This document shows positions 1 to 64,000 of a stretch of DNA of 64,000 nucleotides, piece after piece. The translations under genes were made by a program, and so were the position numbers. Every line of letters starts with the position of its first letter. The stretch's first letter is position 1. This DNA comes from Micromonospora sp. NBC_01699. Lineage in GTDB: Bacteria; Actinomycetota; Actinomycetes; Mycobacteriales; Micromonosporaceae. The notes beneath the pieces were generated by a model. That model saw only the letters and a program-made list of their open reading frames with translations. It was not told the origin of the DNA and did not search any database. The stretch is taken from positions 5,394,001 through 5,458,000 of the forward strand of contig NZ_CP109199.1 in NCBI RefSeq assembly GCF_036250065.1, written 5' to 3'.

Positions 1-120
1 GGCGACGATCGCGATGGGCTCGTGGTCCTTGGCCTCGGCCTGGCGCAGCCTGCGCTTGGACTGTTGCAGGTCGGCCGTGGCCCGCCGCAGGTAGTCCCGC
101 AGCTTGTCGTCTTGAGACAT
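1..120 (-). CDS. Type I polyketide synthase, N-terminal 40 codons only
   Basis: The ATG lies at 118-120 on the minus strand and the frame stays open to the window edge. The first 30 residues form a charged amphipathic helix containing [15 protein letters not shown], the class of coiled-coil docking domain found at the N-terminus of modular PKS proteins. It is followed by EPIAIVA, the start of a ketosynthase domain. The docking helix shares the LRRATADL core with the next PKS upstream in the operon. The gene starts 58 bp after the stop of that PKS, so it is the next protein of the assembly line in gene order. Its domains and extender specificity lie outside the window. Confidence 0.9.
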   Translation of the reverse strand, partial: MSQDDKLRDYLRRATADLQQSKRRLRQAEAKDHEPIAIVA

Positions 121-178
121 GTCCAACCTCATCCGCTTGTCGAGCCTGCCGGCGCCGGGCGCCGGGCGGTGTGCCGTG

Positions 179-3100
179 TCAGGAGACGCCCAGCTCGCTG
201 TCGAGCGCGGCGAAGAGTTCGTCGTCGGTGGCCTCGTCGAGAGCCGGTGCCGCCGGGTCGGCCGGGTCACCACCGTGGCTGTCCTGCCAGCCGCGCAGCA
301 GCGCCTCCAGGCGGGCGGTGACGCGGGTGTGTGCGTCGGCCTGTGGGCCGTACGCGGCGAGCGCGGCTTCGAGCCGGTCCACCTCGGACAGCAGGGTGTC
401 GACGGCGCCCGCCCCGGTGGGGGCGAGTACGCCGTCGAGGTGCTCGGCGACGGCGCGGGCGGTCGGGTGGTCGAAGACCAGGGTGGTCGGCAGCGAGATC
501 CCGCTGGCGTCGGTGAGTCCGTTGCGGAACTGCACCGCGCTGAGCGAGTCGAACCCGAGGTCCTTGAAGGCGCGTTCGGGTGCGACCGCCGCCGGGCCCG
601 GGTGTCCGAGCACCACGGCGGCGTGGGTGCGGACGAGGTCGAGCAGGACGGTCAGCCGCTCGGCCGGGGGTCGTCCGGCCAGTTCGGCGCGCAGCCGATC
701 GGCGGTTTCGCCGGCCCGCCGGGGCCGGGTACGGACGAGGCCGCGCAGGGTAGCGGGCAACTGCCCCGCCTCGGCGAGGGTACGCAGGTCGAGGTCGACC
801 AGGGCCAGGTACGCCCGGTCGGTGGCAATCGCGTGGTCGAACAGGGCGATGCCGGTGTCGACGGACAGCGGCGGGATGCCCTGGCGGCGCAGCCGCGCCC
901 GGTCGGCGTCGCCGAGTTCGCCGCCCATGCCCGCGCCCGCCCACAGGCCCCAGGCCAGGGACTGGCCCGCCAGACCTGCGGCGCGTCGGTGTGCGGCGAG
1001 CGCGTCGAGGAACGTGTTGGCGGCCGCGTACGCGCCCTGTCCGGGGCCGCCGAGGGTGCCGGACACGGACGAGAACAGCACGAACGCGGTCAGGTCCCGG
1101 TCGCGGGTGGCCCGGTGCAGGTGCCAGGCGGCGTCGGCCTTCGGGGCGAGTACGTCGGCCAGCCGGTCCGGGGTGAGCGCCCCGATCACCCCGTCGTCGA
1201 GGACACCGGCCGCGTGGACGATCCCGGTCAGGTCGGGAATGCCGGCGACCAGGGTGTCGACCGAGGCCCGGTCGGCGACGTCGCAGGCCAGGATCCGGGT
1301 CTGCGCGCCGAGGCCGGTGAGTTCCTTCTCCAGTTCGTCCGCGCCGGGTGCGTCGGGTCCGCGCCGGGAGGTCAGCACCACCGACCGCACCCCGTACGCG
1401 GTGACCAGGTGCCGGGCCACCAGCGCGCCCAGTCCGCCGGTGCCGCCGGTGACCAGCACGGTTCCCCGCTCGGAGAACGTTGTCGCCGGTCCGGACCGGA
1501 TGGCGGGGGTGGCGTCGGGTGCCGCTCCGGTCAGGCGCGGTACCCGCGCGATCCCTCTGCGCAGCGCCACCTCCGGTTCGCCGGCGGCGGCAACGGCTGC
1601 CAGCAGCGGCGCCGACGACTCGGCGGTGCCGTCGGAGTCGACCAGCACGAACCGGTCGGGGTGTTCGGCCTGCGCGGCGCGGACCAGGCCCCAGACGGCC
1701 GCACCGGCGAGGTCGGTGACGTCGGCCCCGTCGACCGGCACCGCGCCGTGGGTCAGCACCACCAGCCGGGAGGCGGCGTATCGGTCCTCGGTGAGGAAGT
1801 CCTGCAACCCGGCGAGCACCCGGCCGGTGGCCGCACGGACCCCGGTGGGCACGTCGCCCGGCTCGGGCGGGCAGGTGAACAGCAGCGCCGCCGGGGCTGG
1901 TTCGTCCGTGGACGGCCGGGTCCAGGGCGGCAGCGGCGCACCGGCTTCGGGCAGTTCGACGGTCGGCCAGTGCAGGTCGAACATCGCGTCACCGGTCCGT
2001 GGTGCGGGCGGTGGCGGCAGCTCGGCGACGCCGAGGGTCACCGTGCCGGACAGCACCGGCGCACCCGTGGCGTCGGTGACCCGCAGGACGCCGTCGCCGG
2101 TCAGCCGTACCCGTAGCCGGGTGGCGCCGTCGGCGTGCAGGGTGAGGTTGTGCCAGATGACCGGTTGGCGGATGGTGTCGCCGTCGGCCAGGCGGCAGTG
2201 CAGGGCGGCGTCGAGCAGCACCGGGTGGACGCCGTACCCGTCGGCGGTGACGTCGTGCGGCAGGGTGAGTTCGGCGTACCGGTCGCCGTCGCGCCGCCAG
2301 GCGGCGGTGACCGCCCGGAACGCCGGGCCGTGCCGGTGGCCGCGTCCGGCGAGTGCGGCGTAGGCGGCGGTGACGTCGATCGGCGTGGCGTGCGCCGGTG
2401 GCCACGGCAGCGCCGAGGGCGCCGGCCCGGCCGCCCCGGTGAGGGTGCCGGCCGCGTGCCGGGTCCAGTCGCCGGTGCCGGCCTCGGGTGCGCTGTGGAT
2501 CGTGACGATGCGCTGTCCGTCGGGGTCCGGCGCCCCAACCTGTACGCGCAGCGCCAGGCCGCCCTGCGCGGGCAGCCCGAGGAGGGCGTCCAACCGCAGC
2601 TCGCGCAGGGTGTCGCAGCCGACGAGTGCCCCGGCCGAGAGGGCCAGGCCGGGCAGCGCGGCGGCGGGCAGCACGGTGACGCCGTCGAGTTCGTGGTCGG
2701 CGAGCCACGGCTGTTCGTCGATCCCGATCCGGCCGGTGAGCAGCACACCGCCGTCCGGCAGCTCGACGGCGGCGCCGAGCAGCGGGTGTCCGGTGTCCCG
2801 GACCCCGAGCGCGCCCAGGTCCGCGCCGCCGGACCGGATCGGCAGCCAGAACCGGCGACGCTGGAACGCGTACGTGGGCAGGTCCACCAGTCGCGCCCCG
2901 TGTCCGGTGAACAGCGCCGGCCAGGTCACCCCGACGCCGTGCGCGTACGCGTGGGCCAGCCCCGCCACCAGCGACCTCGGCTCGTCGGCGCTACGGTGCA
3001 GCAGCGCCGTGAACACGGCTTCGACGCCGACCTGTGTGCCGAGCGCGGTCAGCACCCCGTCGGGGCCGAGTTCGACGAAGCTGGTGACGCCGTCGTCGTG

Positions 3101-5527
3101 CAGGGCGCGTACCGCGTCGGCGAACCGGACCGGGCGACGTACGTGCGACACCCAGTAGTCGGGGTCGCAGAGTTCGGCCGTGCTCGCCGGCCGACCGGTC
3201 ATGGTCGACACGACGGGGATGGTCGGCGGGTGGTATTCGAGGGTGGCGGCGACGGCGGCGAACTCGGCGAGCATCGGCTCCACGAGCGGCGAGTGGAACG
3301 CGTGCGACACCCGCAGCCGGGTGGTCTGCCGGCCCAGTGCCGCGAAGTGCGCGGCGACGGCGGTGACGGCGTCGTCCGTACCGGACACCACCACCGAGGC
3401 GGGGCCGTTGACGGCGGCGAGGCCGGCAGCCTCCGACAGCAGCGGCGTGACCTCCGCCTCGGTGGCGGCGATGGCGATCATGGCGCCGCCGGGCGGCAGG
3501 GCCTGCATCAGTCGCCCCCGCGCGGCGACCAGGCGGGCCGCGTCGGCCAGCGACCACACCCCGGCGACGTGTGCGGCGGCCAGTTCGCCGATCGAGTGCC
3601 CGGCCAGGTGGTCGGGGCGTACGCCCCAGCTTTCGAGGAGCCGGAACAGGGCCACCTCGATGGCGAACAGGGCGCACTGGGCGTACCCGGTGCGGTTCAG
3701 CAGCTCCTGGTCGTCGCCCCAGAACACGTCGCGCAATGGCCGGTCGAGATGCTGGTCCAGGTGCGCGACGGCGGCGTCCAGCGCGGCCGCGTACGCCGGG
3801 AACGCCGCATGCAGGCCGCGGCCCATGCCCACGCGTTGCGCGCCCTGCCCGCCGAACAGGAAAGCGGTGCCGCCGGTGCCGGCGGCACCGGTGCTGACCT
3901 GCGCGACGGGCATCGCGGCCGCGACGGCCGCGAGGCCCGCCAGCGCGTCGGCGCGGTCCGCGGCGAGCACAACCGCCCGGTGTACGAACGCCGACCGGCC
4001 GCCCAGCGTCAGGCCGACGTCGTGCAGCGACGCCCCGGGCGTGGCCGCCAGGTGCTCGTGCAACCGTCCGGCCTGCGCCCGCAACGCCTGCTCGGTACGC
4101 GCCGACAGCACCAGCGGCGTCCCGGCCACCGGCGCGGCGGGTGCCGGCTCCCGGCCCGCCGGTTCGGCGGGCGGTGCCTGTTCGAGGATCAGGTGCGCGT
4201 TGGTGCCGCTGATGCCGAACGCGGACACCCCGGCGCGACGCGCCCGGCCGGTGCCCGGCCACGGCACCGTCTCGGTGACCAGGGCGGCGTTCCCGGCGGC
4301 CCAGTCGACATACGGGCTCGGCTCGTCCACGTGCAGCGTGCGGGGCACCTCGCCGTGGCGCATCGCGACGACCATCTTGATCACACCGGCCACCCCGGCG
4401 GCGGCCTGGGTGTGCCCGATGTTCGACTTCACCGACCCGAGCAGCACCGGGCGGTCGGCGGGCCGGTCCTGCCCGTACGTCGCCAGCAGCGCCTGCGCCT
4501 CGATCGGGTCGCCGAGCCGGGTCCCGGTGCCGTGCGCCTCGACCACGTCGACGTCGGCGAAGCCCAGCCGCGCGTCGGCCAGTGCCTGCCGGATGACGCG
4601 CTGCTGCGACGGGCCGTTGGGTGCGGTCAGGCTGCTCGACGCGCCGTCCTGGTTGACCGCCGAGCCACGGATCAGCGCCAGCACCGGGTGCCCGTTGGCG
4701 ATCGCGTCGCCGAGCCGTTCCAGCAGCAGCACCCCGGCTCCCTCGCTGCACCCGACGCCGTCGGCGGCGGCCGCGAACGACTTGCACCGCCCGTCGAGGG
4801 CGAGGCCGCGCTGCTCGCTGAAGTAGACGAACATGTCCGGGCTGGACATCACCGTGGCGCCGCCCGCCAACGCGAGCGAGCACTCGCCCCGGCGCAGCGC
4901 CTGCACCGCCCAGTGCGTCGCGACCAGCGACGACGAGCAGGCCGTGTCGACGGTGACCGCCGGACCCTCCAGACCCATCGTGTACGCAACCCGACCGCTG
5001 GCGAGGCTGCCGCTGCTGGTGCCGGCGGCACCGTTGCCCAGCGCGTAGTCGTGGTACATCAGCCCGCAGAACACGCCGGTGGCGCTGCCGCGCAACGTCG
5101 CCGGGTCGATACCGGCCCGCTCGACCGCCTCCCAGCACACCTCCAGCAGCAGGCGCTGCTGCGGGTCGGTGCCCAGCGCCTCGTTCGGGCTCATCCCGAA
5201 GAAGTCGGGGTCGAAGTCGCCCGCGTCGTAGAGGAAACCGCCCTCGACGGCGCAGGTGCGCCCCGCCGTACCCGGCTCGGGATCGTGGATGCCGCCGGGC
5301 CAGCCCCGGTCGGCCGGGAACGGCCCGACCGCGTCCACGCCCCGCTGCACCAGCCGCCACAGGTCCTCCGGGGCGGTGACGCCGCCCGGGTACCGGCAGG
5401 CCATGCCGACGATCGCGACGGGCTCCTCGGAGACCCGCTGTTCCAACTCGGCCACCCGGGCGCGGCTCTCGCGCAGGTCGGCGGTGGCTCGGCGCAGGTA
5501 CTGCAACAGCCGCTCGTTCTCACTCAC
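179..5527 (-). CDS. Modular type I polyketide synthase, one module KS-AT-DH-KR-ACP
   Basis: A single extension module of 1782 residues. Order: N-terminal docking helix (1-32); ketosynthase (about 35-455) with C197 in DTACSSS and H332 and H372 in EAHGTGT and NIGHT; acyltransferase with GHSIGE near 644 and HAFH near 741, the malonyl-CoA signature; dehydratase with [10 protein letters not shown] near 944 and its Asp in LLDAALH near 1105; ketoreductase with GGTGGLG, the LDD motif (B-type) and the YAAAN tyrosine near 1499; acyl carrier domain with GFDSLS near 1660; C-terminal acidic docking tail. There is no enoylreductase and no thioesterase. All catalytic motifs look intact, so the expected product of the module is a two-carbon unit with a trans double bond, as in polyene or polyenyl stretches. 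GTG start with GGGAGAAG five bases upstream. The thioesterase gene lies 76 bp upstream in the same direction. Confidence 0.97.
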
Positions 5528-5603
5528 CGGACTTCTCCCTGGTTGTTGCAGCCGGCCGATGGTTAGGGGGGTGCCGCGGGGCCCGGAGTAGGGGTGCCGA
5601 CGG

Positions 5604-6386
5604 TCAACCGGCGGTGGCCGACCGAGGCAGGCTCAGCGGGCGCCTGGCGACGTGGTCGCGGATCACGTCCAGCACCGCCGGGGCGTGCTCGTTCAGGAAG
5701 AAGTGCCCGCCGGGGTAGACGCCCAGCGCGAACGGGCCGGTGGTGTGCTCGGCCCAGGTACCCGCCTCGTCGATGGTGACCTGCGGGTCGGTGTCACCGG
5801 TGAGCGCCACGACCGGGCAGGCCAGCGGCGGCGTCGGCCGGTAGCGGTAGGTCTCCGCGGCCCGGTAGTCGCTGCGCAGCGCCGGCAGGATCATGCTCAC
5901 GACCTGCTCGTCGTCGAACATCTGCGGATCGGTGCCGCTGAGCCCCTTGAGGTCGGCGATGAACTCGGCGTCGCTGTACAGGTGCACCCGCTCGTCACGG
6001 AAGCACGACGGCGCGCGCCGCCCCGACGCGAACAGCCCGTGCGGGGTGATCCCGCGCTGCGCCAGCCGGACGGCGACCTCGAACGCCAGGGTCGCGCCCA
6101 TGCTGTGGCCGAACAGGACGAACGGCCGGTCCGTCCAGGGCAGCAGCAGCGGCACCAGCAGGTCGGCCAGCGTACGCAGATCGTCAACGCACGGCTCGCC
6201 GCGCCGGTCCTGCCGCCCCGGGTACTGGATCGCCAGCACGTCCAGCAGTGGCGACAACGCCCGCGACACCGGAAAGTAGTACGACGCCGAACCACCCGCG
6301 TGCGGCAGGCAGATCAGCCGGGTGCTCGCCTGTGGGGCCGGGTGGAACCGCCGGATCCACGCACCGCCGTCGGTCGGTCCCGCCAT
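5604..6386 (-). CDS. Type II (editing) thioesterase of the PKS cluster
   Basis: Alpha/beta hydrolase of 260 residues, the usual TEII size. It removes wrong or stalled acyl groups from carrier domains of the synthase. Visible features: [16 protein letters not shown] near the N-terminus, the nucleophile serine S95 in GHSMG, an Asp near 203 in LTGDTDPQV and the histidine in GGHFFL near 231. The ATG at 6386 is chosen because homology begins shortly after it and GAAGGGA lies upstream; the frame is open a further 39 codons, but those residues are Arg/Pro-rich and unlike the family. It is upstream of the PKS gene in the same direction and probably shares its transcript. Confidence 0.93.
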
Positions 6387-6503
6387 CGACTCGCTGTCCC
6401 TTCGTTGTGCCGACCGCATTTCCGGCACGGTCCACGGGGGACGGCGCGGGCGGCCGGGCCGAAACTCATCTAAGTCACGGCGATGTGGCCATCGCCAGGG
6501 CAC

Positions 6504-6537
6504 ACGGCCCCTAAAGGCCGTTGGGGCACCCCCTAAA
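6504..6537. promoter_or_regulatory. Candidate activator site upstream of thioesterase/PKS operon
   Basis: CCCCTAAA occurs at 6508-6515 and again at 6530-6537, start-to-start spacing 22 bp (two helical turns). The first copy sits in a palindrome ACGGCC-N6-GGCCGT (6504-6521). The element is about 120-150 bp upstream of the thioesterase ATG, in the gap between the LAL regulator stop and the thioesterase. Spaced direct repeats are typical of activator binding sites; binding by the neighbouring LAL regulator is a guess. Confidence 0.35.
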
Positions 6538-6567
6538 CCGGCGCGGGCATCCCCCCTGCCGACAAGC

Positions 6568-9252
6568 TCACGACGGTTCGGGTGGATCGAGCCGGAACCG
6601 TACCGACAGGTCCGAACGGCCGTTGAGGTTGAGTTTGCGGTAGACCCGGGTCAGGTGCTGCTCGACCGTGCTGACGGTGATGAACAGCGCCTGCGCCACC
6701 TCCCGGTTGGTATGACCGACGGCGACCAGCTCGGCGACCCGGCGTTCGGCGTCACTGAGCAGTACGGTCCCGTCGCCCGATCCGTCCGGCGGCGGGTCGG
6801 CGTTCTCGTCCGACTCCGGTAAGGGGGTGTCCGGACCGGTCAGGACGGTCCCGGTGTGGTGCAGCAGCGCCTGCTGCGGGCGTACCCACCCGGCGGAGCC
6901 ATCCTGGCGCTGCGCCGGGATCCGGGCCGCCGGCGGCGCCAGCTGGGCCGACGCCCACAACGTGCCCGGCCGCTGCGGCAGGTCACCCGCGGCCTCCAGG
7001 AGCCGCCGGGCCGCCGCCCGGGAACTGGCCGTACTCGGCTGGTGCATCAGCTCTCCCACCAGCTGCCGGGCCAGGTCGTCCTCGCCCATCCGCAGGTAGA
7101 CCGTGGCCGCCCCGATCCGCCACGGCGCGGCACCGGTCGGCTGCTGACCCGACTGCTCCATCTGCTCACCGCAGTTGAGGAAGTCGACCAGCGCGTCGTG
7201 CAGCCGCCCCGTCGCCAGGTGGTACTGCGCCCGCGCGTGCAGGTACAGCAGCCCGTACCGGGTCTGGAACATGGTCGGCGGGGTGGCCCGGCGCAGCTGT
7301 CGCGCGGCCTGCTCGAACCGGCCGGACTCGGTCGCGGCGAGAATCAGCGTGGCCAGCGGCCCGCCGATCGCGACCCCCCAGCCGCGCGCCGGGATCAGGG
7401 TCAGCGCGGCGTGCGCCCACCGCTCCGCCGCCGCCAGGTCGCCCTGGTGCAGCGCGATCTCGCCCTGCACCGCGGCGAGCCGGGCCTGCCAGGTCGCCGC
7501 ACCCCGGGCCGCGGCCTGCTCGAACAGCGGCCCGCACCACAGCGCGGCCCGGTCGGCCCGGTCGGCGTGGACCAGCGTCAGCATCGCCGCCTCGATCCAG
7601 TCGAAGCTGTCGTCGTCGAGCCGGCCGCCCTGGAGCATCTGCTCGGCCACCGTCACGGTGTCGGCGTCCGGGTCCCGGGTCAGCCCCTCGGCCAGCGCCG
7701 TCGCCGCCTGCACGAGTTGACTGAAGATCGGCGACACCTCCGCGGCGGGAACGGCCGGCGTACTCGCCAGCAGCGACGGGCAGAACACCCGCAGCCACTG
7801 CTGCGCGATCCGCAACCGGGCCAGCACCTCCGGGTCGAAGCACGCCTCCGACGCCGCCGCCACCCCGAGCACCCGCTCGACCGCGGCCAGGTTGCCGTGC
7901 CAGCACAGCGCCCGGAGGATCACCGAGGCGTCGCCGGGCGGCAGCAGCCCTTCGAGCAGGTTCTCGGTCAGCGGCTCCAGGTGCCGCGCGGCCGTCGCCG
8001 GGTTCACCCGCCACTGCACCCGCAGCAGCCGCATCGTGATCGCCGCACGCTCCGGCTCGGTACGCGCAGCGGTCATCGCCAACTCCAGGCACTGCACCGC
8101 GAAGTCCACGTCGTCGCCGAGGTCGGCCTGTTCGGCCGCCTCCCGCAGCTCGGCCAGGGCCCACTCCTCGGCCACGTGCGAGGCGGCGATCAGGTGCCGG
8201 GCCACCACGGCCGCCGGTTCGCCGTCGTCGTGCAGCACCCGGGCGATCCGCCGGTGCCACCGGGCGCGCTCCGCACCGGTCATGCTGTCCAGTACGGCGG
8301 CCGCCGCCGCCTGGTGCCGGAACCGGCCCGCGTCCACCAGCCCGATCTCCTGCAACCCCTGTAGCGCCCAGGCCGCGTCGGCCGCGTCCACCTCCAGCAT
8401 CCGCGCCAGCGTCCCCGGCGTCGCCGGCTCCCCCAGTACCGCCAGGCCGCTGACCACGGTCAGCATCACCGGCTCGAACCGGTGCACGCACGACAGCACC
8501 GCCTGCCCGTACGCGTCCCCGACCACCAGCCCCGGCGTGTGCTGGTCCGCCTCCCGCCGCACCCGACCGTGGTCGGACAGCAGCGCGTGCGCCAGCAGCG
8601 GGTTGCCGCCGCTCAGCTCGGCCAGTTCGGTGGTTGTCGCCGAGTCGAGCCCCGGTCCGGCGAGGCGACCGACCCCGTCGGGACTGAGCCGGGCCAGGTG
8701 GATGTGCCGGCACGCGGGCTCCCGCAGCAGTTCGGCCCGGAACAGCGGGCTGGCCCGGTGCGAGTACTCGGTTTCGGCGAGCACGACCAGCGCCCGTGCG
8801 CCGCGTACCCGCCGCACGATGGACAGCAGGACCTGTAGCGACGCGGCGTCGGCGTGCTGGATGTCGTCGATCGCCACCAGCACCGGGGTCTCGTCGGACA
8901 GCTCCCGCAGCGCCTCCCAGACACCGCGCATGGTGCGGCTGCTGACCGGCCCCGGTACGGCCGCCGCCTGGTCGAGAAGCCCGGCGAACCGCCCGGCCGC
9001 CGACGCGGGCAGCGCCGCGAACAGTTCGGTGAGCAATCCCATCGGCAGGGTGCTTTCCGCCCGCACCCCGGCGGCGGTCAGAACCAGGCCGCCCGCTCGG
9101 GCCACCTGCTCGGTGAACGCCTGCAACAGTGTGGTTTTGCCGGTGCCCGCGGCCCCGGTGACGAGCACGACGGACCCGCCGCCGCCCGCCGCGTCGGCGT
9201 GGTACGCGTTCAGCGTCGCCAGCTCCACTTCACGTTCGATCAGCGGTTCCAT
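6568..9252 (-). CDS. LAL-family (large LuxR) transcriptional activator
   Basis: A protein of 894 residues. The N-terminal AAA/STAND ATPase has Walker A GAAGTGKT at 33-40 and a Walker B-like LVAIDDIQHAD. The long middle part is alpha-helical repeats (TPR/MalT-like). The C-terminal LuxR helix-turn-helix contains LSDAERRVAELVAVGHTNREV followed by STVEQHLTRVYRKLNL. LAL proteins are pathway-specific activators of polyketide clusters, and this one is directly upstream of the thioesterase and PKS genes in the same direction. The ATG at 9252 has AAGGGA upstream and begins the conserved MEPLIERE; the frame is open 93 more codons, but those are unlike the family. Confidence 0.94.
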   Translation of the reverse strand: MEPLIEREVELATLNAYHADAAGGGGSVVLVTGAAGTGKTTLLQAFTEQVARAGGLVLTAAGVRAESTLPMGLLTELFAALPASAAGRFAGLLDQAAAVPGPVSSRTMRGVWEALRELSDETPVLVAIDDIQHADAASLQVLLSIVRRVRGARALVVLAETEYSHRASPLFRAELLREPACRHIHLARLSPDGVGRLAGPGLDSATTTELAELSGGNPLLAHALLSDHGRVRREADQHTPGLVVGDAYGQAVLSCVHRFEPVMLTVVSGLAVLGEPATPGTLARMLEVDAADAAWALQGLQEIGLVDAGRFRHQAAAAAVLDSMTGAERARWHRRIARVLHDDGEPAAVVARHLIAASHVAEEWALAELREAAEQADLGDDVDFAVQCLELAMTAARTEPERAAITMRLLRVQWRVNPATAARHLEPLTENLLEGLLPPGDASVILRALCWHGNLAAVERVLGVAAASEACFDPEVLARLRIAQQWLRVFCPSLLASTPAVPAAEVSPIFSQLVQAATALAEGLTRDPDADTVTVAEQMLQGGRLDDDSFDWIEAAMLTLVHADRADRAALWCGPLFEQAAARGAATWQARLAAVQGEIALHQGDLAAAERWAHAALTLIPARGWGVAIGGPLATLILAATESGRFEQAARQLRRATPPTMFQTRYGLLYLHARAQYHLATGRLHDALVDFLNCGEQMEQSGQQPTGAAPWRIGAATVYLRMGEDDLARQLVGELMHQPSTASSRAAARRLLEAAGDLPQRPGTLWASAQLAPPAARIPAQRQDGSAGWVRPQQALLHHTGTVLTGPDTPLPESDENADPPPDGSGDGTVLLSDAERRVAELVAVGHTNREVAQALFITVSTVEQHLTRVYRKLNLNGRSDLSVRFRLDPPEPS

Positions 9253-10604
9253 GGCATCCCTTGACTTTCCCCCCCGGGGTTGCGCCTGCACCGGTGCGTC
9301 GGGCCCGCAGGTCGCATCGGCCGGCCACCACCCCCCAGCGGCCGCCCACGCCTGACAAAGGATGCGATCGACGACGCGGTGGCCCGTCTTTCTGCTCGGC
9401 CACCGCGATCGGGTCGCGACCCTCGGAATCCCGCGTTTCAGTGTCCATACCAGACCCCGGACATTTACCGGAGCGTAATCTTGTAACCGAATTGTGAAAC
9501 CTAAATTAGGACCGAAGCGCCTGCCACGCAAAGGAAAATCGTGATTGCGACAGCTGCCAGAATCCCCTAGGGAGAGACACTTCCGACACCTGCGAGCCTA
9601 CCGGATGGTCGACAGAATATGGGATCACCGCCCGACCACGAGAGGGTGGCGGGCATGGCCGGACGACGTCCCCGCGCGGGCCCGTGACGCGCTCGCCTCG
9701 GCTCCGGGCACATCGACCGCCCCCAACGGGCCGGAGGCTCATCCCAAGGCGTGGTTTATGGTCACGTCCCGGCCCACGTGGCGATTCGCTCGGCGCCGTC
9801 GGGGCCGACATGTCACGCCGAGGGCGCCGGCACACCCGGACCCCTGGTTGCCCGTCACCTCTGCGACAACGCCAAGACGACGGGCATCGAGGGGATCATG
9901 GCTGGACCTGCACCGCGTCGGCGTCCGGCGAGCGGAGCGGACACGCATTGGCCGCCGCCTTGTTGATCGACATCTCGGGCTTGGCGGGTTGCCGGCGACG
10001 GACAGATCAGCGAATTCGGAACGGACGGGACGACTTTCGGTAAACCCGTGTACCGGGCCAACACCCCGATCCACGGGCGATTCAGGTCACCGGGATGGGA
10101 TCCGGTGTCCCGGCCCGTACCGACGGCGGTGATGGAACTCCGCATCTCGACCCACCCAATCCGGTGGACCGCTACGCCACCTCGGCGCATTTCTCACCCG
10201 AAAAGCGGAAGGCCGCCTCATCGATTTGGAGCAGACGGGCTTCGACCTGGCATTTCCGTTCCAGCGGGTACGGGATTCAACCTAACGACCCTCGTTCATG
10301 AATCCCATTCAGGTTTCGAACCCTTGCGCGCCGCACGCTTATATCCGCAGCTCAGACGGAATATTTCACGAATCCATGTCACCATTGCAGGCCCGGGTAC
10401 GACTCACCGGTGGCGTCGATACCCGGCCTGAAGGCCGCCGAACCCGCCGCCGGGGGCGCCATCGGCGATCATGGGGTGGGAGCCGGAGAAGGCCACGATG
10501 GGCTCGCCCACGGCCAGGTCCCCGCCCGCCGAGGCCCTGGAACAGGCAGAGCCCGTCCGGCGTGGAACCCCGACGCGGCAACGCCGGAAGGAAAGGATCC
10601 AGAC
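9253..10604. other. 1.35-kb region with no convincing gene
   Basis: Open frames here are Arg/Pro-rich and have no recognisable domain in any frame. An AT-rich patch at about 9465-9545 stands out from the surrounding GC-rich DNA and lies upstream of the LAL gene, so it is a likely promoter region. A second lower-GC stretch is at about 10180-10390. The region probably marks the border of the polyketide cluster and may contain decayed coding DNA. Confidence 0.5.
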
Positions 10605-11180
10605 ATGGGCCACGCCGACCTTGCCAACAGCGAGGAGCTGCGGACCGCGCGGCTGTCGCTGCGCCGCCCAACGCCCGCCGACATCGACGCCATCCACCGG
10701 GTCCACAGCGATCCGCGGGCTTGCGCGCACAACCCTGGCGACGCGCTCGCCAGCCGCACCGAAGCTGAGCAGCTCTACCAGAGGTGGGACGGACACTGGC
10801 ACCGGAATGGCTTCGGCTACTGGACGGTCCGTGGCCACGTGCCGAGCGACCAGCCGCTCGGCTTCTGCGGCATCAAGCTGATGGAGCTACACGGCCTCAC
10901 CATCCTGAACCTGTTCTACCGCCTCGACCCCTCGGCCTGGGGAAACCGGATCGCCACCGAGGCCGCCACCGCGGTCGTCGACTGGGCAACCACGCACCTG
11001 CCCGACCGGCCCCTCGTCGCAAGAGTGCGACCCGACAACACGGCGTCGCTCAAGGTCGCCGTACGCGCCGGCCTGCGCCGCGCTCCCCACCTGGACACCG
11101 CTGGGGAGGACGGCCTCGACTGGATCTTCACGTCGAACTGGCCGGACAACGCAGATCCAGCCCGCGACCCGCGCGCGTGA
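10605..11180 (+). CDS. GNAT acetyltransferase, RimJ/RimL type
   Basis: A protein of 191 residues. It starts with the RTARLSLRRPTPADIDAIHRV pattern of RimJ/RimL-like N-acetyltransferases, and the acetyl-CoA pyrophosphate-binding loop is in AWGNRIATEAA. These enzymes use acetyl-CoA to acetylate amines, often protein N-termini or small metabolites; the substrate cannot be told here. The ATG at 10605 is preceded by GGAAAGGA eight bases upstream. The gene stands alone, convergent with the helicase gene downstream. Confidence 0.85.
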   Translation: MGHADLANSEELRTARLSLRRPTPADIDAIHRVHSDPRACAHNPGDALASRTEAEQLYQRWDGHWHRNGFGYWTVRGHVPSDQPLGFCGIKLMELHGLTILNLFYRLDPSAWGNRIATEAATAVVDWATTHLPDRPLVARVRPDNTASLKVAVRAGLRRAPHLDTAGEDGLDWIFTSNWPDNADPARDPRA

Positions 11181-11255
11181 ACCGGATCCCGGGTCCGAAT
11201 CCAGCAGTCCAACGACAGTCGCGGATGGCTTTGCGCCTGTCAGCCGTTGATGGAC

Positions 11256-11295
11256 GCTGGCGCCGGCAAAAATGGCAGGGAGCACCGGCGCCAGC
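11256..11295. terminator. Hairpin between convergent GNAT and UvrD genes
   Basis: GCTGGCGCCGG (11256-11266) pairs perfectly with CCGGCGCCAGC (11285-11295) across an 18-nt loop. It is placed between two convergent genes, so a terminator is the natural reading. There is no clear T-run. Confidence 0.6.
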
Positions 11296-11382
11296 CCTGG
11301 CGGCCCGGATCACCAACGGTGGACGGGGCCTCGGTGCCGCACCCGGCTCGACGCTGTCGCATCGCGAACCCAGGGGTGGACC

Positions 11383-13563
11383 TCACGTCCGTGGGCGTTG
11401 CACGAGCCGGCTGGTCAAAAACGGGCTGGGCGTGCCATGCCAGGACACTACGAGTTCGTCGCGCGGACGAGTCGCGGCGACGAACAGCAGGGATCGATCC
11501 CGCTGGCGCTCGCGCTGGTAACGCTTCGGATCGCTGTCGCGGTATCGGCTGATCATCTGCCGGGGCACAAGTCCATCGCTGACCCCCGCGATGACCACAC
11601 GCTGGTACTCCAGGCCCTTGAACCGATGCATGGTGCCGACGTGGACGCCATCCGGGCGTCTCGGTCCGTCCGGGCCGATCTCGACCACCATCACGCCCTC
11701 GGCCTCCAGACGGGCAGCGATGTCGTTCGCGAGATCCTTCGTTGGTACACAGATCGCCACCGAGCCGTCAGCCGGGTTGCCCCAACTCCGCAACTGCTCG
11801 GTGATGAGATCCCGCTCCTCGCTCCAGGTAGCCGCGCTGCGGAACGTCGGCTTGCCGCCGCGCAGCAGTGACCGGTAACCGGCCAGGTCCTCGGCTCCAC
11901 CGTCGAGATCGTCGTAGACCTCTCCGGTCATGATCTGCAAGGCGTCCGCGAGGATCTGCCGGGTGGTTCGGTAGCTCAGGGTCAGACGCGACGAGCGACC
12001 ACGGATATTGACACCGAGGCTGCTCAGCGTCACGTGATTGTCATAGATGCGCTGGTGGGTGTCGCCGGTAAGGAACAGGTCGTCCGGACCGGGCGCCACC
12101 ATCGCCCGCAGCATCTTCCAATGCGCGGCGCTCAGGTCCTGGGCCTCGTCCACGACGATGTGGCGGTACCGGGGGCGGTAGAGACCTGCCGAGGACTCGC
12201 TACCGTTGGCTGGCTGCTGAGCAGCTCGATCCATCTCCAACCGGGCCGCCCGCTGAGCTACCTGCCGCCAGGTCCAGACTCCCTGGCCTTCGAGCCAGCT
12301 CGTGAACCGCTCGGTCAACTGCCAGATCTGGTCCCGCTCGGCCCGGTTAAGCGTACGTCCGCGATTGGGACGGCGGGCCTTGAAATAGTCGGTCCTGGAG
12401 TTGAGCACCTGTCCGAGAATCACCTGGGTCCACTCGGCCGTGAGGAACTCCGCATCCCAGCCGGACACGCCGGTCTCGACGAGGAAATCGGTCCACAACT
12501 GCGGGACCCGGTTGTCGTCGACCACTCGCCTGGTGCCGCCTGCCTTGGCCTCGGCCACCACCCGGCTCGCCAGCCGGTCAATGTTGACGATGTCAACCCG
12601 GGAGACCAGTTCCTGCCCACACAGCGCCATGAGACGAGTACGCAGGTCGGCCGCGAGATTTCGGTTGAAGGTGGTGAGCAGGATCGGCTTGTCCGTGCCG
12701 GGCGGCAACTGCCGGGCGAGATGCGCGACCCGGTGCAGGGCGACGATGGTCTTGCCGGTGCCCGGCCCCCCACCGACCCGAGCAGGCCCGTTGTACCTGC
12801 GTTCGACGAGTTTGCGCTGGGTAGGGTGTAGGAAGATCTGCCAACGCTCGAATGACTCGTTGAGCATGGCCTGGAGTGCCTCGTCGTCCGAGGAGACCTG
12901 GGTTGCCGGACGCTCCACCGCCGCCTCGAAGTCCTCCGGGTCGATCGGCTCGTCGGCCCGTACCGGGTCTGTGACCTGCTTGAGCACATCGTCGTACGGG
13001 ACACCGTCGAAGAGCGCAAAGAGCACGTCGGTAGTCAACTGGGGCGCGCGGTCGAGCAGTTGCAGCAACTCGGTCTCGTCGGCCAGGTCTCGGATCTGCG
13101 GCAACAACGGCTCGGCCACCCCCAGGTCGATCAGTTGGGGGTCGGTGTACGCGTCAAAGAGCGGCTTCTTCGCGGGCGCCGGTTTGGTTTCCGGTGGCAC
13201 CACCCGACCGACGATGCTGTCTCCCACCGGCGCAAGGTCGACGACCTCGATACCGCCGGTGACCCGGTTGATCCGGTACGCGTACCGGTCCAGGTCCTCG
13301 TAGACCTCGCCACGGTGCTTGACTGCGACGAGGAGGTAGTCACGCTCAGTGATGTGCAGGAGCAGAGCACGATAGTCCTTGCTGACCCGCGCAGACATCA
13401 GACGGGCGTCGCCATTGAGCGGCTTGAGGTTGAGGCCAGGGTTCTCCGGATTGTTCCGGAACTTGTGCATGAACTCGTAGACCGCGCCTTTGTCGGCACG
13501 GTTGAGCTTCATGACCTCCTTGTCAGCCCGATCCAGCATGCGCAAATTGGTTCCGGTGTTCAT
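11383..13563 (-). CDS. UvrD/Rep-like SF1 helicase with N-terminal RelE/ParE-like domain
   Basis: A protein of 726 residues with an unusual two-part architecture. Residues 1 to about 105 look like a RelE/ParE fold: MLDRADKEVMKLNRADKG, LKPLNGDARLMSARVSKDYRALL and a strand with YLLVAVKHRGEVYE. After a linker comes a superfamily 1 helicase: GGPGTGKT at 265-272, LTTFNRNLA, VVDEAQDLS at 471-479, TGDTHQRIYD, LSYRTT, and VGTMHRFKGLEYQRVVI then LLFVAATRPRDEL near the C-terminus. The RelE-like part more likely recognises RNA or a partner than acts as a free toxin. Its ATG overlaps the stop of the giant helicase gene (ATGA), so the two are translated together and probably act together in defence. Confidence 0.92.
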   Translation of the reverse strand: MNTGTNLRMLDRADKEVMKLNRADKGAVYEFMHKFRNNPENPGLNLKPLNGDARLMSARVSKDYRALLLHITERDYLLVAVKHRGEVYEDLDRYAYRINRVTGGIEVVDLAPVGDSIVGRVVPPETKPAPAKKPLFDAYTDPQLIDLGVAEPLLPQIRDLADETELLQLLDRAPQLTTDVLFALFDGVPYDDVLKQVTDPVRADEPIDPEDFEAAVERPATQVSSDDEALQAMLNESFERWQIFLHPTQRKLVERRYNGPARVGGGPGTGKTIVALHRVAHLARQLPPGTDKPILLTTFNRNLAADLRTRLMALCGQELVSRVDIVNIDRLASRVVAEAKAGGTRRVVDDNRVPQLWTDFLVETGVSGWDAEFLTAEWTQVILGQVLNSRTDYFKARRPNRGRTLNRAERDQIWQLTERFTSWLEGQGVWTWRQVAQRAARLEMDRAAQQPANGSESSAGLYRPRYRHIVVDEAQDLSAAHWKMLRAMVAPGPDDLFLTGDTHQRIYDNHVTLSSLGVNIRGRSSRLTLSYRTTRQILADALQIMTGEVYDDLDGGAEDLAGYRSLLRGGKPTFRSAATWSEERDLITEQLRSWGNPADGSVAICVPTKDLANDIAARLEAEGVMVVEIGPDGPRRPDGVHVGTMHRFKGLEYQRVVIAGVSDGLVPRQMISRYRDSDPKRYQRERQRDRSLLFVAATRPRDELVVSWHGTPSPFLTSRLVQRPRT

Positions 13564-16500
13564 CGACGCTCTCCCTCACTCGTCGCTTCGATCCGCGCCG
13601 CCAGTTCGTCTGCCGACCAGTCCCGTGCGGTACGGGCGTGCCAGCCCGCGACCGCGTACGCCTGGTCCCGGTCGGCCACCTCCGGGTCGTCCTGCGAGCC
13701 GGCGAGCACGATCGCTACCCGCCGGTCCGGCCAGGCCAGCTCGGCCTGCCAGCCCTGGTCGCCGAGTTCGTACCCGACCACCGGTGCTGGCGCACCCTGC
13801 CGTGCCAGCTGCTGGACGAGCGCTTCCAGGGTGCTCTCGTCCCGGTTCACGTACTGCAACACCTCGTGCCAGGGTGACTCGTTGTCGACGGCCTCCTGCT
13901 CGACCGGCACCTGCTGGGCGACGACGCCGAGCCAGGTGGCGGTCTCGTTGTCCAACGGCAGCGCCCGCCGCGCCAGCGTGAACCCGGTGCCCTCGGTGAC
14001 CGCCATGGAGGCCGGGTCGAAGGAGTCGAGCGCGGAGGAAGCAAGCTGCCCCGCATCCCCGCCCCCGTTGGCGACGAACTGGACGATGTTCCCCCAGGCC
14101 AGCCAGGAGGCCCAGCGCTTCTTGTGGCCATCGCCGGTCACCGCGGCTGCCGAGTCGTCGATCACGGACAGTGCCGACCAGACACGGGTGTCGCCACGGC
14201 CGTCGACGATCAGGGTAAGCGAGCAGTCTGCGTCGTCCCTGGCGCGGAACAACGCGATCCGGCCCGGCTGCGCCGGCGGCAGCGGTTCACCGCGAAGGGC
14301 GGACAGGATCCGCTCACCGATCCCGCCGGAGGCCGCAGCGGTCTTCTCCCGCGCCTGTGGAAGCAGACCGGCGAGGGTCGCTTCCGCCCTCTTCTGCCAG
14401 AGGCCCAGGTCAGGATCGGCGAGAAACTGCATGAGTAGGTCGATGGGATTCGTCCAGACAACGCGTCTCAGTTCGTCGGGGTCCGCGACGGGGGCGATCT
14501 GCCGGTACAGATCGCGGGCCTTCTGCTGCCCGTTTCCCGCGTACGGCGTCCAGCTCCCCGGCTTCTCCTCGTTGCCCCAGGTGGTGACGTCGTCCCAGGT
14601 GGCGGCGAAGACGCGGTAGTTGTGAGCGCGGAGCCGTGCCCGCTTCTCCGCGTCGTCGGCCAGACGGTTGTGCTCCGCCGAGGCGTGGTACTTGAATCCG
14701 TCCAGGTAGACGGCGACCTCGGGCGACGGTGCGTCAAGCCGCTTGAAGTGGACGTCGGGCCGCGTGCCCCGGATGGTGTTTTGAAGTTTCATCTGCCAGT
14801 GCGTCATGTTCTGGCCACCGTTCGTGGTGAACCGAAGATCGGCGATGCGGGCCCCGTCGTGGTCGGTACGCCGTTCGATCCGCAGCCCGGAGCCGGGTAG
14901 CTCGGGGCGGGCCAGCAACTTGTTGAGGAAGAGCATTTCCAGCTCGCTCTCCACCTGGTGGATGAGCGAGATCTCGTCGGTGCGGGGTCCCTGCTGGACC
15001 TCCCAGCCGTCGAGTAGCCGGTCCAACATGGACAACGCCTCGTCACGGCTCATCAACGCGAACTCCTCGTTGCGCGCGTAGCGCAAAAGGCAGCGGTGAC
15101 AGACGGCTTTGCCCTCGGTCCGGCAGACGCAGTCGGCGATCCTTTGGCGAGCCAGCTCCAGGATGGCCCGGAACTCCTCAGGCCGGGCGAGCCGGTGGAG
15201 GTAGCCGGTGCCCTGAGGCTGTGTGTCGTATACGACGACGAAGTTACGCGTACCGCCGCTCTGTCCGTCGGGCATCGTCGCCCGTACGACCTGGAGATGT
15301 ACCGGATCGCCACCGTACTGGGCCGCGATGCCCAGGCGGACGGCGGCGGCGAACGAGACGAGCCGCTCCTGCACCACGGCGGTGACCGCGGGTATCAGGA
15401 TGCGCAGCGCCTCGGTTTCCAGTTCATGGGCGAGGATCAGGTCGACGTGGGAGTCGGGGCCGCTGGGCGAGCGCCGGTACGGACACCACGGTCGGTGATG
15501 CTCAGCCCCCTGGATCACTGTCGAGCCGGACGCCTCCGCGGCGAGTTTCTGACCGACGGCCGGCGCTCCGTCGACCGTGGTTCCGCCGCACGATGTGCAG
15601 GTGTGGAACCGGGTGATCCGGACCTCATCGCCGGCAAACGGTTCGGTGGCTCGGTCGTACCGCTGGGCGCCGAGGTTGAAGTGCCGGATCATCGCGTGCC
15701 GGCTGTAGTCGACTCCGAAGGTGTCGTGTGCGTGCCGCCACGACGACTCGACCCTGCCCGGGTCGATGTCGACGGCGACGGTGGTGGCGTAGAAGCGCCG
15801 GTCCCGGTCGTCGCTGTCGTCCCGGATGCGTGCGTCCTCCCGCTTGTCCCGGCTGAGCACCCGGGTTGGTTGGAGCACCCTGAACAGTCGCCCGTGATCG
15901 GCGATGCCCTGGTCGGCACAGCGCGGGCAGGGGCTGGTGTCCTCCTGCGCCAGGTGGGTACGGACGTAGCCGCACTGGGCGCAGACCCGCCACTGCTCGT
16001 ACGCCGGCCGGTCGGCCGGGCCGACGTCCAGCCCGGAGATCTCATGTTTGTAGCCGCGCACGTAGTAGCTGTTGCCGGGGGCGATCTCGACCAGCGCCTG
16101 CCGGGCGGGCCGGTCGTATTCGCGCAGCTCGCTGTGGAACCGCCGGTCGCCCTCGCTTTTCTCCTCCCAGGTGAGCGTCGCCTCCAACGCCGTCCGGGTG
16201 TCGATCAGGGCGTAGTTGGGAAGCAGGCCGAACTCGACCAGGGTGGCGTGCGCGGCGGCCGAGCTGACCTCGCGGAGCCGCCTGCGGATAGCACCCGCCT
16301 CCGCTTTCAGCATCCTCAGTTCACGGGCGTGGTCCGGGTCGCTCGGAACCAGCGTGCCGCGCGCGGTATCGATTTCGTGGAGCCGACGCCGCAGGTCCGC
16401 GAGGCGGTCCTCCCACGCGTCGTCCGCCTCCGTGACCCGGTGAACGATGCCGTCGGCGGCGAACTCGCGTAGCTGGTCGGCGGCGACCGGAAGCACCTTG

Positions 16501-19500
16501 TCGCCGAAGAGCACGAGGAACTCCTCGACCAGGCGAGAACCATCGCGCCGACCTGCCTGGGCCAGACCGCTGAGCCAGCCGTTCGGGCCGAAGAGCACGT
16601 GTGCGCGGCGGGGCATGGGCATGACCCCGGGCAGCCGGTCCCGGGCGGCCAGGTCGATCAAGTGGGCCAGGTATTGCCGGCGCAGAATCTCCACCGCCGA
16701 GAGGAAGCAGCCGGGCGGCACGATCTGCCCGGCGATCATGTCGCGCGGCTCGGTCAGGTAGTAGCGGTCCCGCTCCGTGCGACCGACGAGGGTCAGCACC
16801 AGGGCGTTGCCGCTCTTACGGCCGGCCCGGCCAGCCCGTTGGACATAATTGGCCGGTCCGTGCGGCAGCGACGCCAGTACGACGGCGGACAGCGCACCGA
16901 TGTCGATGCCCATCTCCAGCGTGGGTGTACAGGAGAGCACGTTCGGATCGGTGTAGCGGTCGCCCTCGCGGAACTGCTTTTCGACAGTCTCCCGCTGGGC
17001 GCGGGTCAGCATGCCGGTGTGCTCGCCGGTGACCACCCGGAACACGGGGCTGTCCAGGTAGAGCCGACGGTAGTAGTCCCCCGGCGCGGTGTCGTCGTGG
17101 GCCGCTCGTAGCCGTCCCGCGCAGCGGTACTGCCGGCACGGCTGTCCGATCCAGTCGGCGACCCGGTCCGGGTGTTCGGTCTGCTGCCAGTGGCAGGTGT
17201 CGCAGCCGACCCCTGCCACCGCCGCCGCCGTATCATCGAGCCGGGTCACGCGAAGATGGCCGGGCATCAGGCCGTACACCGTGTTGCCGTCGTCGGTGTT
17301 GCCGGCGGCGACGATGTCCGCCGCGGCTAGGGCCGGCAACAGCCGGGAGAGGTAGCCGGCGGCCTCGTTGAGGTCCAGCCCGAGGCAGCGGGAGGTCCAG
17401 TCCTGGTACCAGTTGCCCCGCGCGGTGATCGCGTCGAACTCGGAGCGTGCCTTGGGGGTGGCGAGCAAGAATGCGGGCGCGGAGAGGCCCCTCGGGAAGG
17501 CTGGCATGCCGGGCGGCCGCCCGCCCCAGACCTGCCAGCGGGTGCCGCCCCGCTTCAGGTACGGCGCCAGCCACTCGTGGTAGATCGCTCCCCGGGTACG
17601 CAGCCGTTCCAGCAGTCCTCGGAGGAAGGCGAGGTAACGGGCGTCGTCCGGCTGGGTACCGTCGAGCTGGCCCGGCCCGGTGCGCTGGACATCGCGGCAG
17701 ACGACCGCGGCCTTCGCCGGATCGCCGAGCGCGACCTCGACGGCGATGCTGCGGGTCAGTTCCAGGGTACGGCCCTGCCGGGCACGTAGGCCGGTCTCCA
17801 TCACGGCGGCGAAGACCAGCCGCTCGCTGATCAGGGTCCAGGTGTCGCGGGCACCGATGTCCTCACCGGCGAGCAGGGTGTCGACGCCGGGCTGGTCGTG
17901 CAGATCGGGTGGTACGACGGTGGAGAGGATCTCCGGCTGTGCCGCAGCCTCGATCATGTTGACGAGGAGCTCGTCCAGGCCGACCGTCACGCCGGGCGAC
18001 AACTTGTCGGCGAGCAGGGAGCGCAGCGAGAAGGCGTACGACCGGTTGGCGACGAAGCCGGCCCGGTGCGCGGCGTCCTGGACCGAGTCGTTGAACAGCA
18101 GGGTCTTCTTTTCGGTTCCCTTCAGCTCGGCACCGGTGAAGAGCTGGGTGATCGCCACCGAGGCTAGGGTGGCCAGGCCGGCTCCGAGGAACCGGATGCC
18201 ATGATCCATTTGGCAGGACGGACAGCGGTCCTTCTCCGCCCCATCTATGCCGAGGATGTCGCCGAGCACGACGACCGCCTCGTCGACCTGCTGCTGGTCC
18301 TGCCCGGGTTTGAAGGGCCGTACCCGCCGACCGTGTTCCAGCACCAGGAGCCCACCGGAGCGCCGCTGCACCTCGTCGCCGGTGGCGGCGATGAGGGCAC
18401 GGACCCGCCGCTTGTCCCGACCGATGCTGGCCCGGTAGATCTTGTCCGGGTCGGTCTCCAACTCCTGCGGATCCTTCTCCGGTGACAGGGCCATCCAGCC
18501 CGACCGCCCGCAGTGGCGGCAGTAGATGGCGGGCAGCCGGGGGTGGCGATTGTCGGCGACCACCGCGTCTGCTTCGGGCGCGTACGGGTCCTGCTCCCGG
18601 GGTGGCTCTCCGTACCAACCGAACGCGGCCCGGTGGGAGGTGCCGCGCAGCAGTCGGGAGACGGCACGTACCCAGAGGTGGGTTTCGATGTTGAGTAGCG
18701 GACGACCCGGTGCATCCGGGTTCTGTGCCATGGAGAGCAGGCCGACGAACCGGGCGAGAGCCTTGGCAGTGATCTCCGGGCGGGTCTTCATCGCGCTGCC
18801 CCAGCCGGTGGCGTTCTTGCGCGGAAGCACGTCGATGATCTCGTCGAGGGTGCGCGGGGCCGGGCCGAGGGAGTCGAGCACCGCCTTGGTCAGTGGGTGC
18901 TGGCGCAGCAGCTCACCCAGCCGGGTCGGGTCGTCGACGCGGCGTTCGCCGAGCAGCAGTTCGGAGACCTCCGCCATCATCTGCTCCGGGTCGTGGTCGT
19001 CGACTGCGGCGAGCTCTTCGGGACTGGGAAGCGGCAGATTGAAGTCCTGTTTGGTAATAAATTCGCCCGGTTCGTACCGCTGCTCGCCGATCAGCGAGCT
19101 CTCGTCGAAGCTCGTACCGAAGACCTGCTCGGCCACCTCGCGGATCGCCGTACGACCATCCCGGCCACCGCCCTCACCGAGCGTGGCGGACGTGGCGACC
19201 GGGCAGATCGACCCCAGCGGGCGGTCCGGCCGGGCCAGGTCCAGGGCGGCGCCGAGCCGCCGCAGCAGCATGGCCACGTCGGTCCCCTGCGCGCCGTCGT
19301 AGCTGTGGAATTCGTCCAGGACCACGTACGCCGGCTCGGCCCCCTCCCAGAGTGGGAGGTCGTCGGCGCGCTGTAGCAACAGGTCGAGCATCTTGTAGTT
19401 GGTGATCAGGATGTCCGGCGGAGTGCGCCGCATCTCTGACCGCTTGGTCATCACGTGTGGGTACTCGGTCGCCGCCACGTCGCCGATGTAGAGACCTGCC

Positions 19501-19985
19501 GTGACCTGGACGAGCGCCGGATCGCGCAGCAGTCCGTCGATGCGCTGCGTCTGGTCGGTGGCCAGCGCGTTCATCGGGTACAGCAGGATCGCCTTGATCC
19601 CGACCCGACCCCGCCTCTTCTCCCGGAGGCAGTGATCGAGCACCGGAATCAGGAACGACTCGGTCTTGCCGGAGCCCGTACCGGTGGTGATCAGGGTCGG
19701 CTCGGCGGCCTTGCCCTTCGAGGAGAGTCGGGCGAACGCCTTGGCCTGGTGCAGATAGGGCGCGAAGTCGACCGGCGCCCAATCCAGGCTCGCCCGCCAG
19801 TCACCCTCCGCCGGCCGGAACGGGGTACGAATCCGCAGGTACGGCCCCCGGAAGATGCCCTGCTCCGGGTGGGAGAGAAACCCCTCCAAACCCTCGCGTA
19901 CGCCGTCCTCGGTGAGCCCGAAGGTGGTGGTCAGGTACTGGGTGAGGGTCCTGCGCAGGGTGTCGGCGGCGACGGTGGGCCTCAT
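13560..19985 (-). CDS. Giant DEAH helicase with zinc-binding clusters, DUF1998 and C-terminal nuclease-like domain (DISARM/Druantia-like)
   Basis: A protein of 2141 residues. SF2 helicase motifs: GTGSGKT at 102-108, LDEFHSYDG near 223-231, the SAT motif in VATSATLG, and LEMGIDIG then QRAGRAGRKSGN near 1052. CxxC pairs (CRHCG, CPSC, CDTC, CAQC/CPRC, CTSC) suggest several zinc sites. A DUF1998-type end carries CVC...CHRCLLRY near 1625. Around 1690-1790 a segment with ESELEMLFLNKLL, RPDVHF and EVAVYLDGFKYH resembles Vsr/DUF559-type nucleases (inference). DrmA/DrmB of DISARM and DruE of Druantia contain helicase and DUF1998 parts; the length is closest to DruE, while the neighbouring SNF2 and methylase genes recall DISARM. 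The ATG at 19985 begins conserved sequence; an upstream extension of 28 codons is possible. Overlaps the RelE-UvrD gene. Confidence 0.9.
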   Translation of the reverse strand: MRPTVAADTLRRTLTQYLTTTFGLTEDGVREGLEGFLSHPEQGIFRGPYLRIRTPFRPAEGDWRASLDWAPVDFAPYLHQAKAFARLSSKGKAAEPTLITTGTGSGKTESFLIPVLDHCLREKRRGRVGIKAILLYPMNALATDQTQRIDGLLRDPALVQVTAGLYIGDVAATEYPHVMTKRSEMRRTPPDILITNYKMLDLLLQRADDLPLWEGAEPAYVVLDEFHSYDGAQGTDVAMLLRRLGAALDLARPDRPLGSICPVATSATLGEGGGRDGRTAIREVAEQVFGTSFDESSLIGEQRYEPGEFITKQDFNLPLPSPEELAAVDDHDPEQMMAEVSELLLGERRVDDPTRLGELLRQHPLTKAVLDSLGPAPRTLDEIIDVLPRKNATGWGSAMKTRPEITAKALARFVGLLSMAQNPDAPGRPLLNIETHLWVRAVSRLLRGTSHRAAFGWYGEPPREQDPYAPEADAVVADNRHPRLPAIYCRHCGRSGWMALSPEKDPQELETDPDKIYRASIGRDKRRVRALIAATGDEVQRRSGGLLVLEHGRRVRPFKPGQDQQQVDEAVVVLGDILGIDGAEKDRCPSCQMDHGIRFLGAGLATLASVAITQLFTGAELKGTEKKTLLFNDSVQDAAHRAGFVANRSYAFSLRSLLADKLSPGVTVGLDELLVNMIEAAAQPEILSTVVPPDLHDQPGVDTLLAGEDIGARDTWTLISERLVFAAVMETGLRARQGRTLELTRSIAVEVALGDPAKAAVVCRDVQRTGPGQLDGTQPDDARYLAFLRGLLERLRTRGAIYHEWLAPYLKRGGTRWQVWGGRPPGMPAFPRGLSAPAFLLATPKARSEFDAITARGNWYQDWTSRCLGLDLNEAAGYLSRLLPALAAADIVAAGNTDDGNTVYGLMPGHLRVTRLDDTAAAVAGVGCDTCHWQQTEHPDRVADWIGQPCRQYRCAGRLRAAHDDTAPGDYYRRLYLDSPVFRVVTGEHTGMLTRAQRETVEKQFREGDRYTDPNVLSCTPTLEMGIDIGALSAVVLASLPHGPANYVQRAGRAGRKSGNALVLTLVGRTERDRYYLTEPRDMIAGQIVPPGCFLSAVEILRRQYLAHLIDLAARDRLPGVMPMPRRAHVLFGPNGWLSGLAQAGRRDGSRLVEEFLVLFGDKVLPVAADQLREFAADGIVHRVTEADDAWEDRLADLRRRLHEIDTARGTLVPSDPDHARELRMLKAEAGAIRRRLREVSSAAAHATLVEFGLLPNYALIDTRTALEATLTWEEKSEGDRRFHSELREYDRPARQALVEIAPGNSYYVRGYKHEISGLDVGPADRPAYEQWRVCAQCGYVRTHLAQEDTSPCPRCADQGIADHGRLFRVLQPTRVLSRDKREDARIRDDSDDRDRRFYATTVAVDIDPGRVESSWRHAHDTFGVDYSRHAMIRHFNLGAQRYDRATEPFAGDEVRITRFHTCTSCGGTTVDGAPAVGQKLAAEASGSTVIQGAEHHRPWCPYRRSPSGPDSHVDLILAHELETEALRILIPAVTAVVQERLVSFAAAVRLGIAAQYGGDPVHLQVVRATMPDGQSGGTRNFVVVYDTQPQGTGYLHRLARPEEFRAILELARQRIADCVCRTEGKAVCHRCLLRYARNEEFALMSRDEALSMLDRLLDGWEVQQGPRTDEISLIHQVESELEMLFLNKLLARPELPGSGLRIERRTDHDGARIADLRFTTNGGQNMTHWQMKLQNTIRGTRPDVHFKRLDAPSPEVAVYLDGFKYHASAEHNRLADDAEKRARLRAHNYRVFAATWDDVTTWGNEEKPGSWTPYAGNGQQKARDLYRQIAPVADPDELRRVVWTNPIDLLMQFLADPDLGLWQKRAEATLAGLLPQAREKTAAASGGIGERILSALRGEPLPPAQPGRIALFRARDDADCSLTLIVDGRGDTRVWSALSVIDDSAAAVTGDGHKKRWASWLAWGNIVQFVANGGGDAGQLASSALDSFDPASMAVTEGTGFTLARRALPLDNETATWLGVVAQQVPVEQEAVDNESPWHEVLQYVNRDESTLEALVQQLARQGAPAPVVGYELGDQGWQAELAWPDRRVAIVLAGSQDDPEVADRDQAYAVAGWHARTARDWSADELAARIEATSEGERR

Positions 19986-20118
19986 GAGCGGATCACCGCC
20001 GAATGCTACTGCGCTTACACGGGGTGCCGAACCCCCGCCCGGTCCGACATTTTGGACTACCGGCCGCATGGTTCAAGCCGACCAACAGAGCCTCAACAGC
20101 ACCGGGCACGCATGGTAG

Positions 20119-20159
20119 GATCTCACCCAGTCGCCCAGATCTCCAAGATCTGGCAGATC
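20119..20159. promoter_or_regulatory. GATC-rich palindrome in promoter of the RHH-RAMA gene
   Basis: A perfect palindrome CCAGATCTCCAAGATCTGG at 20135-20153 (8-bp arms, 3-bp spacer) contains two GATC sites. Two more GATC sites lie at 20119-20122 and 20156-20159, and another just inside the gene at 20189-20192. It sits 22 bp upstream of the GTG of the SeqA-like/RAMA gene and between that gene and the divergent giant helicase. Likely an operator; a methylation-sensitive one is an attractive inference. Confidence 0.55.
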
Positions 20160-20174
20160 ACGTATGGAGGTGCA

Positions 20175-20615
20175 GTGCGTCGAATAGAGATCGATGACGA
20201 GGTCTACTCGCATCTGGAGGCGCGTGTTCAAGGCTTCGAGCAACCCAATGACGTTCTGCGACGGCTGCTGCTTACGCCCGGCACCGTCACGAAGAGCGTC
20301 AGCCCATCCGCCGGCCGTCAGCCCATGTCGTCCATCCCGGGTGCCCTCGCGGAACTCATCGCGAAAGGGCCCGTGAAACCGGGGGACGCGCTCGCTCACG
20401 TCCAGGCGCGGAAAGGTCGGAGCTTCACCGCCGTGGTCGAGGCGGATGGCTGGATCAAGACTGACCTCGACCGCTACAAGGACCCGTCTCCGGCTCTCGG
20501 AAAGCTGGTCGGCACGGCAATAGACGGCTGGGCCAACTGGACCCACCAGCCTTCCGGCAAGACGCTGCGACAGCTACGCGCCGAGAGTGGTGGCGCGGGA
20601 CGCGGGGGCCGCTGA
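20175..20615 (+). CDS. SeqA-like ribbon-helix-helix plus RAMA domain DNA-binding protein
   Basis: A small protein of 146 residues, the only plus-strand gene in the defence island. The N-terminus, RRIEIDDEVYSHLEARV followed by NDVLRRLL, closely resembles the dimerising domain of SeqA (IEVDDELY...DILRRML). The C-terminus, GRSFTAVVEADGWIK then KDPSPALGKLVGTAIDGWANW, matches the RAMA (restriction enzyme adenine methylase associated) pattern, with the SPSAA-like turn and the NGWxxW-like end. RAMA domains are predicted to read modified DNA. GTG start with GGAGG just upstream; a start slightly elsewhere is possible. It is divergent from the giant helicase gene and followed at once by a terminator, so it is a probable autoregulated controller of the island. 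Function is inferred. Confidence 0.8.
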   Translation: MRRIEIDDEVYSHLEARVQGFEQPNDVLRRLLLTPGTVTKSVSPSAGRQPMSSIPGALAELIAKGPVKPGDALAHVQARKGRSFTAVVEADGWIKTDLDRYKDPSPALGKLVGTAIDGWANWTHQPSGKTLRQLRAESGGAGRGGR

Positions 20616-20620
20616 CCCAC

Positions 20621-20651
20621 GAGTGGGCGGGGACCGAGGCCCCGCCCACTC
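20621..20651. terminator. Terminator hairpin after RHH-RAMA gene
   Basis: GAGTGGGCGGGG (20621-20632) pairs perfectly with CCCCGCCCACTC (20640-20651) across a 7-nt loop, starting 5 bp after the stop codon. Confidence 0.75.
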
Positions 20652-20933
20652 CACCCAGCCCGGCGTCAGCCGTCCCATCCAACTTTTCGGTGACCCCGCT
20701 GCCGTCCCGCACAATCGCGCTCTCGACGGTCTCGCCATCGATCGTCCACGCCCGAGCCACCATACGGTGTGGATCCGGCGCCCTCCGGCCCCGCCGCGTG
20801 CCACGTGATATCGAGGCGACCGGCAATCCACTGGGCCGGGCACGGGGCAAAGGGAGCGCGAATTGTCGACAGTGACACGTGAGGTGCAGCACAGGGCCAA
20901 CGCGTAGCCCGCGCCAGAACTTCATGACCACCG

Positions 20934-21058
20934 TTAATAGCGGTCTCGGAGGATACGGAATCCGAGGTCGTCGTTGCGTACGAAGAACTGACCGCGTCCC
21001 GGTACCCGGCCCGAGCCCGCAGTTGGTGGTGGCGCCACGATCCGCCCCGGCAGACGCG
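20934..21058 (-). pseudogene. C-terminal remnant of a formylglycine-generating-enzyme (SUMF1-type) protein, frameshifted
   Basis: The minus strand reads RVCRGGSWRHHQLRARAGYRD, then after a one-frame shift near 20990, NDDLGFRILRDRY and a TAA stop at 20934-20936. RGGSW...R...YR......GFR is the C-terminal signature of the FGE-sulfatase/SUMF1 family. No upstream part with the usual DMAGNVWEW motif is visible, so only about 40 residues remain. The intact parent gene is lost. It lies between the RHH-RAMA gene and the DUF262 gene and is a scar of earlier gene content. Confidence 0.6.
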
Positions 21059-21137
21059 TACCGCGCCGCAGTCATCGGCGCGGGGTCGTCCGTGCGGGAT
21101 GCGGGTACGAGGTCGGTACGTCCTCGACTTTGTGTGG

Positions 21138-23192
21138 TCAACCAACTGACTTCCGGGCCCCCCGTACGCCACGGTCGTTCGCACCCGGCTCGACGTCAGG
21201 CACCGTGCAGCGGCCAGACGCGGGGAAGAGCCGGGCGGCAATCGCCCCTGCGGAGGGGAATTCGTCGCCGTACTCCTCGCTCCTGTGTGACCTGATCTCT
21301 CCGACTGTCAGGAACGCGCCAGGCGGAACTGCGGCAAATGCCGAGACGATATGGGCCGCGATGTCTCTCCGCCCGGTGGCCGAAGCGCTGGCCAGACCGA
21401 ATCCAAGAGACGTTTTGGCCTCATCTGCTGCTTGCCGCTGCACCTCGGCCACTGCCGCAGGATCAACTCCTAGTAGGTCGAGCAGCCGCTGGCGCATGAG
21501 GGCGCGACGCCTATCGTAAAACTCAAGAAAGCCATCTAGCTCCGGCATTTCCCCGAGGTCGTTCCGCGCAAGGTAGCCGGACCGTGCGCCAGAATCAGGG
21601 TAGGCCCGCACCACCCATTCCGCCGGCAGAGCCGCGCGCTTGTCGACATTCTCAGCTCCTTCCAGCAGTTGGAGGTTCGCTAGCCGATCACATCGCTCAA
21701 GGTATAGCGGGATCTTGTCTTCCGGAATCCCCATGGACCGCAGCCGAGCTGTAGTGAACCTGCTACGCGGATAGACATGGTCGACATGAAATGAGTTGCG
21801 CACATCGATCCCAGGGTAGAGCAGGGCGAGTAGCGCATAGGTTCGCGCTCCACCATACTTAATATCAAGCAGGTCCTCGACCTCGAATGGATCGAATCGC
21901 AATGGCTTGCCTTGTCGCGCCATTTCACGCTCCACCGCCACACGGGGAAACCCGTAGCGCGCCTCAGCGTCGAGCACCGCACGAAGGCCGCTGAGCAGCG
22001 TATCGAGCCCACTACCCCAAATCCCGCTCTTGATCACCGCTTTCAATAACCACCGCCGAACCTCATTGCGATCTACCGCATCAGCAGCACGGCGCAGGTA
22101 GCCATCATCCAGCCGGCGAAGGTGGGCGTAGTGGGCGAGCGGAATCATCACGCTGCTTGCCGGCAGAGTAGCCGACGAGAAACCAAAGTCGCTCAGCAGT
22201 TGGGCGGCTAGGCGAAGCGACCGCTCGATATCCTCCCAGCCATCCTCCATCTCCAGCATCGTGTGTCGATCGAAGTTGCCAACCTTGAACCGAATATCAC
22301 CCTTCCCCAACAAGACCAATCCGGTCTTGAGCACACTGTTCTTGTCAAAGTTGAAACCCTGACCCGTGCGGTTCAGATCATCAACGAGCTCGTGGATCTC
22401 CTCTCGCGCATCGCGGTCCCGCCACTGGGAAGTTGCGATACTAAGAAGCAGATCACTAAACGAAAGAGGAACAGCGCCACTGTTAACGCGTATAAAGATG
22501 TTCAGCACCTTTTCGAGGCGCTGGTCCTCCTCCTCGAAGTAGTTGATCAACGTCTGTCGTTTCACTACGTCGTACAGCTTGAAGAGCACTCGACCTGCCA
22601 CAACAGGAAGATTGTGTTGCGCCGCAATGTCGAACACCTCGTCACCCTCGTTCACCTCGCGGATATCTCCGACGAGAAACCAGAACGATCCGTCTACCGA
22701 AGCGGCCGCCTCTTCTGGGGTGAGGAAACGGAAACGGTAAGCGAGGTCCAATTCATCGTCGTCGCCCCGGGACAGCAGATCGATGTACAGCCTCTTGATG
22801 GGATACGCGGACGGGTTGTTGGCACGCATCCGCGGAAGTTTCTCGGCGTGTGACCCCCGAAGGCCGATATTCAGCGCAGTCAGCCGCTGCTGCCCATCAA
22901 GGATTGCGGTTACCGCCCGCCCCCGTTCGACATCCAGAGTTGGGCAATGCGGCGAGTTCTTGGCGTGATAGGTGCGCACGAAGTCATAGAATGTATAAGA
23001 CTTTACGTGCTCACCATCCACCTTCCAGAACAGGAATGAGCCAATTGGATAACCACGCATCAGACTGTCGAACAGCTTGCAGATTCGGTCAGGACCCCAG
23101 ACGAACTCGCGCTGGATCGCAGGAAGGACGTACTCATGGCGGTTCATCCGCTCGAGTGCGGTGGCGATTGTGATGGGCGCTTGAAACGGCAC
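21138..23192 (-). CDS. DUF262 (GmrSD/ParB-like) protein with HNH-like motif
   Basis: A protein of 684 residues. The DUF262 core is seen as QREFVWGPDRI at 27-37, RGYPIGSF near 46-53 and ILDGQQRLT at 97-105, the nucleotide-binding/DNase-type motif shared with GmrS and SspE-like effectors. Near residue 470, FHVDHVYPRS fits the DUF1524/HNH-type part of GmrD. The C-terminal about 90 residues (AHIVSAFAAVPPGAFLTVGEI, EEYGDEFPSAGAIAARLFP) form a distinct small domain, perhaps a winged helix. Such proteins are modification-dependent restriction enzymes or companions of other defence systems. GTG start with GGAG five bases upstream. Its base composition is visibly lower in GC than the flanking helicase genes, which suggests later arrival. 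Confidence 0.88.
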   Translation of the reverse strand: MPFQAPITIATALERMNRHEYVLPAIQREFVWGPDRICKLFDSLMRGYPIGSFLFWKVDGEHVKSYTFYDFVRTYHAKNSPHCPTLDVERGRAVTAILDGQQRLTALNIGLRGSHAEKLPRMRANNPSAYPIKRLYIDLLSRGDDDELDLAYRFRFLTPEEAAASVDGSFWFLVGDIREVNEGDEVFDIAAQHNLPVVAGRVLFKLYDVVKRQTLINYFEEEDQRLEKVLNIFIRVNSGAVPLSFSDLLLSIATSQWRDRDAREEIHELVDDLNRTGQGFNFDKNSVLKTGLVLLGKGDIRFKVGNFDRHTMLEMEDGWEDIERSLRLAAQLLSDFGFSSATLPASSVMIPLAHYAHLRRLDDGYLRRAADAVDRNEVRRWLLKAVIKSGIWGSGLDTLLSGLRAVLDAEARYGFPRVAVEREMARQGKPLRFDPFEVEDLLDIKYGGARTYALLALLYPGIDVRNSFHVDHVYPRSRFTTARLRSMGIPEDKIPLYLERCDRLANLQLLEGAENVDKRAALPAEWVVRAYPDSGARSGYLARNDLGEMPELDGFLEFYDRRRALMRQRLLDLLGVDPAAVAEVQRQAADEAKTSLGFGLASASATGRRDIAAHIVSAFAAVPPGAFLTVGEIRSHRSEEYGDEFPSAGAIAARLFPASGRCTVPDVEPGANDRGVRGARKSVG

Positions 23193-23990
23193 GGGGCTCC
23201 CCTCATCGGTGAGGTGCGACTATACGGCGGTGAAGCGAGGGGCGGGGCTACAGCCGCCCTGAGCCGGGACTCGGTCGCGCCGGCCGAGGTGTCCTGGCCG
23301 CCGACCCAACTGGTCGCGCTCGGCGTCCTGCTGACACATGCCCTCGCCGCCCTTCACAGATCGGCGTAACCAGCCACGATCTACGGGCTCTCCACTCAGT
23401 CCTCGGACTCATCTAGCTCCTCGGGTGGCGACAGCTTCGGGGTACCGCGCTCAATCTGGGTGGGTGTGGGCGGCCATCGGCCGTGTCGTTTGCGAGATGG
23501 CATGCCCGCAAACCTATCGATCGGAGAGCGACGACGGCTCAACCGTTTGTCTGCTTCGGACAGCCCAGGGGCCATGCCTCGGCATCTTGCCTTGACAACC
23601 GGACCCGAGATCATCACGAGTCGAACAGTCGGCGACGCCCGGACCGTGTCAGATAGCCTGCTCAAGATCCCTTAAATCCACCACCCTGCATCCATCTTGA
23701 GGCCAATTTGGGTCGCCTCATCGCCTTTGCCATAGCCTCCCATATGGCCACAGATGCGACAGTGATGAATGGCTGTGCGCAACCCACCAAATAGGTAAGG
23801 GCAACATATACGTGTTTCAGCCTCCGTCCGAACGGCCAGCGCGGCAAGTTGAAGCTGCAAGACGAACAAGAGCGCGCCCGGCGGACCCGCCCCGGCGTGG
23901 TCTGGCTACGCATCGATGAGCCGGCCCTTGACGAGGAAGAATCGAAGCATCTGATCAACAAAATCATCAGAAAGGTTCGCCAGGGCTGAG

Positions 23991-24177
23991 TTGAGCGGCA
24001 CCCGGTGGCGCAAGAGCACCCGCAGCGACGACAACGGCGGCAACTGCATCGAGGTCGCTCACGACCTGCCCAGCATCGTCGCGTACACGACAGCAAGCAC
24101 GTTGCTGGCCCTGCGCTCAACCTTCTCCCCCCGACGCCTGGGCTACCTTCATCGAAACGGCTCGCTCGGCCGAATGA
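23991..24177 (+). pseudogene. DUF397 protein gene with two frameshifts
   Basis: The first frame reads LSGTRWRKSTRSDDNGGNC then IEVAHDLPSIV, the characteristic DUF397 start (WRKSSRS...NCVEVA). After one lost base near 24081 it continues VHDSKHVAGPALN, and after a second shift in a C-run near 24125-24132 it ends PDAWATFIETARSAE and TGA at 24175-24177. All three pieces align with one 60-residue DUF397 protein, so the gene is broken twice. DUF397 proteins usually follow an XRE-family regulator in actinomycetes; none is intact here. Confidence 0.75.
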
Positions 24178-24193
24178 GCCCCGTACAACGATG

Positions 24194-24229
24194 CAGAGCG
24201 CACCTGGTAGACCTGCTAGGTGCGCTCTG
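24194..24229. terminator. 12-bp perfect hairpin after the DUF397 remnant
   Basis: CAGAGCGCACCT (24194-24205) and AGGTGCGCTCTG (24218-24229) are perfect complements with a 12-nt loop, 16 bp after the DUF397 stop. The position suggests the old gene's terminator. Confidence 0.65.
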
Positions 24230-24755
24230 CCACGCTCAGGATCAGCGGCTCAGACCCTGGGCTCAGACCCTGCTACAAGTACTGTCCGACGTCGTCGCTC
24301 TCGACCTGTTCCGACTGTTCAAACAGCGTCCAGCGGTCCTGGCACGCTGCTACCCGCGCGGGCTCGATCGCAGTGTGCTTGCTTTCCGGGTTGCGCGGAC
24401 AGGTGCCGACTCTACCCACGAACTCCTGGTGCGGCTCGGCCATGTCACGACGCAGTGGGTCACCCGGCACGACGCAGAAGTCTCGCCTGCCCCGCGTCAA
24501 ATTTTCACCAGCACGTGCGCCATGGTGGTCGCCGCAGCGCACTTGTCAACTCCGGTAATCATCCACACACACCCTGCACGGTCACCACCCACAGCGACGG
24601 CGCGTCTGTTGACCTAAACGAAGGTCTGGGCACACTGCATGAGCCATTCTCATCCCGCGTGGCGGTTGGCTTCGGCGAGCTACAGGACGAGGCTGACACC
24701 GCCGGGCTGAAACGGCTCAGAGATCGTCAATCTCGTCAAACACCTCACCTCCGAA

Positions 24756-25484
24756 TTAGACCTGTGCCGGAAAGCTCGCTTTGGCTGCGCGACCAACCAG
24801 AGCGGTGAAAGTTGCATCCACTCCGGCGCCGACGACGCCCCCGGCAATCGGGATGCCCTTCGCCAAGGTAAGAACCGACCGCTGCGTCCCGTACTTGGCG
24901 AGAAGCATAAACCCCACCCGCGCGTTGATCCTCCGAATGACAGCGATCGGGATCGCCTTGATTACTTGCGCAGTCAACTTTGTCCCGATCTTGACTCCGA
25001 CCCCATGGAGTGCGCTCCCTAGCGTTCCGCCCGCCGTCGCGAGTGTGATGACGGTCTGGACGTGCGGGTCCGAGATGTCGTAGCCCCGAAGGTACGCAAT
25101 CGCCCCAACAAGTCGCGCGTTGATCACCAGCGCCCCCGCAACGTTCGCGGGGAGCGTGACGGGCATGGTCACGAAACCGCCTAGGCCGGTGAAGAACCCG
25201 TTTGTCGAAGACGCAGCCATAGACTCCTTGATTAGTCGATCGATTACCCGCTCGATCGCCGCCTCGCTCACTTGGTCACGCAGTGGCTCGCGATCAGAAT
25301 CGGTAAACGGGCCGCGCATGTACGGGTCGACCTTGCCGAGACGGGCCTCCGCGTATGGGATCGACCCAGCGATCGGACCTACACCATCTCGGGTGATCCT
25401 GATGACCTGATTCTGGAAGAAGCGAACCATCGCGTTGGAAGTACCCTCACCGTGTTCGCCCGCGTCCGTCTCGTTCGCGTCCAT
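24756..25484 (-). CDS. EcsC-family protein
   Basis: A protein of 242 residues. After a charged N-terminus it has glycine- and alanine-rich hydrophobic stretches typical of EcsC proteins: GFFTGLGGFVTMPVTLPANVAG near the middle, ARLVGAIAYLRGYD, ITLATAGGTLGSALHGVG, and near the end AKGIPIAGGVVGAGVDATFT. EcsC proteins are predicted to be membrane-associated; their activity is unknown, and they occur with phage-defence and toxin genes. The ATG at 25484 has GGAG close upstream; an alternative start 19 codons earlier exists. It lies in the same direction as the methylase gene but about 400 bp downstream of it with a transposase relic between, so it may have been inserted into the island. Confidence 0.8.
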   Translation of the reverse strand: MDANETDAGEHGEGTSNAMVRFFQNQVIRITRDGVGPIAGSIPYAEARLGKVDPYMRGPFTDSDREPLRDQVSEAAIERVIDRLIKESMAASSTNGFFTGLGGFVTMPVTLPANVAGALVINARLVGAIAYLRGYDISDPHVQTVITLATAGGTLGSALHGVGVKIGTKLTAQVIKAIPIAVIRRINARVGFMLLAKYGTQRSVLTLAKGIPIAGGVVGAGVDATFTALVGRAAKASFPAQV

Positions 25485-25544
25485 CGCTCTCCGTCCCTGG
25501 TAGCGCTCGCGGCTCATCGAACCACACGCGTGGATCGACACCGT

Positions 25545-25727
25545 CCCATAGCTCTGTTACGCCGGCAGAAAGCCGTGAATCGGCGCGCATGAAGATCCGT
25601 GCCTACGGCGAACGGGCGATTTCCGCCTTCACAGCCTGGAAGATCCTGGTCAAGCTGCGCTGCTGCTCCGGCCGGGCCACCGCGATCGTGCAGGCCATCC
25701 TCGTCCTGCACCACCTCTTAAGCCAAC
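25545..25727 (+). pseudogene. C-terminal remnant of an IS5-type (DDE) transposase
   Basis: The plus strand reads RRQKAVNR and then, after a small frame change near 25585, KIRAYGERAISAFTAWKILVK and LRCCSGRATAIVQAILVLHH. This matches the end of actinobacterial IS5-family DDE transposases (KAVNRxHAKIRxxGERA...LKxWxILxxLRC...VQAIL). No terminal repeats or N-terminal part are seen. It is a relic of an insertion next to the methylase gene. Confidence 0.75.
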
Positions 25728-25881
25728 CATTACCCAGGACGAAGAGCATCAATGCATGCCGGGCAGCCAGACAGCAGATCCCCCGCAACACGCAAGGCGC
25801 CGACCGGCCTGGTGCTTCTGACGGTGGCTGGGAGTCATCAGGTGGTCCTTAGGAGACGGTTATGGAGAAAGCTTCGATCAC

Positions 25882-28800
25882 CTACGAAGGCTGCCAACCC
25901 CCATCGATGGCGTCCTGGAGCCGCTTACTGAACTCCGCGTGCGCCTGCCGGTACTCGTTCTCCCGATCCGCCTTGTAGAACGGCGCCACGTACCCCTCCG
26001 GCACCGGATTCCGCTCCGGGTCATCCAGGTACGCCATCAACTGCTCGTAGTGCTCCTTCGTTTGCCCGTATCCGAACGCGTAGGGATCAGCGGCGATTCT
26101 CCGGCCAGACACGTCGCACCACATTCGCTCCTCGCGCTCGTTGAGGATAGGGTACCGCGCCCGCAGGATTGCGATCAACTCCTCTATCTCGATGCCCAGC
26201 CAGACGGCTACCAGTGCGTCGATCTCGACAAGCGCGGCACGTCGCTCTCGCTCTGTTCTGAGCGGCGTCCCCCCGTCCCACGCCGGCCCAACATCTCCAA
26301 GCGATCCCAGCCCTGCCCACCGCACCGCCCACCGCTCGGCACGCCAGCGCGGATCGAATAGTTCGCTCCACAGGGCCGCGAACGCATTGGTTAAACAGTT
26401 GAGCCGCAGCGTCCTCAGCAGTAGATCGGGCGCCAGTGGGTGGTCGACCTGCGGCGAGGGCAGGGCCTCCAGATCGGCGACGTCCAGATGGCCTCGCCCC
26501 GTGATGCGAAGTTGGTAGTCGATCGGAAGCGCCGCTAGGAGCCCACCGACAATCGCCGTGGCACGATTGGTTGTCATTGACATGCTGCGGACGGCATGTA
26601 TGTGCGCCGGCCCCGGAGGGATGAGCGCCGCGAATAACGAGCGCTCAATGTTAAAAGCGATCATTTCGCGCCACACGACCCGATAGTGGCTTGTATATCG
26701 TTCTCCATTCCACAGGTCCTGGGCCTTTTGGGTCTTCGACTCCTCCGGGGTTATGACGTAGTTCGTTCTTGGCACAAAGTCTTCGGGCAGGGCGGTAAGA
26801 TCGAGCGGGTCCCAATCATGGTTGTTGCGATATGGGATACGGGATTGCTTGGCGAACGGCGTCGCGACCCCGAACTGCGGTCCCTGGATGACGAGTCCCG
26901 CAAGATTACGCGGTGTGATCTGTTGCCACCGAATCAGGCCGTCCTTTTTCGCGCTTGCCTCGTGATAGCCACTACTGATGTATGGAGCGTCGGCCGCCAA
27001 CCGGCGGCCGACCGACGCTAATGCGGCAATGGCGCGCTCTTCGTGCACCGTGACCGGCTGAAGTAGCGACGCGTGGGTAACATCCTCCTCAGTCTCACCG
27101 CCGCGCAGCCGCTGCCACACCGCCAGCGTCGACTCGTCGACCTCGACCACCCGGGACGAGTGTGGCCGATTATCCGGTGTGCCACCGTAACGCTGGCCCG
27201 GCACCGGTCCGTCCCCAAGATGTCTTAGCGATTCGGGCAGCACCGACGCGGTGTAGAGCCGACTCAGATGATTGAATCGAACGGGACCGGGGCGGCCGTA
27301 GACGTGCAGCCCGAATTCGACAGCCCGGCCTGCGTCACTGAACGCCCAGTTACCGCCGTTGACGAACCCGCCATGTACCCGAAGACGGTGGTATGCGGCG
27401 CTGCGTAGGAGAACCTCCTTAGTGCCAGCGAAGTGCGTGTCCGGATGCACAAGTCCTGCTGTCCCATCCCGACCGAGATGAGTCCAAGTTCGACACATGA
27501 AGCATCGGTAGAGATTCGGCTGGGTGCCCACCAACAGCGGGTACATCGTTGAGTGCCCGAGCACGGCAGTCAAGCCGGCGTTGACAATCAGCTCGGCTAG
27601 AAAGTCCGATCGGGCTGACGCGGATTGTTTGAAGAGTGCACTCTTGCGTGCTCGCCAATCGTCCACCGGAGCCTTTTCTACCAACCGGAACCATGGATCG
27701 TGCTCGGCAAGAACACCGTCTTCTAGCCAGCGCGGACGGACCCAGGGCGGATTGCCGACCTGGATGTCAAAGCCGCCGTTGCCGAACGCTTGGGAGAAGA
27801 TTAGCTCCCAATGGAAGAAAGCTTGCCCTTCAGCAACCGACTCGGCTGATGGTAGCCAAGGGAAACGGCCGCCGAGGCGGTACGCTGGCTCCATACCCGT
27901 TGGGCCGATCAGCGAATCTTCGTAGTCGCTCAGTTCGTCCAATGACGAGAACCCGCTGACCAACGAGTCGGCTGGGATGTCGGCCCGCCCGATCAACGCC
28001 TCCGCGAAGGTCAGCCAGTCGTCGAGGTTGGTCAGGGCCACCGGTCGATCAAATTGTTCAGCCCGGCTAATCTTGCGTGTAACGGTCGGCCTCGTCGGCA
28101 GCTTAAGCTGCTGCGCCTGTTCCTGGCCAAAGATGTCGGTAACCACATAGACGGCTGGGTCCTCGTACTCCGGCTCTTCGCTCACGTGGGTTATTTCGAC
28201 GGGTGCTGCTGGGTACGCGTCGTCGGCGCCGTCGAGTAGGCCGACCTTGTCCAAGGGCCAGAACCAGAGCGCGCACCAGACGTCCATCAGCGTCTTGAGG
28301 CGCCAATATGGTGTGCCGGGGCTGGTCAGGTCTTCGAGAATCTTCTCCCGGGCCACCGCCCCGGTGACCGGTGGCAGGTCGTCAGCGCCCCAGACCTTGA
28401 TATCGCGGCGGATCTCCTGCTCCGAGATGGCCAGCCGCTGCTGCACCAGGTCCCACAGGAACTCGACCCGGCCGGCGAGCGCCTGCAACCTCGCCACCTG
28501 CGACGGCTTACCGCGCGAGCCCTTGGCGGACGGGACGCGCTTCATCGCCGTACGCCATGCTTTTAGTCGTTTAGTCTGGGCCGGCGCCAGCTCGCGGGCC
28601 TCCTTCTCCCCCGCGACCGCGCCCCAGCCGTCGGCGGGGAGCAGGAAGTGGTGGATGGTGCCCTCGTCGATCTTGCCGTCCCGGAACGGCTTGTCCTGCG
28701 GGGCGGTGGTCAGCCACGACTTGTCGGTGAGCTGCTTCGGGTCGTAGAGCTTGCGTCCGCCGCCGATGAGGGAATTGCCGCGCTGGAGGTGCAGGCCGAA

Positions 28801-30798
28801 CCAGGGGGCCTGGAGGCCGGAGTGCATGACGTTGAGCCAGAGCGAGACCTCGGCCAGTTCGACGGCGGTGCGGTTGAGGTCGACGCCGTAGCAGTTGTGC
28901 AGGGCGATGTACGCCTTCACCCGCTGGAGTTCGAGGTGGTAGCCCTCCGGTTCGAGGGTGAGCTCCAGCTCCTTCTGCCGGCGGCGCAGGTATTCGGCGG
29001 CGACCTGGTTGATCGCCTCGTTGAGGAAGGCGCCGGAGCCGAGCGCCGGCTCGCAGATCGTCCAGTCAAGCAGTTCACGTGCCCGGGTCGTGGTCCCGTC
29101 CTGGTCCAGGCGGTACTTCAACGCGAGCTGGACGGTGACCTCGGTCAGCGACTGCGGGGTGTAGTAGGAGGCGCTCGTCTGCCGGTCCCGGCCGGCGAGC
29201 CGGTAGACGAACTGACCCGGCTCGTAGCTGACCTGGCTGCGCACACCCGTGTACGGGTTCTCCTTGTAGACGAAGACAGCGTCCTCGTACTCGTCGTGCT
29301 TGGTGGCCGGGATCATCCACGAGCCGTCCTTGGGGTCGCCGTTCTTGGCCACCTCGTAGAGCTTCTCGGTGGCGACAAAACCGGTGTAGGACATCAGTCC
29401 CTCGTAGACCGCACCGAGCTGGTTGATGCCGAGCTGGGCGTACGAGATGAACCCGCCGCGCCGCTTCCTGCCGCCCTTGGTGAGCATCAGCCGACGCAGC
29501 ACCTCGTAAAGGGTGGCGTTGCGCAGCCGGGTGTCGAGTTTCGGGCCATCGGGGTCGTCCGGATCGCTGTCCGGCTGCGGGAGCTGCCAACCGATCAGCT
29601 TCGTCTTCTCCGGCAGGAACAGGTCCGAACGCATCGGTTCGAACCGCAGCCCCTCACCCTCGCTGGCCTTCTCCTCGACGGTCTCGCCGCCTCGGGCCCG
29701 GTGACCCTCGTTGACCATCCGGAACAGCAGGTCGAGAGACTCGTAGAGGTGGAAGCCGCCCCCGGCCGAGGGGGCGAGTCGCCGGGAAATCAGGTCGCCG
29801 AGGCGGCCGAGGCTGTAGCCCTCGACGTACTCGGGGTCGTCGACGGGCAGCACGCCCAGTTCGGGGCGGGCCTCGGCGTAGAGCAGGAACAGGATCCGGT
29901 AGAGGTAACGCAGCGCCTCCCGCCCCAGTTCCTTGGCCAACTCGTCCAGCTCCATGACCTGCTGGGGCTGGTAGCCGGCCTGCCGGATCCGATCCAGGAC
30001 CTCGTTGGCGATGAGTTCGACCGAGATCCGCAGACCCTCGCGCAGCTCGCCGGAGACTCCGACGGCGTGCTGGCGGGAGCCGGCGACCAGGTCGGCGAGG
30101 GGTTCGGTGCCGCCCTCGGCGGGCGGGCGCAGCGAGTCGGCGCCGAAGAGCGCCGCGACGACGTCGAGTTCCCGCTCCTCGTTTCGGGCGTACGCGGAGT
30201 CGAGGCTGACCGCGAGGTAGCGGCCCTCGCCCCAGACGCTGCGGTCGGCGAGGGTGATCACACCGCCGCTGAGGATCAGCACGTACCGGGGTGGGTTCTC
30301 GGCGGCGAAGAGCCAGGAGGCGAGCTTCGCCCCGGTCTCGATGGTGTCGCCGCCGGCAAGGGTGACCGGGGCGAGCAGGCGGCCGGCGCCGTCCGGGTCC
30401 TGGGCCGCGTCGGTGTCGACCGCCCAACCGCAGTCCAGAGCCACGATGCCGTGTGCGGAGGACAGCTCGGCGTGCGCGACCCGGATCTCGTGCTCCTGGC
30501 CGGCCCGTTCGACGGTGATGACCTGCGGCTGCGGGTCGAAAGCAAGCGCCCTCAGCAGTTCGTCGTGCAGCTTGCGCAGCCGCTCCGGGTCGAACAGCTC
30601 GACGTCGGCCAACTCGGTCCGGGCGTCGAAGAAGTCGCGGCGCATTCCGACCAGGCCGGCGTCCGGGGTGAGCCTGCCGCCCTTCCTCTCCTCGGCCCAG
30701 CGTTTGAGCAAGCCGCCCTTGAGCGTGACGGGTAGCACCTCGGCAAGGTAGTGCGCGGAAAGGTATTCGCCGCGGTTGGTCAGCGATTCGAAACTCAT
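25882..30798 (-). CDS. Large adenine-N6 DNA methyltransferase (Eco57I/DrmMI/PglX-like)
   Basis: A protein of 1638 residues. It should transfer a methyl group from S-adenosylmethionine to adenine N6 in a specific sequence, marking self DNA. Motif I is CEPALGSGAFL near 582 and the catalytic motif IV is NPPW near 1016. The long N-terminal part (about 1-560) and the C-terminal part (about 1150-1638) are probably target recognition and partner binding; no PD-(D/E)XK nuclease is obvious. The first half is very GC-rich while about 25.9-28.2 kb is richer in AT, so the protein may be a mosaic. Its ATG overlaps the stop of the SNF2 helicase gene (ATGA), so methylase and helicase are made together, as drmD and drmMI are adjacent in DISARM. 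PglX of BREX is the main alternative relative. Confidence 0.92.
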   Translation of the reverse strand: MSFESLTNRGEYLSAHYLAEVLPVTLKGGLLKRWAEERKGGRLTPDAGLVGMRRDFFDARTELADVELFDPERLRKLHDELLRALAFDPQPQVITVERAGQEHEIRVAHAELSSAHGIVALDCGWAVDTDAAQDPDGAGRLLAPVTLAGGDTIETGAKLASWLFAAENPPRYVLILSGGVITLADRSVWGEGRYLAVSLDSAYARNEERELDVVAALFGADSLRPPAEGGTEPLADLVAGSRQHAVGVSGELREGLRISVELIANEVLDRIRQAGYQPQQVMELDELAKELGREALRYLYRILFLLYAEARPELGVLPVDDPEYVEGYSLGRLGDLISRRLAPSAGGGFHLYESLDLLFRMVNEGHRARGGETVEEKASEGEGLRFEPMRSDLFLPEKTKLIGWQLPQPDSDPDDPDGPKLDTRLRNATLYEVLRRLMLTKGGRKRRGGFISYAQLGINQLGAVYEGLMSYTGFVATEKLYEVAKNGDPKDGSWMIPATKHDEYEDAVFVYKENPYTGVRSQVSYEPGQFVYRLAGRDRQTSASYYTPQSLTEVTVQLALKYRLDQDGTTTRARELLDWTICEPALGSGAFLNEAINQVAAEYLRRRQKELELTLEPEGYHLELQRVKAYIALHNCYGVDLNRTAVELAEVSLWLNVMHSGLQAPWFGLHLQRGNSLIGGGRKLYDPKQLTDKSWLTTAPQDKPFRDGKIDEGTIHHFLLPADGWGAVAGEKEARELAPAQTKRLKAWRTAMKRVPSAKGSRGKPSQVARLQALAGRVEFLWDLVQQRLAISEQEIRRDIKVWGADDLPPVTGAVAREKILEDLTSPGTPYWRLKTLMDVWCALWFWPLDKVGLLDGADDAYPAAPVEITHVSEEPEYEDPAVYVVTDIFGQEQAQQLKLPTRPTVTRKISRAEQFDRPVALTNLDDWLTFAEALIGRADIPADSLVSGFSSLDELSDYEDSLIGPTGMEPAYRLGGRFPWLPSAESVAEGQAFFHWELIFSQAFGNGGFDIQVGNPPWVRPRWLEDGVLAEHDPWFRLVEKAPVDDWRARKSALFKQSASARSDFLAELIVNAGLTAVLGHSTMYPLLVGTQPNLYRCFMCRTWTHLGRDGTAGLVHPDTHFAGTKEVLLRSAAYHRLRVHGGFVNGGNWAFSDAGRAVEFGLHVYGRPGPVRFNHLSRLYTASVLPESLRHLGDGPVPGQRYGGTPDNRPHSSRVVEVDESTLAVWQRLRGGETEEDVTHASLLQPVTVHEERAIAALASVGRRLAADAPYISSGYHEASAKKDGLIRWQQITPRNLAGLVIQGPQFGVATPFAKQSRIPYRNNHDWDPLDLTALPEDFVPRTNYVITPEESKTQKAQDLWNGERYTSHYRVVWREMIAFNIERSLFAALIPPGPAHIHAVRSMSMTTNRATAIVGGLLAALPIDYQLRITGRGHLDVADLEALPSPQVDHPLAPDLLLRTLRLNCLTNAFAALWSELFDPRWRAERWAVRWAGLGSLGDVGPAWDGGTPLRTERERRAALVEIDALVAVWLGIEIEELIAILRARYPILNEREERMWCDVSGRRIAADPYAFGYGQTKEHYEQLMAYLDDPERNPVPEGYVAPFYKADRENEYRQAHAEFSKRLQDAIDGGWQPS

Positions 30799-33596
30799 GC
30801 GGCATTCTCCGGAGACGGTACGAGGACCGCGAGGACCCGCAGCAGCGGGTCGCCGGCGGTTTCCAGGCGATCGAGCAGATCGTTCTGCTCCCGGACGGTG
30901 TCGTGCACCCGTTGGCGGCGTCGTTCGCGGTGGGCGGACGGCAGTTCGTCGAAGAGGCTGGCCTGTTGGAAGCGGTCGAGTTGGGCGCGGTAGCGGCGAA
31001 GCGGTTCGGCGTGCGCCTCGGCCCACTCATCGCGCTTGTCGGCGAGATGCCGGCGGGCCGCGTCGACGGCCGGCTCCAGCAACGGTGCCAGCTCGTCCGT
31101 CGCGATCCGCCCCGCCCGGTTGACCATCATCGGGCCGACGTTCGCCTGCCGCAGCACCTCGTCCATCGGTCGGATCGTCGGCTGGCCCGGCAGGCCGGAG
31201 ATCGCCATCCACTGTACGACGGTCGGCTGACCCAGTCGGTTGGCGTACACACCCTGGACGAGGAAGACCGGTTCGGTCACGCCGGCGGTGAGCACCGGGG
31301 CCTGCTGCCGACCGAGCCGGATGAGCACCTTGTCGACCAGCCAGTCGACCATCGGGTGCACGTCGCTGAGGAAGGCGATCTCGGGCCACATCGGGGTCTT
31401 GCTTTCGCGGGCCTGGTCGAGCTTGCGTTGGGCGAGCTTGCGGTCGAAGGTGACCTTCAACCGCAGGTGGTCGCCCTCCCGGTGCGCTCCGAGATACGAC
31501 TTCGGCAGGTCCGACAGGCGGTGCATCAGATCGTCGGGGGCGAGGAAGGTCAGCAGGTCATCCTCGCGGCGCAGGTCGATGGCGTCGTCGGGTCGGTCGT
31601 CGTAGATCTCCTGGAGCGCGGCGTCGACAAAATCACGGGTGGAGTCGAAGAGCTTCGGCACCCTGGCCCGCTGCACGTCGGTGGTCACCGGGGTCAGGCC
31701 GACCTCGGCCATCAGCCCGGCGAGCACGTCGATCTCGACACCCGTGTCGTAGGACTCCTCCACCGTCTTACCGGCGAACAGGTCCTTGACCAGCCGGTCC
31801 TCTTCCGCCTTGGCGTCGTAAAGGCCGATGACGGGTGCGACGGTGCCGAGGCTGTGGTGCGCTGCCTCCTCCCGGTCGAGCAACTTCTCCGCCACCACCC
31901 GGTCGTCCTTCGCGTCAGGGACCTCGGAGGTGAGGATCAGCGCGCGGAACTGGGGCTGATGCTTCTGCCCGTACCGGTCGACACGGCCGTTGCGCTGCTC
32001 GATCCGGATCAGGCTCCACGGGATGTCGTAGTGGATCAGGTGGTGGCACTGCTGATGCAGGTTGACACCCTCGGAGGCTACGTCCCCGGTGAAGAGCAGC
32101 CGCACGTCGCTGCCCTCCAGTTCGAACTCCTGGAGGATCTTCTGCTCGTCGGCGTCGGCCACACCGCCGTGCAGCACCCGTACCGCGCTGGGCTTGAGGC
32201 CGAGCTTGGCCGGGACGACCTCGGCGAGCCACTTCAGGGTCGGCACCCGCTCCGAAAAAACCACCGCCCGCATGGCGCTGCCCGGCCTGATGCCGATCGA
32301 CCTCAGCTCCTCGACCAGCCGGTCGAGCTTGCTGGAGTCCTTGTCGGTCATCGCGGAGGTCAGCTCCGCGAGCCGGTCCAGCGCCGCCCGTTCGGTGCCG
32401 GTGGCCTTCCCCTGCCTGCGTCTGGCGGTCACCGTCTCGTGCAGCGCCCGGTGCGAGGAGAGAAAGGACTTCAACAACGTGTACGGGAACAGCCGGCCCT
32501 GGCCGGTGGCGCCCTCGTCGCTCCACTTGCCGGCCAGCCACACCTCGGTCAGCTCGGTGAAGATCTGCTCCTCCGCGTCGGTAGCCGCGCAGTGCAGGGC
32601 CTTCGACGGCCCACGCTCGGCCCAGCGACCACCGATCTGGTCGCGTACCTCCGGGCTGATTTTCGTCCGGCGGAGATAGAGGTGGGCGATGTCGCCGGGC
32701 GCGTAGTTTTTCTTGTCAGCGATGGCAGCCGGGTCGAGCAGCGAGATCAGCTCGGCGAACGATTCCTTGTCACCATTGTGCGGGGTGGCGCTGGCCAGCA
32801 GCAGTGCGTCGGTCTTCGCGGCTAGTCGTCGGGCCAGCTCGTTACGCTGGGTGCCCTTGTTGATCAGGTTGTGTGACTCGTCGATGACGACGGCGTCCCA
32901 GTTGATCGCGTCCAGGTGGTGACCGAACTGGCCGGCGTCCTTGAGGGTGTCGACCGAGATGATGGCCCGCTTGAAGTAGGTGAACGGATTCCGGCCGGCC
33001 GGGATCTCCTGCTGGATCCGCTGGATGCCGGTCGAGTCGAGCCGCACCAGCGGGATCGCGAAGCGGGTCCACAGTTCCCGCTGGAACTGCTCCAGCACCT
33101 GCTGCGGCGAGACCACCAGGATCCGGTCGCCCCGACCCCGCCGGATTAACTCGGCGAGGATCAGGCCGATCTCCAGCGTCTTGCCCAGACCGACCACGTC
33201 GGCGAGCAGGATCCGTGGGCGCAGGCCGGACAGGGCCAGCTCGACCGGGCGCTGCTGGTAGGTGAGCGGGTCCAGCAGGAAACGGTCGGCCAACGCCAGG
33301 CCCCGCTCGGACCGGGGCAACGGCGTACGCCGCAGCACCGCCTCCAGGAACAGCCGGCTCTGCCGGAATCGCGACGAGGTGTCCCGGACCAGTACGGTCT
33401 CCTCGGGCCGCATCGCCCGGACGTCCTCCAACGCGGTGAAGAACGTTGCCTCGACGTCCTGCACGAACTCCGAAATGCCGACGGCCTTGATCATCGTGCC
33501 GTCGCGGGACGGCTTGGCCGTACGCACCAACCACTCCTCGTCGCGTACGAGGATGCGCGAGCCGGGCGCATAGGTAGCGGTCTGCGGGGTGCTCAT
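30795..33596 (-). CDS. SNF2-family helicase/translocase (DrmD-like)
   Basis: A protein of 933 residues. The Snf2 ATPase core is clear: YQQRPVELAL, ADVVGLGKTLEIG (Walker A GLGKT at 136-140), VVIDESHNL (DESH at 239-242), LLASATPHNG, and in the second lobe FTGDVASEGVNLHQQ and IEQRNGRVDRYGQ. The N-terminal about 100 residues (GSRILVRDEEWLV) are the small beta domain common in defence-linked SNF2 proteins. The C-terminal about 300 residues are probably for partner contact. The gene follows the kinase gene by 13 bp; the kinase stop TAG lies within this gene's ribosome site TAGGAAGG. It overlaps the methylase by 4 bp. Related to RapA/HepA proteins as well, but the context favours defence. Confidence 0.92.
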   Translation of the reverse strand: MSTPQTATYAPGSRILVRDEEWLVRTAKPSRDGTMIKAVGISEFVQDVEATFFTALEDVRAMRPEETVLVRDTSSRFRQSRLFLEAVLRRTPLPRSERGLALADRFLLDPLTYQQRPVELALSGLRPRILLADVVGLGKTLEIGLILAELIRRGRGDRILVVSPQQVLEQFQRELWTRFAIPLVRLDSTGIQRIQQEIPAGRNPFTYFKRAIISVDTLKDAGQFGHHLDAINWDAVVIDESHNLINKGTQRNELARRLAAKTDALLLASATPHNGDKESFAELISLLDPAAIADKKNYAPGDIAHLYLRRTKISPEVRDQIGGRWAERGPSKALHCAATDAEEQIFTELTEVWLAGKWSDEGATGQGRLFPYTLLKSFLSSHRALHETVTARRRQGKATGTERAALDRLAELTSAMTDKDSSKLDRLVEELRSIGIRPGSAMRAVVFSERVPTLKWLAEVVPAKLGLKPSAVRVLHGGVADADEQKILQEFELEGSDVRLLFTGDVASEGVNLHQQCHHLIHYDIPWSLIRIEQRNGRVDRYGQKHQPQFRALILTSEVPDAKDDRVVAEKLLDREEAAHHSLGTVAPVIGLYDAKAEEDRLVKDLFAGKTVEESYDTGVEIDVLAGLMAEVGLTPVTTDVQRARVPKLFDSTRDFVDAALQEIYDDRPDDAIDLRREDDLLTFLAPDDLMHRLSDLPKSYLGAHREGDHLRLKVTFDRKLAQRKLDQARESKTPMWPEIAFLSDVHPMVDWLVDKVLIRLGRQQAPVLTAGVTEPVFLVQGVYANRLGQPTVVQWMAISGLPGQPTIRPMDEVLRQANVGPMMVNRAGRIATDELAPLLEPAVDAARRHLADKRDEWAEAHAEPLRRYRAQLDRFQQASLFDELPSAHRERRRQRVHDTVREQNDLLDRLETAGDPLLRVLAVLVPSPENAA

Positions 33597-33609
33597 CGGT
33601 GGAACCTTC

Positions 33610-34674
33610 CTACAGTTTCGAGCGGCGGGCGTACTGGCGGCGAACCTTGTTGACCAGCCAGGTCACGTCCGCTCCGGGTTTTGCCATCGGCGCGGGTCCG
33701 GTCGGGGTCGTCGTCGGTTCCGGTATCGGCGGATCTTCCGGGTAACCGGAAGCGCCACCTTCGGGATCTTGCTGTGGGTCAGCGAGATCCGGCGGGACCA
33801 GGAGTTCGTTGTCGCTGGCGTAGGTCGACTCGATGACCTGACGGCGTAGGTCGGCGGCGCTGGCCCCGCTGACCGAGACGGCCACCGCCAGCAGGCGCGA
33901 CTGCACGGCGTCGAGGCCCGGCCGGGCCGTCGGGTCGAAGGCCAGCATCGCTCCGATCAGCGGAGCGAGCTCGACCGGCACCCCGGACAGGTCGGGCAGA
34001 TCACTGGGCTCGCTGATCCGCAGCAGGAGATTCCACGGGTTCGACGAGGTATAGAGGCTGTGGCCGGCGAGGGCGAAGACCAGCGTCGCGGCCAAGCCGT
34101 AGACGTCGACGGCCGGGGTGAGGACGCGTTCGCCCTTGACCTGTTCCGGTGACATGTAGGCGGGAGTGCCGACCAGAGCACCCGGCTCGGTCAGGTACTG
34201 CCTCCGGTCGAGCAGCACTGCCAGCCCGAAGTCGATCACCTTGGGTCCGTCCGGGCCGAGAATGATGTTCTGCGGCTTCAGGTCCCGGTGCAGCAGACCC
34301 GCCTGGTGCACCTTTGCCAGGCCGTCAGCGAGCATCGCACCGGCCATCGCGACGAGCGCCAACGGCAGTGCGCCACGGGCGTCGACGTACTGACGCAGGG
34401 TGGCGCCCGGCACGTACTCGACGGCCAGCCAGGCCGGGTCGGCGTAGATGTCAGCGTCCTCGAACCGCGCCACCCGCGAGCCGTAGACGAGTTTGAGGCT
34501 CTCCACCTCGGCGGCGAACCGCTTCCGGATGGAATCGGCTTCGACCAGGTGACGCTTGATGACCTTGAGTGCGACCCGGTCCGCGGTCGGCGACACCGCG
34601 AAATAGACGTCCCCCATGCCACCCGAGCCCAGCGGCTTCACGATCTGGTAGCCACCGATCTGGTCCAGCGTCAT
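33610..34674 (-). CDS. Soluble Hanks-type Ser/Thr protein kinase
   Basis: A protein of 354 residues. Kinase motifs: GSGGMGDVY (16-24), K37 in ALKVIK, HRDLKPQN (129-136), DFG (148-150), and GTPAYMSPEQ in the activation segment. After the kinase domain comes a Pro-rich tail (PEDPPIPEPTTTP) ending in a basic patch; no membrane segment is seen, so it is cytoplasmic, unlike most PknB-type receptors. It is the first gene of the operon with the SNF2 helicase and methylase. Kinases also occur in BREX/Pgl (PglW) and other defence systems, where they may trigger or control the response. ATG at 34674 with GAGGGGG upstream. Confidence 0.93.
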   Translation of the reverse strand: MTLDQIGGYQIVKPLGSGGMGDVYFAVSPTADRVALKVIKRHLVEADSIRKRFAAEVESLKLVYGSRVARFEDADIYADPAWLAVEYVPGATLRQYVDARGALPLALVAMAGAMLADGLAKVHQAGLLHRDLKPQNIILGPDGPKVIDFGLAVLLDRRQYLTEPGALVGTPAYMSPEQVKGERVLTPAVDVYGLAATLVFALAGHSLYTSSNPWNLLLRISEPSDLPDLSGVPVELAPLIGAMLAFDPTARPGLDAVQSRLLAVAVSVSGASAADLRRQVIESTYASDNELLVPPDLADPQQDPEGGASGYPEDPPIPEPTTTPTGPAPMAKPGADVTWLVNKVRRQYARRSKL

Positions 34675-34810
34675 CCGTTCCCCCTCACGATGACACCCCA
34701 CACATGTTGTTGCGTCCGCCCCACCAGCCCCACGCCAGGTGGACGCATGACGGTACCTCGGGATGCGATCTCGGGATGACAACCGAACGGTGCGTCGCCC
34801 CTGTACGAAC

Positions 34811-34960
34811 TCACCGTGTCGGACCTCGGGAATGCAGGGTGCCTGGGTCCAGGCCGTCTGTGGTGAGTTGGACCAGTTCCGCACCGAGTGAGGCCGCCTG
34901 TCGGATGGCCGACTCGAAGGCGTCGAGGCGACGGAACGCCTCAGCGTAAGAGCGTTGCCC
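34811..34960 (-). other. Possible small protein or C-terminal remnant
   Basis: In the gap between the exporter stop and the kinase start, one minus-strand frame reads AEAFRRLDAFESAIRQAASL then GAELVQLTTDGLDPG, ending at TGA 34811-34813. The composition looks like real protein, but no ATG or GTG start is seen; the frame runs back into the exporter gene in another phase. It may be a remnant of a gene displaced by the exporter. Family unknown. Confidence 0.3.
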
Positions 34961-36206
34961 GTCCCGGCGACGAGCTGGATCTGCTGACCGGCACCACCGA
35001 TCCGGGATCCGGGCGGCGGGGTAGCAGCAGCGGGCTGGTGAGGATGAGCAGCCCCGCGACCGTGAGGGCCGTGCGTGGACTGGTGGCTTCGGCGAGCACT
35101 CCGCCGAGCGCGCCGAGGACGGCGATGGCCGCGCTGCTGCCGATCGACCAGGCCGACAGGGTACGAGCGATGCAATCGTCGGGGATGTGCTCCAGTCGAT
35201 AGGTGGCGAGCACCGGGTTGTACAGGCTCATGCTGATGATGATCGCGAGCTCGACGCCGATCACCGTCGCGAGACCGGTGACGCCGGGCTGGACGAAGGC
35301 GAGGCCGAGCAGCCAGATCGCGCGCAGGGTGCCGACGGTACGGAGGATCCGGTGTTGGCCGTACCGGGCCACGAGGCGGAGGGCCAGGCGTGAGCCGATG
35401 AGTCCGCCGACGCAGGGGGCGGCGAAGGCGAGGCCGTACTGCCAGGGTGGGAATCCGAGTTCGCGCAGCAGGAGCAGGGCCAGCAGCGGCTCGGTGGCCA
35501 TGATCAGTCCGCCGACGAGCAGCTGGTTGAGGTAGAGCGCGCGCAGGGCGGGATGGCTCAGCAGGTGCCGCCAGCCGTCGAGCAGCTCACCGGCCCGGAC
35601 CCGGCGCTTGCCGGTGCGCTGCGCGCGTTCCTCGTGGCCGCGAATCGCCGCGATGCCCAGCGCGGAGAACAGGTAGCTGAGCGCGTCGGCCACGATGGTG
35701 GCGACCGGCCCGAACAGGCCGACCGCCGCCCCGCCCAGCGGCGGCCCGACCGCGATGGAGCTCCACGTCGTCGACTCGAACCGCGCGTTGGCCACAAGCA
35801 GGTCGTCCGGCCGGACGAGGGCCCTGAGGTAGGCACCGCTGGCCGCGCTGAACGCGATCTTGGCGGCGGCGACCACGGCCGAGACGACCAGCAACTGCAC
35901 GAAACCGAGCCGGCCGAGGGCGTACGCGATGGGGATTGTCAGCATGACCGCGAACCGGGCCAGGTCCATCGCGATCATCACCGGCCGCTTGCGGTGGAAC
36001 TCCACCCACGGCCCGAGCGGCAGGGCGATCAGTGCGCCCACTGCCGGCCCGACCGCCGACAGTGCGGAGACCTGAGCGGGGCTGGCATCCAACACCAGCA
36101 CGGCGATCAGCGGCAGGGCACCGAACCCCAGACCGGAGCCGTAGGCGCTGACCGCGTACGACGTCCACAGCCATCCGAACCGCCGACCCAGGGATCGTCT
36201 CGCCAC
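34941..36206 (-). CDS. MFS multidrug-type exporter
   Basis: Membrane protein of about 421 residues with about 12 hydrophobic helices. Typical of the DHA3 drug exporters: GRRFGWLWTSYAVSAYGSG at the start, the loop motif VEFHRKRPVMIAMDLAR after helix 2, and LGGAAVGLFGP. It should export a small molecule with proton counterflow. The start is uncertain: GTG at 36206 has GGAGGG about ten bases upstream and gives the usual N-terminus; a TTG at 36257 would add 17 residues. It is divergent from the LysR regulator and probably controlled by it. Confidence 0.9.
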   Translation of the reverse strand: MARRSLGRRFGWLWTSYAVSAYGSGLGFGALPLIAVLVLDASPAQVSALSAVGPAVGALIALPLGPWVEFHRKRPVMIAMDLARFAVMLTIPIAYALGRLGFVQLLVVSAVVAAAKIAFSAASGAYLRALVRPDDLLVANARFESTTWSSIAVGPPLGGAAVGLFGPVATIVADALSYLFSALGIAAIRGHEERAQRTGKRRVRAGELLDGWRHLLSHPALRALYLNQLLVGGLIMATEPLLALLLLRELGFPPWQYGLAFAAPCVGGLIGSRLALRLVARYGQHRILRTVGTLRAIWLLGLAFVQPGVTGLATVIGVELAIIISMSLYNPVLATYRLEHIPDDCIARTLSAWSIGSSAAIAVLGALGGVLAEATSPRTALTVAGLLILTSPLLLPRRPDPGSVVPVSRSSSSPGRATLLR

Positions 36207-36303
36207 CAGCCTCACACCCTCCGCTTCGAACAACTCGCCGTTGACCGAGGTGATCAAAGCAAGCCGCTCGACAGCAGATCAAACAACCGGAACGACCGCG
36301 AGC

Positions 36304-36320
36304 CACAACCAAACGTTGTG
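36304..36320. promoter_or_regulatory. Palindrome between exporter and LysR genes
   Basis: CACAAC-N5-GTTGTG (arms 36304-36309 and 36315-36320) lies 18 bp upstream of the regulator GTG and about 100 bp upstream of the exporter start. Size and position fit a LysR-type binding site controlling both genes. Confidence 0.55.
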
Positions 36321-36337
36321 TGGGTAGGATCCGGTGC

Positions 36338-37288
36338 GTGGATCTCGACGCCGTGCGTACCTTCGTCGCCGCCGCTGACGGCGGCCAGTTCCAGGACGCC
36401 GCGGCGGCGCTGTCGATCACTCAGCAGGCCGTGTCCAAGCGCATCGCCGCACTGGAAAAAGATCTGGGGGTACGGCTGTTCACCCGCACGGCTCGCGGCG
36501 CCCAACTCACGATCGACGGCCAGGCCCTGCTCCCCCACGCCCGGGAACTGCTCCGGGCGGAAGCCCGCGCCGACGCCTCCGTACGCCCCGGTCGGCGCGC
36601 GCTGCGCGTTGACGTCCACAGTCGACGGACGGCGCCGGCGGTGCTGCTACAGGACTTCCACCGGACGAATCCGCGGATCGAGCTGGATGTCGTGACCCTC
36701 GACGGCGACGTCCACGCCGCGACCGCCGCCGTCGAGGCGGGGACGATCGACGCAACCTTCCACGCCGTGACCGTCCCCCCGCGTCAACTGCCGGGCGCGA
36801 TCAGGACCGCCCGCGTGATCGACGAGCACCACGAGGTCCTCGTCGGTCCACGCCACGCCCTCGCCAATGCCCGCGCCGTCACGCCCGCACAACTCGCCGC
36901 ACACCGGATCTGGATGCCCGGCATGGCCGCCGGCACCGAGTGGGCCGCCTACTACGACGAGCTCGCCGCCGCGTTCGGCCTCACCATCGACCTGGTCGGG
37001 CCGGTCTTCGGAAACGAGGCGCTGCTGGCCGAGATCGCCGACTCCCCGGAACTCGCGACCCTGGCCGGCGAACGCACGCGGTACCTGTGGCCGGACAGCT
37101 ACGACCTGCGGCGCATACCGGTACGCGACCCGGCGCCGGTCTACCCGATGTCACTGCTCTGGCGCGACGACAACCCGCACCCCGCGCTCGGCAAACTTCG
37201 CGACCATCTCAGCTCCGGACGGGTGGACCCGCCCGACGAAAAGGTGTGGCTGCCGAAGTGGGCACAGCCTCCGGCCCCGACATCGTGA
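36338..37288 (+). CDS. LysR-family transcriptional regulator
   Basis: A protein of 316 residues. The N-terminal winged helix-turn-helix is VDLDAVRTFVAAADGGQFQD and AAAALSITQQAVSKRIAALE, followed by LGVRLFTRTARGAQLT. The C-terminal half is the periplasmic-binding-like effector domain. GTG at 36338 chosen because a GGA-containing ribosome site lies about eight bases upstream and the conserved domain begins there. It is divergent from the exporter gene; a LysR protein normally controls its divergent neighbour and itself. Ligand unknown. Confidence 0.92.
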   Translation: MDLDAVRTFVAAADGGQFQDAAAALSITQQAVSKRIAALEKDLGVRLFTRTARGAQLTIDGQALLPHARELLRAEARADASVRPGRRALRVDVHSRRTAPAVLLQDFHRTNPRIELDVVTLDGDVHAATAAVEAGTIDATFHAVTVPPRQLPGAIRTARVIDEHHEVLVGPRHALANARAVTPAQLAAHRIWMPGMAAGTEWAAYYDELAAAFGLTIDLVGPVFGNEALLAEIADSPELATLAGERTRYLWPDSYDLRRIPVRDPAPVYPMSLLWRDDNPHPALGKLRDHLSSGRVDPPDEKVWLPKWAQPPAPTS

Positions 37289-37319
37289 GCCGTTGACCGG
37301 GTCGACCCTGTCAGCGACG

Positions 37320-37970
37320 CTAGTCCTCGGTCTCGTACCCCTGAATCCCGACGCAGGTGGCGCAGAACCCGGTGCCGGGTTCGGGCTGGTTCGCGCCCCC
37401 GTCGTAGAGCACCGGCTTGGCCACCAGCGGATCGTTCGTCGCGACCGGACGGGAGGTGATCTGGTGTTGCGCGTCGACGTCGACGGCCAGGCACACGATC
37501 CGGGCGTCGACGCCGCGCATCAGGCAGACCCCGGTGCTACCCACGGCCGGCGGGGTGATGAACGCGGCGCGTACCGGAGTCGGGCCGGTCTGCGCGTACG
37601 GGCGCAGGTTGGACGCGAAGGCGTGACCGAAGGCGCGGTTGGACGGGAACGCCACCACGGTGAAGGAGTACTTGGCGGCCCAGGTGCCGCAGATGGTCGC
37701 CTGCCCCGGGATGGTGACGTTGTGCTGGGCGTCGACCTCCACCGGGCCGAGACTCCCGGTGGCGCAGGGCGCCGCGCCCCAGGGAATGTACGGCTCCTCC
37801 GGCTCCGGACTCGCGGTCGGGAGGGGCGAGGCCGAGAAGCTGGGCAGCAGCATCGGGCCGACCTGCGGCCGGTCGCCGGCCAGCGTCGGCGTCGGCGCGA
37901 GCGCGACGAGCAGGGCGGCTCCGGCGGCGAGCGCAGCTGCTGCGACGACGGACCGTAGGTGACGGATCAT
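37320..37970 (-). CDS. Small secreted protein of unknown function
   Basis: A protein of 216 residues with a Sec signal peptide (RHLRSVVAAAALAAGAALLV, then AGD near residue 32), a Pro/Ser-rich linker, and a globular part with six cysteines, including CATCVG near the C-terminus, which suggests disulfides. No family recognised. Its ATG overlaps the TGA of the LuxR-type regulator upstream (ATGA), so it is translated together with that regulator, an unusual pairing for a secreted protein. Confidence 0.75.
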   Translation of the reverse strand: MIRHLRSVVAAAALAAGAALLVALAPTPTLAGDRPQVGPMLLPSFSASPLPTASPEPEEPYIPWGAAPCATGSLGPVEVDAQHNVTIPGQATICGTWAAKYSFTVVAFPSNRAFGHAFASNLRPYAQTGPTPVRAAFITPPAVGSTGVCLMRGVDARIVCLAVDVDAQHQITSRPVATNDPLVAKPVLYDGGANQPEPGTGFCATCVGIQGYETED

Positions 37971-39097
37971 TGTTCTCCTTCGCGGTGACCCGCTACCGGA
38001 CGGTCGCCGGTGGCTGGATCATCGGTGTGGTTTCGGACTGCGGAGACCGGCGTGGCCGCGTCGGCCGGCATCGTGCGGCCGGTTGCCGTCTCGGTGTCGG
38101 CCGGCAGGGGTGTGGCGCCGGCGGCGCCGAGCAGCAACGCCAGTTGAAAACGGTTCTGCACGCCGAGCCGGTCCATCAGGGCTCGCAGCGTGTAGGCGAC
38201 GGTACGCAGGCTGACGTTGAGTCGGGTGGCTGCGGTCACGTCGGTGTGGCCGGCGGCCAGGAGAGCCACCAGGGCGTTCTCCCGGGGCGTGAGGTTAATC
38301 GGAGGCACCCCCTGGCGAAACGGGTCGCGGCCGTCCGCCCACAGTCGATGGAACATCCCGCACAGTGCCTGGACCACCGGCGGATCGGTGACCTCCACGA
38401 AACCGGCCTCGAAATTCACCGGGTCGGCCGGGAGGAGGGCGACCCGCCGGTCGAAGATCATCAGCTTCAGCGGCAGGTCGGCGTGCTGTCGGTACATTCC
38501 CTGGGCCTCGGCGGCAGCCGAGGCGGGCGGGGCACCCTGGTCGCCGTCGCCGGGCAGCCGGCTCAGCACCCGTACGCGGATGCCCCGGGCGAGCAGGCTG
38601 CGGTCCAGCGGCAGCGCGGCGGCCCACGACTCCGAGCTGAACACCTCTTCGGTGTTCACCGCGAGGTGCTCGTGCTGTTCCGCCGCGACCAGGTGGGCGA
38701 CTCGACGCCGGGTCAACGCCCGGCTCGGCCAGCGCCGGACGGCGGTGGAGTCCACGGCCGGCAGATCCAGGCCGTCGAGCGCGTGCAGGTGGTGCCGCCA
38801 GCGCTCCTGGTCGGTCAGCACCGACGGTGGCCGGCGCAGCCGGGCCAGCAGCGTCGGCAGGGCGGCGGACGACCAGCGCCGCCCGGCACCCGTACCCGCC
38901 GTGCCCGGCACGGCACCGCCCAGCGCCGCAAGTTCCTCCAGCGCGGCGGTGACCCGCCCGACGTGCAGGCCCAGTTCCCGGCTCAGCTCCGGCTGCCGGC
39001 GCGGGCCGAGCAGAGCCAGCGCGCGATAGACGAGGTCGGCGTCCGCTGAGACCCCCCACCGGGTCAGCTGCGGGATCACCGCCGTGGGTTCCGGCAT
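37967..39097 (-). CDS. LuxR-family regulator with N-terminal TrmB-like domain
   Basis: A protein of 376 residues. The N-terminus (LTRWGVSADADLVYRALALL, ELSRELGLHVGRVTAALEEL) looks like a TrmB-type winged helix. The middle part contains RVRVLSRLPGDGDQ and LKLMIFDRRVALLPADP, typical of actinomycete regulators with a PLD-like/TrmB effector domain. The C-terminal LuxR helix-turn-helix is LTPRENALVALLAAGHTDVT then RLNVSLRTVAYTLRALMDRLG. ATG at 39097 with GGGAGGG upstream. The stop overlaps the start of a secreted-protein gene. Confidence 0.88.
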   Translation of the reverse strand: MPEPTAVIPQLTRWGVSADADLVYRALALLGPRRQPELSRELGLHVGRVTAALEELAALGGAVPGTAGTGAGRRWSSAALPTLLARLRRPPSVLTDQERWRHHLHALDGLDLPAVDSTAVRRWPSRALTRRRVAHLVAAEQHEHLAVNTEEVFSSESWAAALPLDRSLLARGIRVRVLSRLPGDGDQGAPPASAAAEAQGMYRQHADLPLKLMIFDRRVALLPADPVNFEAGFVEVTDPPVVQALCGMFHRLWADGRDPFRQGVPPINLTPRENALVALLAAGHTDVTAATRLNVSLRTVAYTLRALMDRLGVQNRFQLALLLGAAGATPLPADTETATGRTMPADAATPVSAVRNHTDDPATGDRPVAGHREGEQ

Positions 39098-39253
39098 GCC
39101 ATTCCCTCCCGTACGTGTCGCCGCCCGGTATCCGACCAGCCGCCGTGGCGGCCGTGACTCGCCGGGTGCCCCCACGACGGAGTGTCCGGCCGTCTTTCCA
39201 CCCGGGCGCGGACAGCAGACCACTCGACGGTCGGGCAACGGAAGGTGTTCGGA

Positions 39254-39281
39254 CACCGATTGCAGGATCATGCAATCGGTG
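39254..39281. promoter_or_regulatory. Perfect 11-bp inverted repeat in divergent promoter region
   Basis: CACCGATTGCA (39254-39264) and TGCAATCGGTG (39271-39281) flank a 6-bp spacer. It lies in the 303-bp space between the minus-strand LuxR-type gene and the plus-strand nucleotidyltransferase gene. Its size and near-equal distance to both starts suggest an operator; the rest of this gap shows nothing else. Confidence 0.55.
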
Positions 39282-39400
39282 GGTGCGAGCTCGCCCCGTC
39301 CCACACCGGACATCTCGCCCGACCGACTCACGGGCAACCGTGCCGACCGATCGTCGGTAACCGGCTGGCCTCGGTCGATTCGGTTGGGCAGACTCGGACC

Positions 39401-40210
39401 GTGGAACGTTTGGTGGAGATCGCCGGCCGACTGGCCGAGGTCGGCGGCGTGGTCGGGGTGTGTCTGGGTGGCAGTCGGGCGAGGGGAACCCACAGCCCCG
39501 ACTCCGACTACGACCTCGGCCTGTACTACCGGCCCCCGCTGGACACGGGCGCACTGCGCCTGTTGGCGGCCGAGCTGACCGAGCGCGAGGTCGACATGAC
39601 CGAGCCCGGTGGCTGGGGGCCGTGGGTGGACGGTGGCGCCTGGCTCACGATCGACGGCGTTCAAGTCGACTGGATCTACCGTGACCTGGACCGCGTACGC
39701 CGGATCTGGCGTCAGTGTGAGGTCGGGCAGTTCGAGGTGGGCACCCAGCCCGGCCATCCACTGGGGGTCTACTCGTACGCCTACGTCGGCGAACTGGCCC
39801 TGGGGCGGATCCTCGCCGACCGTGGTGGGGAGCTGGCCGCACTACGGCAGGAGATGCAGCACTACCCGCAACCGCTGCGTACGGCGCTGATCGCCAACGC
39901 CCGATGGGAGGTGCCGTTCATCCTCGCCGCCGCCCGCAAGGGAGCAGCTCGCGGCGACGCCTTCTACGTCGCCGGCTGCCTCTTCCGCGCGGTGGGACTG
40001 CTCACCCACGCGCTGCACGCCCACGCCGAACGCTGGGTGCTCAACGAGAAGGGAGCGGTACGGGCAGCGGGAACTCTTCCCGGCGCCCCGGCGGATTTCG
40101 CCGTACGCGCCCACGCGTTGTTCGGCGTCGCCGGCACCGATTCGCTGGCCGCCCGACTGGACGACGCCGAAGCCCTGCAACGAGAGGTGTTGCGGCGACT
40201 GTCGGACTGA
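39401..40210 (+). CDS. Nucleotidyltransferase-fold protein (DUF4037/aminoglycoside-NTase-like)
   Basis: A protein of 269 residues. Near the N-terminus GVCLGGSRARGTHSPDSDYD is the Pol-beta-type nucleotidyltransferase motif (GS...SDxD), with a third carboxylate likely in VQVDWIYRD. The C-terminal half is helical. These proteins transfer a nucleotide to a small molecule or protein; the substrate is unknown. The GTG at 39401 has no strong ribosome site, so translation may be leaderless or begin nearby. Confidence 0.82.
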   Translation: MERLVEIAGRLAEVGGVVGVCLGGSRARGTHSPDSDYDLGLYYRPPLDTGALRLLAAELTEREVDMTEPGGWGPWVDGGAWLTIDGVQVDWIYRDLDRVRRIWRQCEVGQFEVGTQPGHPLGVYSYAYVGELALGRILADRGGELAALRQEMQHYPQPLRTALIANARWEVPFILAAARKGAARGDAFYVAGCLFRAVGLLTHALHAHAERWVLNEKGAVRAAGTLPGAPADFAVRAHALFGVAGTDSLAARLDDAEALQREVLRRLSD

Positions 40211-40247
40211 ACCGGCCCGCCCTCAGCCGGCGGCCGGGTGAGTCCCG

Positions 40248-41075
40248 TCAGAGCATGCTCGGAGCGGGCGGCGGGGCGTCGACGACCACGACCGAGATGC
40301 CACGGTCACGGAACCTGGCCACCTCGTCGGTGGGTGCGGAGCTGTCCGTGACCAGGGTCCACCGGGACGGCATGAGGGCCCACGCGTGGAACGGCGCCTG
40401 CCCGATCTTCGCCCCGTGGGCGAGCACGTAGGTGTGGTCGGCGCGGCTCATCATGAGTTCCTTCAGCCGCGTCTGCTCCAGGTCCTTCTCGTTGATGCCC
40501 CGGTCGGCGCGTACGCCGTCGGCGCCCATGAACGCGCGGTCGAACGACATGCGTTCGAGGGCCGACTCGGTGACCGGGCCGACGAAGCTCTGGCTGAGGG
40601 TGCGCAGCCTACCCCCGAGGAGGACGACCTCGATCCGCTCCGCCTCGGCCAGCACCTCCAGCGCCGTCAGCCCGATCAGGGAGACCGACAGGTTGCTGAA
40701 CCCGCTGAGCAGCTGTGCCAGGGCCGCGGTGGTGGAGCCGGCGTCGAGCAGGATGCTCTCCCCCGGCACTATCTGTTCGGCGGCCCAGGCGGCGATCGCC
40801 TGCTTGGCCGCGTACGCCTCGCCGAGCCGCTGACGCAGCGAGGCTTCCGGATGGGGTTCCAGACTGAGGGCGCCGCCGTAGGTTCGGGCGAGCTTGCCCT
40901 GGGTGGTGAGCAGTGCGAGGTCACGGCGGATGGTCGAGGGGGTGACGCCGAGTTTGGTGGAGAGTTCCTCCACACTGGCCAGCCCGTTGTGCGCGGCCAT
41001 CTGGAGGATCTGGTCACGCCGCTGCCACGATCTCTGCCTGCTCATGTCATCCGGCACCCTATCCGACCGGGTCAC
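40248..41075 (-). CDS. DeoR-family sugar-phosphate-responsive repressor
   Basis: A protein of 275 residues. The N-terminal DeoR helix-turn-helix is RRDQILQMAAHNGLASVEEL and VTPSTIRRDLALLTTQGKL. The C-terminal DeoRC sensor domain has LLDAGSTTAALAQ and GADGVRADRGIN, which bind phosphorylated sugars. GTG at 41075 overlaps the TGA of pdxA2 (GTGA), supporting this start; an ATG at 41045 is the alternative. As the last gene of the kinase-PdxA2 operon, it probably represses this operon and the divergent transporter. Confidence 0.9.
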   Translation of the reverse strand: MTRSDRVPDDMSRQRSWQRRDQILQMAAHNGLASVEELSTKLGVTPSTIRRDLALLTTQGKLARTYGGALSLEPHPEASLRQRLGEAYAAKQAIAAWAAEQIVPGESILLDAGSTTAALAQLLSGFSNLSVSLIGLTALEVLAEAERIEVVLLGGRLRTLSQSFVGPVTESALERMSFDRAFMGADGVRADRGINEKDLEQTRLKELMMSRADHTYVLAHGAKIGQAPFHAWALMPSRWTLVTDSSAPTDEVARFRDRGISVVVVDAPPPAPSML

Positions 41076-42076
41076 CCGGCAACCGGCTGCGGCGCCATCG
41101 CCACGGCGAGCCGCAGCGCCTCGATCATGGATCGGTGGTCGGCGACGCCCTTGCCCGCGATGTCGAACGCCGTCCCGTGGTCGACCGAGGTGCGGATGAC
41201 GGGCAGTCCGACGGTGATGTTGACCCCGGCCTCCAGGCCCAGCACCTTGACCGGCCCGTGTCCCTGGTCGTGGTACATCGCCACGACCAGATCGTAGTCG
41301 CCGCGCCCGGCAAGGAAGAAGAGCGTGTCCGCGGGCAGCGGTCCCTGTACGTCGATTCCGGCGGCCTGGCAGGTCTTGACGGCCGGTGCGATCTTGGCGT
41401 CCTCCTCGCCCCGGCCGAACAGCCCGTTCTCGCCGGCGTGCGGGTTGATGCCGCAGACACCGATGCGGGGCGTGGGGACGCCGGCGTCCAGCATGGCGCG
41501 GTGTCCACGTCGGATGGTGCGTTCCACCAGTCCCGGCTCGATCCGTTCGACCGCGTCGAGGAGCCCGACGTGGGTCGTCACGTGGATGACCTTCACCCTG
41601 GGGGTCGACAGCATCATCGACACCTCACCGGTCCCGGTGAGGTACGCGAGCAGTTCGGTGTGGCCGGGATAGACGTGGCCGCCGGCGTGCAGCGCCTCCT
41701 TGTTCAGCGGCGCGGTGCAGATGGCCTGCACGTCCCCGGCCATCGCCAGCTCGCTCGCCACCCGGATGTAGTGGTACGCCGCGTCGCCGGCGACGGGAGA
41801 GACCTGCCCGAACGGCAGGTCGGCCGGGATCAGTCCCAGGTCGATGACGTTGATCCGGCCGTCGCGGAACACCGCGTCGGCCACACCGGCCACCGCCACG
41901 ATCTCCGGGTCGAGCCCGACGATTCCGGCGGCCTGCCGTAGTCGGGCGGCGTCGCCGACGACGAGGTACCCGGCGGCGGCCGGGAGCTGGGGATCGAGCA
42001 GCGCCCGGACGATGATCTCGGGGCCGATTCCGGCGCCGTCACCCATGGTCACGGCGATGTAGGGACTACTGGTCAT
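41072..42076 (-). CDS. pdxA2: PdxA2-type 4-phospho-(threonate/erythronate) dehydrogenase
   Basis: A protein of 334 residues of the PdxA family: TMGDGAGIGPEI at the start, GHTELLA, HVTTHVGLLDAV, GINPHAGENGLFG and MYHDQGHGPVKVLG, which carry the metal- and substrate-binding residues. PdxA oxidises 4-hydroxythreonine 4-phosphate in vitamin B6 synthesis, but when next to a DUF1537 kinase the PdxA2 clade oxidises and decarboxylates D-threonate or D-erythronate 4-phosphate to dihydroxyacetone phosphate. That kinase is directly upstream here with a 4-bp ATGA overlap, so the catabolic role is favoured. The exact sugar acid is not shown by the sequence. Confidence 0.9.
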   Translation of the reverse strand: MTSSPYIAVTMGDGAGIGPEIIVRALLDPQLPAAAGYLVVGDAARLRQAAGIVGLDPEIVAVAGVADAVFRDGRINVIDLGLIPADLPFGQVSPVAGDAAYHYIRVASELAMAGDVQAICTAPLNKEALHAGGHVYPGHTELLAYLTGTGEVSMMLSTPRVKVIHVTTHVGLLDAVERIEPGLVERTIRRGHRAMLDAGVPTPRIGVCGINPHAGENGLFGRGEEDAKIAPAVKTCQAAGIDVQGPLPADTLFFLAGRGDYDLVVAMYHDQGHGPVKVLGLEAGVNITVGLPVIRTSVDHGTAFDIAGKGVADHRSMIEALRLAVAMAPQPVAG

Positions 42077-43263
42077 CTCGGCTCCTCATTCCAGGACAGC
42101 ACGGTGTGGACGAGTTCGATCAGCGACTCCGGGCCGCCGAAGCTGCCGGGGCGGGTCACGACGACCTGCCCCGTCCCGGTGGTCGAAAGCACCGCCTGCT
42201 CCCGCTCGGCCACGGGTCGCAGGCGTTCGACGCCGAGCCGGTCGAGCACGGCGCGGGCGGTCGCCCCGCCGGTCAGGATCAGCGCCCGCCCGTCCGCCGC
42301 CGACGGGGCGACGGCGTCGGCGAGGGCGGTGGTGAGCCGCGCCGCGAGATCGGGCCGGAGCCCGGCGCCGCCGTCGAGGCTCAGCACCGCGCAGCGCGCG
42401 TCGGCCGTCCGGGCGGCCAACTCGCGCCCCACCGCCGACGGGTCGTTCAGGAGCAGCTGCGGGTCGAGTCGCACCACGACATCGGCCTCGGGTGCCAGGG
42501 CGGCGAGTTGGGTCTCGATGGCGGGCGCGGCCGTACCGGCGACGACCAGCACGGACCGGGCGGTGGGAAGGGGTTCGGCCCGCCACTGCGGGTCCGGCGC
42601 CATGGCGCGGGCGGCGGCAGCGGCCAGGCCGGCGGATCCGACCAGCAGGGGGCGGTCGGTCACCAGCCGCGCGGCGGCATGAACAACGTCGAGGTCGGCG
42701 TCGGTCTCGGCGTCGCAGACGGCGAGCAGCCGGGCCGAGGCGGCCGCGGCGAGCAGCCGGGCGAGGGCACCAACCCCATCGCGTACGGCGGCCAGCGGCA
42801 CCGGCACGGTCTCGATCGGACTCAGCGCGTGGGCCACGGTACGGGGTACGGCCCGCTCCTCGGCGTGCCACAGGCGGGTGTCGTGCAGCGGCACCCCGTG
42901 CACGCGCAGCACGCCGTCGACCACCACGCGGCCGGCGGCCGGGAGCGCCGTCGCGACCACGGGCAGGACGCCGAGCAGGTCGCGCAGGGCCGCCACCTCG
43001 CTGGCGAGGTTGCCGCGCAGCAGCGAGTCGACCTTCTTCAGCACCGGCACTCCGGCGCACGAGTCGAGCGCGGACTTCACCCGGTCCGCCGCGTCCGCCG
43101 GACTCGATCCACGGGAGTCGCTGTCGACGGCGACCACACGGGACGACGTGGACGGAACACCGGACCGAAGGAGCACCGAGATGCGCGTTGTGCGCAAGAG
43201 GAAGGCGGCGGCAGCCTCGGATGCGCCACTGAGGTCATCGGCCACGACTACCAGTTCTGGCAC
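42073..43263 (-). CDS. dtnK: Four-carbon acid sugar kinase family protein (DUF1537)
   Basis: A protein of 396 residues. N-terminal ADDLSGASEAAAAF and KKVDSLLRGN form the sugar-acid site; C-terminal LILTGGATARAVL and TRPGSFGG form the nucleotide-binding part. Members phosphorylate D-threonate, D-erythronate or L-threonate type acids with ATP. Together with PdxA2 the simplest reading is DtnK (D-threonate kinase), but DenK or OtnK specificity cannot be excluded. The GTG start at 43263 has GGAGGT seven bases upstream. First gene of the operon with pdxA2 and the DeoR regulator. Confidence 0.87.
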   Translation of the reverse strand: MPELVVVADDLSGASEAAAAFLLRTTRISVLLRSGVPSTSSRVVAVDSDSRGSSPADAADRVKSALDSCAGVPVLKKVDSLLRGNLASEVAALRDLLGVLPVVATALPAAGRVVVDGVLRVHGVPLHDTRLWHAEERAVPRTVAHALSPIETVPVPLAAVRDGVGALARLLAAAASARLLAVCDAETDADLDVVHAAARLVTDRPLLVGSAGLAAAAARAMAPDPQWRAEPLPTARSVLVVAGTAAPAIETQLAALAPEADVVVRLDPQLLLNDPSAVGRELAARTADARCAVLSLDGGAGLRPDLAARLTTALADAVAPSAADGRALILTGGATARAVLDRLGVERLRPVAEREQAVLSTTGTGQVVVTRPGSFGGPESLIELVHTVLSWNEEPR

Positions 43264-43390
43264 CGAACACCTCCAATGGATCGCACCTGAGCAGCACCTT
43301 TAGCACCGCACCGAACAGCCCCGACGAGGTTCGACCGAGCTGTCCCCGGCGAACTCGGCGGCTTGCGTGATGCGAAAGACGCTAGCGGCA

Positions 43391-43407
43391 TTGCGCACAA
43401 CGCGCAA
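43391..43407. promoter_or_regulatory. Candidate operator 1 in divergent sugar-acid promoter region
   Basis: Perfect palindrome TTGCGC-N5-GCGCAA. It lies in the 222-bp space between the kinase gene (minus) and the transporter binding-protein gene (plus). It shares the core CACAACG with the second palindrome nearby, as expected for two sites of one regulator, most likely the DeoR protein. Confidence 0.5.
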
Positions 43408-43437
43408 CTGTGCCATCGTGTGCCCACCACCAGTGGC

Positions 43438-43453
43438 GTCCGTCACAACGGAC
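43438..43453. promoter_or_regulatory. Candidate operator 2 in divergent sugar-acid promoter region
   Basis: Perfect palindrome GTCCGT-N4-ACGGAC, 33 bp upstream of the transporter binding-protein ATG, with the CACAACG core also found in operator 1. Confidence 0.45.
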
Positions 43454-43485
43454 GAAACTCGCCAACCACCACAAGGAGGAAGTTC

Positions 43486-45105
43486 ATGTCCGACATCGTC
43501 CGGAGGTCTGGCGTCACCGTCGCCGGGTCGGGCGCTGGGCTGTCACGCCGCGCGCTCCTGCAATTCGCCGGCCTCGTGGGCGCGGGCACCGTCGTGGGTT
43601 CGGCGTTGACCGCCTGCGCCGGACCACAGGGCGGCGCGACCGGCGGGACGGGGAACGGCGGCAAGCTGACCATCGTCCTCAACCGCAACCTGGTCAGCCT
43701 CGACAACAAGCTCAACCAGTACGACGCCGCCGTCACCGTCCAGCGCGCGGTCCGTCAGGCCCTGACCCAGATCGGCAACGACCTGCGCCCGGAACTCGTG
43801 CTCGCCGAGTCGTTCGAGATCAGCTCCCCGACGCAGTGGCGGGTCAAGCTCCGCGACAACATCCACTACTCCGACAAGTCACCGGTCACGGTGGAGGACG
43901 TCGAGACGGCGCTGCGGTACTACTTCCAGGTCAAGGCGAGCTTCGTCGCCTCCCAGTTCCCCGAGCAGCCCAGGCTCACCAAGATCGACGACCGTACCTT
44001 CACGCTGACCACCAGCAAGCCGCTGGTGACCCTCGACTCCCTGATGTCGAACATCCTCATCACCCCGGCCAAGGCCAACAAGCCGGAGGAACTGCGCGAC
44101 GGCCTCGGCACCGGCCCGTACAAGGTCGCCTCGGCCGACTCCGGCACCGGCACCTACCGGCTGGTGCGCAACGAGAACTACTGGGGCGAGGCGGCACTGG
44201 TCGACGAGGTGGACATCTCGTACCAGGAGGAGGAGGGCGCGCGGGTCATCGCCATCACCTCGGGACAGGCCGACGTCATCGACACCATCACCCCGGAGTC
44301 GGCCGCGGCGCTGAAGAAGAACGCGGAGATCGAACTCGTCCAGGGTCCCGGCACCCGTCTGATCCACCTCTTCTACAACTTCCGCAAGCCGGCCGGGCAC
44401 CCGCTGGCCAACCCCCGGGTCCGGGAGGCCCTCACCTACGCGGTCGACCACGACTCGCTCATCTCCAGCCTGATGAACGGCCTGGTCTCCTCCGCCGAGG
44501 GGGTCGTACCCAAGACCCTCGCCGGCTTCGTCCGGACCGGGCAGTACACGTACGACCCGGCGAAGGCGAAGCAGGTGCTGGCGGCCGAGGGGGTGTCGAA
44601 CCTGACCCTCACCTTCATCTGGGAGGAGTCCGAGTTCGCCGGGGCGGCCCGGGTGATGGAGGCGCTGGTCGGCATGCTCGGCGACGTCGGCGTGACGGTG
44701 AAGCTCAAGGAGATCCCCAAGGGCGGTGAGATCAACACCTGGCGCCGTGGCGAGGCGGGCGACTGGGACGTGCTGGGCAACGGGTACGGCAACCAGACCG
44801 GCCTGGCCATCACCAACCTCCAGGGCCAGTACGGCGGCACCGCGGAGAAGGAGAAGACCCGCGACTCGTACCACGGTTTTGTCGTCCCGGAGGTGACCGG
44901 CCTGCTCGACCAGGCGGGCGCCGAGGCGGACGCGGTCAAGCGCACCGCGCTGCTGGGGCAGGCGCAGGAGAGGATCTGGGCACTCTGGCCGGCGCTGTGG
45001 GCCTGGACCCCCGACAACGTGCTCGCCCGACGCAAGCACGTCACGGCCCTGGGGCTCTCTCCCGCCAACTCCTACGATCTGTCCAAGGTTCGGGTCTCGG
45101 ACTGA
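43486..45105 (+). CDS. ABC transporter substrate-binding lipoprotein, peptide/nickel (Dpp/Opp) family 5
   Basis: A protein of 539 residues. The N-terminus has a twin-arginine pair (SRRALLQF, 21-22) and a lipobox LTAC with Cys44, so it is an exported lipoprotein, perhaps through Tat. The mature part has family-5 features: VSLDNKLNQYDA, the DDRTFTLTTSKP segment, and LANPRVREALTYAVDHDSLI. ATG at 43486 with a perfect AAGGAGGA five bases upstream. It is the first gene of a seven-gene overlapping operon. The family imports peptides, but also oligosaccharides and sugar derivatives; the divergent sugar-acid genes point to the latter. Confidence 0.93.
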   Translation: MSDIVRRSGVTVAGSGAGLSRRALLQFAGLVGAGTVVGSALTACAGPQGGATGGTGNGGKLTIVLNRNLVSLDNKLNQYDAAVTVQRAVRQALTQIGNDLRPELVLAESFEISSPTQWRVKLRDNIHYSDKSPVTVEDVETALRYYFQVKASFVASQFPEQPRLTKIDDRTFTLTTSKPLVTLDSLMSNILITPAKANKPEELRDGLGTGPYKVASADSGTGTYRLVRNENYWGEAALVDEVDISYQEEEGARVIAITSGQADVIDTITPESAAALKKNAEIELVQGPGTRLIHLFYNFRKPAGHPLANPRVREALTYAVDHDSLISSLMNGLVSSAEGVVPKTLAGFVRTGQYTYDPAKAKQVLAAEGVSNLTLTFIWEESEFAGAARVMEALVGMLGDVGVTVKLKEIPKGGEINTWRRGEAGDWDVLGNGYGNQTGLAITNLQGQYGGTAEKEKTRDSYHGFVVPEVTGLLDQAGAEADAVKRTALLGQAQERIWALWPALWAWTPDNVLARRKHVTALGLSPANSYDLSKVRVSD

Positions 45106-45108
45106 CCC

Positions 45109-46044
45109 ATGCCGCGCTATCTCCTCAAACGCCTCGCGCAGACCGCACTCACCGCGTGGTTCACCCTCACCGTCGTCTTCGTCCTGCTGCGCCTGGCACC
45201 CGGTGACCCAGCGGTGAACTACGCCCCACCCAACCCCTCCAGCGAGCAACTGGAGGCCGTACGGCACCAGTTCGGGCTCGACCAGCCGGTCCTCGGGCAG
45301 TACCTGACGTACCTGAGTCACCTGGTGCGCGGCGACGTCGGCGACTCGTTCCAGTTCCGGCAACCCGCCCTACAGGTGGTGCTCGACCGGCTGCCGTACA
45401 CGATCACGCTCGCGGTCGCGGCGATCGTCGTGACCGCCCTGCTCGCCATCCCCCTCGGGGTGTGGATGGCCCGGCGCGACAACACCGCACCCGAACTGGG
45501 CGCCAACATCGCGACCATCGTCGGGCAGTCGATGCCGGACTTCTGGATCGGCTTCGTGCTGCTCATCGTGTTCGCGGTGAACCTCGGTTGGGTCGCCCCC
45601 GCCGGCTTCACCTCGGCCGGCTCGATAGTGCTGCCCTGCCTCACCATCGTGATCCTCCAGGTCGCCCTCATCTCGCGCCTGGTGCGACGGGAGATGGTCA
45701 ACAACCTGCACGCCCCGTACGTCACGATCGCCCGCTCGCGCGGTGTCTCCGAACGCCGCCTGACCTGGCGGTACGCCTTCGCCAACTCGTCGATTCCGGT
45801 GGTCACGGCCCTCGGCACCCGGTTCGCCGCCATGCTCAACGGCGTCGTCATCGTCGAGGTCGTCTTCAAGTGGCCCGGGGTCGGCGAGTTGGTGGTGGAC
45901 GCCCTGGAACGGCGGGACTTTCCGCTGATCCAGGCGACGGTGCTGGTGACGGTCGTCCTCGCCCTGCTGGTCCAGCTCGGCGTGGACCTGCTCTATCCCC
46001 TCATGGATCCCCGCGTCCGACTCGGTAAGGAGGCCCTCCGGTGA
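45109..46044 (+). CDS. ABC transporter permease (DppB-like)
   Basis: A membrane protein of 311 residues with six predicted helices. It begins RYLLKRLAQTALTAWFTLTVVF followed by LRLAPGDPA, the DppB/OppB signature. The EAA loop that contacts the ATPase is in YVTIARSRGVSERRLTWRYAF. It starts 3 bp after the binding-protein stop. Confidence 0.94.
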   Translation: MPRYLLKRLAQTALTAWFTLTVVFVLLRLAPGDPAVNYAPPNPSSEQLEAVRHQFGLDQPVLGQYLTYLSHLVRGDVGDSFQFRQPALQVVLDRLPYTITLAVAAIVVTALLAIPLGVWMARRDNTAPELGANIATIVGQSMPDFWIGFVLLIVFAVNLGWVAPAGFTSAGSIVLPCLTIVILQVALISRLVRREMVNNLHAPYVTIARSRGVSERRLTWRYAFANSSIPVVTALGTRFAAMLNGVVIVEVVFKWPGVGELVVDALERRDFPLIQATVLVTVVLALLVQLGVDLLYPLMDPRVRLGKEALR

Positions 46045-46943
46045 GCGATCTCGCCGTCTCCCCCGCCCGTCCCAACGTCGCCCCACGGGTGCTACGCGGT
46101 TCGGCGGCGGCGCGCAAGGCCCGCTACAGCACGATCAAGATGTGGGTGGGCGGCACCTGCGCCGCGGTGGTCATCGTCCCGGTGGCGCTGGCGCAGGTCC
46201 TCCCGCTGCCCGACCCGGTACGCGGCGTACTCCGCGAGACCTCGTTGCCGCCGCTGAGTCACGGGCACCTGCTCGGCACCGACCCCAACGGCCGGGACCT
46301 GCTCTCCCGGATCCTGTACGGCGGTCAGACCTCGCTGCTCATCGGCCTGCTGGCGATCCTGCTGTCGGGTGTGATCGGGATCGTGGCCGGCGCCACCGCC
46401 GGCTACTTCGGCGGCTGGGTGGACACCGTCATCTCCCGCCTGCTGGAGGCGCAGATGGCGCTGCCGCTGCTGCTCATGCTCCTGCTGGTGGTCGCCCTCT
46501 TCGGCCCGTCGATCCCGGTGATCACGCTGGTGATCGCCCTCGCCCAGTGGCCCGAACCGGCCCGCCTCACCCGAGCGCTCGTACTGGTGGAGCGGGAGAA
46601 GCCGTACGTCGCCGCGGCGCAGGTCCTCGGCCTGCGGAAGCTGACCATCATCGTCCGGCACATCATCCCGAACATCCTGTCGCAGACCCTCGTCGTGGTG
46701 TTCCTGCTGCTCGCCCAGGCGGTGCTGCTGGAGAGCGCGCTGAGCTTCCTCGGCGCCGGCGTCCAGCGCCCCTACCCCACCTGGGGCGGCATCATCTCCG
46801 ACGGGCGGGAACTCTTCGTCACCGGCACCTGGTGGCTGGTCACCATTCCCGGCGTGGCCATCGCCCTGCTGGTGCTCGGGGTGAACCTGCTCGGCGACGG
46901 GCTACGCGACCGGGTACGGCGGACGAAGGCGGTGAGCGCCTGA
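46041..46943 (+). CDS. ABC transporter permease (DppC-like)
   Basis: A membrane protein of 300 residues, partner of the DppB-like permease. Characteristic parts are HLLGTDPNGRDLLSRILYGG after the first helix and the EAA loop in YVAAAQVLGLRKLTIIVRHI. GTG start overlaps the stop of the previous gene (GTGA). Confidence 0.94.
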   Translation: MSDLAVSPARPNVAPRVLRGSAAARKARYSTIKMWVGGTCAAVVIVPVALAQVLPLPDPVRGVLRETSLPPLSHGHLLGTDPNGRDLLSRILYGGQTSLLIGLLAILLSGVIGIVAGATAGYFGGWVDTVISRLLEAQMALPLLLMLLLVVALFGPSIPVITLVIALAQWPEPARLTRALVLVEREKPYVAAAQVLGLRKLTIIVRHIIPNILSQTLVVVFLLLAQAVLLESALSFLGAGVQRPYPTWGGIISDGRELFVTGTWWLVTIPGVAIALLVLGVNLLGDGLRDRVRRTKAVSA

Positions 46944-47782
46944 TGGCCGTACTCAGCGTGCGGGACCTGACCGTCGACCTGATGACCGGCGCCGGCGTCG
47001 TACGCGCCGTCGACGGGGTGAGCTTCACCGTCGAGCCGGGCGAGACGGTGACCATCATCGGCGAGTCCGGCTCCGGCAAGTCGACCACGGCGATGGCCCT
47101 GCTCCGGCTGCTCCCGGACGACCTGGCCGTGCTCTCCGGCCACGCCGAGATCGCCGGTCGGGACGTCATCGGCACCCGCCGGCACATCGGTGCCCTGCGC
47201 GGCCGGACGGTGGCCCTGATCCCCCAGGACCCGATGACGGCGCTCAACCCGATCGCCACCGTCGGCCGGCAGATGACCGAGGCGATCCGGCTCTCCCATC
47301 CCGGACACTCCCGCGCGAAGGCGGATCAGCACGCCCTCGAACTGCTCCGCGCGGTCCACATCACCGAGCCCGAACGACGGCTGAGGGCGTACCCGCACGA
47401 GCTGTCGGGCGGAATGCTGCAACGGGTTCTCATCGCCATGGCGCTCTCGGCCGAGGCCGACCTCATCGTGGCCGACGAGCCCACCTCGGCCCTGGACGTG
47501 ACGGTGCAGGCCGGCATCCTGGACCTGCTGCTGGAGATCCAGGAACGCACCGGTGCCGGGCTACTGCTGATCACCCACGATCTCGGCGTCGCCCGGCTGA
47601 TGAGCGACCGGGTGCACGTGATGCAGTCCGGCCGGTTCGTGGAGAGCGGCACGGTCGAGGACGTGATCGACCAGCCCCGGCACCCGTACACCCGCAAGCT
47701 GCTCGACGCGCTGCCCAAGCTCGGCCCCTGGGACGACCCGGACGCGCCGACGCCCCAGTTGATACAGGAGGAAGCGGTATGA
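46943..47782 (+). CDS. ABC transporter ATPase (DppD-like)
   Basis: A protein of 279 residues. Walker A GESGSGKST, Q-loop PQDPMTALNP, signature LSGGMLQR, Walker B LIVADEPTSALD, switch His in LLITHDLG. It is shorter than many DppD proteins and lacks the usual C-terminal four-cysteine Fe-S cluster. It overlaps the permease stop by one base (TGATG). Confidence 0.94.
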   Translation: MAVLSVRDLTVDLMTGAGVVRAVDGVSFTVEPGETVTIIGESGSGKSTTAMALLRLLPDDLAVLSGHAEIAGRDVIGTRRHIGALRGRTVALIPQDPMTALNPIATVGRQMTEAIRLSHPGHSRAKADQHALELLRAVHITEPERRLRAYPHELSGGMLQRVLIAMALSAEADLIVADEPTSALDVTVQAGILDLLLEIQERTGAGLLLITHDLGVARLMSDRVHVMQSGRFVESGTVEDVIDQPRHPYTRKLLDALPKLGPWDDPDAPTPQLIQEEAV

Positions 47783-48627
47783 ACCAACCGCTGCTCGACG
47801 TCGCCGGCCTCGTGGTGGAGTACGGCGTCGGCCGGGAGCGCTATCGGGCCGTGGACGACGTCTCGTTCCGGATCCCCCGGGGCGGATCGCTGGCCGTGGT
47901 CGGCGAATCGGGTTCGGGCAAGTCGACCATCGCCCGCGCGCTGGTACGGCTGGTCCGGCCGACCGCCGGGTCGATCACCTTCGACGGCGTCGACCTGACC
48001 CGGCTCACCGACCGTCAACTCCGCCCACTGCGGCACCGGATCCAGATGGTCTTCCAGGACCCGTACGGCTCGCTCGATCCGCATCTGAACGCGCAGCAGA
48101 TAGTGGCCGAACCCCTTGCGGCGCGCGGCGAACGCGCCCGCCGGGTGCGGGAGCGTCGGGCTGCCGAGCTGCTCGACGCGGTGGGCCTGCCCACCTCGGC
48201 GCTGCACCGCAAGCCGCACGAGTTCTCCGGCGGACAGCGGCAACGCATCGGGATCGCCCGCGCCCTGGCGGCCGAGCCCGACCTGCTGGTCTGCGACGAG
48301 GCGACGAGTGCCCTCGACGTCTCGGTGCAGGCGCAGGTGCTCGACATCCTCGCCGGGCTGCGGCGGGAACGCGGGTTGACCTTCCTGTTCATCTCGCACA
48401 ACCTGGGCGTGGTCCAGGCCGTCAGCGACGAGGTGCTGGTGCTCAACGGGGGCCGGGTCGTCGAGCGGGGCGGGACCGGTGAGGTGCTGCGACATCCCCG
48501 GGAGGAGTACACCCGGCGGCTGCGCCGCAGTGCGCTCGAACCGGCGCTGATCACCGGGCGCAAGCCCCGCGAGGTCGTCCGGCAGGTCGCGGCGGCCCGG
48601 ACCGCGCAGAGTGCGGCCACGTCATGA
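47779..48627 (+). CDS. ABC transporter ATPase (DppF-like)
   Basis: A protein of 282 residues. Walker A GESGSGKST, QMVFQDPYGSLDPH at the Q-loop, signature FSGGQRQR, Walker B LLVCDEATSALD and FISHNLG. It forms the ATPase pair with the DppD-like protein. ATGA overlap with the gene before and with the aldo-keto reductase after. Confidence 0.94.
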   Translation: MNQPLLDVAGLVVEYGVGRERYRAVDDVSFRIPRGGSLAVVGESGSGKSTIARALVRLVRPTAGSITFDGVDLTRLTDRQLRPLRHRIQMVFQDPYGSLDPHLNAQQIVAEPLAARGERARRVRERRAAELLDAVGLPTSALHRKPHEFSGGQRQRIGIARALAAEPDLLVCDEATSALDVSVQAQVLDILAGLRRERGLTFLFISHNLGVVQAVSDEVLVLNGGRVVERGGTGEVLRHPREEYTRRLRRSALEPALITGRKPREVVRQVAAARTAQSAATS

Positions 48628-49601
48628 GCGGGAAAACCCTCGCCGGGCTGCGCCACCGGCTGCCGACGCTGGTGCTGGGGACCATGACCTTCGGCGACAC
48701 GGCCGACCCGGACGCGGCCCGCGCCATGGTGGAGATCGCCCTGGAGAACGGCCTGACCTCGTTCGACACCGCCAACGGGTACGCCGGTGGGCGCAGCGAG
48801 CAGATACTCGGCGAGATTCTGCGGGGCCGTTGGGACGACGTCACCGTGGCCACCAAGGCCGGCATCTATCCCGGCGACGCCGGGGGGCACCCGCTGCTGT
48901 CCCGCCGGGGGATCCGGGCCTCCCTCCAGGCCAGCCTGCGCCGGCTCGGCACCGACCGGGTCGACCTGTTCTACCTGCACCAGCCGGACCGCTCGGTGCC
49001 GCTCGCGGAGACCGCGGCGGCCCTGGCCGACCTGGTCTCGGACGGTCTGGTCGGCGCCGTCGGGGTGTCGAACTACGCGGCCTGGCAGATCAGCGACGTA
49101 CGCGCCGCCTGCGCCGCCGCCGGGGCGCCCCCGCCGGTCGTGGCCCAACAGCTCTACAACCTGGTCGCACGGCGGATCGAAGACGAGTATTCCGAGTACG
49201 CCAGCACGCACGAGCTGGCGACCGTCGTCTACAACCCGCTCGGCGGCGGGCTGCTGACCGGCCGGCACACTCTGGAGGACCCTCCCGGCGAAGGCCGGTT
49301 CGGCTCGTCCGCACTGTCCCGGATGTACCGCGAGCGCTACTGGAACCGGCCGGTCTTCGACGCCGTCGCCGCGCTGTCCCGAATCGCCGGCGAGGCGGGT
49401 GTGTCGCTGCCCGAGCTCTCCCTGCGCTGGCTGCTCTCCCGGGACGTGGTGAGTGCGGTCCTGCTCGGCGGTTCGAAACCGGAACAGTTGCGCGAGAACA
49501 TCCGCGCGGCGGCCGGTGGCGCTCTACCACCGGACGTCCTCGACGCCTGCGACGAGGTCGGCCGCGTACTCGCCGGTCCGATGCCGGCGTACAACAGGTG
49601 A
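48624..49601 (+). CDS. Aldo-keto reductase
   Basis: A protein of 325 residues with the AKR barrel and catalytic tetrad: D48 and Y53 in FDTANGY, K78 in ATKAG, H119 in YLHQPD. Near the C-terminus LLGGSKPEQLREN binds the NADPH 2'-phosphate. It reduces or oxidises a carbonyl/alcohol of the imported compound. Its start overlaps the ATPase stop (ATGA), so it belongs to the transport operon. Confidence 0.9.
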   Translation: MSGKTLAGLRHRLPTLVLGTMTFGDTADPDAARAMVEIALENGLTSFDTANGYAGGRSEQILGEILRGRWDDVTVATKAGIYPGDAGGHPLLSRRGIRASLQASLRRLGTDRVDLFYLHQPDRSVPLAETAAALADLVSDGLVGAVGVSNYAAWQISDVRAACAAAGAPPPVVAQQLYNLVARRIEDEYSEYASTHELATVVYNPLGGGLLTGRHTLEDPPGEGRFGSSALSRMYRERYWNRPVFDAVAALSRIAGEAGVSLPELSLRWLLSRDVVSAVLLGGSKPEQLRENIRAAAGGALPPDVLDACDEVGRVLAGPMPAYNR

Positions 49602-49629
49602 ACCGAGCACCCACGACCGGAGGAACGAC

Positions 49630-50433
49630 GTGACCACACCCGACCCGAACGCCACCCGGCCCACCGCCCGCGCCTTCGTCGACCGGCTCCGGCGCCGCGA
49701 CCGCGCGCTCGGCTACTGGGTGGTGCTCGACTCCCCGGTGTCCACCGAACGGATCGCCCGGCTCGGCTACGACTACGTCTGCGTCGACGCACAGCACGGG
49801 CTGGTCGAGTACGCGGGCATCCTGCGCGGGCTCACCGCGATCGACGCCGGTGGTGGGTCGGTGGGGCTGGTACGGGTCGGCGCGAACGACCCGTACCACA
49901 TCGGACAGGCCTTGGACGCCGGTGCCGCCGGGGTGATCGTGCCGCTGGTGGACTCGGTCGACGACGCCGTCGCGGCGGTGGCCTCGGCGACGTACCCGCC
50001 GCACGGTGTCCGGTCGTACGGGCCGATGCGCTCGGCCCTGCGGGTGGGCCCGCTACCGGCCGAGGCCAACGCGTCCGTCGCCTGCCTGGCGATGATCGAG
50101 ACGGCGGCCGGGCTGGCGAACGTCGAACGGATCTGCACCGTGCCGGGCCTCACCGGCGTCTACGTCGGCCCGTCCGACCTGTGCCTCGCCGTCGGCGGCG
50201 CCTACCCCGGCGACCCCGAGGTGACCGACGTGTTCGAGGCGGCCCTGGCCCGGATCCGCCGGGCCGCCGCCGACGCCGGGGTGGCGGCCGGCATCCACAC
50301 CGCCGGTGGCCACGACGCGGCGAACCGGCTGGCCGAGGGCTTCACCTTCGCAACGGTCTCGTCCGACCTCGTGCACCTGGAACGGGCGGCGGCCGACCAC
50401 CTCCGGGCCGCCGGGATCGGCGGCCCGGTGTAG
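49630..50433 (+). CDS. HpcH/HpaI-type class II aldolase
   Basis: A protein of 267 residues. Family residues: H56 in DAQHG, R82 in LVRVG, metal ligands E157 in MIET and D183 in GPSDL. HpaI enzymes split or join 2-keto-3-deoxy acids to pyruvate and an aldehyde with a divalent metal. Last gene of the transport operon, so it probably cleaves the keto-deoxy acid made from the imported sugar acid. GTG start at 49630 with GGAGG upstream. Confidence 0.92.
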   Translation: MTTPDPNATRPTARAFVDRLRRRDRALGYWVVLDSPVSTERIARLGYDYVCVDAQHGLVEYAGILRGLTAIDAGGGSVGLVRVGANDPYHIGQALDAGAAGVIVPLVDSVDDAVAAVASATYPPHGVRSYGPMRSALRVGPLPAEANASVACLAMIETAAGLANVERICTVPGLTGVYVGPSDLCLAVGGAYPGDPEVTDVFEAALARIRRAAADAGVAAGIHTAGGHDAANRLAEGFTFATVSSDLVHLERAAADHLRAAGIGGPV

Positions 50434-50482
50434 GTCCCGCGACGGCGGACCGTCGCACCGTGGTCCGGACGCGCCGAGCCGG

Positions 50483-52084
50483 TCAGCCCCGGCGCCACTT
50501 CTGGTTGGCGCCGCCGGAACACTCCCACAGATGCAGCACGGCGTCGTTGTTCGGGTTCCATTCCGCGATGTCGACGCACTTGTTCGCCTGCGGGTTGACC
50601 AGGTCGCCGGCGGCGCTGAGCACGAACTGCTGGGCGGCGTTGCCGCTGCACGTGGCGATCTGGATGATGCTGCCGTTGGCGGTGCCACCCCAGGCGACAT
50701 CCATGCACTTGTTGTTCTGCGTACGCAGGGTGCCGTTGGTGAACGTCCACGCCTGGTTGGTGCCGCCGGTGCAGTTCCACACGATCAACCGTTGGCCGTC
50801 CGTGAAGTTCCAGTTCGGCACGTCGACGCACTTGTTGTGCCAGTTGCTGATGATCGGGCTGCCGGTGGCCGGCGGCGGGGTCGAGCCACCCGACCCGAAC
50901 GGGGTGAGCACGATACCGGCGGCGCGCGGATCGCCGTCGTGCACCAGGGACTCCTGCGCCTGGACGTCGTCGAAGGCGAAACCGTACGCCTTGCCGTCCA
51001 CCATGTTCGCGTGGATGATCCGCGAGTAGTGGTTGGTGAGCGCACCCCGGTAGAAGTCCGCCGGCCCGCCGCCCGGCTGGGTGTCGATGGTGCCCAGCGT
51101 GCTGCGGTGCAGCGCCGCGCAGAGCGTACGGGCGATCGGCCCCACTATCTGGTCGTTCGGCGCGCTGAGGTTGCCGTCGCAGCCCCACACGTTGGCGCTG
51201 GAGGGCCGGTTGAACGAGGCGACCTGTTGACCGGCCGGGTTGGTGAAGGTCATCACGTTGCCGGAGGTCCGGCCGAGGAACCTCGTGTTGGGCTGGTCGG
51301 TGAACGGCACCACGGTCAGCGTCCGGCCGGCGTACGCCGCCCACGCGCTGTTGATGTACGGGTCCAGGTACGTGGTGCTGAACAGACCGGCGTCGGCGGC
51401 CTTGCCCGGCGCGAGAACCCGCAGCACCGTGCCGTCCGCGCGGGTGCGTACGGTGTCCGCCCAGCCGGCCTGCGCCCGGATCTGGTTGATCACGTTGTCC
51501 CGGCCGTTGTTGACCAGGTCACCGGTCCGCTTGGTGGCACCGCTGCTGCCGGTGACGGTGACGGCGTGCGGCACCGCGAACATGTCGACCTGCGAGCTGT
51601 TGAGCCACAGTCCGGCGTCGTTGTAGGTGAACTCGCTCCAGTCGAACAGGATGTCGCGGTTCGGGTCGCCGCCGGCCCAGGGGGCGGGCTGCACGAGACC
51701 GTCCGGGGTGAGGAAGAACTTGAGCCGCTCGCCGAGGGACATGTAGACGCGGCCGGAGAGCCCGCGTGGCAGCTGGATCGTCGTGCTGCCGCCGTTGCCC
51801 GGTCCGGCGATGGAGACGTCCGGCGCCGGCGAGGGCGGGTTCGATCCGGGGGCCCACGGGGTGAACGTACCGCCCGCGTTGACGTAGCCGAGTCGGCCGG
51901 TGTTGAGGTTGACGCCCAGGACGTACAGGTAGACGGCGTCGCCCCGGCCGGTGTTGTTGGTGACCGTGAAGGGCAGCAGGTTCGGGCCGACGGCCTGGGC
52001 CGGCGGCGGGGCCGCGGTGATGGCGGCGGGGACCGCCAACACGAGCGCGGCGACCACGCCCAGCAACTTCTTTCCGGTACGCAC
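50483..52084 (-). CDS. Secreted GH64 beta-1,3-glucanase with ricin-type carbohydrate-binding domain
   Basis: A protein of 533 residues. Signal peptide 1-31 (KKLLGVVAALVLAVPAAITA, cut after AQA). Residues about 34-375 match glycoside hydrolase family 64 (laminaripentaose-producing beta-1,3-glucanase): NNTGRGDAVYLYVLG, GRVYMSLGERLKFF, VDMFAVPHAVTVTG, and AFDDVQAQESLVHDGDPR. A Gly/Ser/Pro linker follows, then a ricin-B-type trefoil (about 405-533) with three repeats ending NQAW, AQQF and NQKW. It should degrade beta-1,3-glucan of fungal walls outside the cell. GTG at 52084 has AGGAG seven bases upstream. An LacI-type operator lies about 120 bp upstream. Confidence 0.93.
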   Translation of the reverse strand: MRTGKKLLGVVAALVLAVPAAITAAPPPAQAVGPNLLPFTVTNNTGRGDAVYLYVLGVNLNTGRLGYVNAGGTFTPWAPGSNPPSPAPDVSIAGPGNGGSTTIQLPRGLSGRVYMSLGERLKFFLTPDGLVQPAPWAGGDPNRDILFDWSEFTYNDAGLWLNSSQVDMFAVPHAVTVTGSSGATKRTGDLVNNGRDNVINQIRAQAGWADTVRTRADGTVLRVLAPGKAADAGLFSTTYLDPYINSAWAAYAGRTLTVVPFTDQPNTRFLGRTSGNVMTFTNPAGQQVASFNRPSSANVWGCDGNLSAPNDQIVGPIARTLCAALHRSTLGTIDTQPGGGPADFYRGALTNHYSRIIHANMVDGKAYGFAFDDVQAQESLVHDGDPRAAGIVLTPFGSGGSTPPPATGSPIISNWHNKCVDVPNWNFTDGQRLIVWNCTGGTNQAWTFTNGTLRTQNNKCMDVAWGGTANGSIIQIATCSGNAAQQFVLSAAGDLVNPQANKCVDIAEWNPNNDAVLHLWECSGGANQKWRRG

Positions 52085-52203
52085 CGACAACTCCTCTGTC
52101 CGTGGGTGGGCACCGGTCCGGTCGCTCGCGGCGGCCGGACCGATGGCGGCCGGGACGGGCCACGGGACTCTCGGCGCTGCTCGACGGGTACCGGACGGTA
52201 ACC

Positions 52204-52219
52204 GTGAGAGCGCTCTCAC
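52204..52219. promoter_or_regulatory. LacI-family operator upstream of glucanase gene
   Basis: GTGAGAGCGCTCTCAC is a perfect 16-bp palindrome. The GAGCGCTC core is the known binding form of actinobacterial LacI regulators of glucan and oligosaccharide use (CebR/BglR type). It is 120 bp upstream of the glucanase start. Confidence 0.75.
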
Positions 52220-52255
52220 AGAATCGCCGCCGATGACGTTGATGTCAATAGATGG

Positions 52256-53164
52256 TTACAGATGCGTCGGGTCCGCCCGCCCGGTGCGGGCCAGCCGGGC
52301 GGCGACCTGTGGTCGGGCCGGCAGGCAGCCGCGGGCACCGAAACCCTCCGTCGCGATCGCTCCGGCCGCTGCCGCCCAGCGGGCCGCGTCGAGCAGCGAA
52401 CGGCCGTCGGACAATCCGACGGCCAGGGCGGCCGTGAACGCGTCGCCCGCGCCGGTCGTGTCGATCACGGTGGCCGGGGACGCGGGCACCCGTACCGGGG
52501 CCGTCCCGGTCACGTACACGCGGCAGCCGGCCGCCCCCGCTGTGACCACGACGGCCCCCACGCCCGCTGCCAGCAGCGCATCGATCCCACCGAGCACGGA
52601 CAGTTCCGTCTCGTTGGGGGTGAGCACGGAGACGAGGCGGAGTAGTGCCGCCGGCAGCGGGCTGGCCGGGGCGGGGTTCAGCACGAATTGCCAGCCTCGC
52701 GCTCTCGCGGTCGACGCCGCGGCCTCGATGGCTTCGAGCGGGACCTCCAGGCAGGCGACCACGACGACGTCGCTGCCGGTGACCGCCGTCAGCGCGGAGA
52801 CGACCAGCGCTGGGGTCAGCGCCGCGTTGGCGCCGGGGACAACGGCGATGGAGTTCTCGCCCGCCCGGTCGACCAGGACGATCGCGACCCCGGTAGGGCC
52901 GGGGGCCGTCGTCACCGCGTCGTCGATCACCCCCCGGGCGGCGAGGTCGCGGCGGGCCGCCGTACCCCGAGGGTCGTCGCCCACGGCGGCGACCAGGTGG
53001 ACGGTCGCGCCGAGGGTGGCCGCGGCGGCGGCCTGGTTGCCGCCCTTGCCGCCGTGCGTCTCGGTGAGCTGTCCCATCGTGACGGTCTCGCCGGGCAGCG
53101 GCATCCGGTCGCCGACGGCGACCACGTCGATGTTGACGGATCCGACGACGATCACCGTGCTCAT
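52256..53164 (-). CDS. rbsK: PfkB-family carbohydrate kinase, ribokinase-like
   Basis: A protein of 302 residues. GSVNIDVVAVGDRMPLPGET at the start, HGGKGGNQAAAAA (ribose-binding, typical of RbsK), LTPNETE and the catalytic DTTGAGDAF near the C-terminus. Ribokinases phosphorylate ribose at C5. Its ATG overlaps the stop of the sugar ABC permease (ATGA), so it phosphorylates the sugar released after import. Other PfkB substrates are possible. Confidence 0.88.
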   Translation of the reverse strand: MSTVIVVGSVNIDVVAVGDRMPLPGETVTMGQLTETHGGKGGNQAAAAATLGATVHLVAAVGDDPRGTAARRDLAARGVIDDAVTTAPGPTGVAIVLVDRAGENSIAVVPGANAALTPALVVSALTAVTGSDVVVVACLEVPLEAIEAAASTARARGWQFVLNPAPASPLPAALLRLVSVLTPNETELSVLGGIDALLAAGVGAVVVTAGAAGCRVYVTGTAPVRVPASPATVIDTTGAGDAFTAALAVGLSDGRSLLDAARWAAAAGAIATEGFGARGCLPARPQVAARLARTGRADPTHL

Positions 53165-54066
53165 CCGGCCATCCCGGTGTTCGCGATGCCGGCCACGAAG
53201 CGCCGTTGCAGGACCAGGAACAGGCCCAACATCGGCAACAGCATGATCAGGCCGGCCGCCGCGTTGAGCACGGCGTTCTGGACGTACGCCTGTTGGAAGG
53301 AGAAGAACGAGGTGGAGATCGGCATCTGTGACTCGGACTGTAGGAAGGTCACGGCGAACAGGAACTCGTTGTACGCGGCGAGCGCGGTCACCAGCGCGAC
53401 GGTGAGAATGCCGGACAGGGCGTTGGGCAGGATGACCCGGGCGGCGATCTTCAGTTCACCGGCCCCGTCGATCCGGGCGGCCTCCTCCAACTCGCGCGGC
53501 AGGGTCAGCAGGAACGCCCGCAGCAGCAGCGTCGCGAACGGCGTGAGGGTGGCGCAGTAGATGATGATCAAACCGAGCTTGGTGTCGTAGAGCCCGGTGC
53601 GGGTCCAGATGTAGAACAGCGGTACCAGGAACATCTGCATCGGGAGCGCGCTACTGACCAACAGGTAGAGGATGACGCTGCCGGCTCCGGGCAGGTCGAG
53701 CCGGGCCATCGCGTACGCGGCGAGCCCGGCGATGACCACGGTGCCGAGCACCGTTCCAGCGACCAGGACCAGGCTGTTGTAGAGGCCGCGCCCCATGTGC
53801 GCCTGGTTCCACGCGTCGGCGAAGTTCGACCACAGCAGGTCCGCCGGCAGGCCGAACGGGTCGCCGACGAGTTCGGACTGGGTCTTGAACGCGGCGAAGA
53901 CGAAGATGATGAGCGGGCCGACGGCGAACAGCGCGAGGATGAGCAGGATCGCCCACCCGCCGATGCCGGTTCGTTGCCGGCCGTCCACGGTGGCCAGCCG
54001 GGTCGGGCGGGTCGGGCGGGTCGGGCGGGCTGGACGGGTCTGCTGTGGGACCGTTCCGGTGCTCAC
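53161..54066 (-). CDS. Sugar ABC transporter permease (MalG type)
   Basis: A membrane protein of 301 residues, six helices expected. The EAA loop is ELEEAARIDGAGELKIAARVIL. The N-terminal tail contains PTR tripeptides encoded by a 9-bp tandem repeat (GTCGGGCGG type) at about 54000-54032. GTG at 54066 overlaps the upstream permease stop (GTGA). Confidence 0.93.
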   Translation of the reverse strand: MSTGTVPQQTRPARPTRPTRPTRLATVDGRQRTGIGGWAILLILALFAVGPLIIFVFAAFKTQSELVGDPFGLPADLLWSNFADAWNQAHMGRGLYNSLVLVAGTVLGTVVIAGLAAYAMARLDLPGAGSVILYLLVSSALPMQMFLVPLFYIWTRTGLYDTKLGLIIIYCATLTPFATLLLRAFLLTLPRELEEAARIDGAGELKIAARVILPNALSGILTVALVTALAAYNEFLFAVTFLQSESQMPISTSFFSFQQAYVQNAVLNAAAGLIMLLPMLGLFLVLQRRFVAGIANTGMAG

Positions 54067-54986
54067 GCCTCCCACCTCCTGACTCGGCGCAGTACCTGGT
54101 AGGTGACGACGATGACCGCGGTGAACAGGGCCATGACCACGCCGATCGCGGAGGCGTAGCCGGCTTCGAGGTTGGCGAAGGCGTTGCGGTAGAGCAGCGT
54201 GCTGAGCACCTCGGTCGCGCCCGCCGGGCCGCCCTGGGTGAGGATGTAGACGAAGTCGAAGGCGAGGAACGACCAGATGATCGTCTGGACGACCAGGAAG
54301 ACCAGGGTCGGTCGGATGCTCGGCAGCGTGATCGACACGAACTGGCGCAGCGGTCCCGCGCCGTCGAGCGACGCCGACTCGTAGAGCGCCGGATTCACCG
54401 ACTGCATCGAGGCCAGGAAGACGACGACGAGGAATCCCCAGAAGGCCCAGGTGTTGACGACGGCGACGGTCCCGAGCGCAAGATTCTGGTCACCGAGGAA
54501 GTTGACCCCGAGGATCCGCCCGATGCCGCTGTCCGGGGAGAGCAGGTTCTCCCAGACGGCGGCGCTGACCACGCTCGCCACGGTGTACGGGATGAAGTAG
54601 GCCAGCCGGAAGAGCACCTGGAACCGGCGCAGCCGGGACAGCAGGTAGGCGCCGACCAGCCCGAGCAGCATCGGCATCACCAGACTGATGGCGGTCCACA
54701 CCAGGTTGTGCGACAGGGCCGACCGGAACTCCTCGTCGGCCAGCATCCGGGTGTAGTTGGCGAACCCGATCCACCTGCCCGGACCGATTCCGGACCAGTC
54801 GGTGAACGAGTAGTAGACGGACTGGACGGCGGGCCAGAGGATCACCGTGAAGTTGACGACGATCAGCGGGAGCATGAACAGCCATGCCACCAGCCTGGTG
54901 CGTCGGCGTACGCTGCGTCGCCGTGGCCGGCCGCCGGTTCGGGCGGCCGGCGGGGTCTCGGCGAGGGTGGGGGTCGGGGCGGTCAT
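54063..54986 (-). CDS. Sugar ABC transporter permease (MalF type)
   Basis: A membrane protein of 307 residues with MLPLIVVNFTVILWPAVQSV, YSFTDWSG and the EAA loop in YESASLDGAGPLRQFVSITL. Partner of the MalG-type permease. The ATPase is not in the cluster, as usual for actinomycete sugar importers that share MsiK. Confidence 0.93.
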   Translation of the reverse strand: MTAPTPTLAETPPAARTGGRPRRRSVRRRTRLVAWLFMLPLIVVNFTVILWPAVQSVYYSFTDWSGIGPGRWIGFANYTRMLADEEFRSALSHNLVWTAISLVMPMLLGLVGAYLLSRLRRFQVLFRLAYFIPYTVASVVSAAVWENLLSPDSGIGRILGVNFLGDQNLALGTVAVVNTWAFWGFLVVVFLASMQSVNPALYESASLDGAGPLRQFVSITLPSIRPTLVFLVVQTIIWSFLAFDFVYILTQGGPAGATEVLSTLLYRNAFANLEAGYASAIGVVMALFTAVIVVTYQVLRRVRRWEA

Positions 54987-54995
54987 CGGCCGGCG

Positions 54996-56363
54996 CTACG
55001 CCGGAAGCGGCGGTACGGCGCCGGCGGCGCGTTCGGGTTCGAAGGTTTCCGCCAGGCCCTGGCAGTACCCCCTCGAATCGATCTTGCCGGTGATGAGCTT
55101 CTCCCAGCTCCCGATGATGTAGGTGACGGTCTTGGGCGGGAAGAAGGTCCAGGTGGTGTAGCCGACGTCGGTCGCGGTGGTGATCGCGCTGAACAGCCCG
55201 GCGACCCGCTTGTCGATGTCGGCGGGGAAGTCGGCTTCGGCGACGCCGATCGGCGGGAGCTGGAAGCCGGCCTCGGCGAGGCCCCGGGCCAGCCGCTTCG
55301 GGTCCGACATGTTGAAGTCGATCCAGTCGGCGGCCACGTCGGGGTTCTTCGACTTCGCGTTGATCGAGTAGGTGCCGCCGAGGGCCAGTTCCCAGATGTC
55401 CTGCGGTACGCCGTCGCGCAGCGACGGGATGGCGCCCCAGGCCCACTCCTGGTCGTTGCCGGCCGCCGCGCCGAAGAACGGTTCGATCTCGGCCAGGCCC
55501 CACGAGCCGGTGATGTTGAAAACCGCCTCGCCCTTGGCGAGCTGCTCGTACTGCTTGGCGAAGCTGTTGGTGAAGTAGCGGTCGACCGCGCCGCCCCACC
55601 AGCCGTCGACGAAGTACTTCCGCCCCTGTTCGACCGCGTCGACGAAGACCGGATCGGTGAACTTGATCTCGCCCTTGAGTGCCCGCCGTACCGCGTCGGG
55701 GCCGGCGGCGTGGTTGAGCAGGACCGAGACGTGCCACTCGTTGGCGTTCTTGTAGTCGGCGTTGCCGGCGCTGACCGGGATCATTCCCTTGGCCTTGGCC
55801 TCCGTGCAGATCGCCTCGAACTCGGCGCGGGTCTTCGGGTAGGTCCAGCCGTGCTTGGCCAGGGTCGCCGGGTTGTAGAAGACCAGCATCGATTCGTAGC
55901 TGGTCGGCAGCGCGAGGAGTTTGCCGTCGATCACGCCGGTCTGCATCGCCCAGTCAAGGATGCGGTCGTTCCAGCCGAGCTTCCTGGCATAGTCGTCGAG
56001 CGGGATCAGGTGACCGGCGGCGGCGTACTCCCGAAGTGGGCCGGGACCGGCGGCGCTGAGGATGTCGGGCGCGGAGCCGGCGGCCAACGCGGTCTGAAGC
56101 TGTCGCTCGACGGTGTCGAACTGCTTGATCGACATCTCCACCGGCACCTTCGGGTGCTCCCTGTTGAACACCTCGACGACGTTCTTCCGGTACCAGTTTT
56201 CGGCGTCCTTGGTGGCGAAGCCCGACCAGATGGCGAGCTTGTCGGACTTGCCGCCGGGAGCGCCGCCGCCACCGGCGCAGGCGCTGAGGAAGGCGGCGAG
56301 GGCGGTGCCGCCGCCGATGGAGAGCAGGTTCCGGCGGGACAGGCCGGCTGGGGTGTGTGGCAT
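54996..56363 (-). CDS. Sugar-binding lipoprotein of ABC importer
   Basis: A protein of 455 residues, family 1 extracellular sugar-binding protein. The N-terminus has a twin-arginine pair (LSRRNLLSIGG) and lipobox LSAC with Cys29. Mature parts include LAIWSGFATKD, GSAPDILSAAGPGP and FNITGSWGLAEIEPFF. First transporter gene after the LacI regulator; the ligand is unknown. Confidence 0.93.
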   Translation of the reverse strand: MPHTPAGLSRRNLLSIGGGTALAAFLSACAGGGGAPGGKSDKLAIWSGFATKDAENWYRKNVVEVFNREHPKVPVEMSIKQFDTVERQLQTALAAGSAPDILSAAGPGPLREYAAAGHLIPLDDYARKLGWNDRILDWAMQTGVIDGKLLALPTSYESMLVFYNPATLAKHGWTYPKTRAEFEAICTEAKAKGMIPVSAGNADYKNANEWHVSVLLNHAAGPDAVRRALKGEIKFTDPVFVDAVEQGRKYFVDGWWGGAVDRYFTNSFAKQYEQLAKGEAVFNITGSWGLAEIEPFFGAAAGNDQEWAWGAIPSLRDGVPQDIWELALGGTYSINAKSKNPDVAADWIDFNMSDPKRLARGLAEAGFQLPPIGVAEADFPADIDKRVAGLFSAITTATDVGYTTWTFFPPKTVTYIIGSWEKLITGKIDSRGYCQGLAETFEPERAAGAVPPLPA

Positions 56364-56420
56364 GAGCGGTGTTCTCCTGTTCTGCTACCTGGAGCCGGTG
56401 GGGACGACCACGGCTCGGGA

Positions 56421-56439
56421 GAGCCGGCCGGGCCGGCTC
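56421..56439. terminator. Hairpin between lacI and binding-protein gene
   Basis: GAGCCGGC-N3-GCCGGCTC, a perfect 8-bp stem in the 149-bp gap after the LacI stop. It may be a weak terminator or mRNA-stabilising hairpin that sets regulator and transporter levels apart. Confidence 0.45.
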
Positions 56440-56512
56440 GGGAACGGAGGCTGAGGGGTACGGCAGCGGCCCGGGTCGGGCGGGACGGCCCGACCCCGGG
56501 CATCGGCGCTGG

Positions 56513-57508
56513 TCACGCCGACTCCCGCACGATGAGGGCACCGGGTACGACGATGTCGCGGGCGGGCCCGTCGAGTTCCCCGGTTATCCGCCGGAGAAGC
56601 AGCCGGCCACAGACCGTCCCCTTCTCGTAGGCGCGGTTGTCGATGGTTGTCAGTGCGGGGCGGACGAGGGCGGCGGCCTCGATGTCGTCGAAACCGACCA
56701 CCGCCACGTCATCGGGTACGACGCGTCCGGCGTCCCGGAGCGCTTCGATCGCGCCGATGGCGACGAGATCGTTGACGCACACCATCGCGTCGAGGGTGAC
56801 GCCGTCGCCGAGGGCGGCCGTGACGGCGGCGCGGGCGCCGCGCCTGCTGTAGTCGGATCTGATGACCAGTTTGGGGTCGACGGCCAGCCCGGCGCCGAGC
56901 AGCGCGTCCTCGTAGCCGCCGAGTCGACCGACGGCCGGGCCGATCCGGGTCGCCCCGACGAACGCGATCCGGGTACGGCCCCGGCGCAGCAGGTGCCGGG
57001 TTGCCTCGGCCACGCTGACCCGGTCGTCGCCATGCACCCGGTCGCCGATCGGCGGTGACTTCATCGGGCCGAGCATGACCACCGGCGGGTGCGTGCCCAG
57101 CAGCCCTTCGAGGGCGTCGGCGGGCGTCCGGAACAGGTCGATGACCAGGCCGTCGACCGCCCTGCTCAGCATGTCGGTGATGAAGGCGACCTCTCGGGCG
57201 GCGTCGCCGTCGGTGCTACAGACCACCACCTGGTAGCCGGCGTCGCTGATCGCGTCCTGCACGCCGCGGGCGACCATCGGATAGAACGGGTTGGTGATGT
57301 CGGACATGACGAACGCGATGGTCTGGGTGCGCTGGGTCCGCAGGCTCACCGCGAGTTGGTTGGCCCGGTAGTTGAGTTCCTTGACCGCGGCCTGAACCTT
57401 CGCCCTGGTCTCGGCGGAGACCGGCCGTCGACCGCTCAGCGCGTGCGACACGGTCGTCCGGCTCACGCCGGCGATCTCCGCGACGTCACCGATGCGAGGT
57501 CGGGGCAT
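56513..57508 (-). CDS. LacI-family transcriptional repressor
   Basis: A protein of 331 residues. The N-terminal helix-turn-helix and hinge are RIGDVAEIAGVSRTTVSHAL and VQAAVKELNYRANQLAVSL; the C-terminal part is the periplasmic-binding-like sensor (FVMSDITNPFYPMVARGV; DAMVCVNDLVAIGAI). ATG at 57508 with AAGGAG seven bases upstream. It is upstream of the sugar importer and kinase, and divergent from the three ADP-ribosylglycohydrolase genes; matching palindromes lie in front of both units. Confidence 0.94.
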   Translation of the reverse strand: MPRPRIGDVAEIAGVSRTTVSHALSGRRPVSAETRAKVQAAVKELNYRANQLAVSLRTQRTQTIAFVMSDITNPFYPMVARGVQDAISDAGYQVVVCSTDGDAAREVAFITDMLSRAVDGLVIDLFRTPADALEGLLGTHPPVVMLGPMKSPPIGDRVHGDDRVSVAEATRHLLRRGRTRIAFVGATRIGPAVGRLGGYEDALLGAGLAVDPKLVIRSDYSRRGARAAVTAALGDGVTLDAMVCVNDLVAIGAIEALRDAGRVVPDDVAVVGFDDIEAAALVRPALTTIDNRAYEKGTVCGRLLLRRITGELDGPARDIVVPGALIVRESA

Positions 57509-57536
57509 GACCAACTCCTTGCGGTGAGAGCGCGAA

Positions 57537-57553
57537 GCGCAAACCGGTTTGGC
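57537..57553. promoter_or_regulatory. LacI operator in front of the regulator/transporter operon
   Basis: GCGCAAA-N4-TTTGGC with a perfect inner palindrome CAAACCGGTTTG (57540-57551), 29 bp upstream of the LacI ATG. It has the same form as the operator at 57690. Confidence 0.65.
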
Positions 57554-57689
57554 ATCCCGACCCTGCCGGTCCGGGGTGGTGAGCAGTCTCACGCCAGTGG
57601 CCGCACCTTGTCAAACATCAGTTTCCCGACCTTCCGGACTTATTGACGGGGTCGGGCGGGAACGGGACGTCACTCCCTTTTGGCCACTA

Positions 57690-57707
57690 GCGCAAATCCG
57701 TTTGCGC
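57690..57707. promoter_or_regulatory. LacI operator in front of the ADP-ribosylglycohydrolase operon
   Basis: GCGCAAA-N4-TTTGCGC, perfect 7-bp arms, 57 bp upstream of the first hydrolase ATG. With the site at 57537 it ties both divergent units to the one LacI protein. Confidence 0.68.
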
Positions 57708-57763
57708 GTTATCGTGTTCGCGTCCCACCCAGCCCCCCTCAACGTTGACGGAGTTGAAAGCTC

Positions 57764-58774
57764 ATGACTGCCCTGCGCGACCGCGTACACGGTGCGGTCC
57801 TCGGCCAGGCGATCGGCGACGCCCTCGGCGCGCCGACCGAGGGAATGACGCGCGACGCGATCCGTGCCGCCCACGGCCGGGTGACCGGCTTCCTCTCCGA
57901 CGACCCCGCCGGCACCGACGACACCGAGTACGCCGCGTTCACCGCACGCATCCTGCTGACGTACGGCCCCGCGCTGACCCCGGACGACGTGTCGACCGAG
58001 TGGATACGGGTGCTCGCCGGCCAGCACGGCGCCTTCAACCGAGGCGGATTCTCCGAGATCGAGGCGATCCACAACCTGTCCCGTGGACTGCGCGCCCCGC
58101 ACTCCGGGTCGGACAACCACGAGATGTGGAGCGACGGGTCGGCGATGCGGGTCGCGCCGATCGGCGCGTACTTCGCCGGCGACCCTGCCGAGGCCGCCCG
58201 GATCGCCGGCATCGACGCGCAGGTGAGCCACGCCCGGGACGGAGTCCTCTGCGGCCAGGCGGTAGCCGCCGCAGTGGCCGCCGCGACGACCACCGACGAC
58301 TGGCAGGCGGTCGTCGCCGCGGGTGTCACGGCGATCGCCGCCGACTCCTGGTCGGCCCGGATGATCAACCGAGCCCTGACGGTCGCGGCGGGCCCCGGCA
58401 CGAGCGAGGAACGCCTCGACGAGCTGGAGCGCCGAGTATCGATCTTCCACTACCCCTGGGCGGACGTGGCCCCGGAGGCAACCGCGCTCGCCTTCGGCGT
58501 CTTCGCGATCGCCGAGGGCGACTACGTCGACTCGGTGCTCGGAGGCGTCAACATCGGCCGCGACGCGGACACGATCGCCGCGATGGCCGGCGCCATGGCC
58601 GGTGGCCTGCACGGTGCCAGCGCGATCCCCACCGAGTGGTCCAGCCGGATCGTCGCGCTGCGCGGTAGCTGCATCCAGGACACCGCGGGAGTACGCCTGA
58701 CGGCGCTCGCGGACGAGATCGCCGACGCCGTCGAGGCCCGCGACGCCGCGACCAGAAACGGAGACCCCCGATGA
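57764..58774 (+). CDS. ADP-ribosylglycohydrolase-fold protein 1
   Basis: A protein of 336 residues with both metal-binding motifs of the ARH family: TDDTE at 51-55 and GRDADT at 265-270, plus the starting VHGAVLGQAIGDALGAPTEG. ARH enzymes use two Mg ions to cut a glycosidic bond to ribose. Here the setting (sugar importer, ribokinase-like kinase, LacI) points to a ribosylated small molecule rather than ADP-ribosylated protein. ATG at 57764. First gene of the divergent operon. Confidence 0.88.
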   Translation: MTALRDRVHGAVLGQAIGDALGAPTEGMTRDAIRAAHGRVTGFLSDDPAGTDDTEYAAFTARILLTYGPALTPDDVSTEWIRVLAGQHGAFNRGGFSEIEAIHNLSRGLRAPHSGSDNHEMWSDGSAMRVAPIGAYFAGDPAEAARIAGIDAQVSHARDGVLCGQAVAAAVAAATTTDDWQAVVAAGVTAIAADSWSARMINRALTVAAGPGTSEERLDELERRVSIFHYPWADVAPEATALAFGVFAIAEGDYVDSVLGGVNIGRDADTIAAMAGAMAGGLHGASAIPTEWSSRIVALRGSCIQDTAGVRLTALADEIADAVEARDAATRNGDPR

Positions 58775-59913
58775 ACGCCCCCTCCCGCCGCGTCGACGAC
58801 CGGCTCCTCGACCGGGCCGAAGGCGCGTTCCTCGGGCTCGCCGCCGGCGACGCGGCCAGCTTCCCCGCCATGTGGCACCGGGCGCTCCGGCTGCCGCACC
58901 TGCGCTCTCTGCTGTGGACGTTCGCGCTCGACGCTGACGCCCGCAAGGTCAACAAGTTCCCCCTGCCGTTCACGCTCGCCGCCGACCCGGCGCTGCTGGA
59001 CTTCGGCCCGACCGACGACGCCGAGCAGGCGGCGATCGGCGCCCAGGTCCTGCTCGCCGTCGGTGCCGACCCGACCGTGGACGACCTCTTCGACGCATGG
59101 TGGACTCGGGTCGAGCCGCAGCACGCGCAGTTCTGGGGCTCGGTCGCCGATCGGTCCGCCGTCACCAACGCGCTGCTCGGCCTGCGCGCGCCGACCACCG
59201 GCAACGACAACCCGCACCACTACGACGACTCCGCGCTGGCCCGGGTGCTGCCCGTGGGCATCCGCTGGGCCGGCGACCCCGGCCGGGCCGCCGCCGTGGC
59301 CCGCCGGCTGGCGGCGATCACCAACGCCGAGGTCGGCATCGACGGCGCGGCGGCGTTCGCCGCGGCCGTCGCGGTCGCCGTCGGCGGCGACCCGCTCACG
59401 ACGGCCGTCGACGCCGCCCGCCGGGAGATCACCACGGACAGCTGGCTGGGCCGCAAGCTCGCGGTCGCCGAGCGGGTGCTCGCCGAGACCGGCTCGGTCT
59501 TCGCGGCCGTTCCGGTGTGGAGCGACGAGGTGGTCAACGCCGAGTACAACTTCGGCAACGTGGTCGCCGAGACGTTGCCCCTCGCGCTGCTGATCGCCCG
59601 CGAGAGCAGCAGCCTCGCCGAAGCGCTCGGCGCCGCCGCGCTCCTACCCAAGCAGGCCGACACCATGCCGGCGCTGGTCGGCGCGCTGGTCGGCGCGACC
59701 CTCGGGGCGAGCGCGCTGCCGGCCACCTGGTGCGCGCCGGTCGAGGAACTCAAGGCCGTCTGCGTGCCCTCGACCCGCGGCCTGAGACTGCGCGAGCTGG
59801 CCGGCGCGCTGGTCGCCGCCCGAACCGACCCCGCTGCGGCCGGTGCCCGGCCCGACCCCGCCGACGTGGCTCCCGGTCCGGCTGCCACCGGAGAGGTCCG
59901 CCGTGGTTCGTGA
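58771..59913 (+). CDS. ADP-ribosylglycohydrolase-fold protein 2, altered second motif
   Basis: A protein of 380 residues. The start RAEGAFLGLAAGDAASFPAM and TDDAEQ at 81-86 match the ARH family. The second metal motif is KQADT at 294-298 in place of GxDADT, so one Asp ligand is replaced by Gln. It may bind metal differently, act on a different substrate or be a non-catalytic partner. ATGA overlap with gene 1. Confidence 0.86.
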   Translation: MNAPSRRVDDRLLDRAEGAFLGLAAGDAASFPAMWHRALRLPHLRSLLWTFALDADARKVNKFPLPFTLAADPALLDFGPTDDAEQAAIGAQVLLAVGADPTVDDLFDAWWTRVEPQHAQFWGSVADRSAVTNALLGLRAPTTGNDNPHHYDDSALARVLPVGIRWAGDPGRAAAVARRLAAITNAEVGIDGAAAFAAAVAVAVGGDPLTTAVDAARREITTDSWLGRKLAVAERVLAETGSVFAAVPVWSDEVVNAEYNFGNVVAETLPLALLIARESSSLAEALGAAALLPKQADTMPALVGALVGATLGASALPATWCAPVEELKAVCVPSTRGLRLRELAGALVAARTDPAAAGARPDPADVAPGPAATGEVRRGS

Positions 59914-60012
59914 CGGCCACTCCGGGGCGGGCCCGTCCCGCCGGGTCACGGGCGACGCACACCCATGCCGCCAATCGCCTCGCACCGCGGGCAGAACGAA
60001 ACCGAGGAAGAC

Positions 60013-61356
60013 GTGCACGATCCACTGAACCCCTATGACCTGGTCCACGACGAGATCGACCAGGCCCGGGAAACCGGCCACCGGGTCGACGACCTCTCGG
60101 CCGAACTCGCCGCCCTCGACCCCGGCGACACGGCCGCACTCGAAGCGCTCTACCAGCGGGTACTCGACGCGCCGCGTGGGGCGGAGTGGCCATACGACGA
60201 ACCCGAGGGATTCGACGCCATCCTCGCCAGCCTGCCGACCGACCCGCCGCGACCCGCACCCGAGGGGGCCGAACTGGAGGACAGGGTCCGCGGCGGCTGG
60301 CTCGGACGAATCGCGGGCTGCAACCTCGGCAAACCGGTCGAGAACGGCCAGCACTGGACCTCGGCGCACCTGCGCGACTATCTGGAGCGGGCCGGAGCGT
60401 GGCCGCTGCGCGGGTACATCCCCGCCCTCGATCCGATGCCCGACGGCTTCGTCCTGCGCGAGAACTGGGTACACACCACCCTCGGCCGCGTGCACGGCTC
60501 GGCCCGCGACGACGACATCGACTACGCCATCCTCGGCCTGCACCTGCTGGAACAGCACGGTGACCGGCTCACCCCCGGGCACGTCGCCGACGCCTGGTTG
60601 ACGCTGCTGCCCTACCAGCAGACCTACACCGCGGAGCGGGCGACGTACCGCAGCCTGCTCGGCGGGGTACCGGCCGAACGCGCCGCCGCACACCGCAACC
60701 CGTACCGGGAGTGGATCGGGGCGCTGATCCGTGGCGACGCCTTCGGCTGGACCAATCCGGGCCGGCCACGGGAGGCGATCCGGCTCGCCTTCCAGGACGC
60801 CTCGCTGTCACACACGGCGAACGGCGTCTACGGCGAGTTGTGGGCGGCGGCGATCGTAGCGAGCGCGTTCACCGCGGCGACCGTACGCGAGGCGTTCGAC
60901 CGCTCGCTGCGCTCGGTCCCGCCGGGCTCACGGCTGTACGAGACGCTGACCGCCGTACGGGACCTGCGCGACGCCGGCGTGACCTGGGAGGCTGCCCTGG
61001 CCACCATCCAGCAGCGCTGGGGCTCCTACAGCTGGGTGCACACCGTCAACAACGCCGCGTTGATCGCCGCCGGTCTGCTCTGGGGCGACGACGACTACGC
61101 CAGCACGGTGGGCCTGACCGTGCAGGGCGGCTGGGACACCGATTCCAACGGGGCGACCGCGGGCTCCGTCGTCGGGGTCGTACTCGGCGCGGCCCGCCTG
61201 CCGGAGCACTTCATCGCACCGTTGCAGGACCGTACCCGGTCGGCCCTCTTCGGCTACGACAACTCGGCGATCTCCGATCTGGCCCGGCGGACAGCCGCCC
61301 TCGCCGCATCGGGTGCGCTGTCCCCGCGTACGCCCGAGGCGGGCGAGAGGGCGTAG
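60013..61356 (+). CDS. ADP-ribosylglycohydrolase-fold protein 3, long form
   Basis: A protein of 447 residues. About 90 N-terminal residues come before the family start (RVRGGWLGRIAGCNLGKPVE). The metal motifs are DDDID at 166-170 and WDTDSNGAT near 374-382. It thus belongs to a different ARH branch from the two before it. GTG at 60013 has GAGGAA a few bases upstream; an ATG 16 codons earlier (59965) is possible. It follows gene 2 by 99 bp and ends in a strong terminator. Confidence 0.86.
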   Translation: MHDPLNPYDLVHDEIDQARETGHRVDDLSAELAALDPGDTAALEALYQRVLDAPRGAEWPYDEPEGFDAILASLPTDPPRPAPEGAELEDRVRGGWLGRIAGCNLGKPVENGQHWTSAHLRDYLERAGAWPLRGYIPALDPMPDGFVLRENWVHTTLGRVHGSARDDDIDYAILGLHLLEQHGDRLTPGHVADAWLTLLPYQQTYTAERATYRSLLGGVPAERAAAHRNPYREWIGALIRGDAFGWTNPGRPREAIRLAFQDASLSHTANGVYGELWAAAIVASAFTAATVREAFDRSLRSVPPGSRLYETLTAVRDLRDAGVTWEAALATIQQRWGSYSWVHTVNNAALIAAGLLWGDDDYASTVGLTVQGGWDTDSNGATAGSVVGVVLGAARLPEHFIAPLQDRTRSALFGYDNSAISDLARRTAALAASGALSPRTPEAGERA

Positions 61357-61383
61357 GCCCCGTACTCGAACACGGTTCCGCCC

Positions 61384-61426
61384 AAACGGGGCGTCCCCCC
61401 TCATAACCGGGGGGGACGCCCCGTTT
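61384..61426. terminator. Strong terminator between convergent operons
   Basis: A 17-bp perfect stem: AAACGGGGCGTCCCCCC (61384-61400) with its complement at 61410-61426 and a 9-nt loop. It lies 28 bp after the hydrolase 3 stop and, being flanked by A3 and T3, can serve both strands. Confidence 0.88.
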
Positions 61427-61530
61427 CCGTCACCACGTCACCCGGCCGACAGACCGGCGGCCCGTTCGATGACCTCGTGGGTGAACGGGCCGCCGTAGCG
61501 GATCCTGTGCCGCCGTGGTGGATCAGGTGG

Positions 61531-62412
61531 TCATCCCTTGCTCCCGCTGGCCGCGAGACCCGTGATGAAGCGTCGCTGCATGAACAGGAACAGCACGATG
61601 AGCGGGAGCACGATGATGACGCCCGCCGCGTTGACGAGGTTGTAGAACTGGGTGTAGCCGGTGCTGAAGGACAGGAACGACGTGGCTACGGGCATCTTGT
61701 CGACGTCGATCAGGAAGGTCACCGCGAACAGCAGCTCCGAGTAGGCGCCGAGCCCCGAGACCAGACCGACGGTCAGGAAGCCGGGCCAGCTCAGCGGCAT
61801 GATGACGCGGGTGGCGATCTGCCACTCGTTCGCCCCGTCGAGCCGGGCCGCCTCGTCGAGCTGCCTCGGGATGCCGACGAGGAACGTACGGAGCAACAGC
61901 ACCGAGAACGGGGTGTTGAGCGCGACGTAGATGACGACGAGCCCGAAGAGCGTGTTGATCAGCCCGAGCTTCACCCAGAGGAAGAACAGCGGCACGATGA
62001 ACATCTGCACCGGCAGCGAGATGACGACGAAGAAATAGGTCTCCAGTCCCCGCTTCCACGGCAGGTTGAGCCTCGCCAGCGAATAGGCCGCGGCGCCCGC
62101 GAACAGCCAGGTCCCGACGATCGTGCCCGCGACGAGGAACGCGGTGTTGACGAAACCCTGGGCCATGTTGCCCCGCCGCCACGCCTCCGCGAAGTTCGAC
62201 AGGTCGATCGAGGTCGGTAGGCCGAGCGGGTTGGTGCCGATCTCCAGGCTCGTCTTGAACGCGTTGACGACCAGCACGAGCACGGGAAGCAGCGCGAACA
62301 GACCGAGCAGGGTGAGCACGACGTACGAGAACGGGGTGCGGTCGAGACCACCCGGCGGCCGCTCCCCGGGCCGCGCACGCCGACGTGCGCGGACAGCGGT
62401 CAGCACCGACAT
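61531..62412 (-). CDS. Second sugar ABC transporter permease (MalG type)
   Basis: A membrane protein of 293 residues; EAA loop in QLDEAARLDGANEWQIATRV, and GLINTLFGLVVIYVALNTPF before it. Close in layout to the first importer's permease (53161-54066). ATG at 62412 overlaps the upstream permease stop by one base (TGATG). An open frame extends far upstream but is out of phase with the partner gene and is not coding. Confidence 0.93.
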   Translation of the reverse strand: MSVLTAVRARRRARPGERPPGGLDRTPFSYVVLTLLGLFALLPVLVLVVNAFKTSLEIGTNPLGLPTSIDLSNFAEAWRRGNMAQGFVNTAFLVAGTIVGTWLFAGAAAYSLARLNLPWKRGLETYFFVVISLPVQMFIVPLFFLWVKLGLINTLFGLVVIYVALNTPFSVLLLRTFLVGIPRQLDEAARLDGANEWQIATRVIMPLSWPGFLTVGLVSGLGAYSELLFAVTFLIDVDKMPVATSFLSFSTGYTQFYNLVNAAGVIIVLPLIVLFLFMQRRFITGLAASGSKG

Positions 62413-63356
62413 CAGAGCTCCTCCTCCCGGCGACGCAGGAACCCGAACAGGACCAGGAAGATCGCGCTCAGTACGGAGAGCGCGAGCGCGATGGCCGAGG
62501 CGTAGCCCGCGTCCCGGGCGAGGAACGCCGTCCGGTTGACGAGCAGCGACGCGACGTCCGTGGAACCCGCCGGCCCACCGTTGGTGAGGATGAACGGGTA
62601 GTCGTACACCAGCAGGCTCCCGATCGCGATGATCGTCAGCGCGAAGGTCAACGTCGGTCGGATGCCGGGCAGCACCACGTTCCGGAATTCCTGCCAGGCG
62701 TTGGCCCCGTCGATCCGCGCGGCCTCGTAGAGGCTGCCGTCGATCCCCTGCATCGCGGCGAGGAAGAGGACGACGAGGAAACCCCAGAAGTGCCAGTTGT
62801 CGACGAAGGCGACGCTGTAGAGCGCGAAGCGCTCGTCGGCGAAGAAGTAGACGTCGTCGAGCCAGTGGATGCCGATGCTGTTCAACGCGGACGCGAGTCC
62901 GAACTCGGGGTCGAGGATGTTCCGCCAGATCTGCGCCGTGATCACGCTGACCAGCAGGTAGGGGATGAAGTAGAGCACCCGGAAGAGCGACGCGCCGCGG
63001 CGGATCCGGGAGAGCATGAACGCGCCGAGCAGGCCCATCGCCATCGGTACGGTCAGGAAGATGACCAGGTAGATGAAGTTGTTGGCGATGGCGTTCCAGA
63101 ACGCGTCGTCGTGGACCAGGGTGACCCAGTTGTCGAAGCCGGTGAACTCCGGGTTGCTGATGCCGTTCCAGTCGGTGAACGAGTAGACGACGCTGCTGAC
63201 CGTCGGTCCGGCGATCACCAGCAGGTTGAGGGCGAGCGCGGGCACCACGAACGTGATCGCGACCAGTCGCGAGTTCCTGCGAATGCGACCTCGGGGAGGC
63301 GCGGGCACCTCCCGCGTGGCCGGTTCGGCGTACGTCGTGACGGGTGGCGCTGTCAT
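62412..63356 (-). CDS. Second sugar ABC transporter permease (MalF type)
   Basis: A membrane protein of 314 residues with VVPALALNLLVIAGPTVSSV, YSFTDWNGIS and the EAA loop in YEAARIDGANAWQEFRNVVL. Paralogue of the permease at 54063-54986. ATG overlaps the binding-protein stop (ATGA). Confidence 0.93.
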   Translation of the reverse strand: MTAPPVTTYAEPATREVPAPPRGRIRRNSRLVAITFVVPALALNLLVIAGPTVSSVVYSFTDWNGISNPEFTGFDNWVTLVHDDAFWNAIANNFIYLVIFLTVPMAMGLLGAFMLSRIRRGASLFRVLYFIPYLLVSVITAQIWRNILDPEFGLASALNSIGIHWLDDVYFFADERFALYSVAFVDNWHFWGFLVVLFLAAMQGIDGSLYEAARIDGANAWQEFRNVVLPGIRPTLTFALTIIAIGSLLVYDYPFILTNGGPAGSTDVASLLVNRTAFLARDAGYASAIALALSVLSAIFLVLFGFLRRREEEL

Positions 63357-64000
63357 CGCGCTGCCGTGTCGAAGACCGGCGGGATGAGCTTCTCGTCGAG
63401 GTCCTTCTTGAACGCCTTGTCGAGATTCGCGAGGAAGTCACGGGTGGACAGGTTGCCGGTCAGCAGGCGGTCCTGGTTCTCGGAGAGGTAGGTCTCGGCT
63501 CCCGGGCCGAACGAGGTCCAGGTCACGTAGCCGACCTTCTTCGACAGCGACGCCTCGCTCAGGGCCGTGTACTGGGTGAGGAACCGCGGGTCGATGCCCT
63601 CGGGTGCGGCGGCGGCGTCGAACTTGATCGGAAGGGGCTGGTCGCCGAAGTCCTTGATCGCCTGCCAGTTGGCGTTGGTGTCCGAATACTTCCACTTCAG
63701 GTATGCCTTGGCGGCGGGGAGGTTCTTGCTCGCGGCGTTGAGGGCCACGGACTCACCCAGGGCCAGCGGGAACACGTTGGCGGGCACGCCGGGCGCGAGC
63801 GCCGGAATCGGGGCCCAGTCCCAATCGCTCTCGCTGTCCTTGAAATACTCGTTCATCGCTCCGATCTCCCAGCTTCCGGAGAGGAACATGCCGGTCTTGC
63901 CGTTGGCGAGGCTGGCCATCTTCTGCGGGTCGGTGGTCGAGAAATACTGCTTGACCCCGCCGCTGAAGTAGCCCCGCTTGAAGTAGTCGACCATCAGGTC
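63353..64000 (-). CDS. Second sugar-binding protein, C-terminal part (cut by window end)
   Basis: The last 215 codons of a family 1 sugar-binding protein: ANGKTGMFLSGSWEIGAMNE, FPLALGESVALNA, KAYLKWKYSD. The N-terminus and signal are outside the window. It is the counterpart of the binding protein at 54996-56363 and heads the second importer operon. Confidence 0.92.
   Translation of the reverse strand, partial: DLMVDYFKRGYFSGGVKQYFSTTDPQKMASLANGKTGMFLSGSWEIGAMNEYFKDSESDWDWAPIPALAPGVPANVFPLALGESVALNAASKNLPAAKAYLKWKYSDTNANWQAIKDFGDQPLPIKFDAAAAPEGIDPRFLTQYTALSEASLSKKVGYVTWTSFGPGAETYLSENQDRLLTGNLSTRDFLANLDKAFKKDLDEKLIPPVFDTAAR

Follow-up and report, generated by a model that had tools for sequence, protein, structure and literature searches.

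Within the 64,000-nucleotide stretch of the Micromonospora sp. NBC_01699 genome that we analyzed (the window), a small gene on the forward strand (20175..20615) begins with a GTG start codon at 20175, is preceded by a GGAGG Shine-Dalgarno sequence (20166..20170, forward strand), and ends with its stop codon at 20615. The 146-aa product, here called the regulator, joins a SeqA_N-like domain (residues 3-33; 20181..20273, forward strand; Pfam PF17206, 24.2 bits against a cut-off of 23) to a RAMA domain (residues 43-137; 20301..20585, forward strand; Pfam PF18755, 50.4 bits against a cut-off of 35.2); as both exceed the Pfam cut-offs, the two domain calls made in a preliminary description of this DNA stand. 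A profile built from seven related sequences matched the SeqA structures 1XRX (E 2.5e-6) and 3FMT (E 6.4e-6) in the PDB, and these matches were confined to profile positions 1-46. By profile and Pfam, the C-terminal SeqA domain that binds hemimethylated GATC is absent from the 146-aa protein, in which residues 43-137 are RAMA instead. NCBIfam and PHROGs returned no match to the regulator, a Pfam scan at E up to 1 found neither a WYL nor a helix-turn-helix domain, and a match to VAPB_antitox was weak and below cut-off (E 0.0099). PADLOC filed the RAMA half under candidate PDC-S14. A below-cut-off match to ACP_syn_III_C and the corresponding PDB matches were rejected as chance and were gone when the alignment was used as query. 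By eye, the SeqA_N-RAMA proteins of L023, L025, and L026 carry an extra C-terminal domain with an alkyltransferase-like DNA-binding look.

Structure prediction had been proposed in the preliminary description. A first model (pLDDT 57) was set aside as too poor. The second, an AlphaFold model, had a mean pLDDT of 63, with residues 61-90 and 121-130 at 81-87 and residues 101-120 at 41-48. Its N-terminal part, modelled as a monomer only and in blocks of pLDDT about 60, showed an extended start followed by helices at residues 8-17 and 24-32. The first Foldseek match was the CcrM structure 6PBD, with a weak E of 0.029. When the top 1000 Foldseek matches were re-examined, the three best chains by Z (6.7-7.3) were all RAMA structures: MPND 7YDT (Z 7.3, rmsd 2.3, 68 aligned), MPND 7YDW (Z 7.0, rmsd 2.5, 71 aligned), and CcrM 6PBD (Z 6.7, rmsd 3.8, 73 aligned), followed by a chain at Z 3.6. 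A Z below 8, taken alone, could reflect a common structural arrangement; because of the gap to the next chain and the Pfam match, the C-terminal half of the model likely has the RAMA fold. The regulator would then share both profile and fold with MPND and the C-terminal domain of CcrM (PMC9963953, in part) but has its RAMA domain fused to SeqA_N rather than to a peptidase or methylase. Together, the domain and structure matches suggest the plan of SeqA with RAMA in place of the GATC reader.

The surrounding genes resemble an ARMADA type II set, all four types being present in the window on the reverse strand in the order A-B-(insert)-C-D: an ArmA-like SNF2 helicase (30795..33596), related to DrmD and under the DISARM cut-off; an ArmB-like PglX/type IIG N6-adenine methyltransferase with NPPW (25882..31026); an ArmC-like helicase of the YprA/DruE family with an MZB domain (13560..19985); and an ArmD-like UvrD/GajB helicase (11383..13563), in which Pfam was blank across residues 1-239, where a RelE-like N-terminal domain was looked for. 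Domains and gene order are like those of ARMADA type II, whose order the available text describes as strict (PMC12458937), but here the four genes are not contiguous: armB and armC are parted by an insert of 5.9 kb that carries a GmrSD gene together with the regulator. The inserted genes include a GmrSD_N (DUF262) type IV restriction gene (21138..23192, reverse strand), convergent with the regulator, and an EcsC-domain gene (24756..25541, reverse strand). A kinase gene precedes armA, as it does on two Streptomyces plasmids on which the four arm genes are contiguous.

ArmC matches occurred in 53 of 250 genomes, and 20 close relatives were compared. armB abutted armC in eight of these, an insert of 6-12 kb separated the two in five, and armB lay outside the examined stretch in seven, two of them at contig ends. 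The SeqA_N-RAMA gene was found in 0 of the 20 within the stretch examined, and in G195 the regulator and ARMADA are on different contigs. Other genes were seen upstream of armC: a RAMA-CBS protein in G232, G172, G077, and G091 (in G232 the CBS match fell slightly short of the cut-off), and a GmrSD gene in G202, G146, and G204. As a separate observation, the armB-armC junction (window 19986-25881; L114-L133) looks like an insertion hotspot in the family, with an insert seen in 5 of the 20 close relatives and possible in up to 12. The RAMA-CBS genes upstream of armC (L119:1149-2594, L128:3090-4577, L132:8230-9666, L116:11653-13872) include three, those of L119, L128, and L132, with RN(N/K/G)VMH in the C-terminus of the product, by eye like a HEPN RNase signature. 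The genome also has a second YprA-like helicase (contig 1, 5055640-5057676), which shares 37% identity with a 711-aa segment of the ArmC in the window.

Repeats at the regulator promoter

The preliminary description reported five GATC sites within 74 bp and a 19-bp palindrome upstream of the regulator, and both are indeed present. The sites lie at 20119, 20138, 20147, 20156, and 20189. The palindrome, which is perfect (8-3-8) and reads CCAGATCT-CCA-AGATCTGG (20135..20153), is our proposed operator. Overlapping it are three 9-bp direct repeats that begin with AGATC, AGATCTCCA, AGATCTGGC, and AGATCACGT (20137..20163, forward strand), of which the first and second each contain the palindrome AGATCT and together make up the 19-bp palindrome and the third is without a full palindrome. 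Three of the five GATC sites are thus in the operator region, at 9-bp spacing, and form the sole 9-spaced GATC triple in the window. The other two fall elsewhere: the site at 20189 is inside the coding part, in codons 5-6 (E-I) of the regulator gene, and that at 20119 overlaps the candidate -10 element, TAGGAT (20116..20121, forward strand). This element and a weak -35, TCAACA (20093..20098, forward strand), were read by eye; a mechanical promoter scan found no promoter. The proposed operator sits between this candidate promoter and the start codon.

The density of GATC in the cluster is unremarkable. The preliminary description had put the expectation at about 0.2 sites, a value that is valid only if bases are independent and GC is 70%; the window as a whole contains 473 GATC against 294 in dinucleotide shuffles, and this local density gives 0.55 per 74 bp. 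The cluster is the only one of five in the window, but an equal cluster appeared in 60 of 200 order-4 Markov windows of equal length. GATC is over-represented across the whole window, and no avoidance was seen.

As for the palindrome, its inverted-repeat score alone gave p 0.037, and the window contains 71 perfect inverted repeats with 8-bp arms and gaps of up to 10. A search of the 8.28-Mb genome for further copies carrying fewer than two mismatches found none; within the window, likewise, there was no second operator at that threshold, and the overlapping third repeat matched with two mismatches. Given that the genome holds it only once and that the relative G058 keeps it, we judge from these comparisons that the palindrome is more than chance.

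The divergent armC appears to have a promoter element of its own. Its start, initially placed at 20069, was moved to 19985 after comparison with relatives that share a conserved -10-like TAGCAT just before armC (20003..20008, reverse strand, in the window), and 19985 is therefore probably the start here. TAGCAT is common to the window and all 12 loci without an abutting armB. The proposed operator is about 130 bp away from it. The earlier suggestion that the regulator switches the divergent operon fares poorly on this evidence, since armC owns a motif that it shares with 12 stretches in which the regulator was not seen; control of armCD by the proposed operator is possible but not indicated.

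Homologues, their promoters, and their neighbours

Among 300 genomes of the family, 23 matched the regulator (E 1e-8), its own included; of three in the genus, only its own did. At E 1e-12, matches came from 9 of 397 genomes in the order and from 2 of 396 in the phylum, all these sets being samples from larger groups. Among 72,556 plasmid records, 23 had a match (E 1e-3), and 10 of these cover at least 80% of the query. Phage records gave zero matches at E 0.01 and only poor ones at E 10 (best E 6); viral contigs gave none with the single protein as query and two with the alignment. From this patchy occurrence among genomes and plasmids, we conclude that the regulator gene is accessory. A midpoint-rooted tree of 29 rows had one deep fork (support 100/99) between clade I (13 rows, including the window) and clade II (16 rows).

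The promoter repeats are best conserved in G058, whose homologue is 67% identical and has CTCCCAGATCTC-C-GAGATCTGGGAG at the equivalent promoter position, an inverted repeat with 12-bp arms and a 1-bp gap. When the operator was taken as 25 bp (20135-20159), 21 of 25 positions were identical in G058, and 0 of 500 shuffles were as good. Among 27 relatives, this was the only one beyond all shuffles; the promoter on the R. opacus plasmid, AAGATCTCCAAGATTTGAAGATTG, came next (16 of 25, equalled in 10 of 500 shuffles), the others were weaker, and many of the 26 relatives besides G058 scored at shuffle level. Other promoters displayed other boxes: AGACT/AGTCT in Gordonia JH63, where GATC is absent, and AACTT/AAGTT in R. 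ruber and the order relative G508. Across 28 homologues, inverted repeats upstream were enriched (Fisher p 9e-7, the rows not being independent), and direct repeats reached p 0.06 only. For G054, G527, G508, G856, G252, and other clade-II rows, the start taken in these upstream tables is that of the match, which lies slightly within the gene, by one or a few codons. A search of eight homologous loci for a second operator copy above 18/25, using a 25-bp query selected by eye and without a shuffle control, found none beyond the operator itself; together with the genome search at fewer than two mismatches, this is as expected of an autoregulator.

Counts of short motifs in the promoters of 11 clade-I relatives (positions -60 to -9, with the window and its near-copy G182 excluded) separated the half-sites from GATC. 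AGAT/ATCT occurred 28 times against 13.0 in shuffles (0 of 400 as high), with the reservations that these motifs were picked after the promoters had been inspected and that G270, G190, and L134 are close kin and not independent; GATC occurred nine times against 6.9 (81 of 400) and was not enriched. A control stretch 248-300 bp upstream had neither enrichment, and in 16 of the 27 relatives GATC is missing from the 80 bp upstream. Since AGAT/ATCT is enriched across clade-I promoters and GATC is not, GATC is best explained as arising incidentally where two half-sites adjoin, and not as a conserved element.

These results also bear on methylation, which the preliminary description had made the signal. 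In SeqA, hemimethylated GATC is read by the C-terminal domain (residues 65-181), and SeqA_N oligomerises (PMC6225831, in part). A SeqA-like reading is hard to reconcile with a regulator that lacks this C-terminal domain, and GATC as the signal with relatives that keep AGAT/AGAY half-sites and in many cases have no upstream GATC. Nor was a host GATC methylase recovered: searches of the genome with the profiles for D12 (Dam-type, PF02086) and PF01555 methylases found none, which concerns these two profiles and leaves room for other methylases. Genome searches with PF02384 and PF07669 overlooked the ArmB of the window itself. Because GATC is not enriched, the SeqA C-domain is absent, and no D12 methylase was found, the reasoning from GATC and SeqA fails, and by these comparisons the conserved mechanism does not involve GATC methylation. 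RAMA itself is a predicted methyladenine reader for which the published evidence of 6mA reading conflicts (PMC11037411 and PMC9963953, each in part): in the available text of the latter, the MPND RAMA has no 6mA preference and the CcrM RAMA contacts the backbone only.

The idea that the regulator is tied to methylating defence systems was, by contrast with the GATC signal, borne out by the clade-I homologues, which adjoin several such systems. With several searches pooled, a DNA methylase lay within 12 kb in 9 of 13 clade-I loci. In profile matches alone, with overlapping matches within one gene dropped and with a 12-kb radius that was selected after the loci had been seen, the count was four of nine clade-I genomes against 0.13 expected (P 1.2e-5) and 1 of 11 clade-II genomes against 0.13 expected. 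Besides ARMADA, six kinds of clade-I neighbours were observed: BREX-1, type I, type II, type III, DUF499, and GmrSD with an Eco57I methylase. In R. opacus, the regulator is directly upstream of a complete BREX-1; type I genes are near it in Gordonia JH63 and G058, type III genes in G569, a BsuBI/PstI-type restriction gene and an Eco57I-type methylase match in G132, a DUF499/DUF1156 set in G270, and an Eco57I methylase with a divergent GmrSD in an Aeromicrobium MAG. G190 has an N6 methylase 2.6 kb from the regulator, and in a Gordonia terrae fragment outside the tree the regulator adjoins type III genes. No methylase was found within 12 kb in G182 (the nearest is 29 kb off on its contig), near the regulator in G195 and G054 (the contig of G054 ends 1.8 kb downstream), or, by similarity to known examples only, in the 6-kb flanks of L134.

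In clade II, a methylase was nearby in G281 only of the 11 genomes. Among the five plasmid rows of this clade, only that of R. pyridinivorans has one, adjoining DUF499/DUF1156, and the incomplete gene table of the other four lists no restriction-type DNA methylase nearby. G109, also of clade II, has a DsbH/thioredoxin-type neighbour, with ORFs of similar size there in G094, G213, G078, G110, and G251. A further observation concerns a homologous gene of 362-381 aa directly after the regulator (L134:6519-7664; L038:18562-19707; L044:18557-19699; L042:18567-19655), the other copies being 84-95% identical to that of L134; Pfam at E 1e-5 gave no hit for the copies in L038 and L042, and neither PHROGs nor NCBIfam gave one at E 0.01 for that in L134.

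Readings of the regulator's role

Together, these data point to a mobile regulator gene and a protein that is probably autoregulated. The reading we favour, with reasonable though far from complete confidence, is that of an autoregulatory DNA-binding regulator that serves as an accessory module of defence islands. In this proposal, the SeqA_N-like domain would pair or multimerise the regulator and would probably also supply sequence-specific binding in the manner of a ribbon-helix-helix repressor, with short repeated half-sites as targets, here the three AGATC boxes 9 bp apart. Repressors of the ribbon-helix-helix type, such as MetJ and the omega repressor, use short tandem boxes. Occupancy of an operator between promoter and start codon would repress the gene's own transcription. 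As the sensor, the RAMA domain may contact DNA, which is perhaps modified, and may shift the regulator between its own operator and other DNA, which would tune the regulator's own expression and possibly that of adjacent defence genes. Counting against an operator-binding SeqA_N, the E. coli domain is not described as the DNA-binding part in the available text of PMC6225831.

The regulator resembles BrxR and RptR in role, as judged from operator repeats at its own promoter and linkage to defence genes. Like RptR, it would be a small defence-island autoregulator. RptR is linked to type I restriction-modification, and the operator at its promoter consists of three direct repeats of 9 bp, every one of them containing a 6-bp palindrome (PMC12255303, in part); of the three repeats in the window, just two have the full palindrome. 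RptR is compared in that source with helix-turn-helix regulators, with no RAMA there, and the likeness we draw is one of role. BrxR/CapW proteins likewise have a DNA-binding N-terminus and a possible sensor domain, stand beside many defence types, and have an inverted repeat directly downstream of the promoter (PMC9122601, in part), but they are built from helix-turn-helix and WYL domains rather than SeqA_N and RAMA. In the available parts of these two papers, neither BrxR nor RptR has a demonstrated modification sensor. With SeqA, the regulator shares an N-terminal oligomerising domain and the plan of pairing domain, linker, and DNA reader; it differs in the reader and in being encoded by an accessory gene (PMC6225831, in part).

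Other readings explain parts of the data. The original one, in which a SeqA-like sensor detects how the clustered GATC sites are methylated and turns the divergent helicase operon on or off, has in its favour the five clustered sites, three of them at 9-bp spacing, the predicted reader in RAMA, and a 189-bp intergenic region common to the regulator and armC; it seems to us very unlikely, as relatives' promoters are not enriched in GATC, the SeqA C-domain and a Dam-type or PF01555 methylase were not found, and armC has its own -10-like motif, also in loci not showing the regulator. That the cluster arose by chance and the gene is just an ordinary hypothetical one is less probable still, to the point of being hardly credible: 60 of 200 simulated windows do match the cluster, but the palindrome has no other copy in the genome and is preserved in G058.

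In another reading, RAMA would sense modified invader DNA, or the product of the cell's own methylase, away from the operator, so that the repressor is titrated and defence is induced. The links of homologues to many methylase systems, the RAMA-CBS and GmrSD genes upstream of armC in several relatives, and the DUF3780-RAMA reader fusions known from DUF499 systems (PMC12839542, in part) are in line with such titration, which we nevertheless regard as unlikely given the behaviour of the MPND and CcrM RAMA domains described above (PMC9963953, in part). Alternatively, the protein could be an adaptor or structural partner, for example one that brings GmrSD to modified DNA, or a mere antitoxin-like autoregulator. 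GmrSD is adjacent in the window and divergent in the Aeromicrobium MAG, the regulator is followed in L134, G182, G190, and G270 by a homologous gene of roughly 380 aa (84-95% identical), and the sub-cut-off VAPB_antitox match would fit; neither GmrSD nor the 380-aa gene is constant, however, and partners vary so widely that we consider this distinctly improbable, if less so than the GATC reading.

Overall, the regulator looks like a self-regulated defence-island controller and not a GATC methylation sensor, which corrects a tempting inference from GATC counts. We found no description of SeqA_N-RAMA proteins in the literature searched, largely without subscription journals. How methylation-based defence is switched on without harm to the host is poorly understood, and a RAMA regulator beside BREX, ARMADA, DUF499, and type I-III genes makes it directly testable whether the expression of defence is tied to modification. 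A bolder proposal, which we put forward tentatively and hold to be rather doubtful, is that SeqA_N-RAMA proteins form a family of modification-sensing transcription switches, built on the SeqA plan but with another reader, that move from one methylation-based defence system to the next and may tune the expression of these systems to the modification of the cell or the invader.
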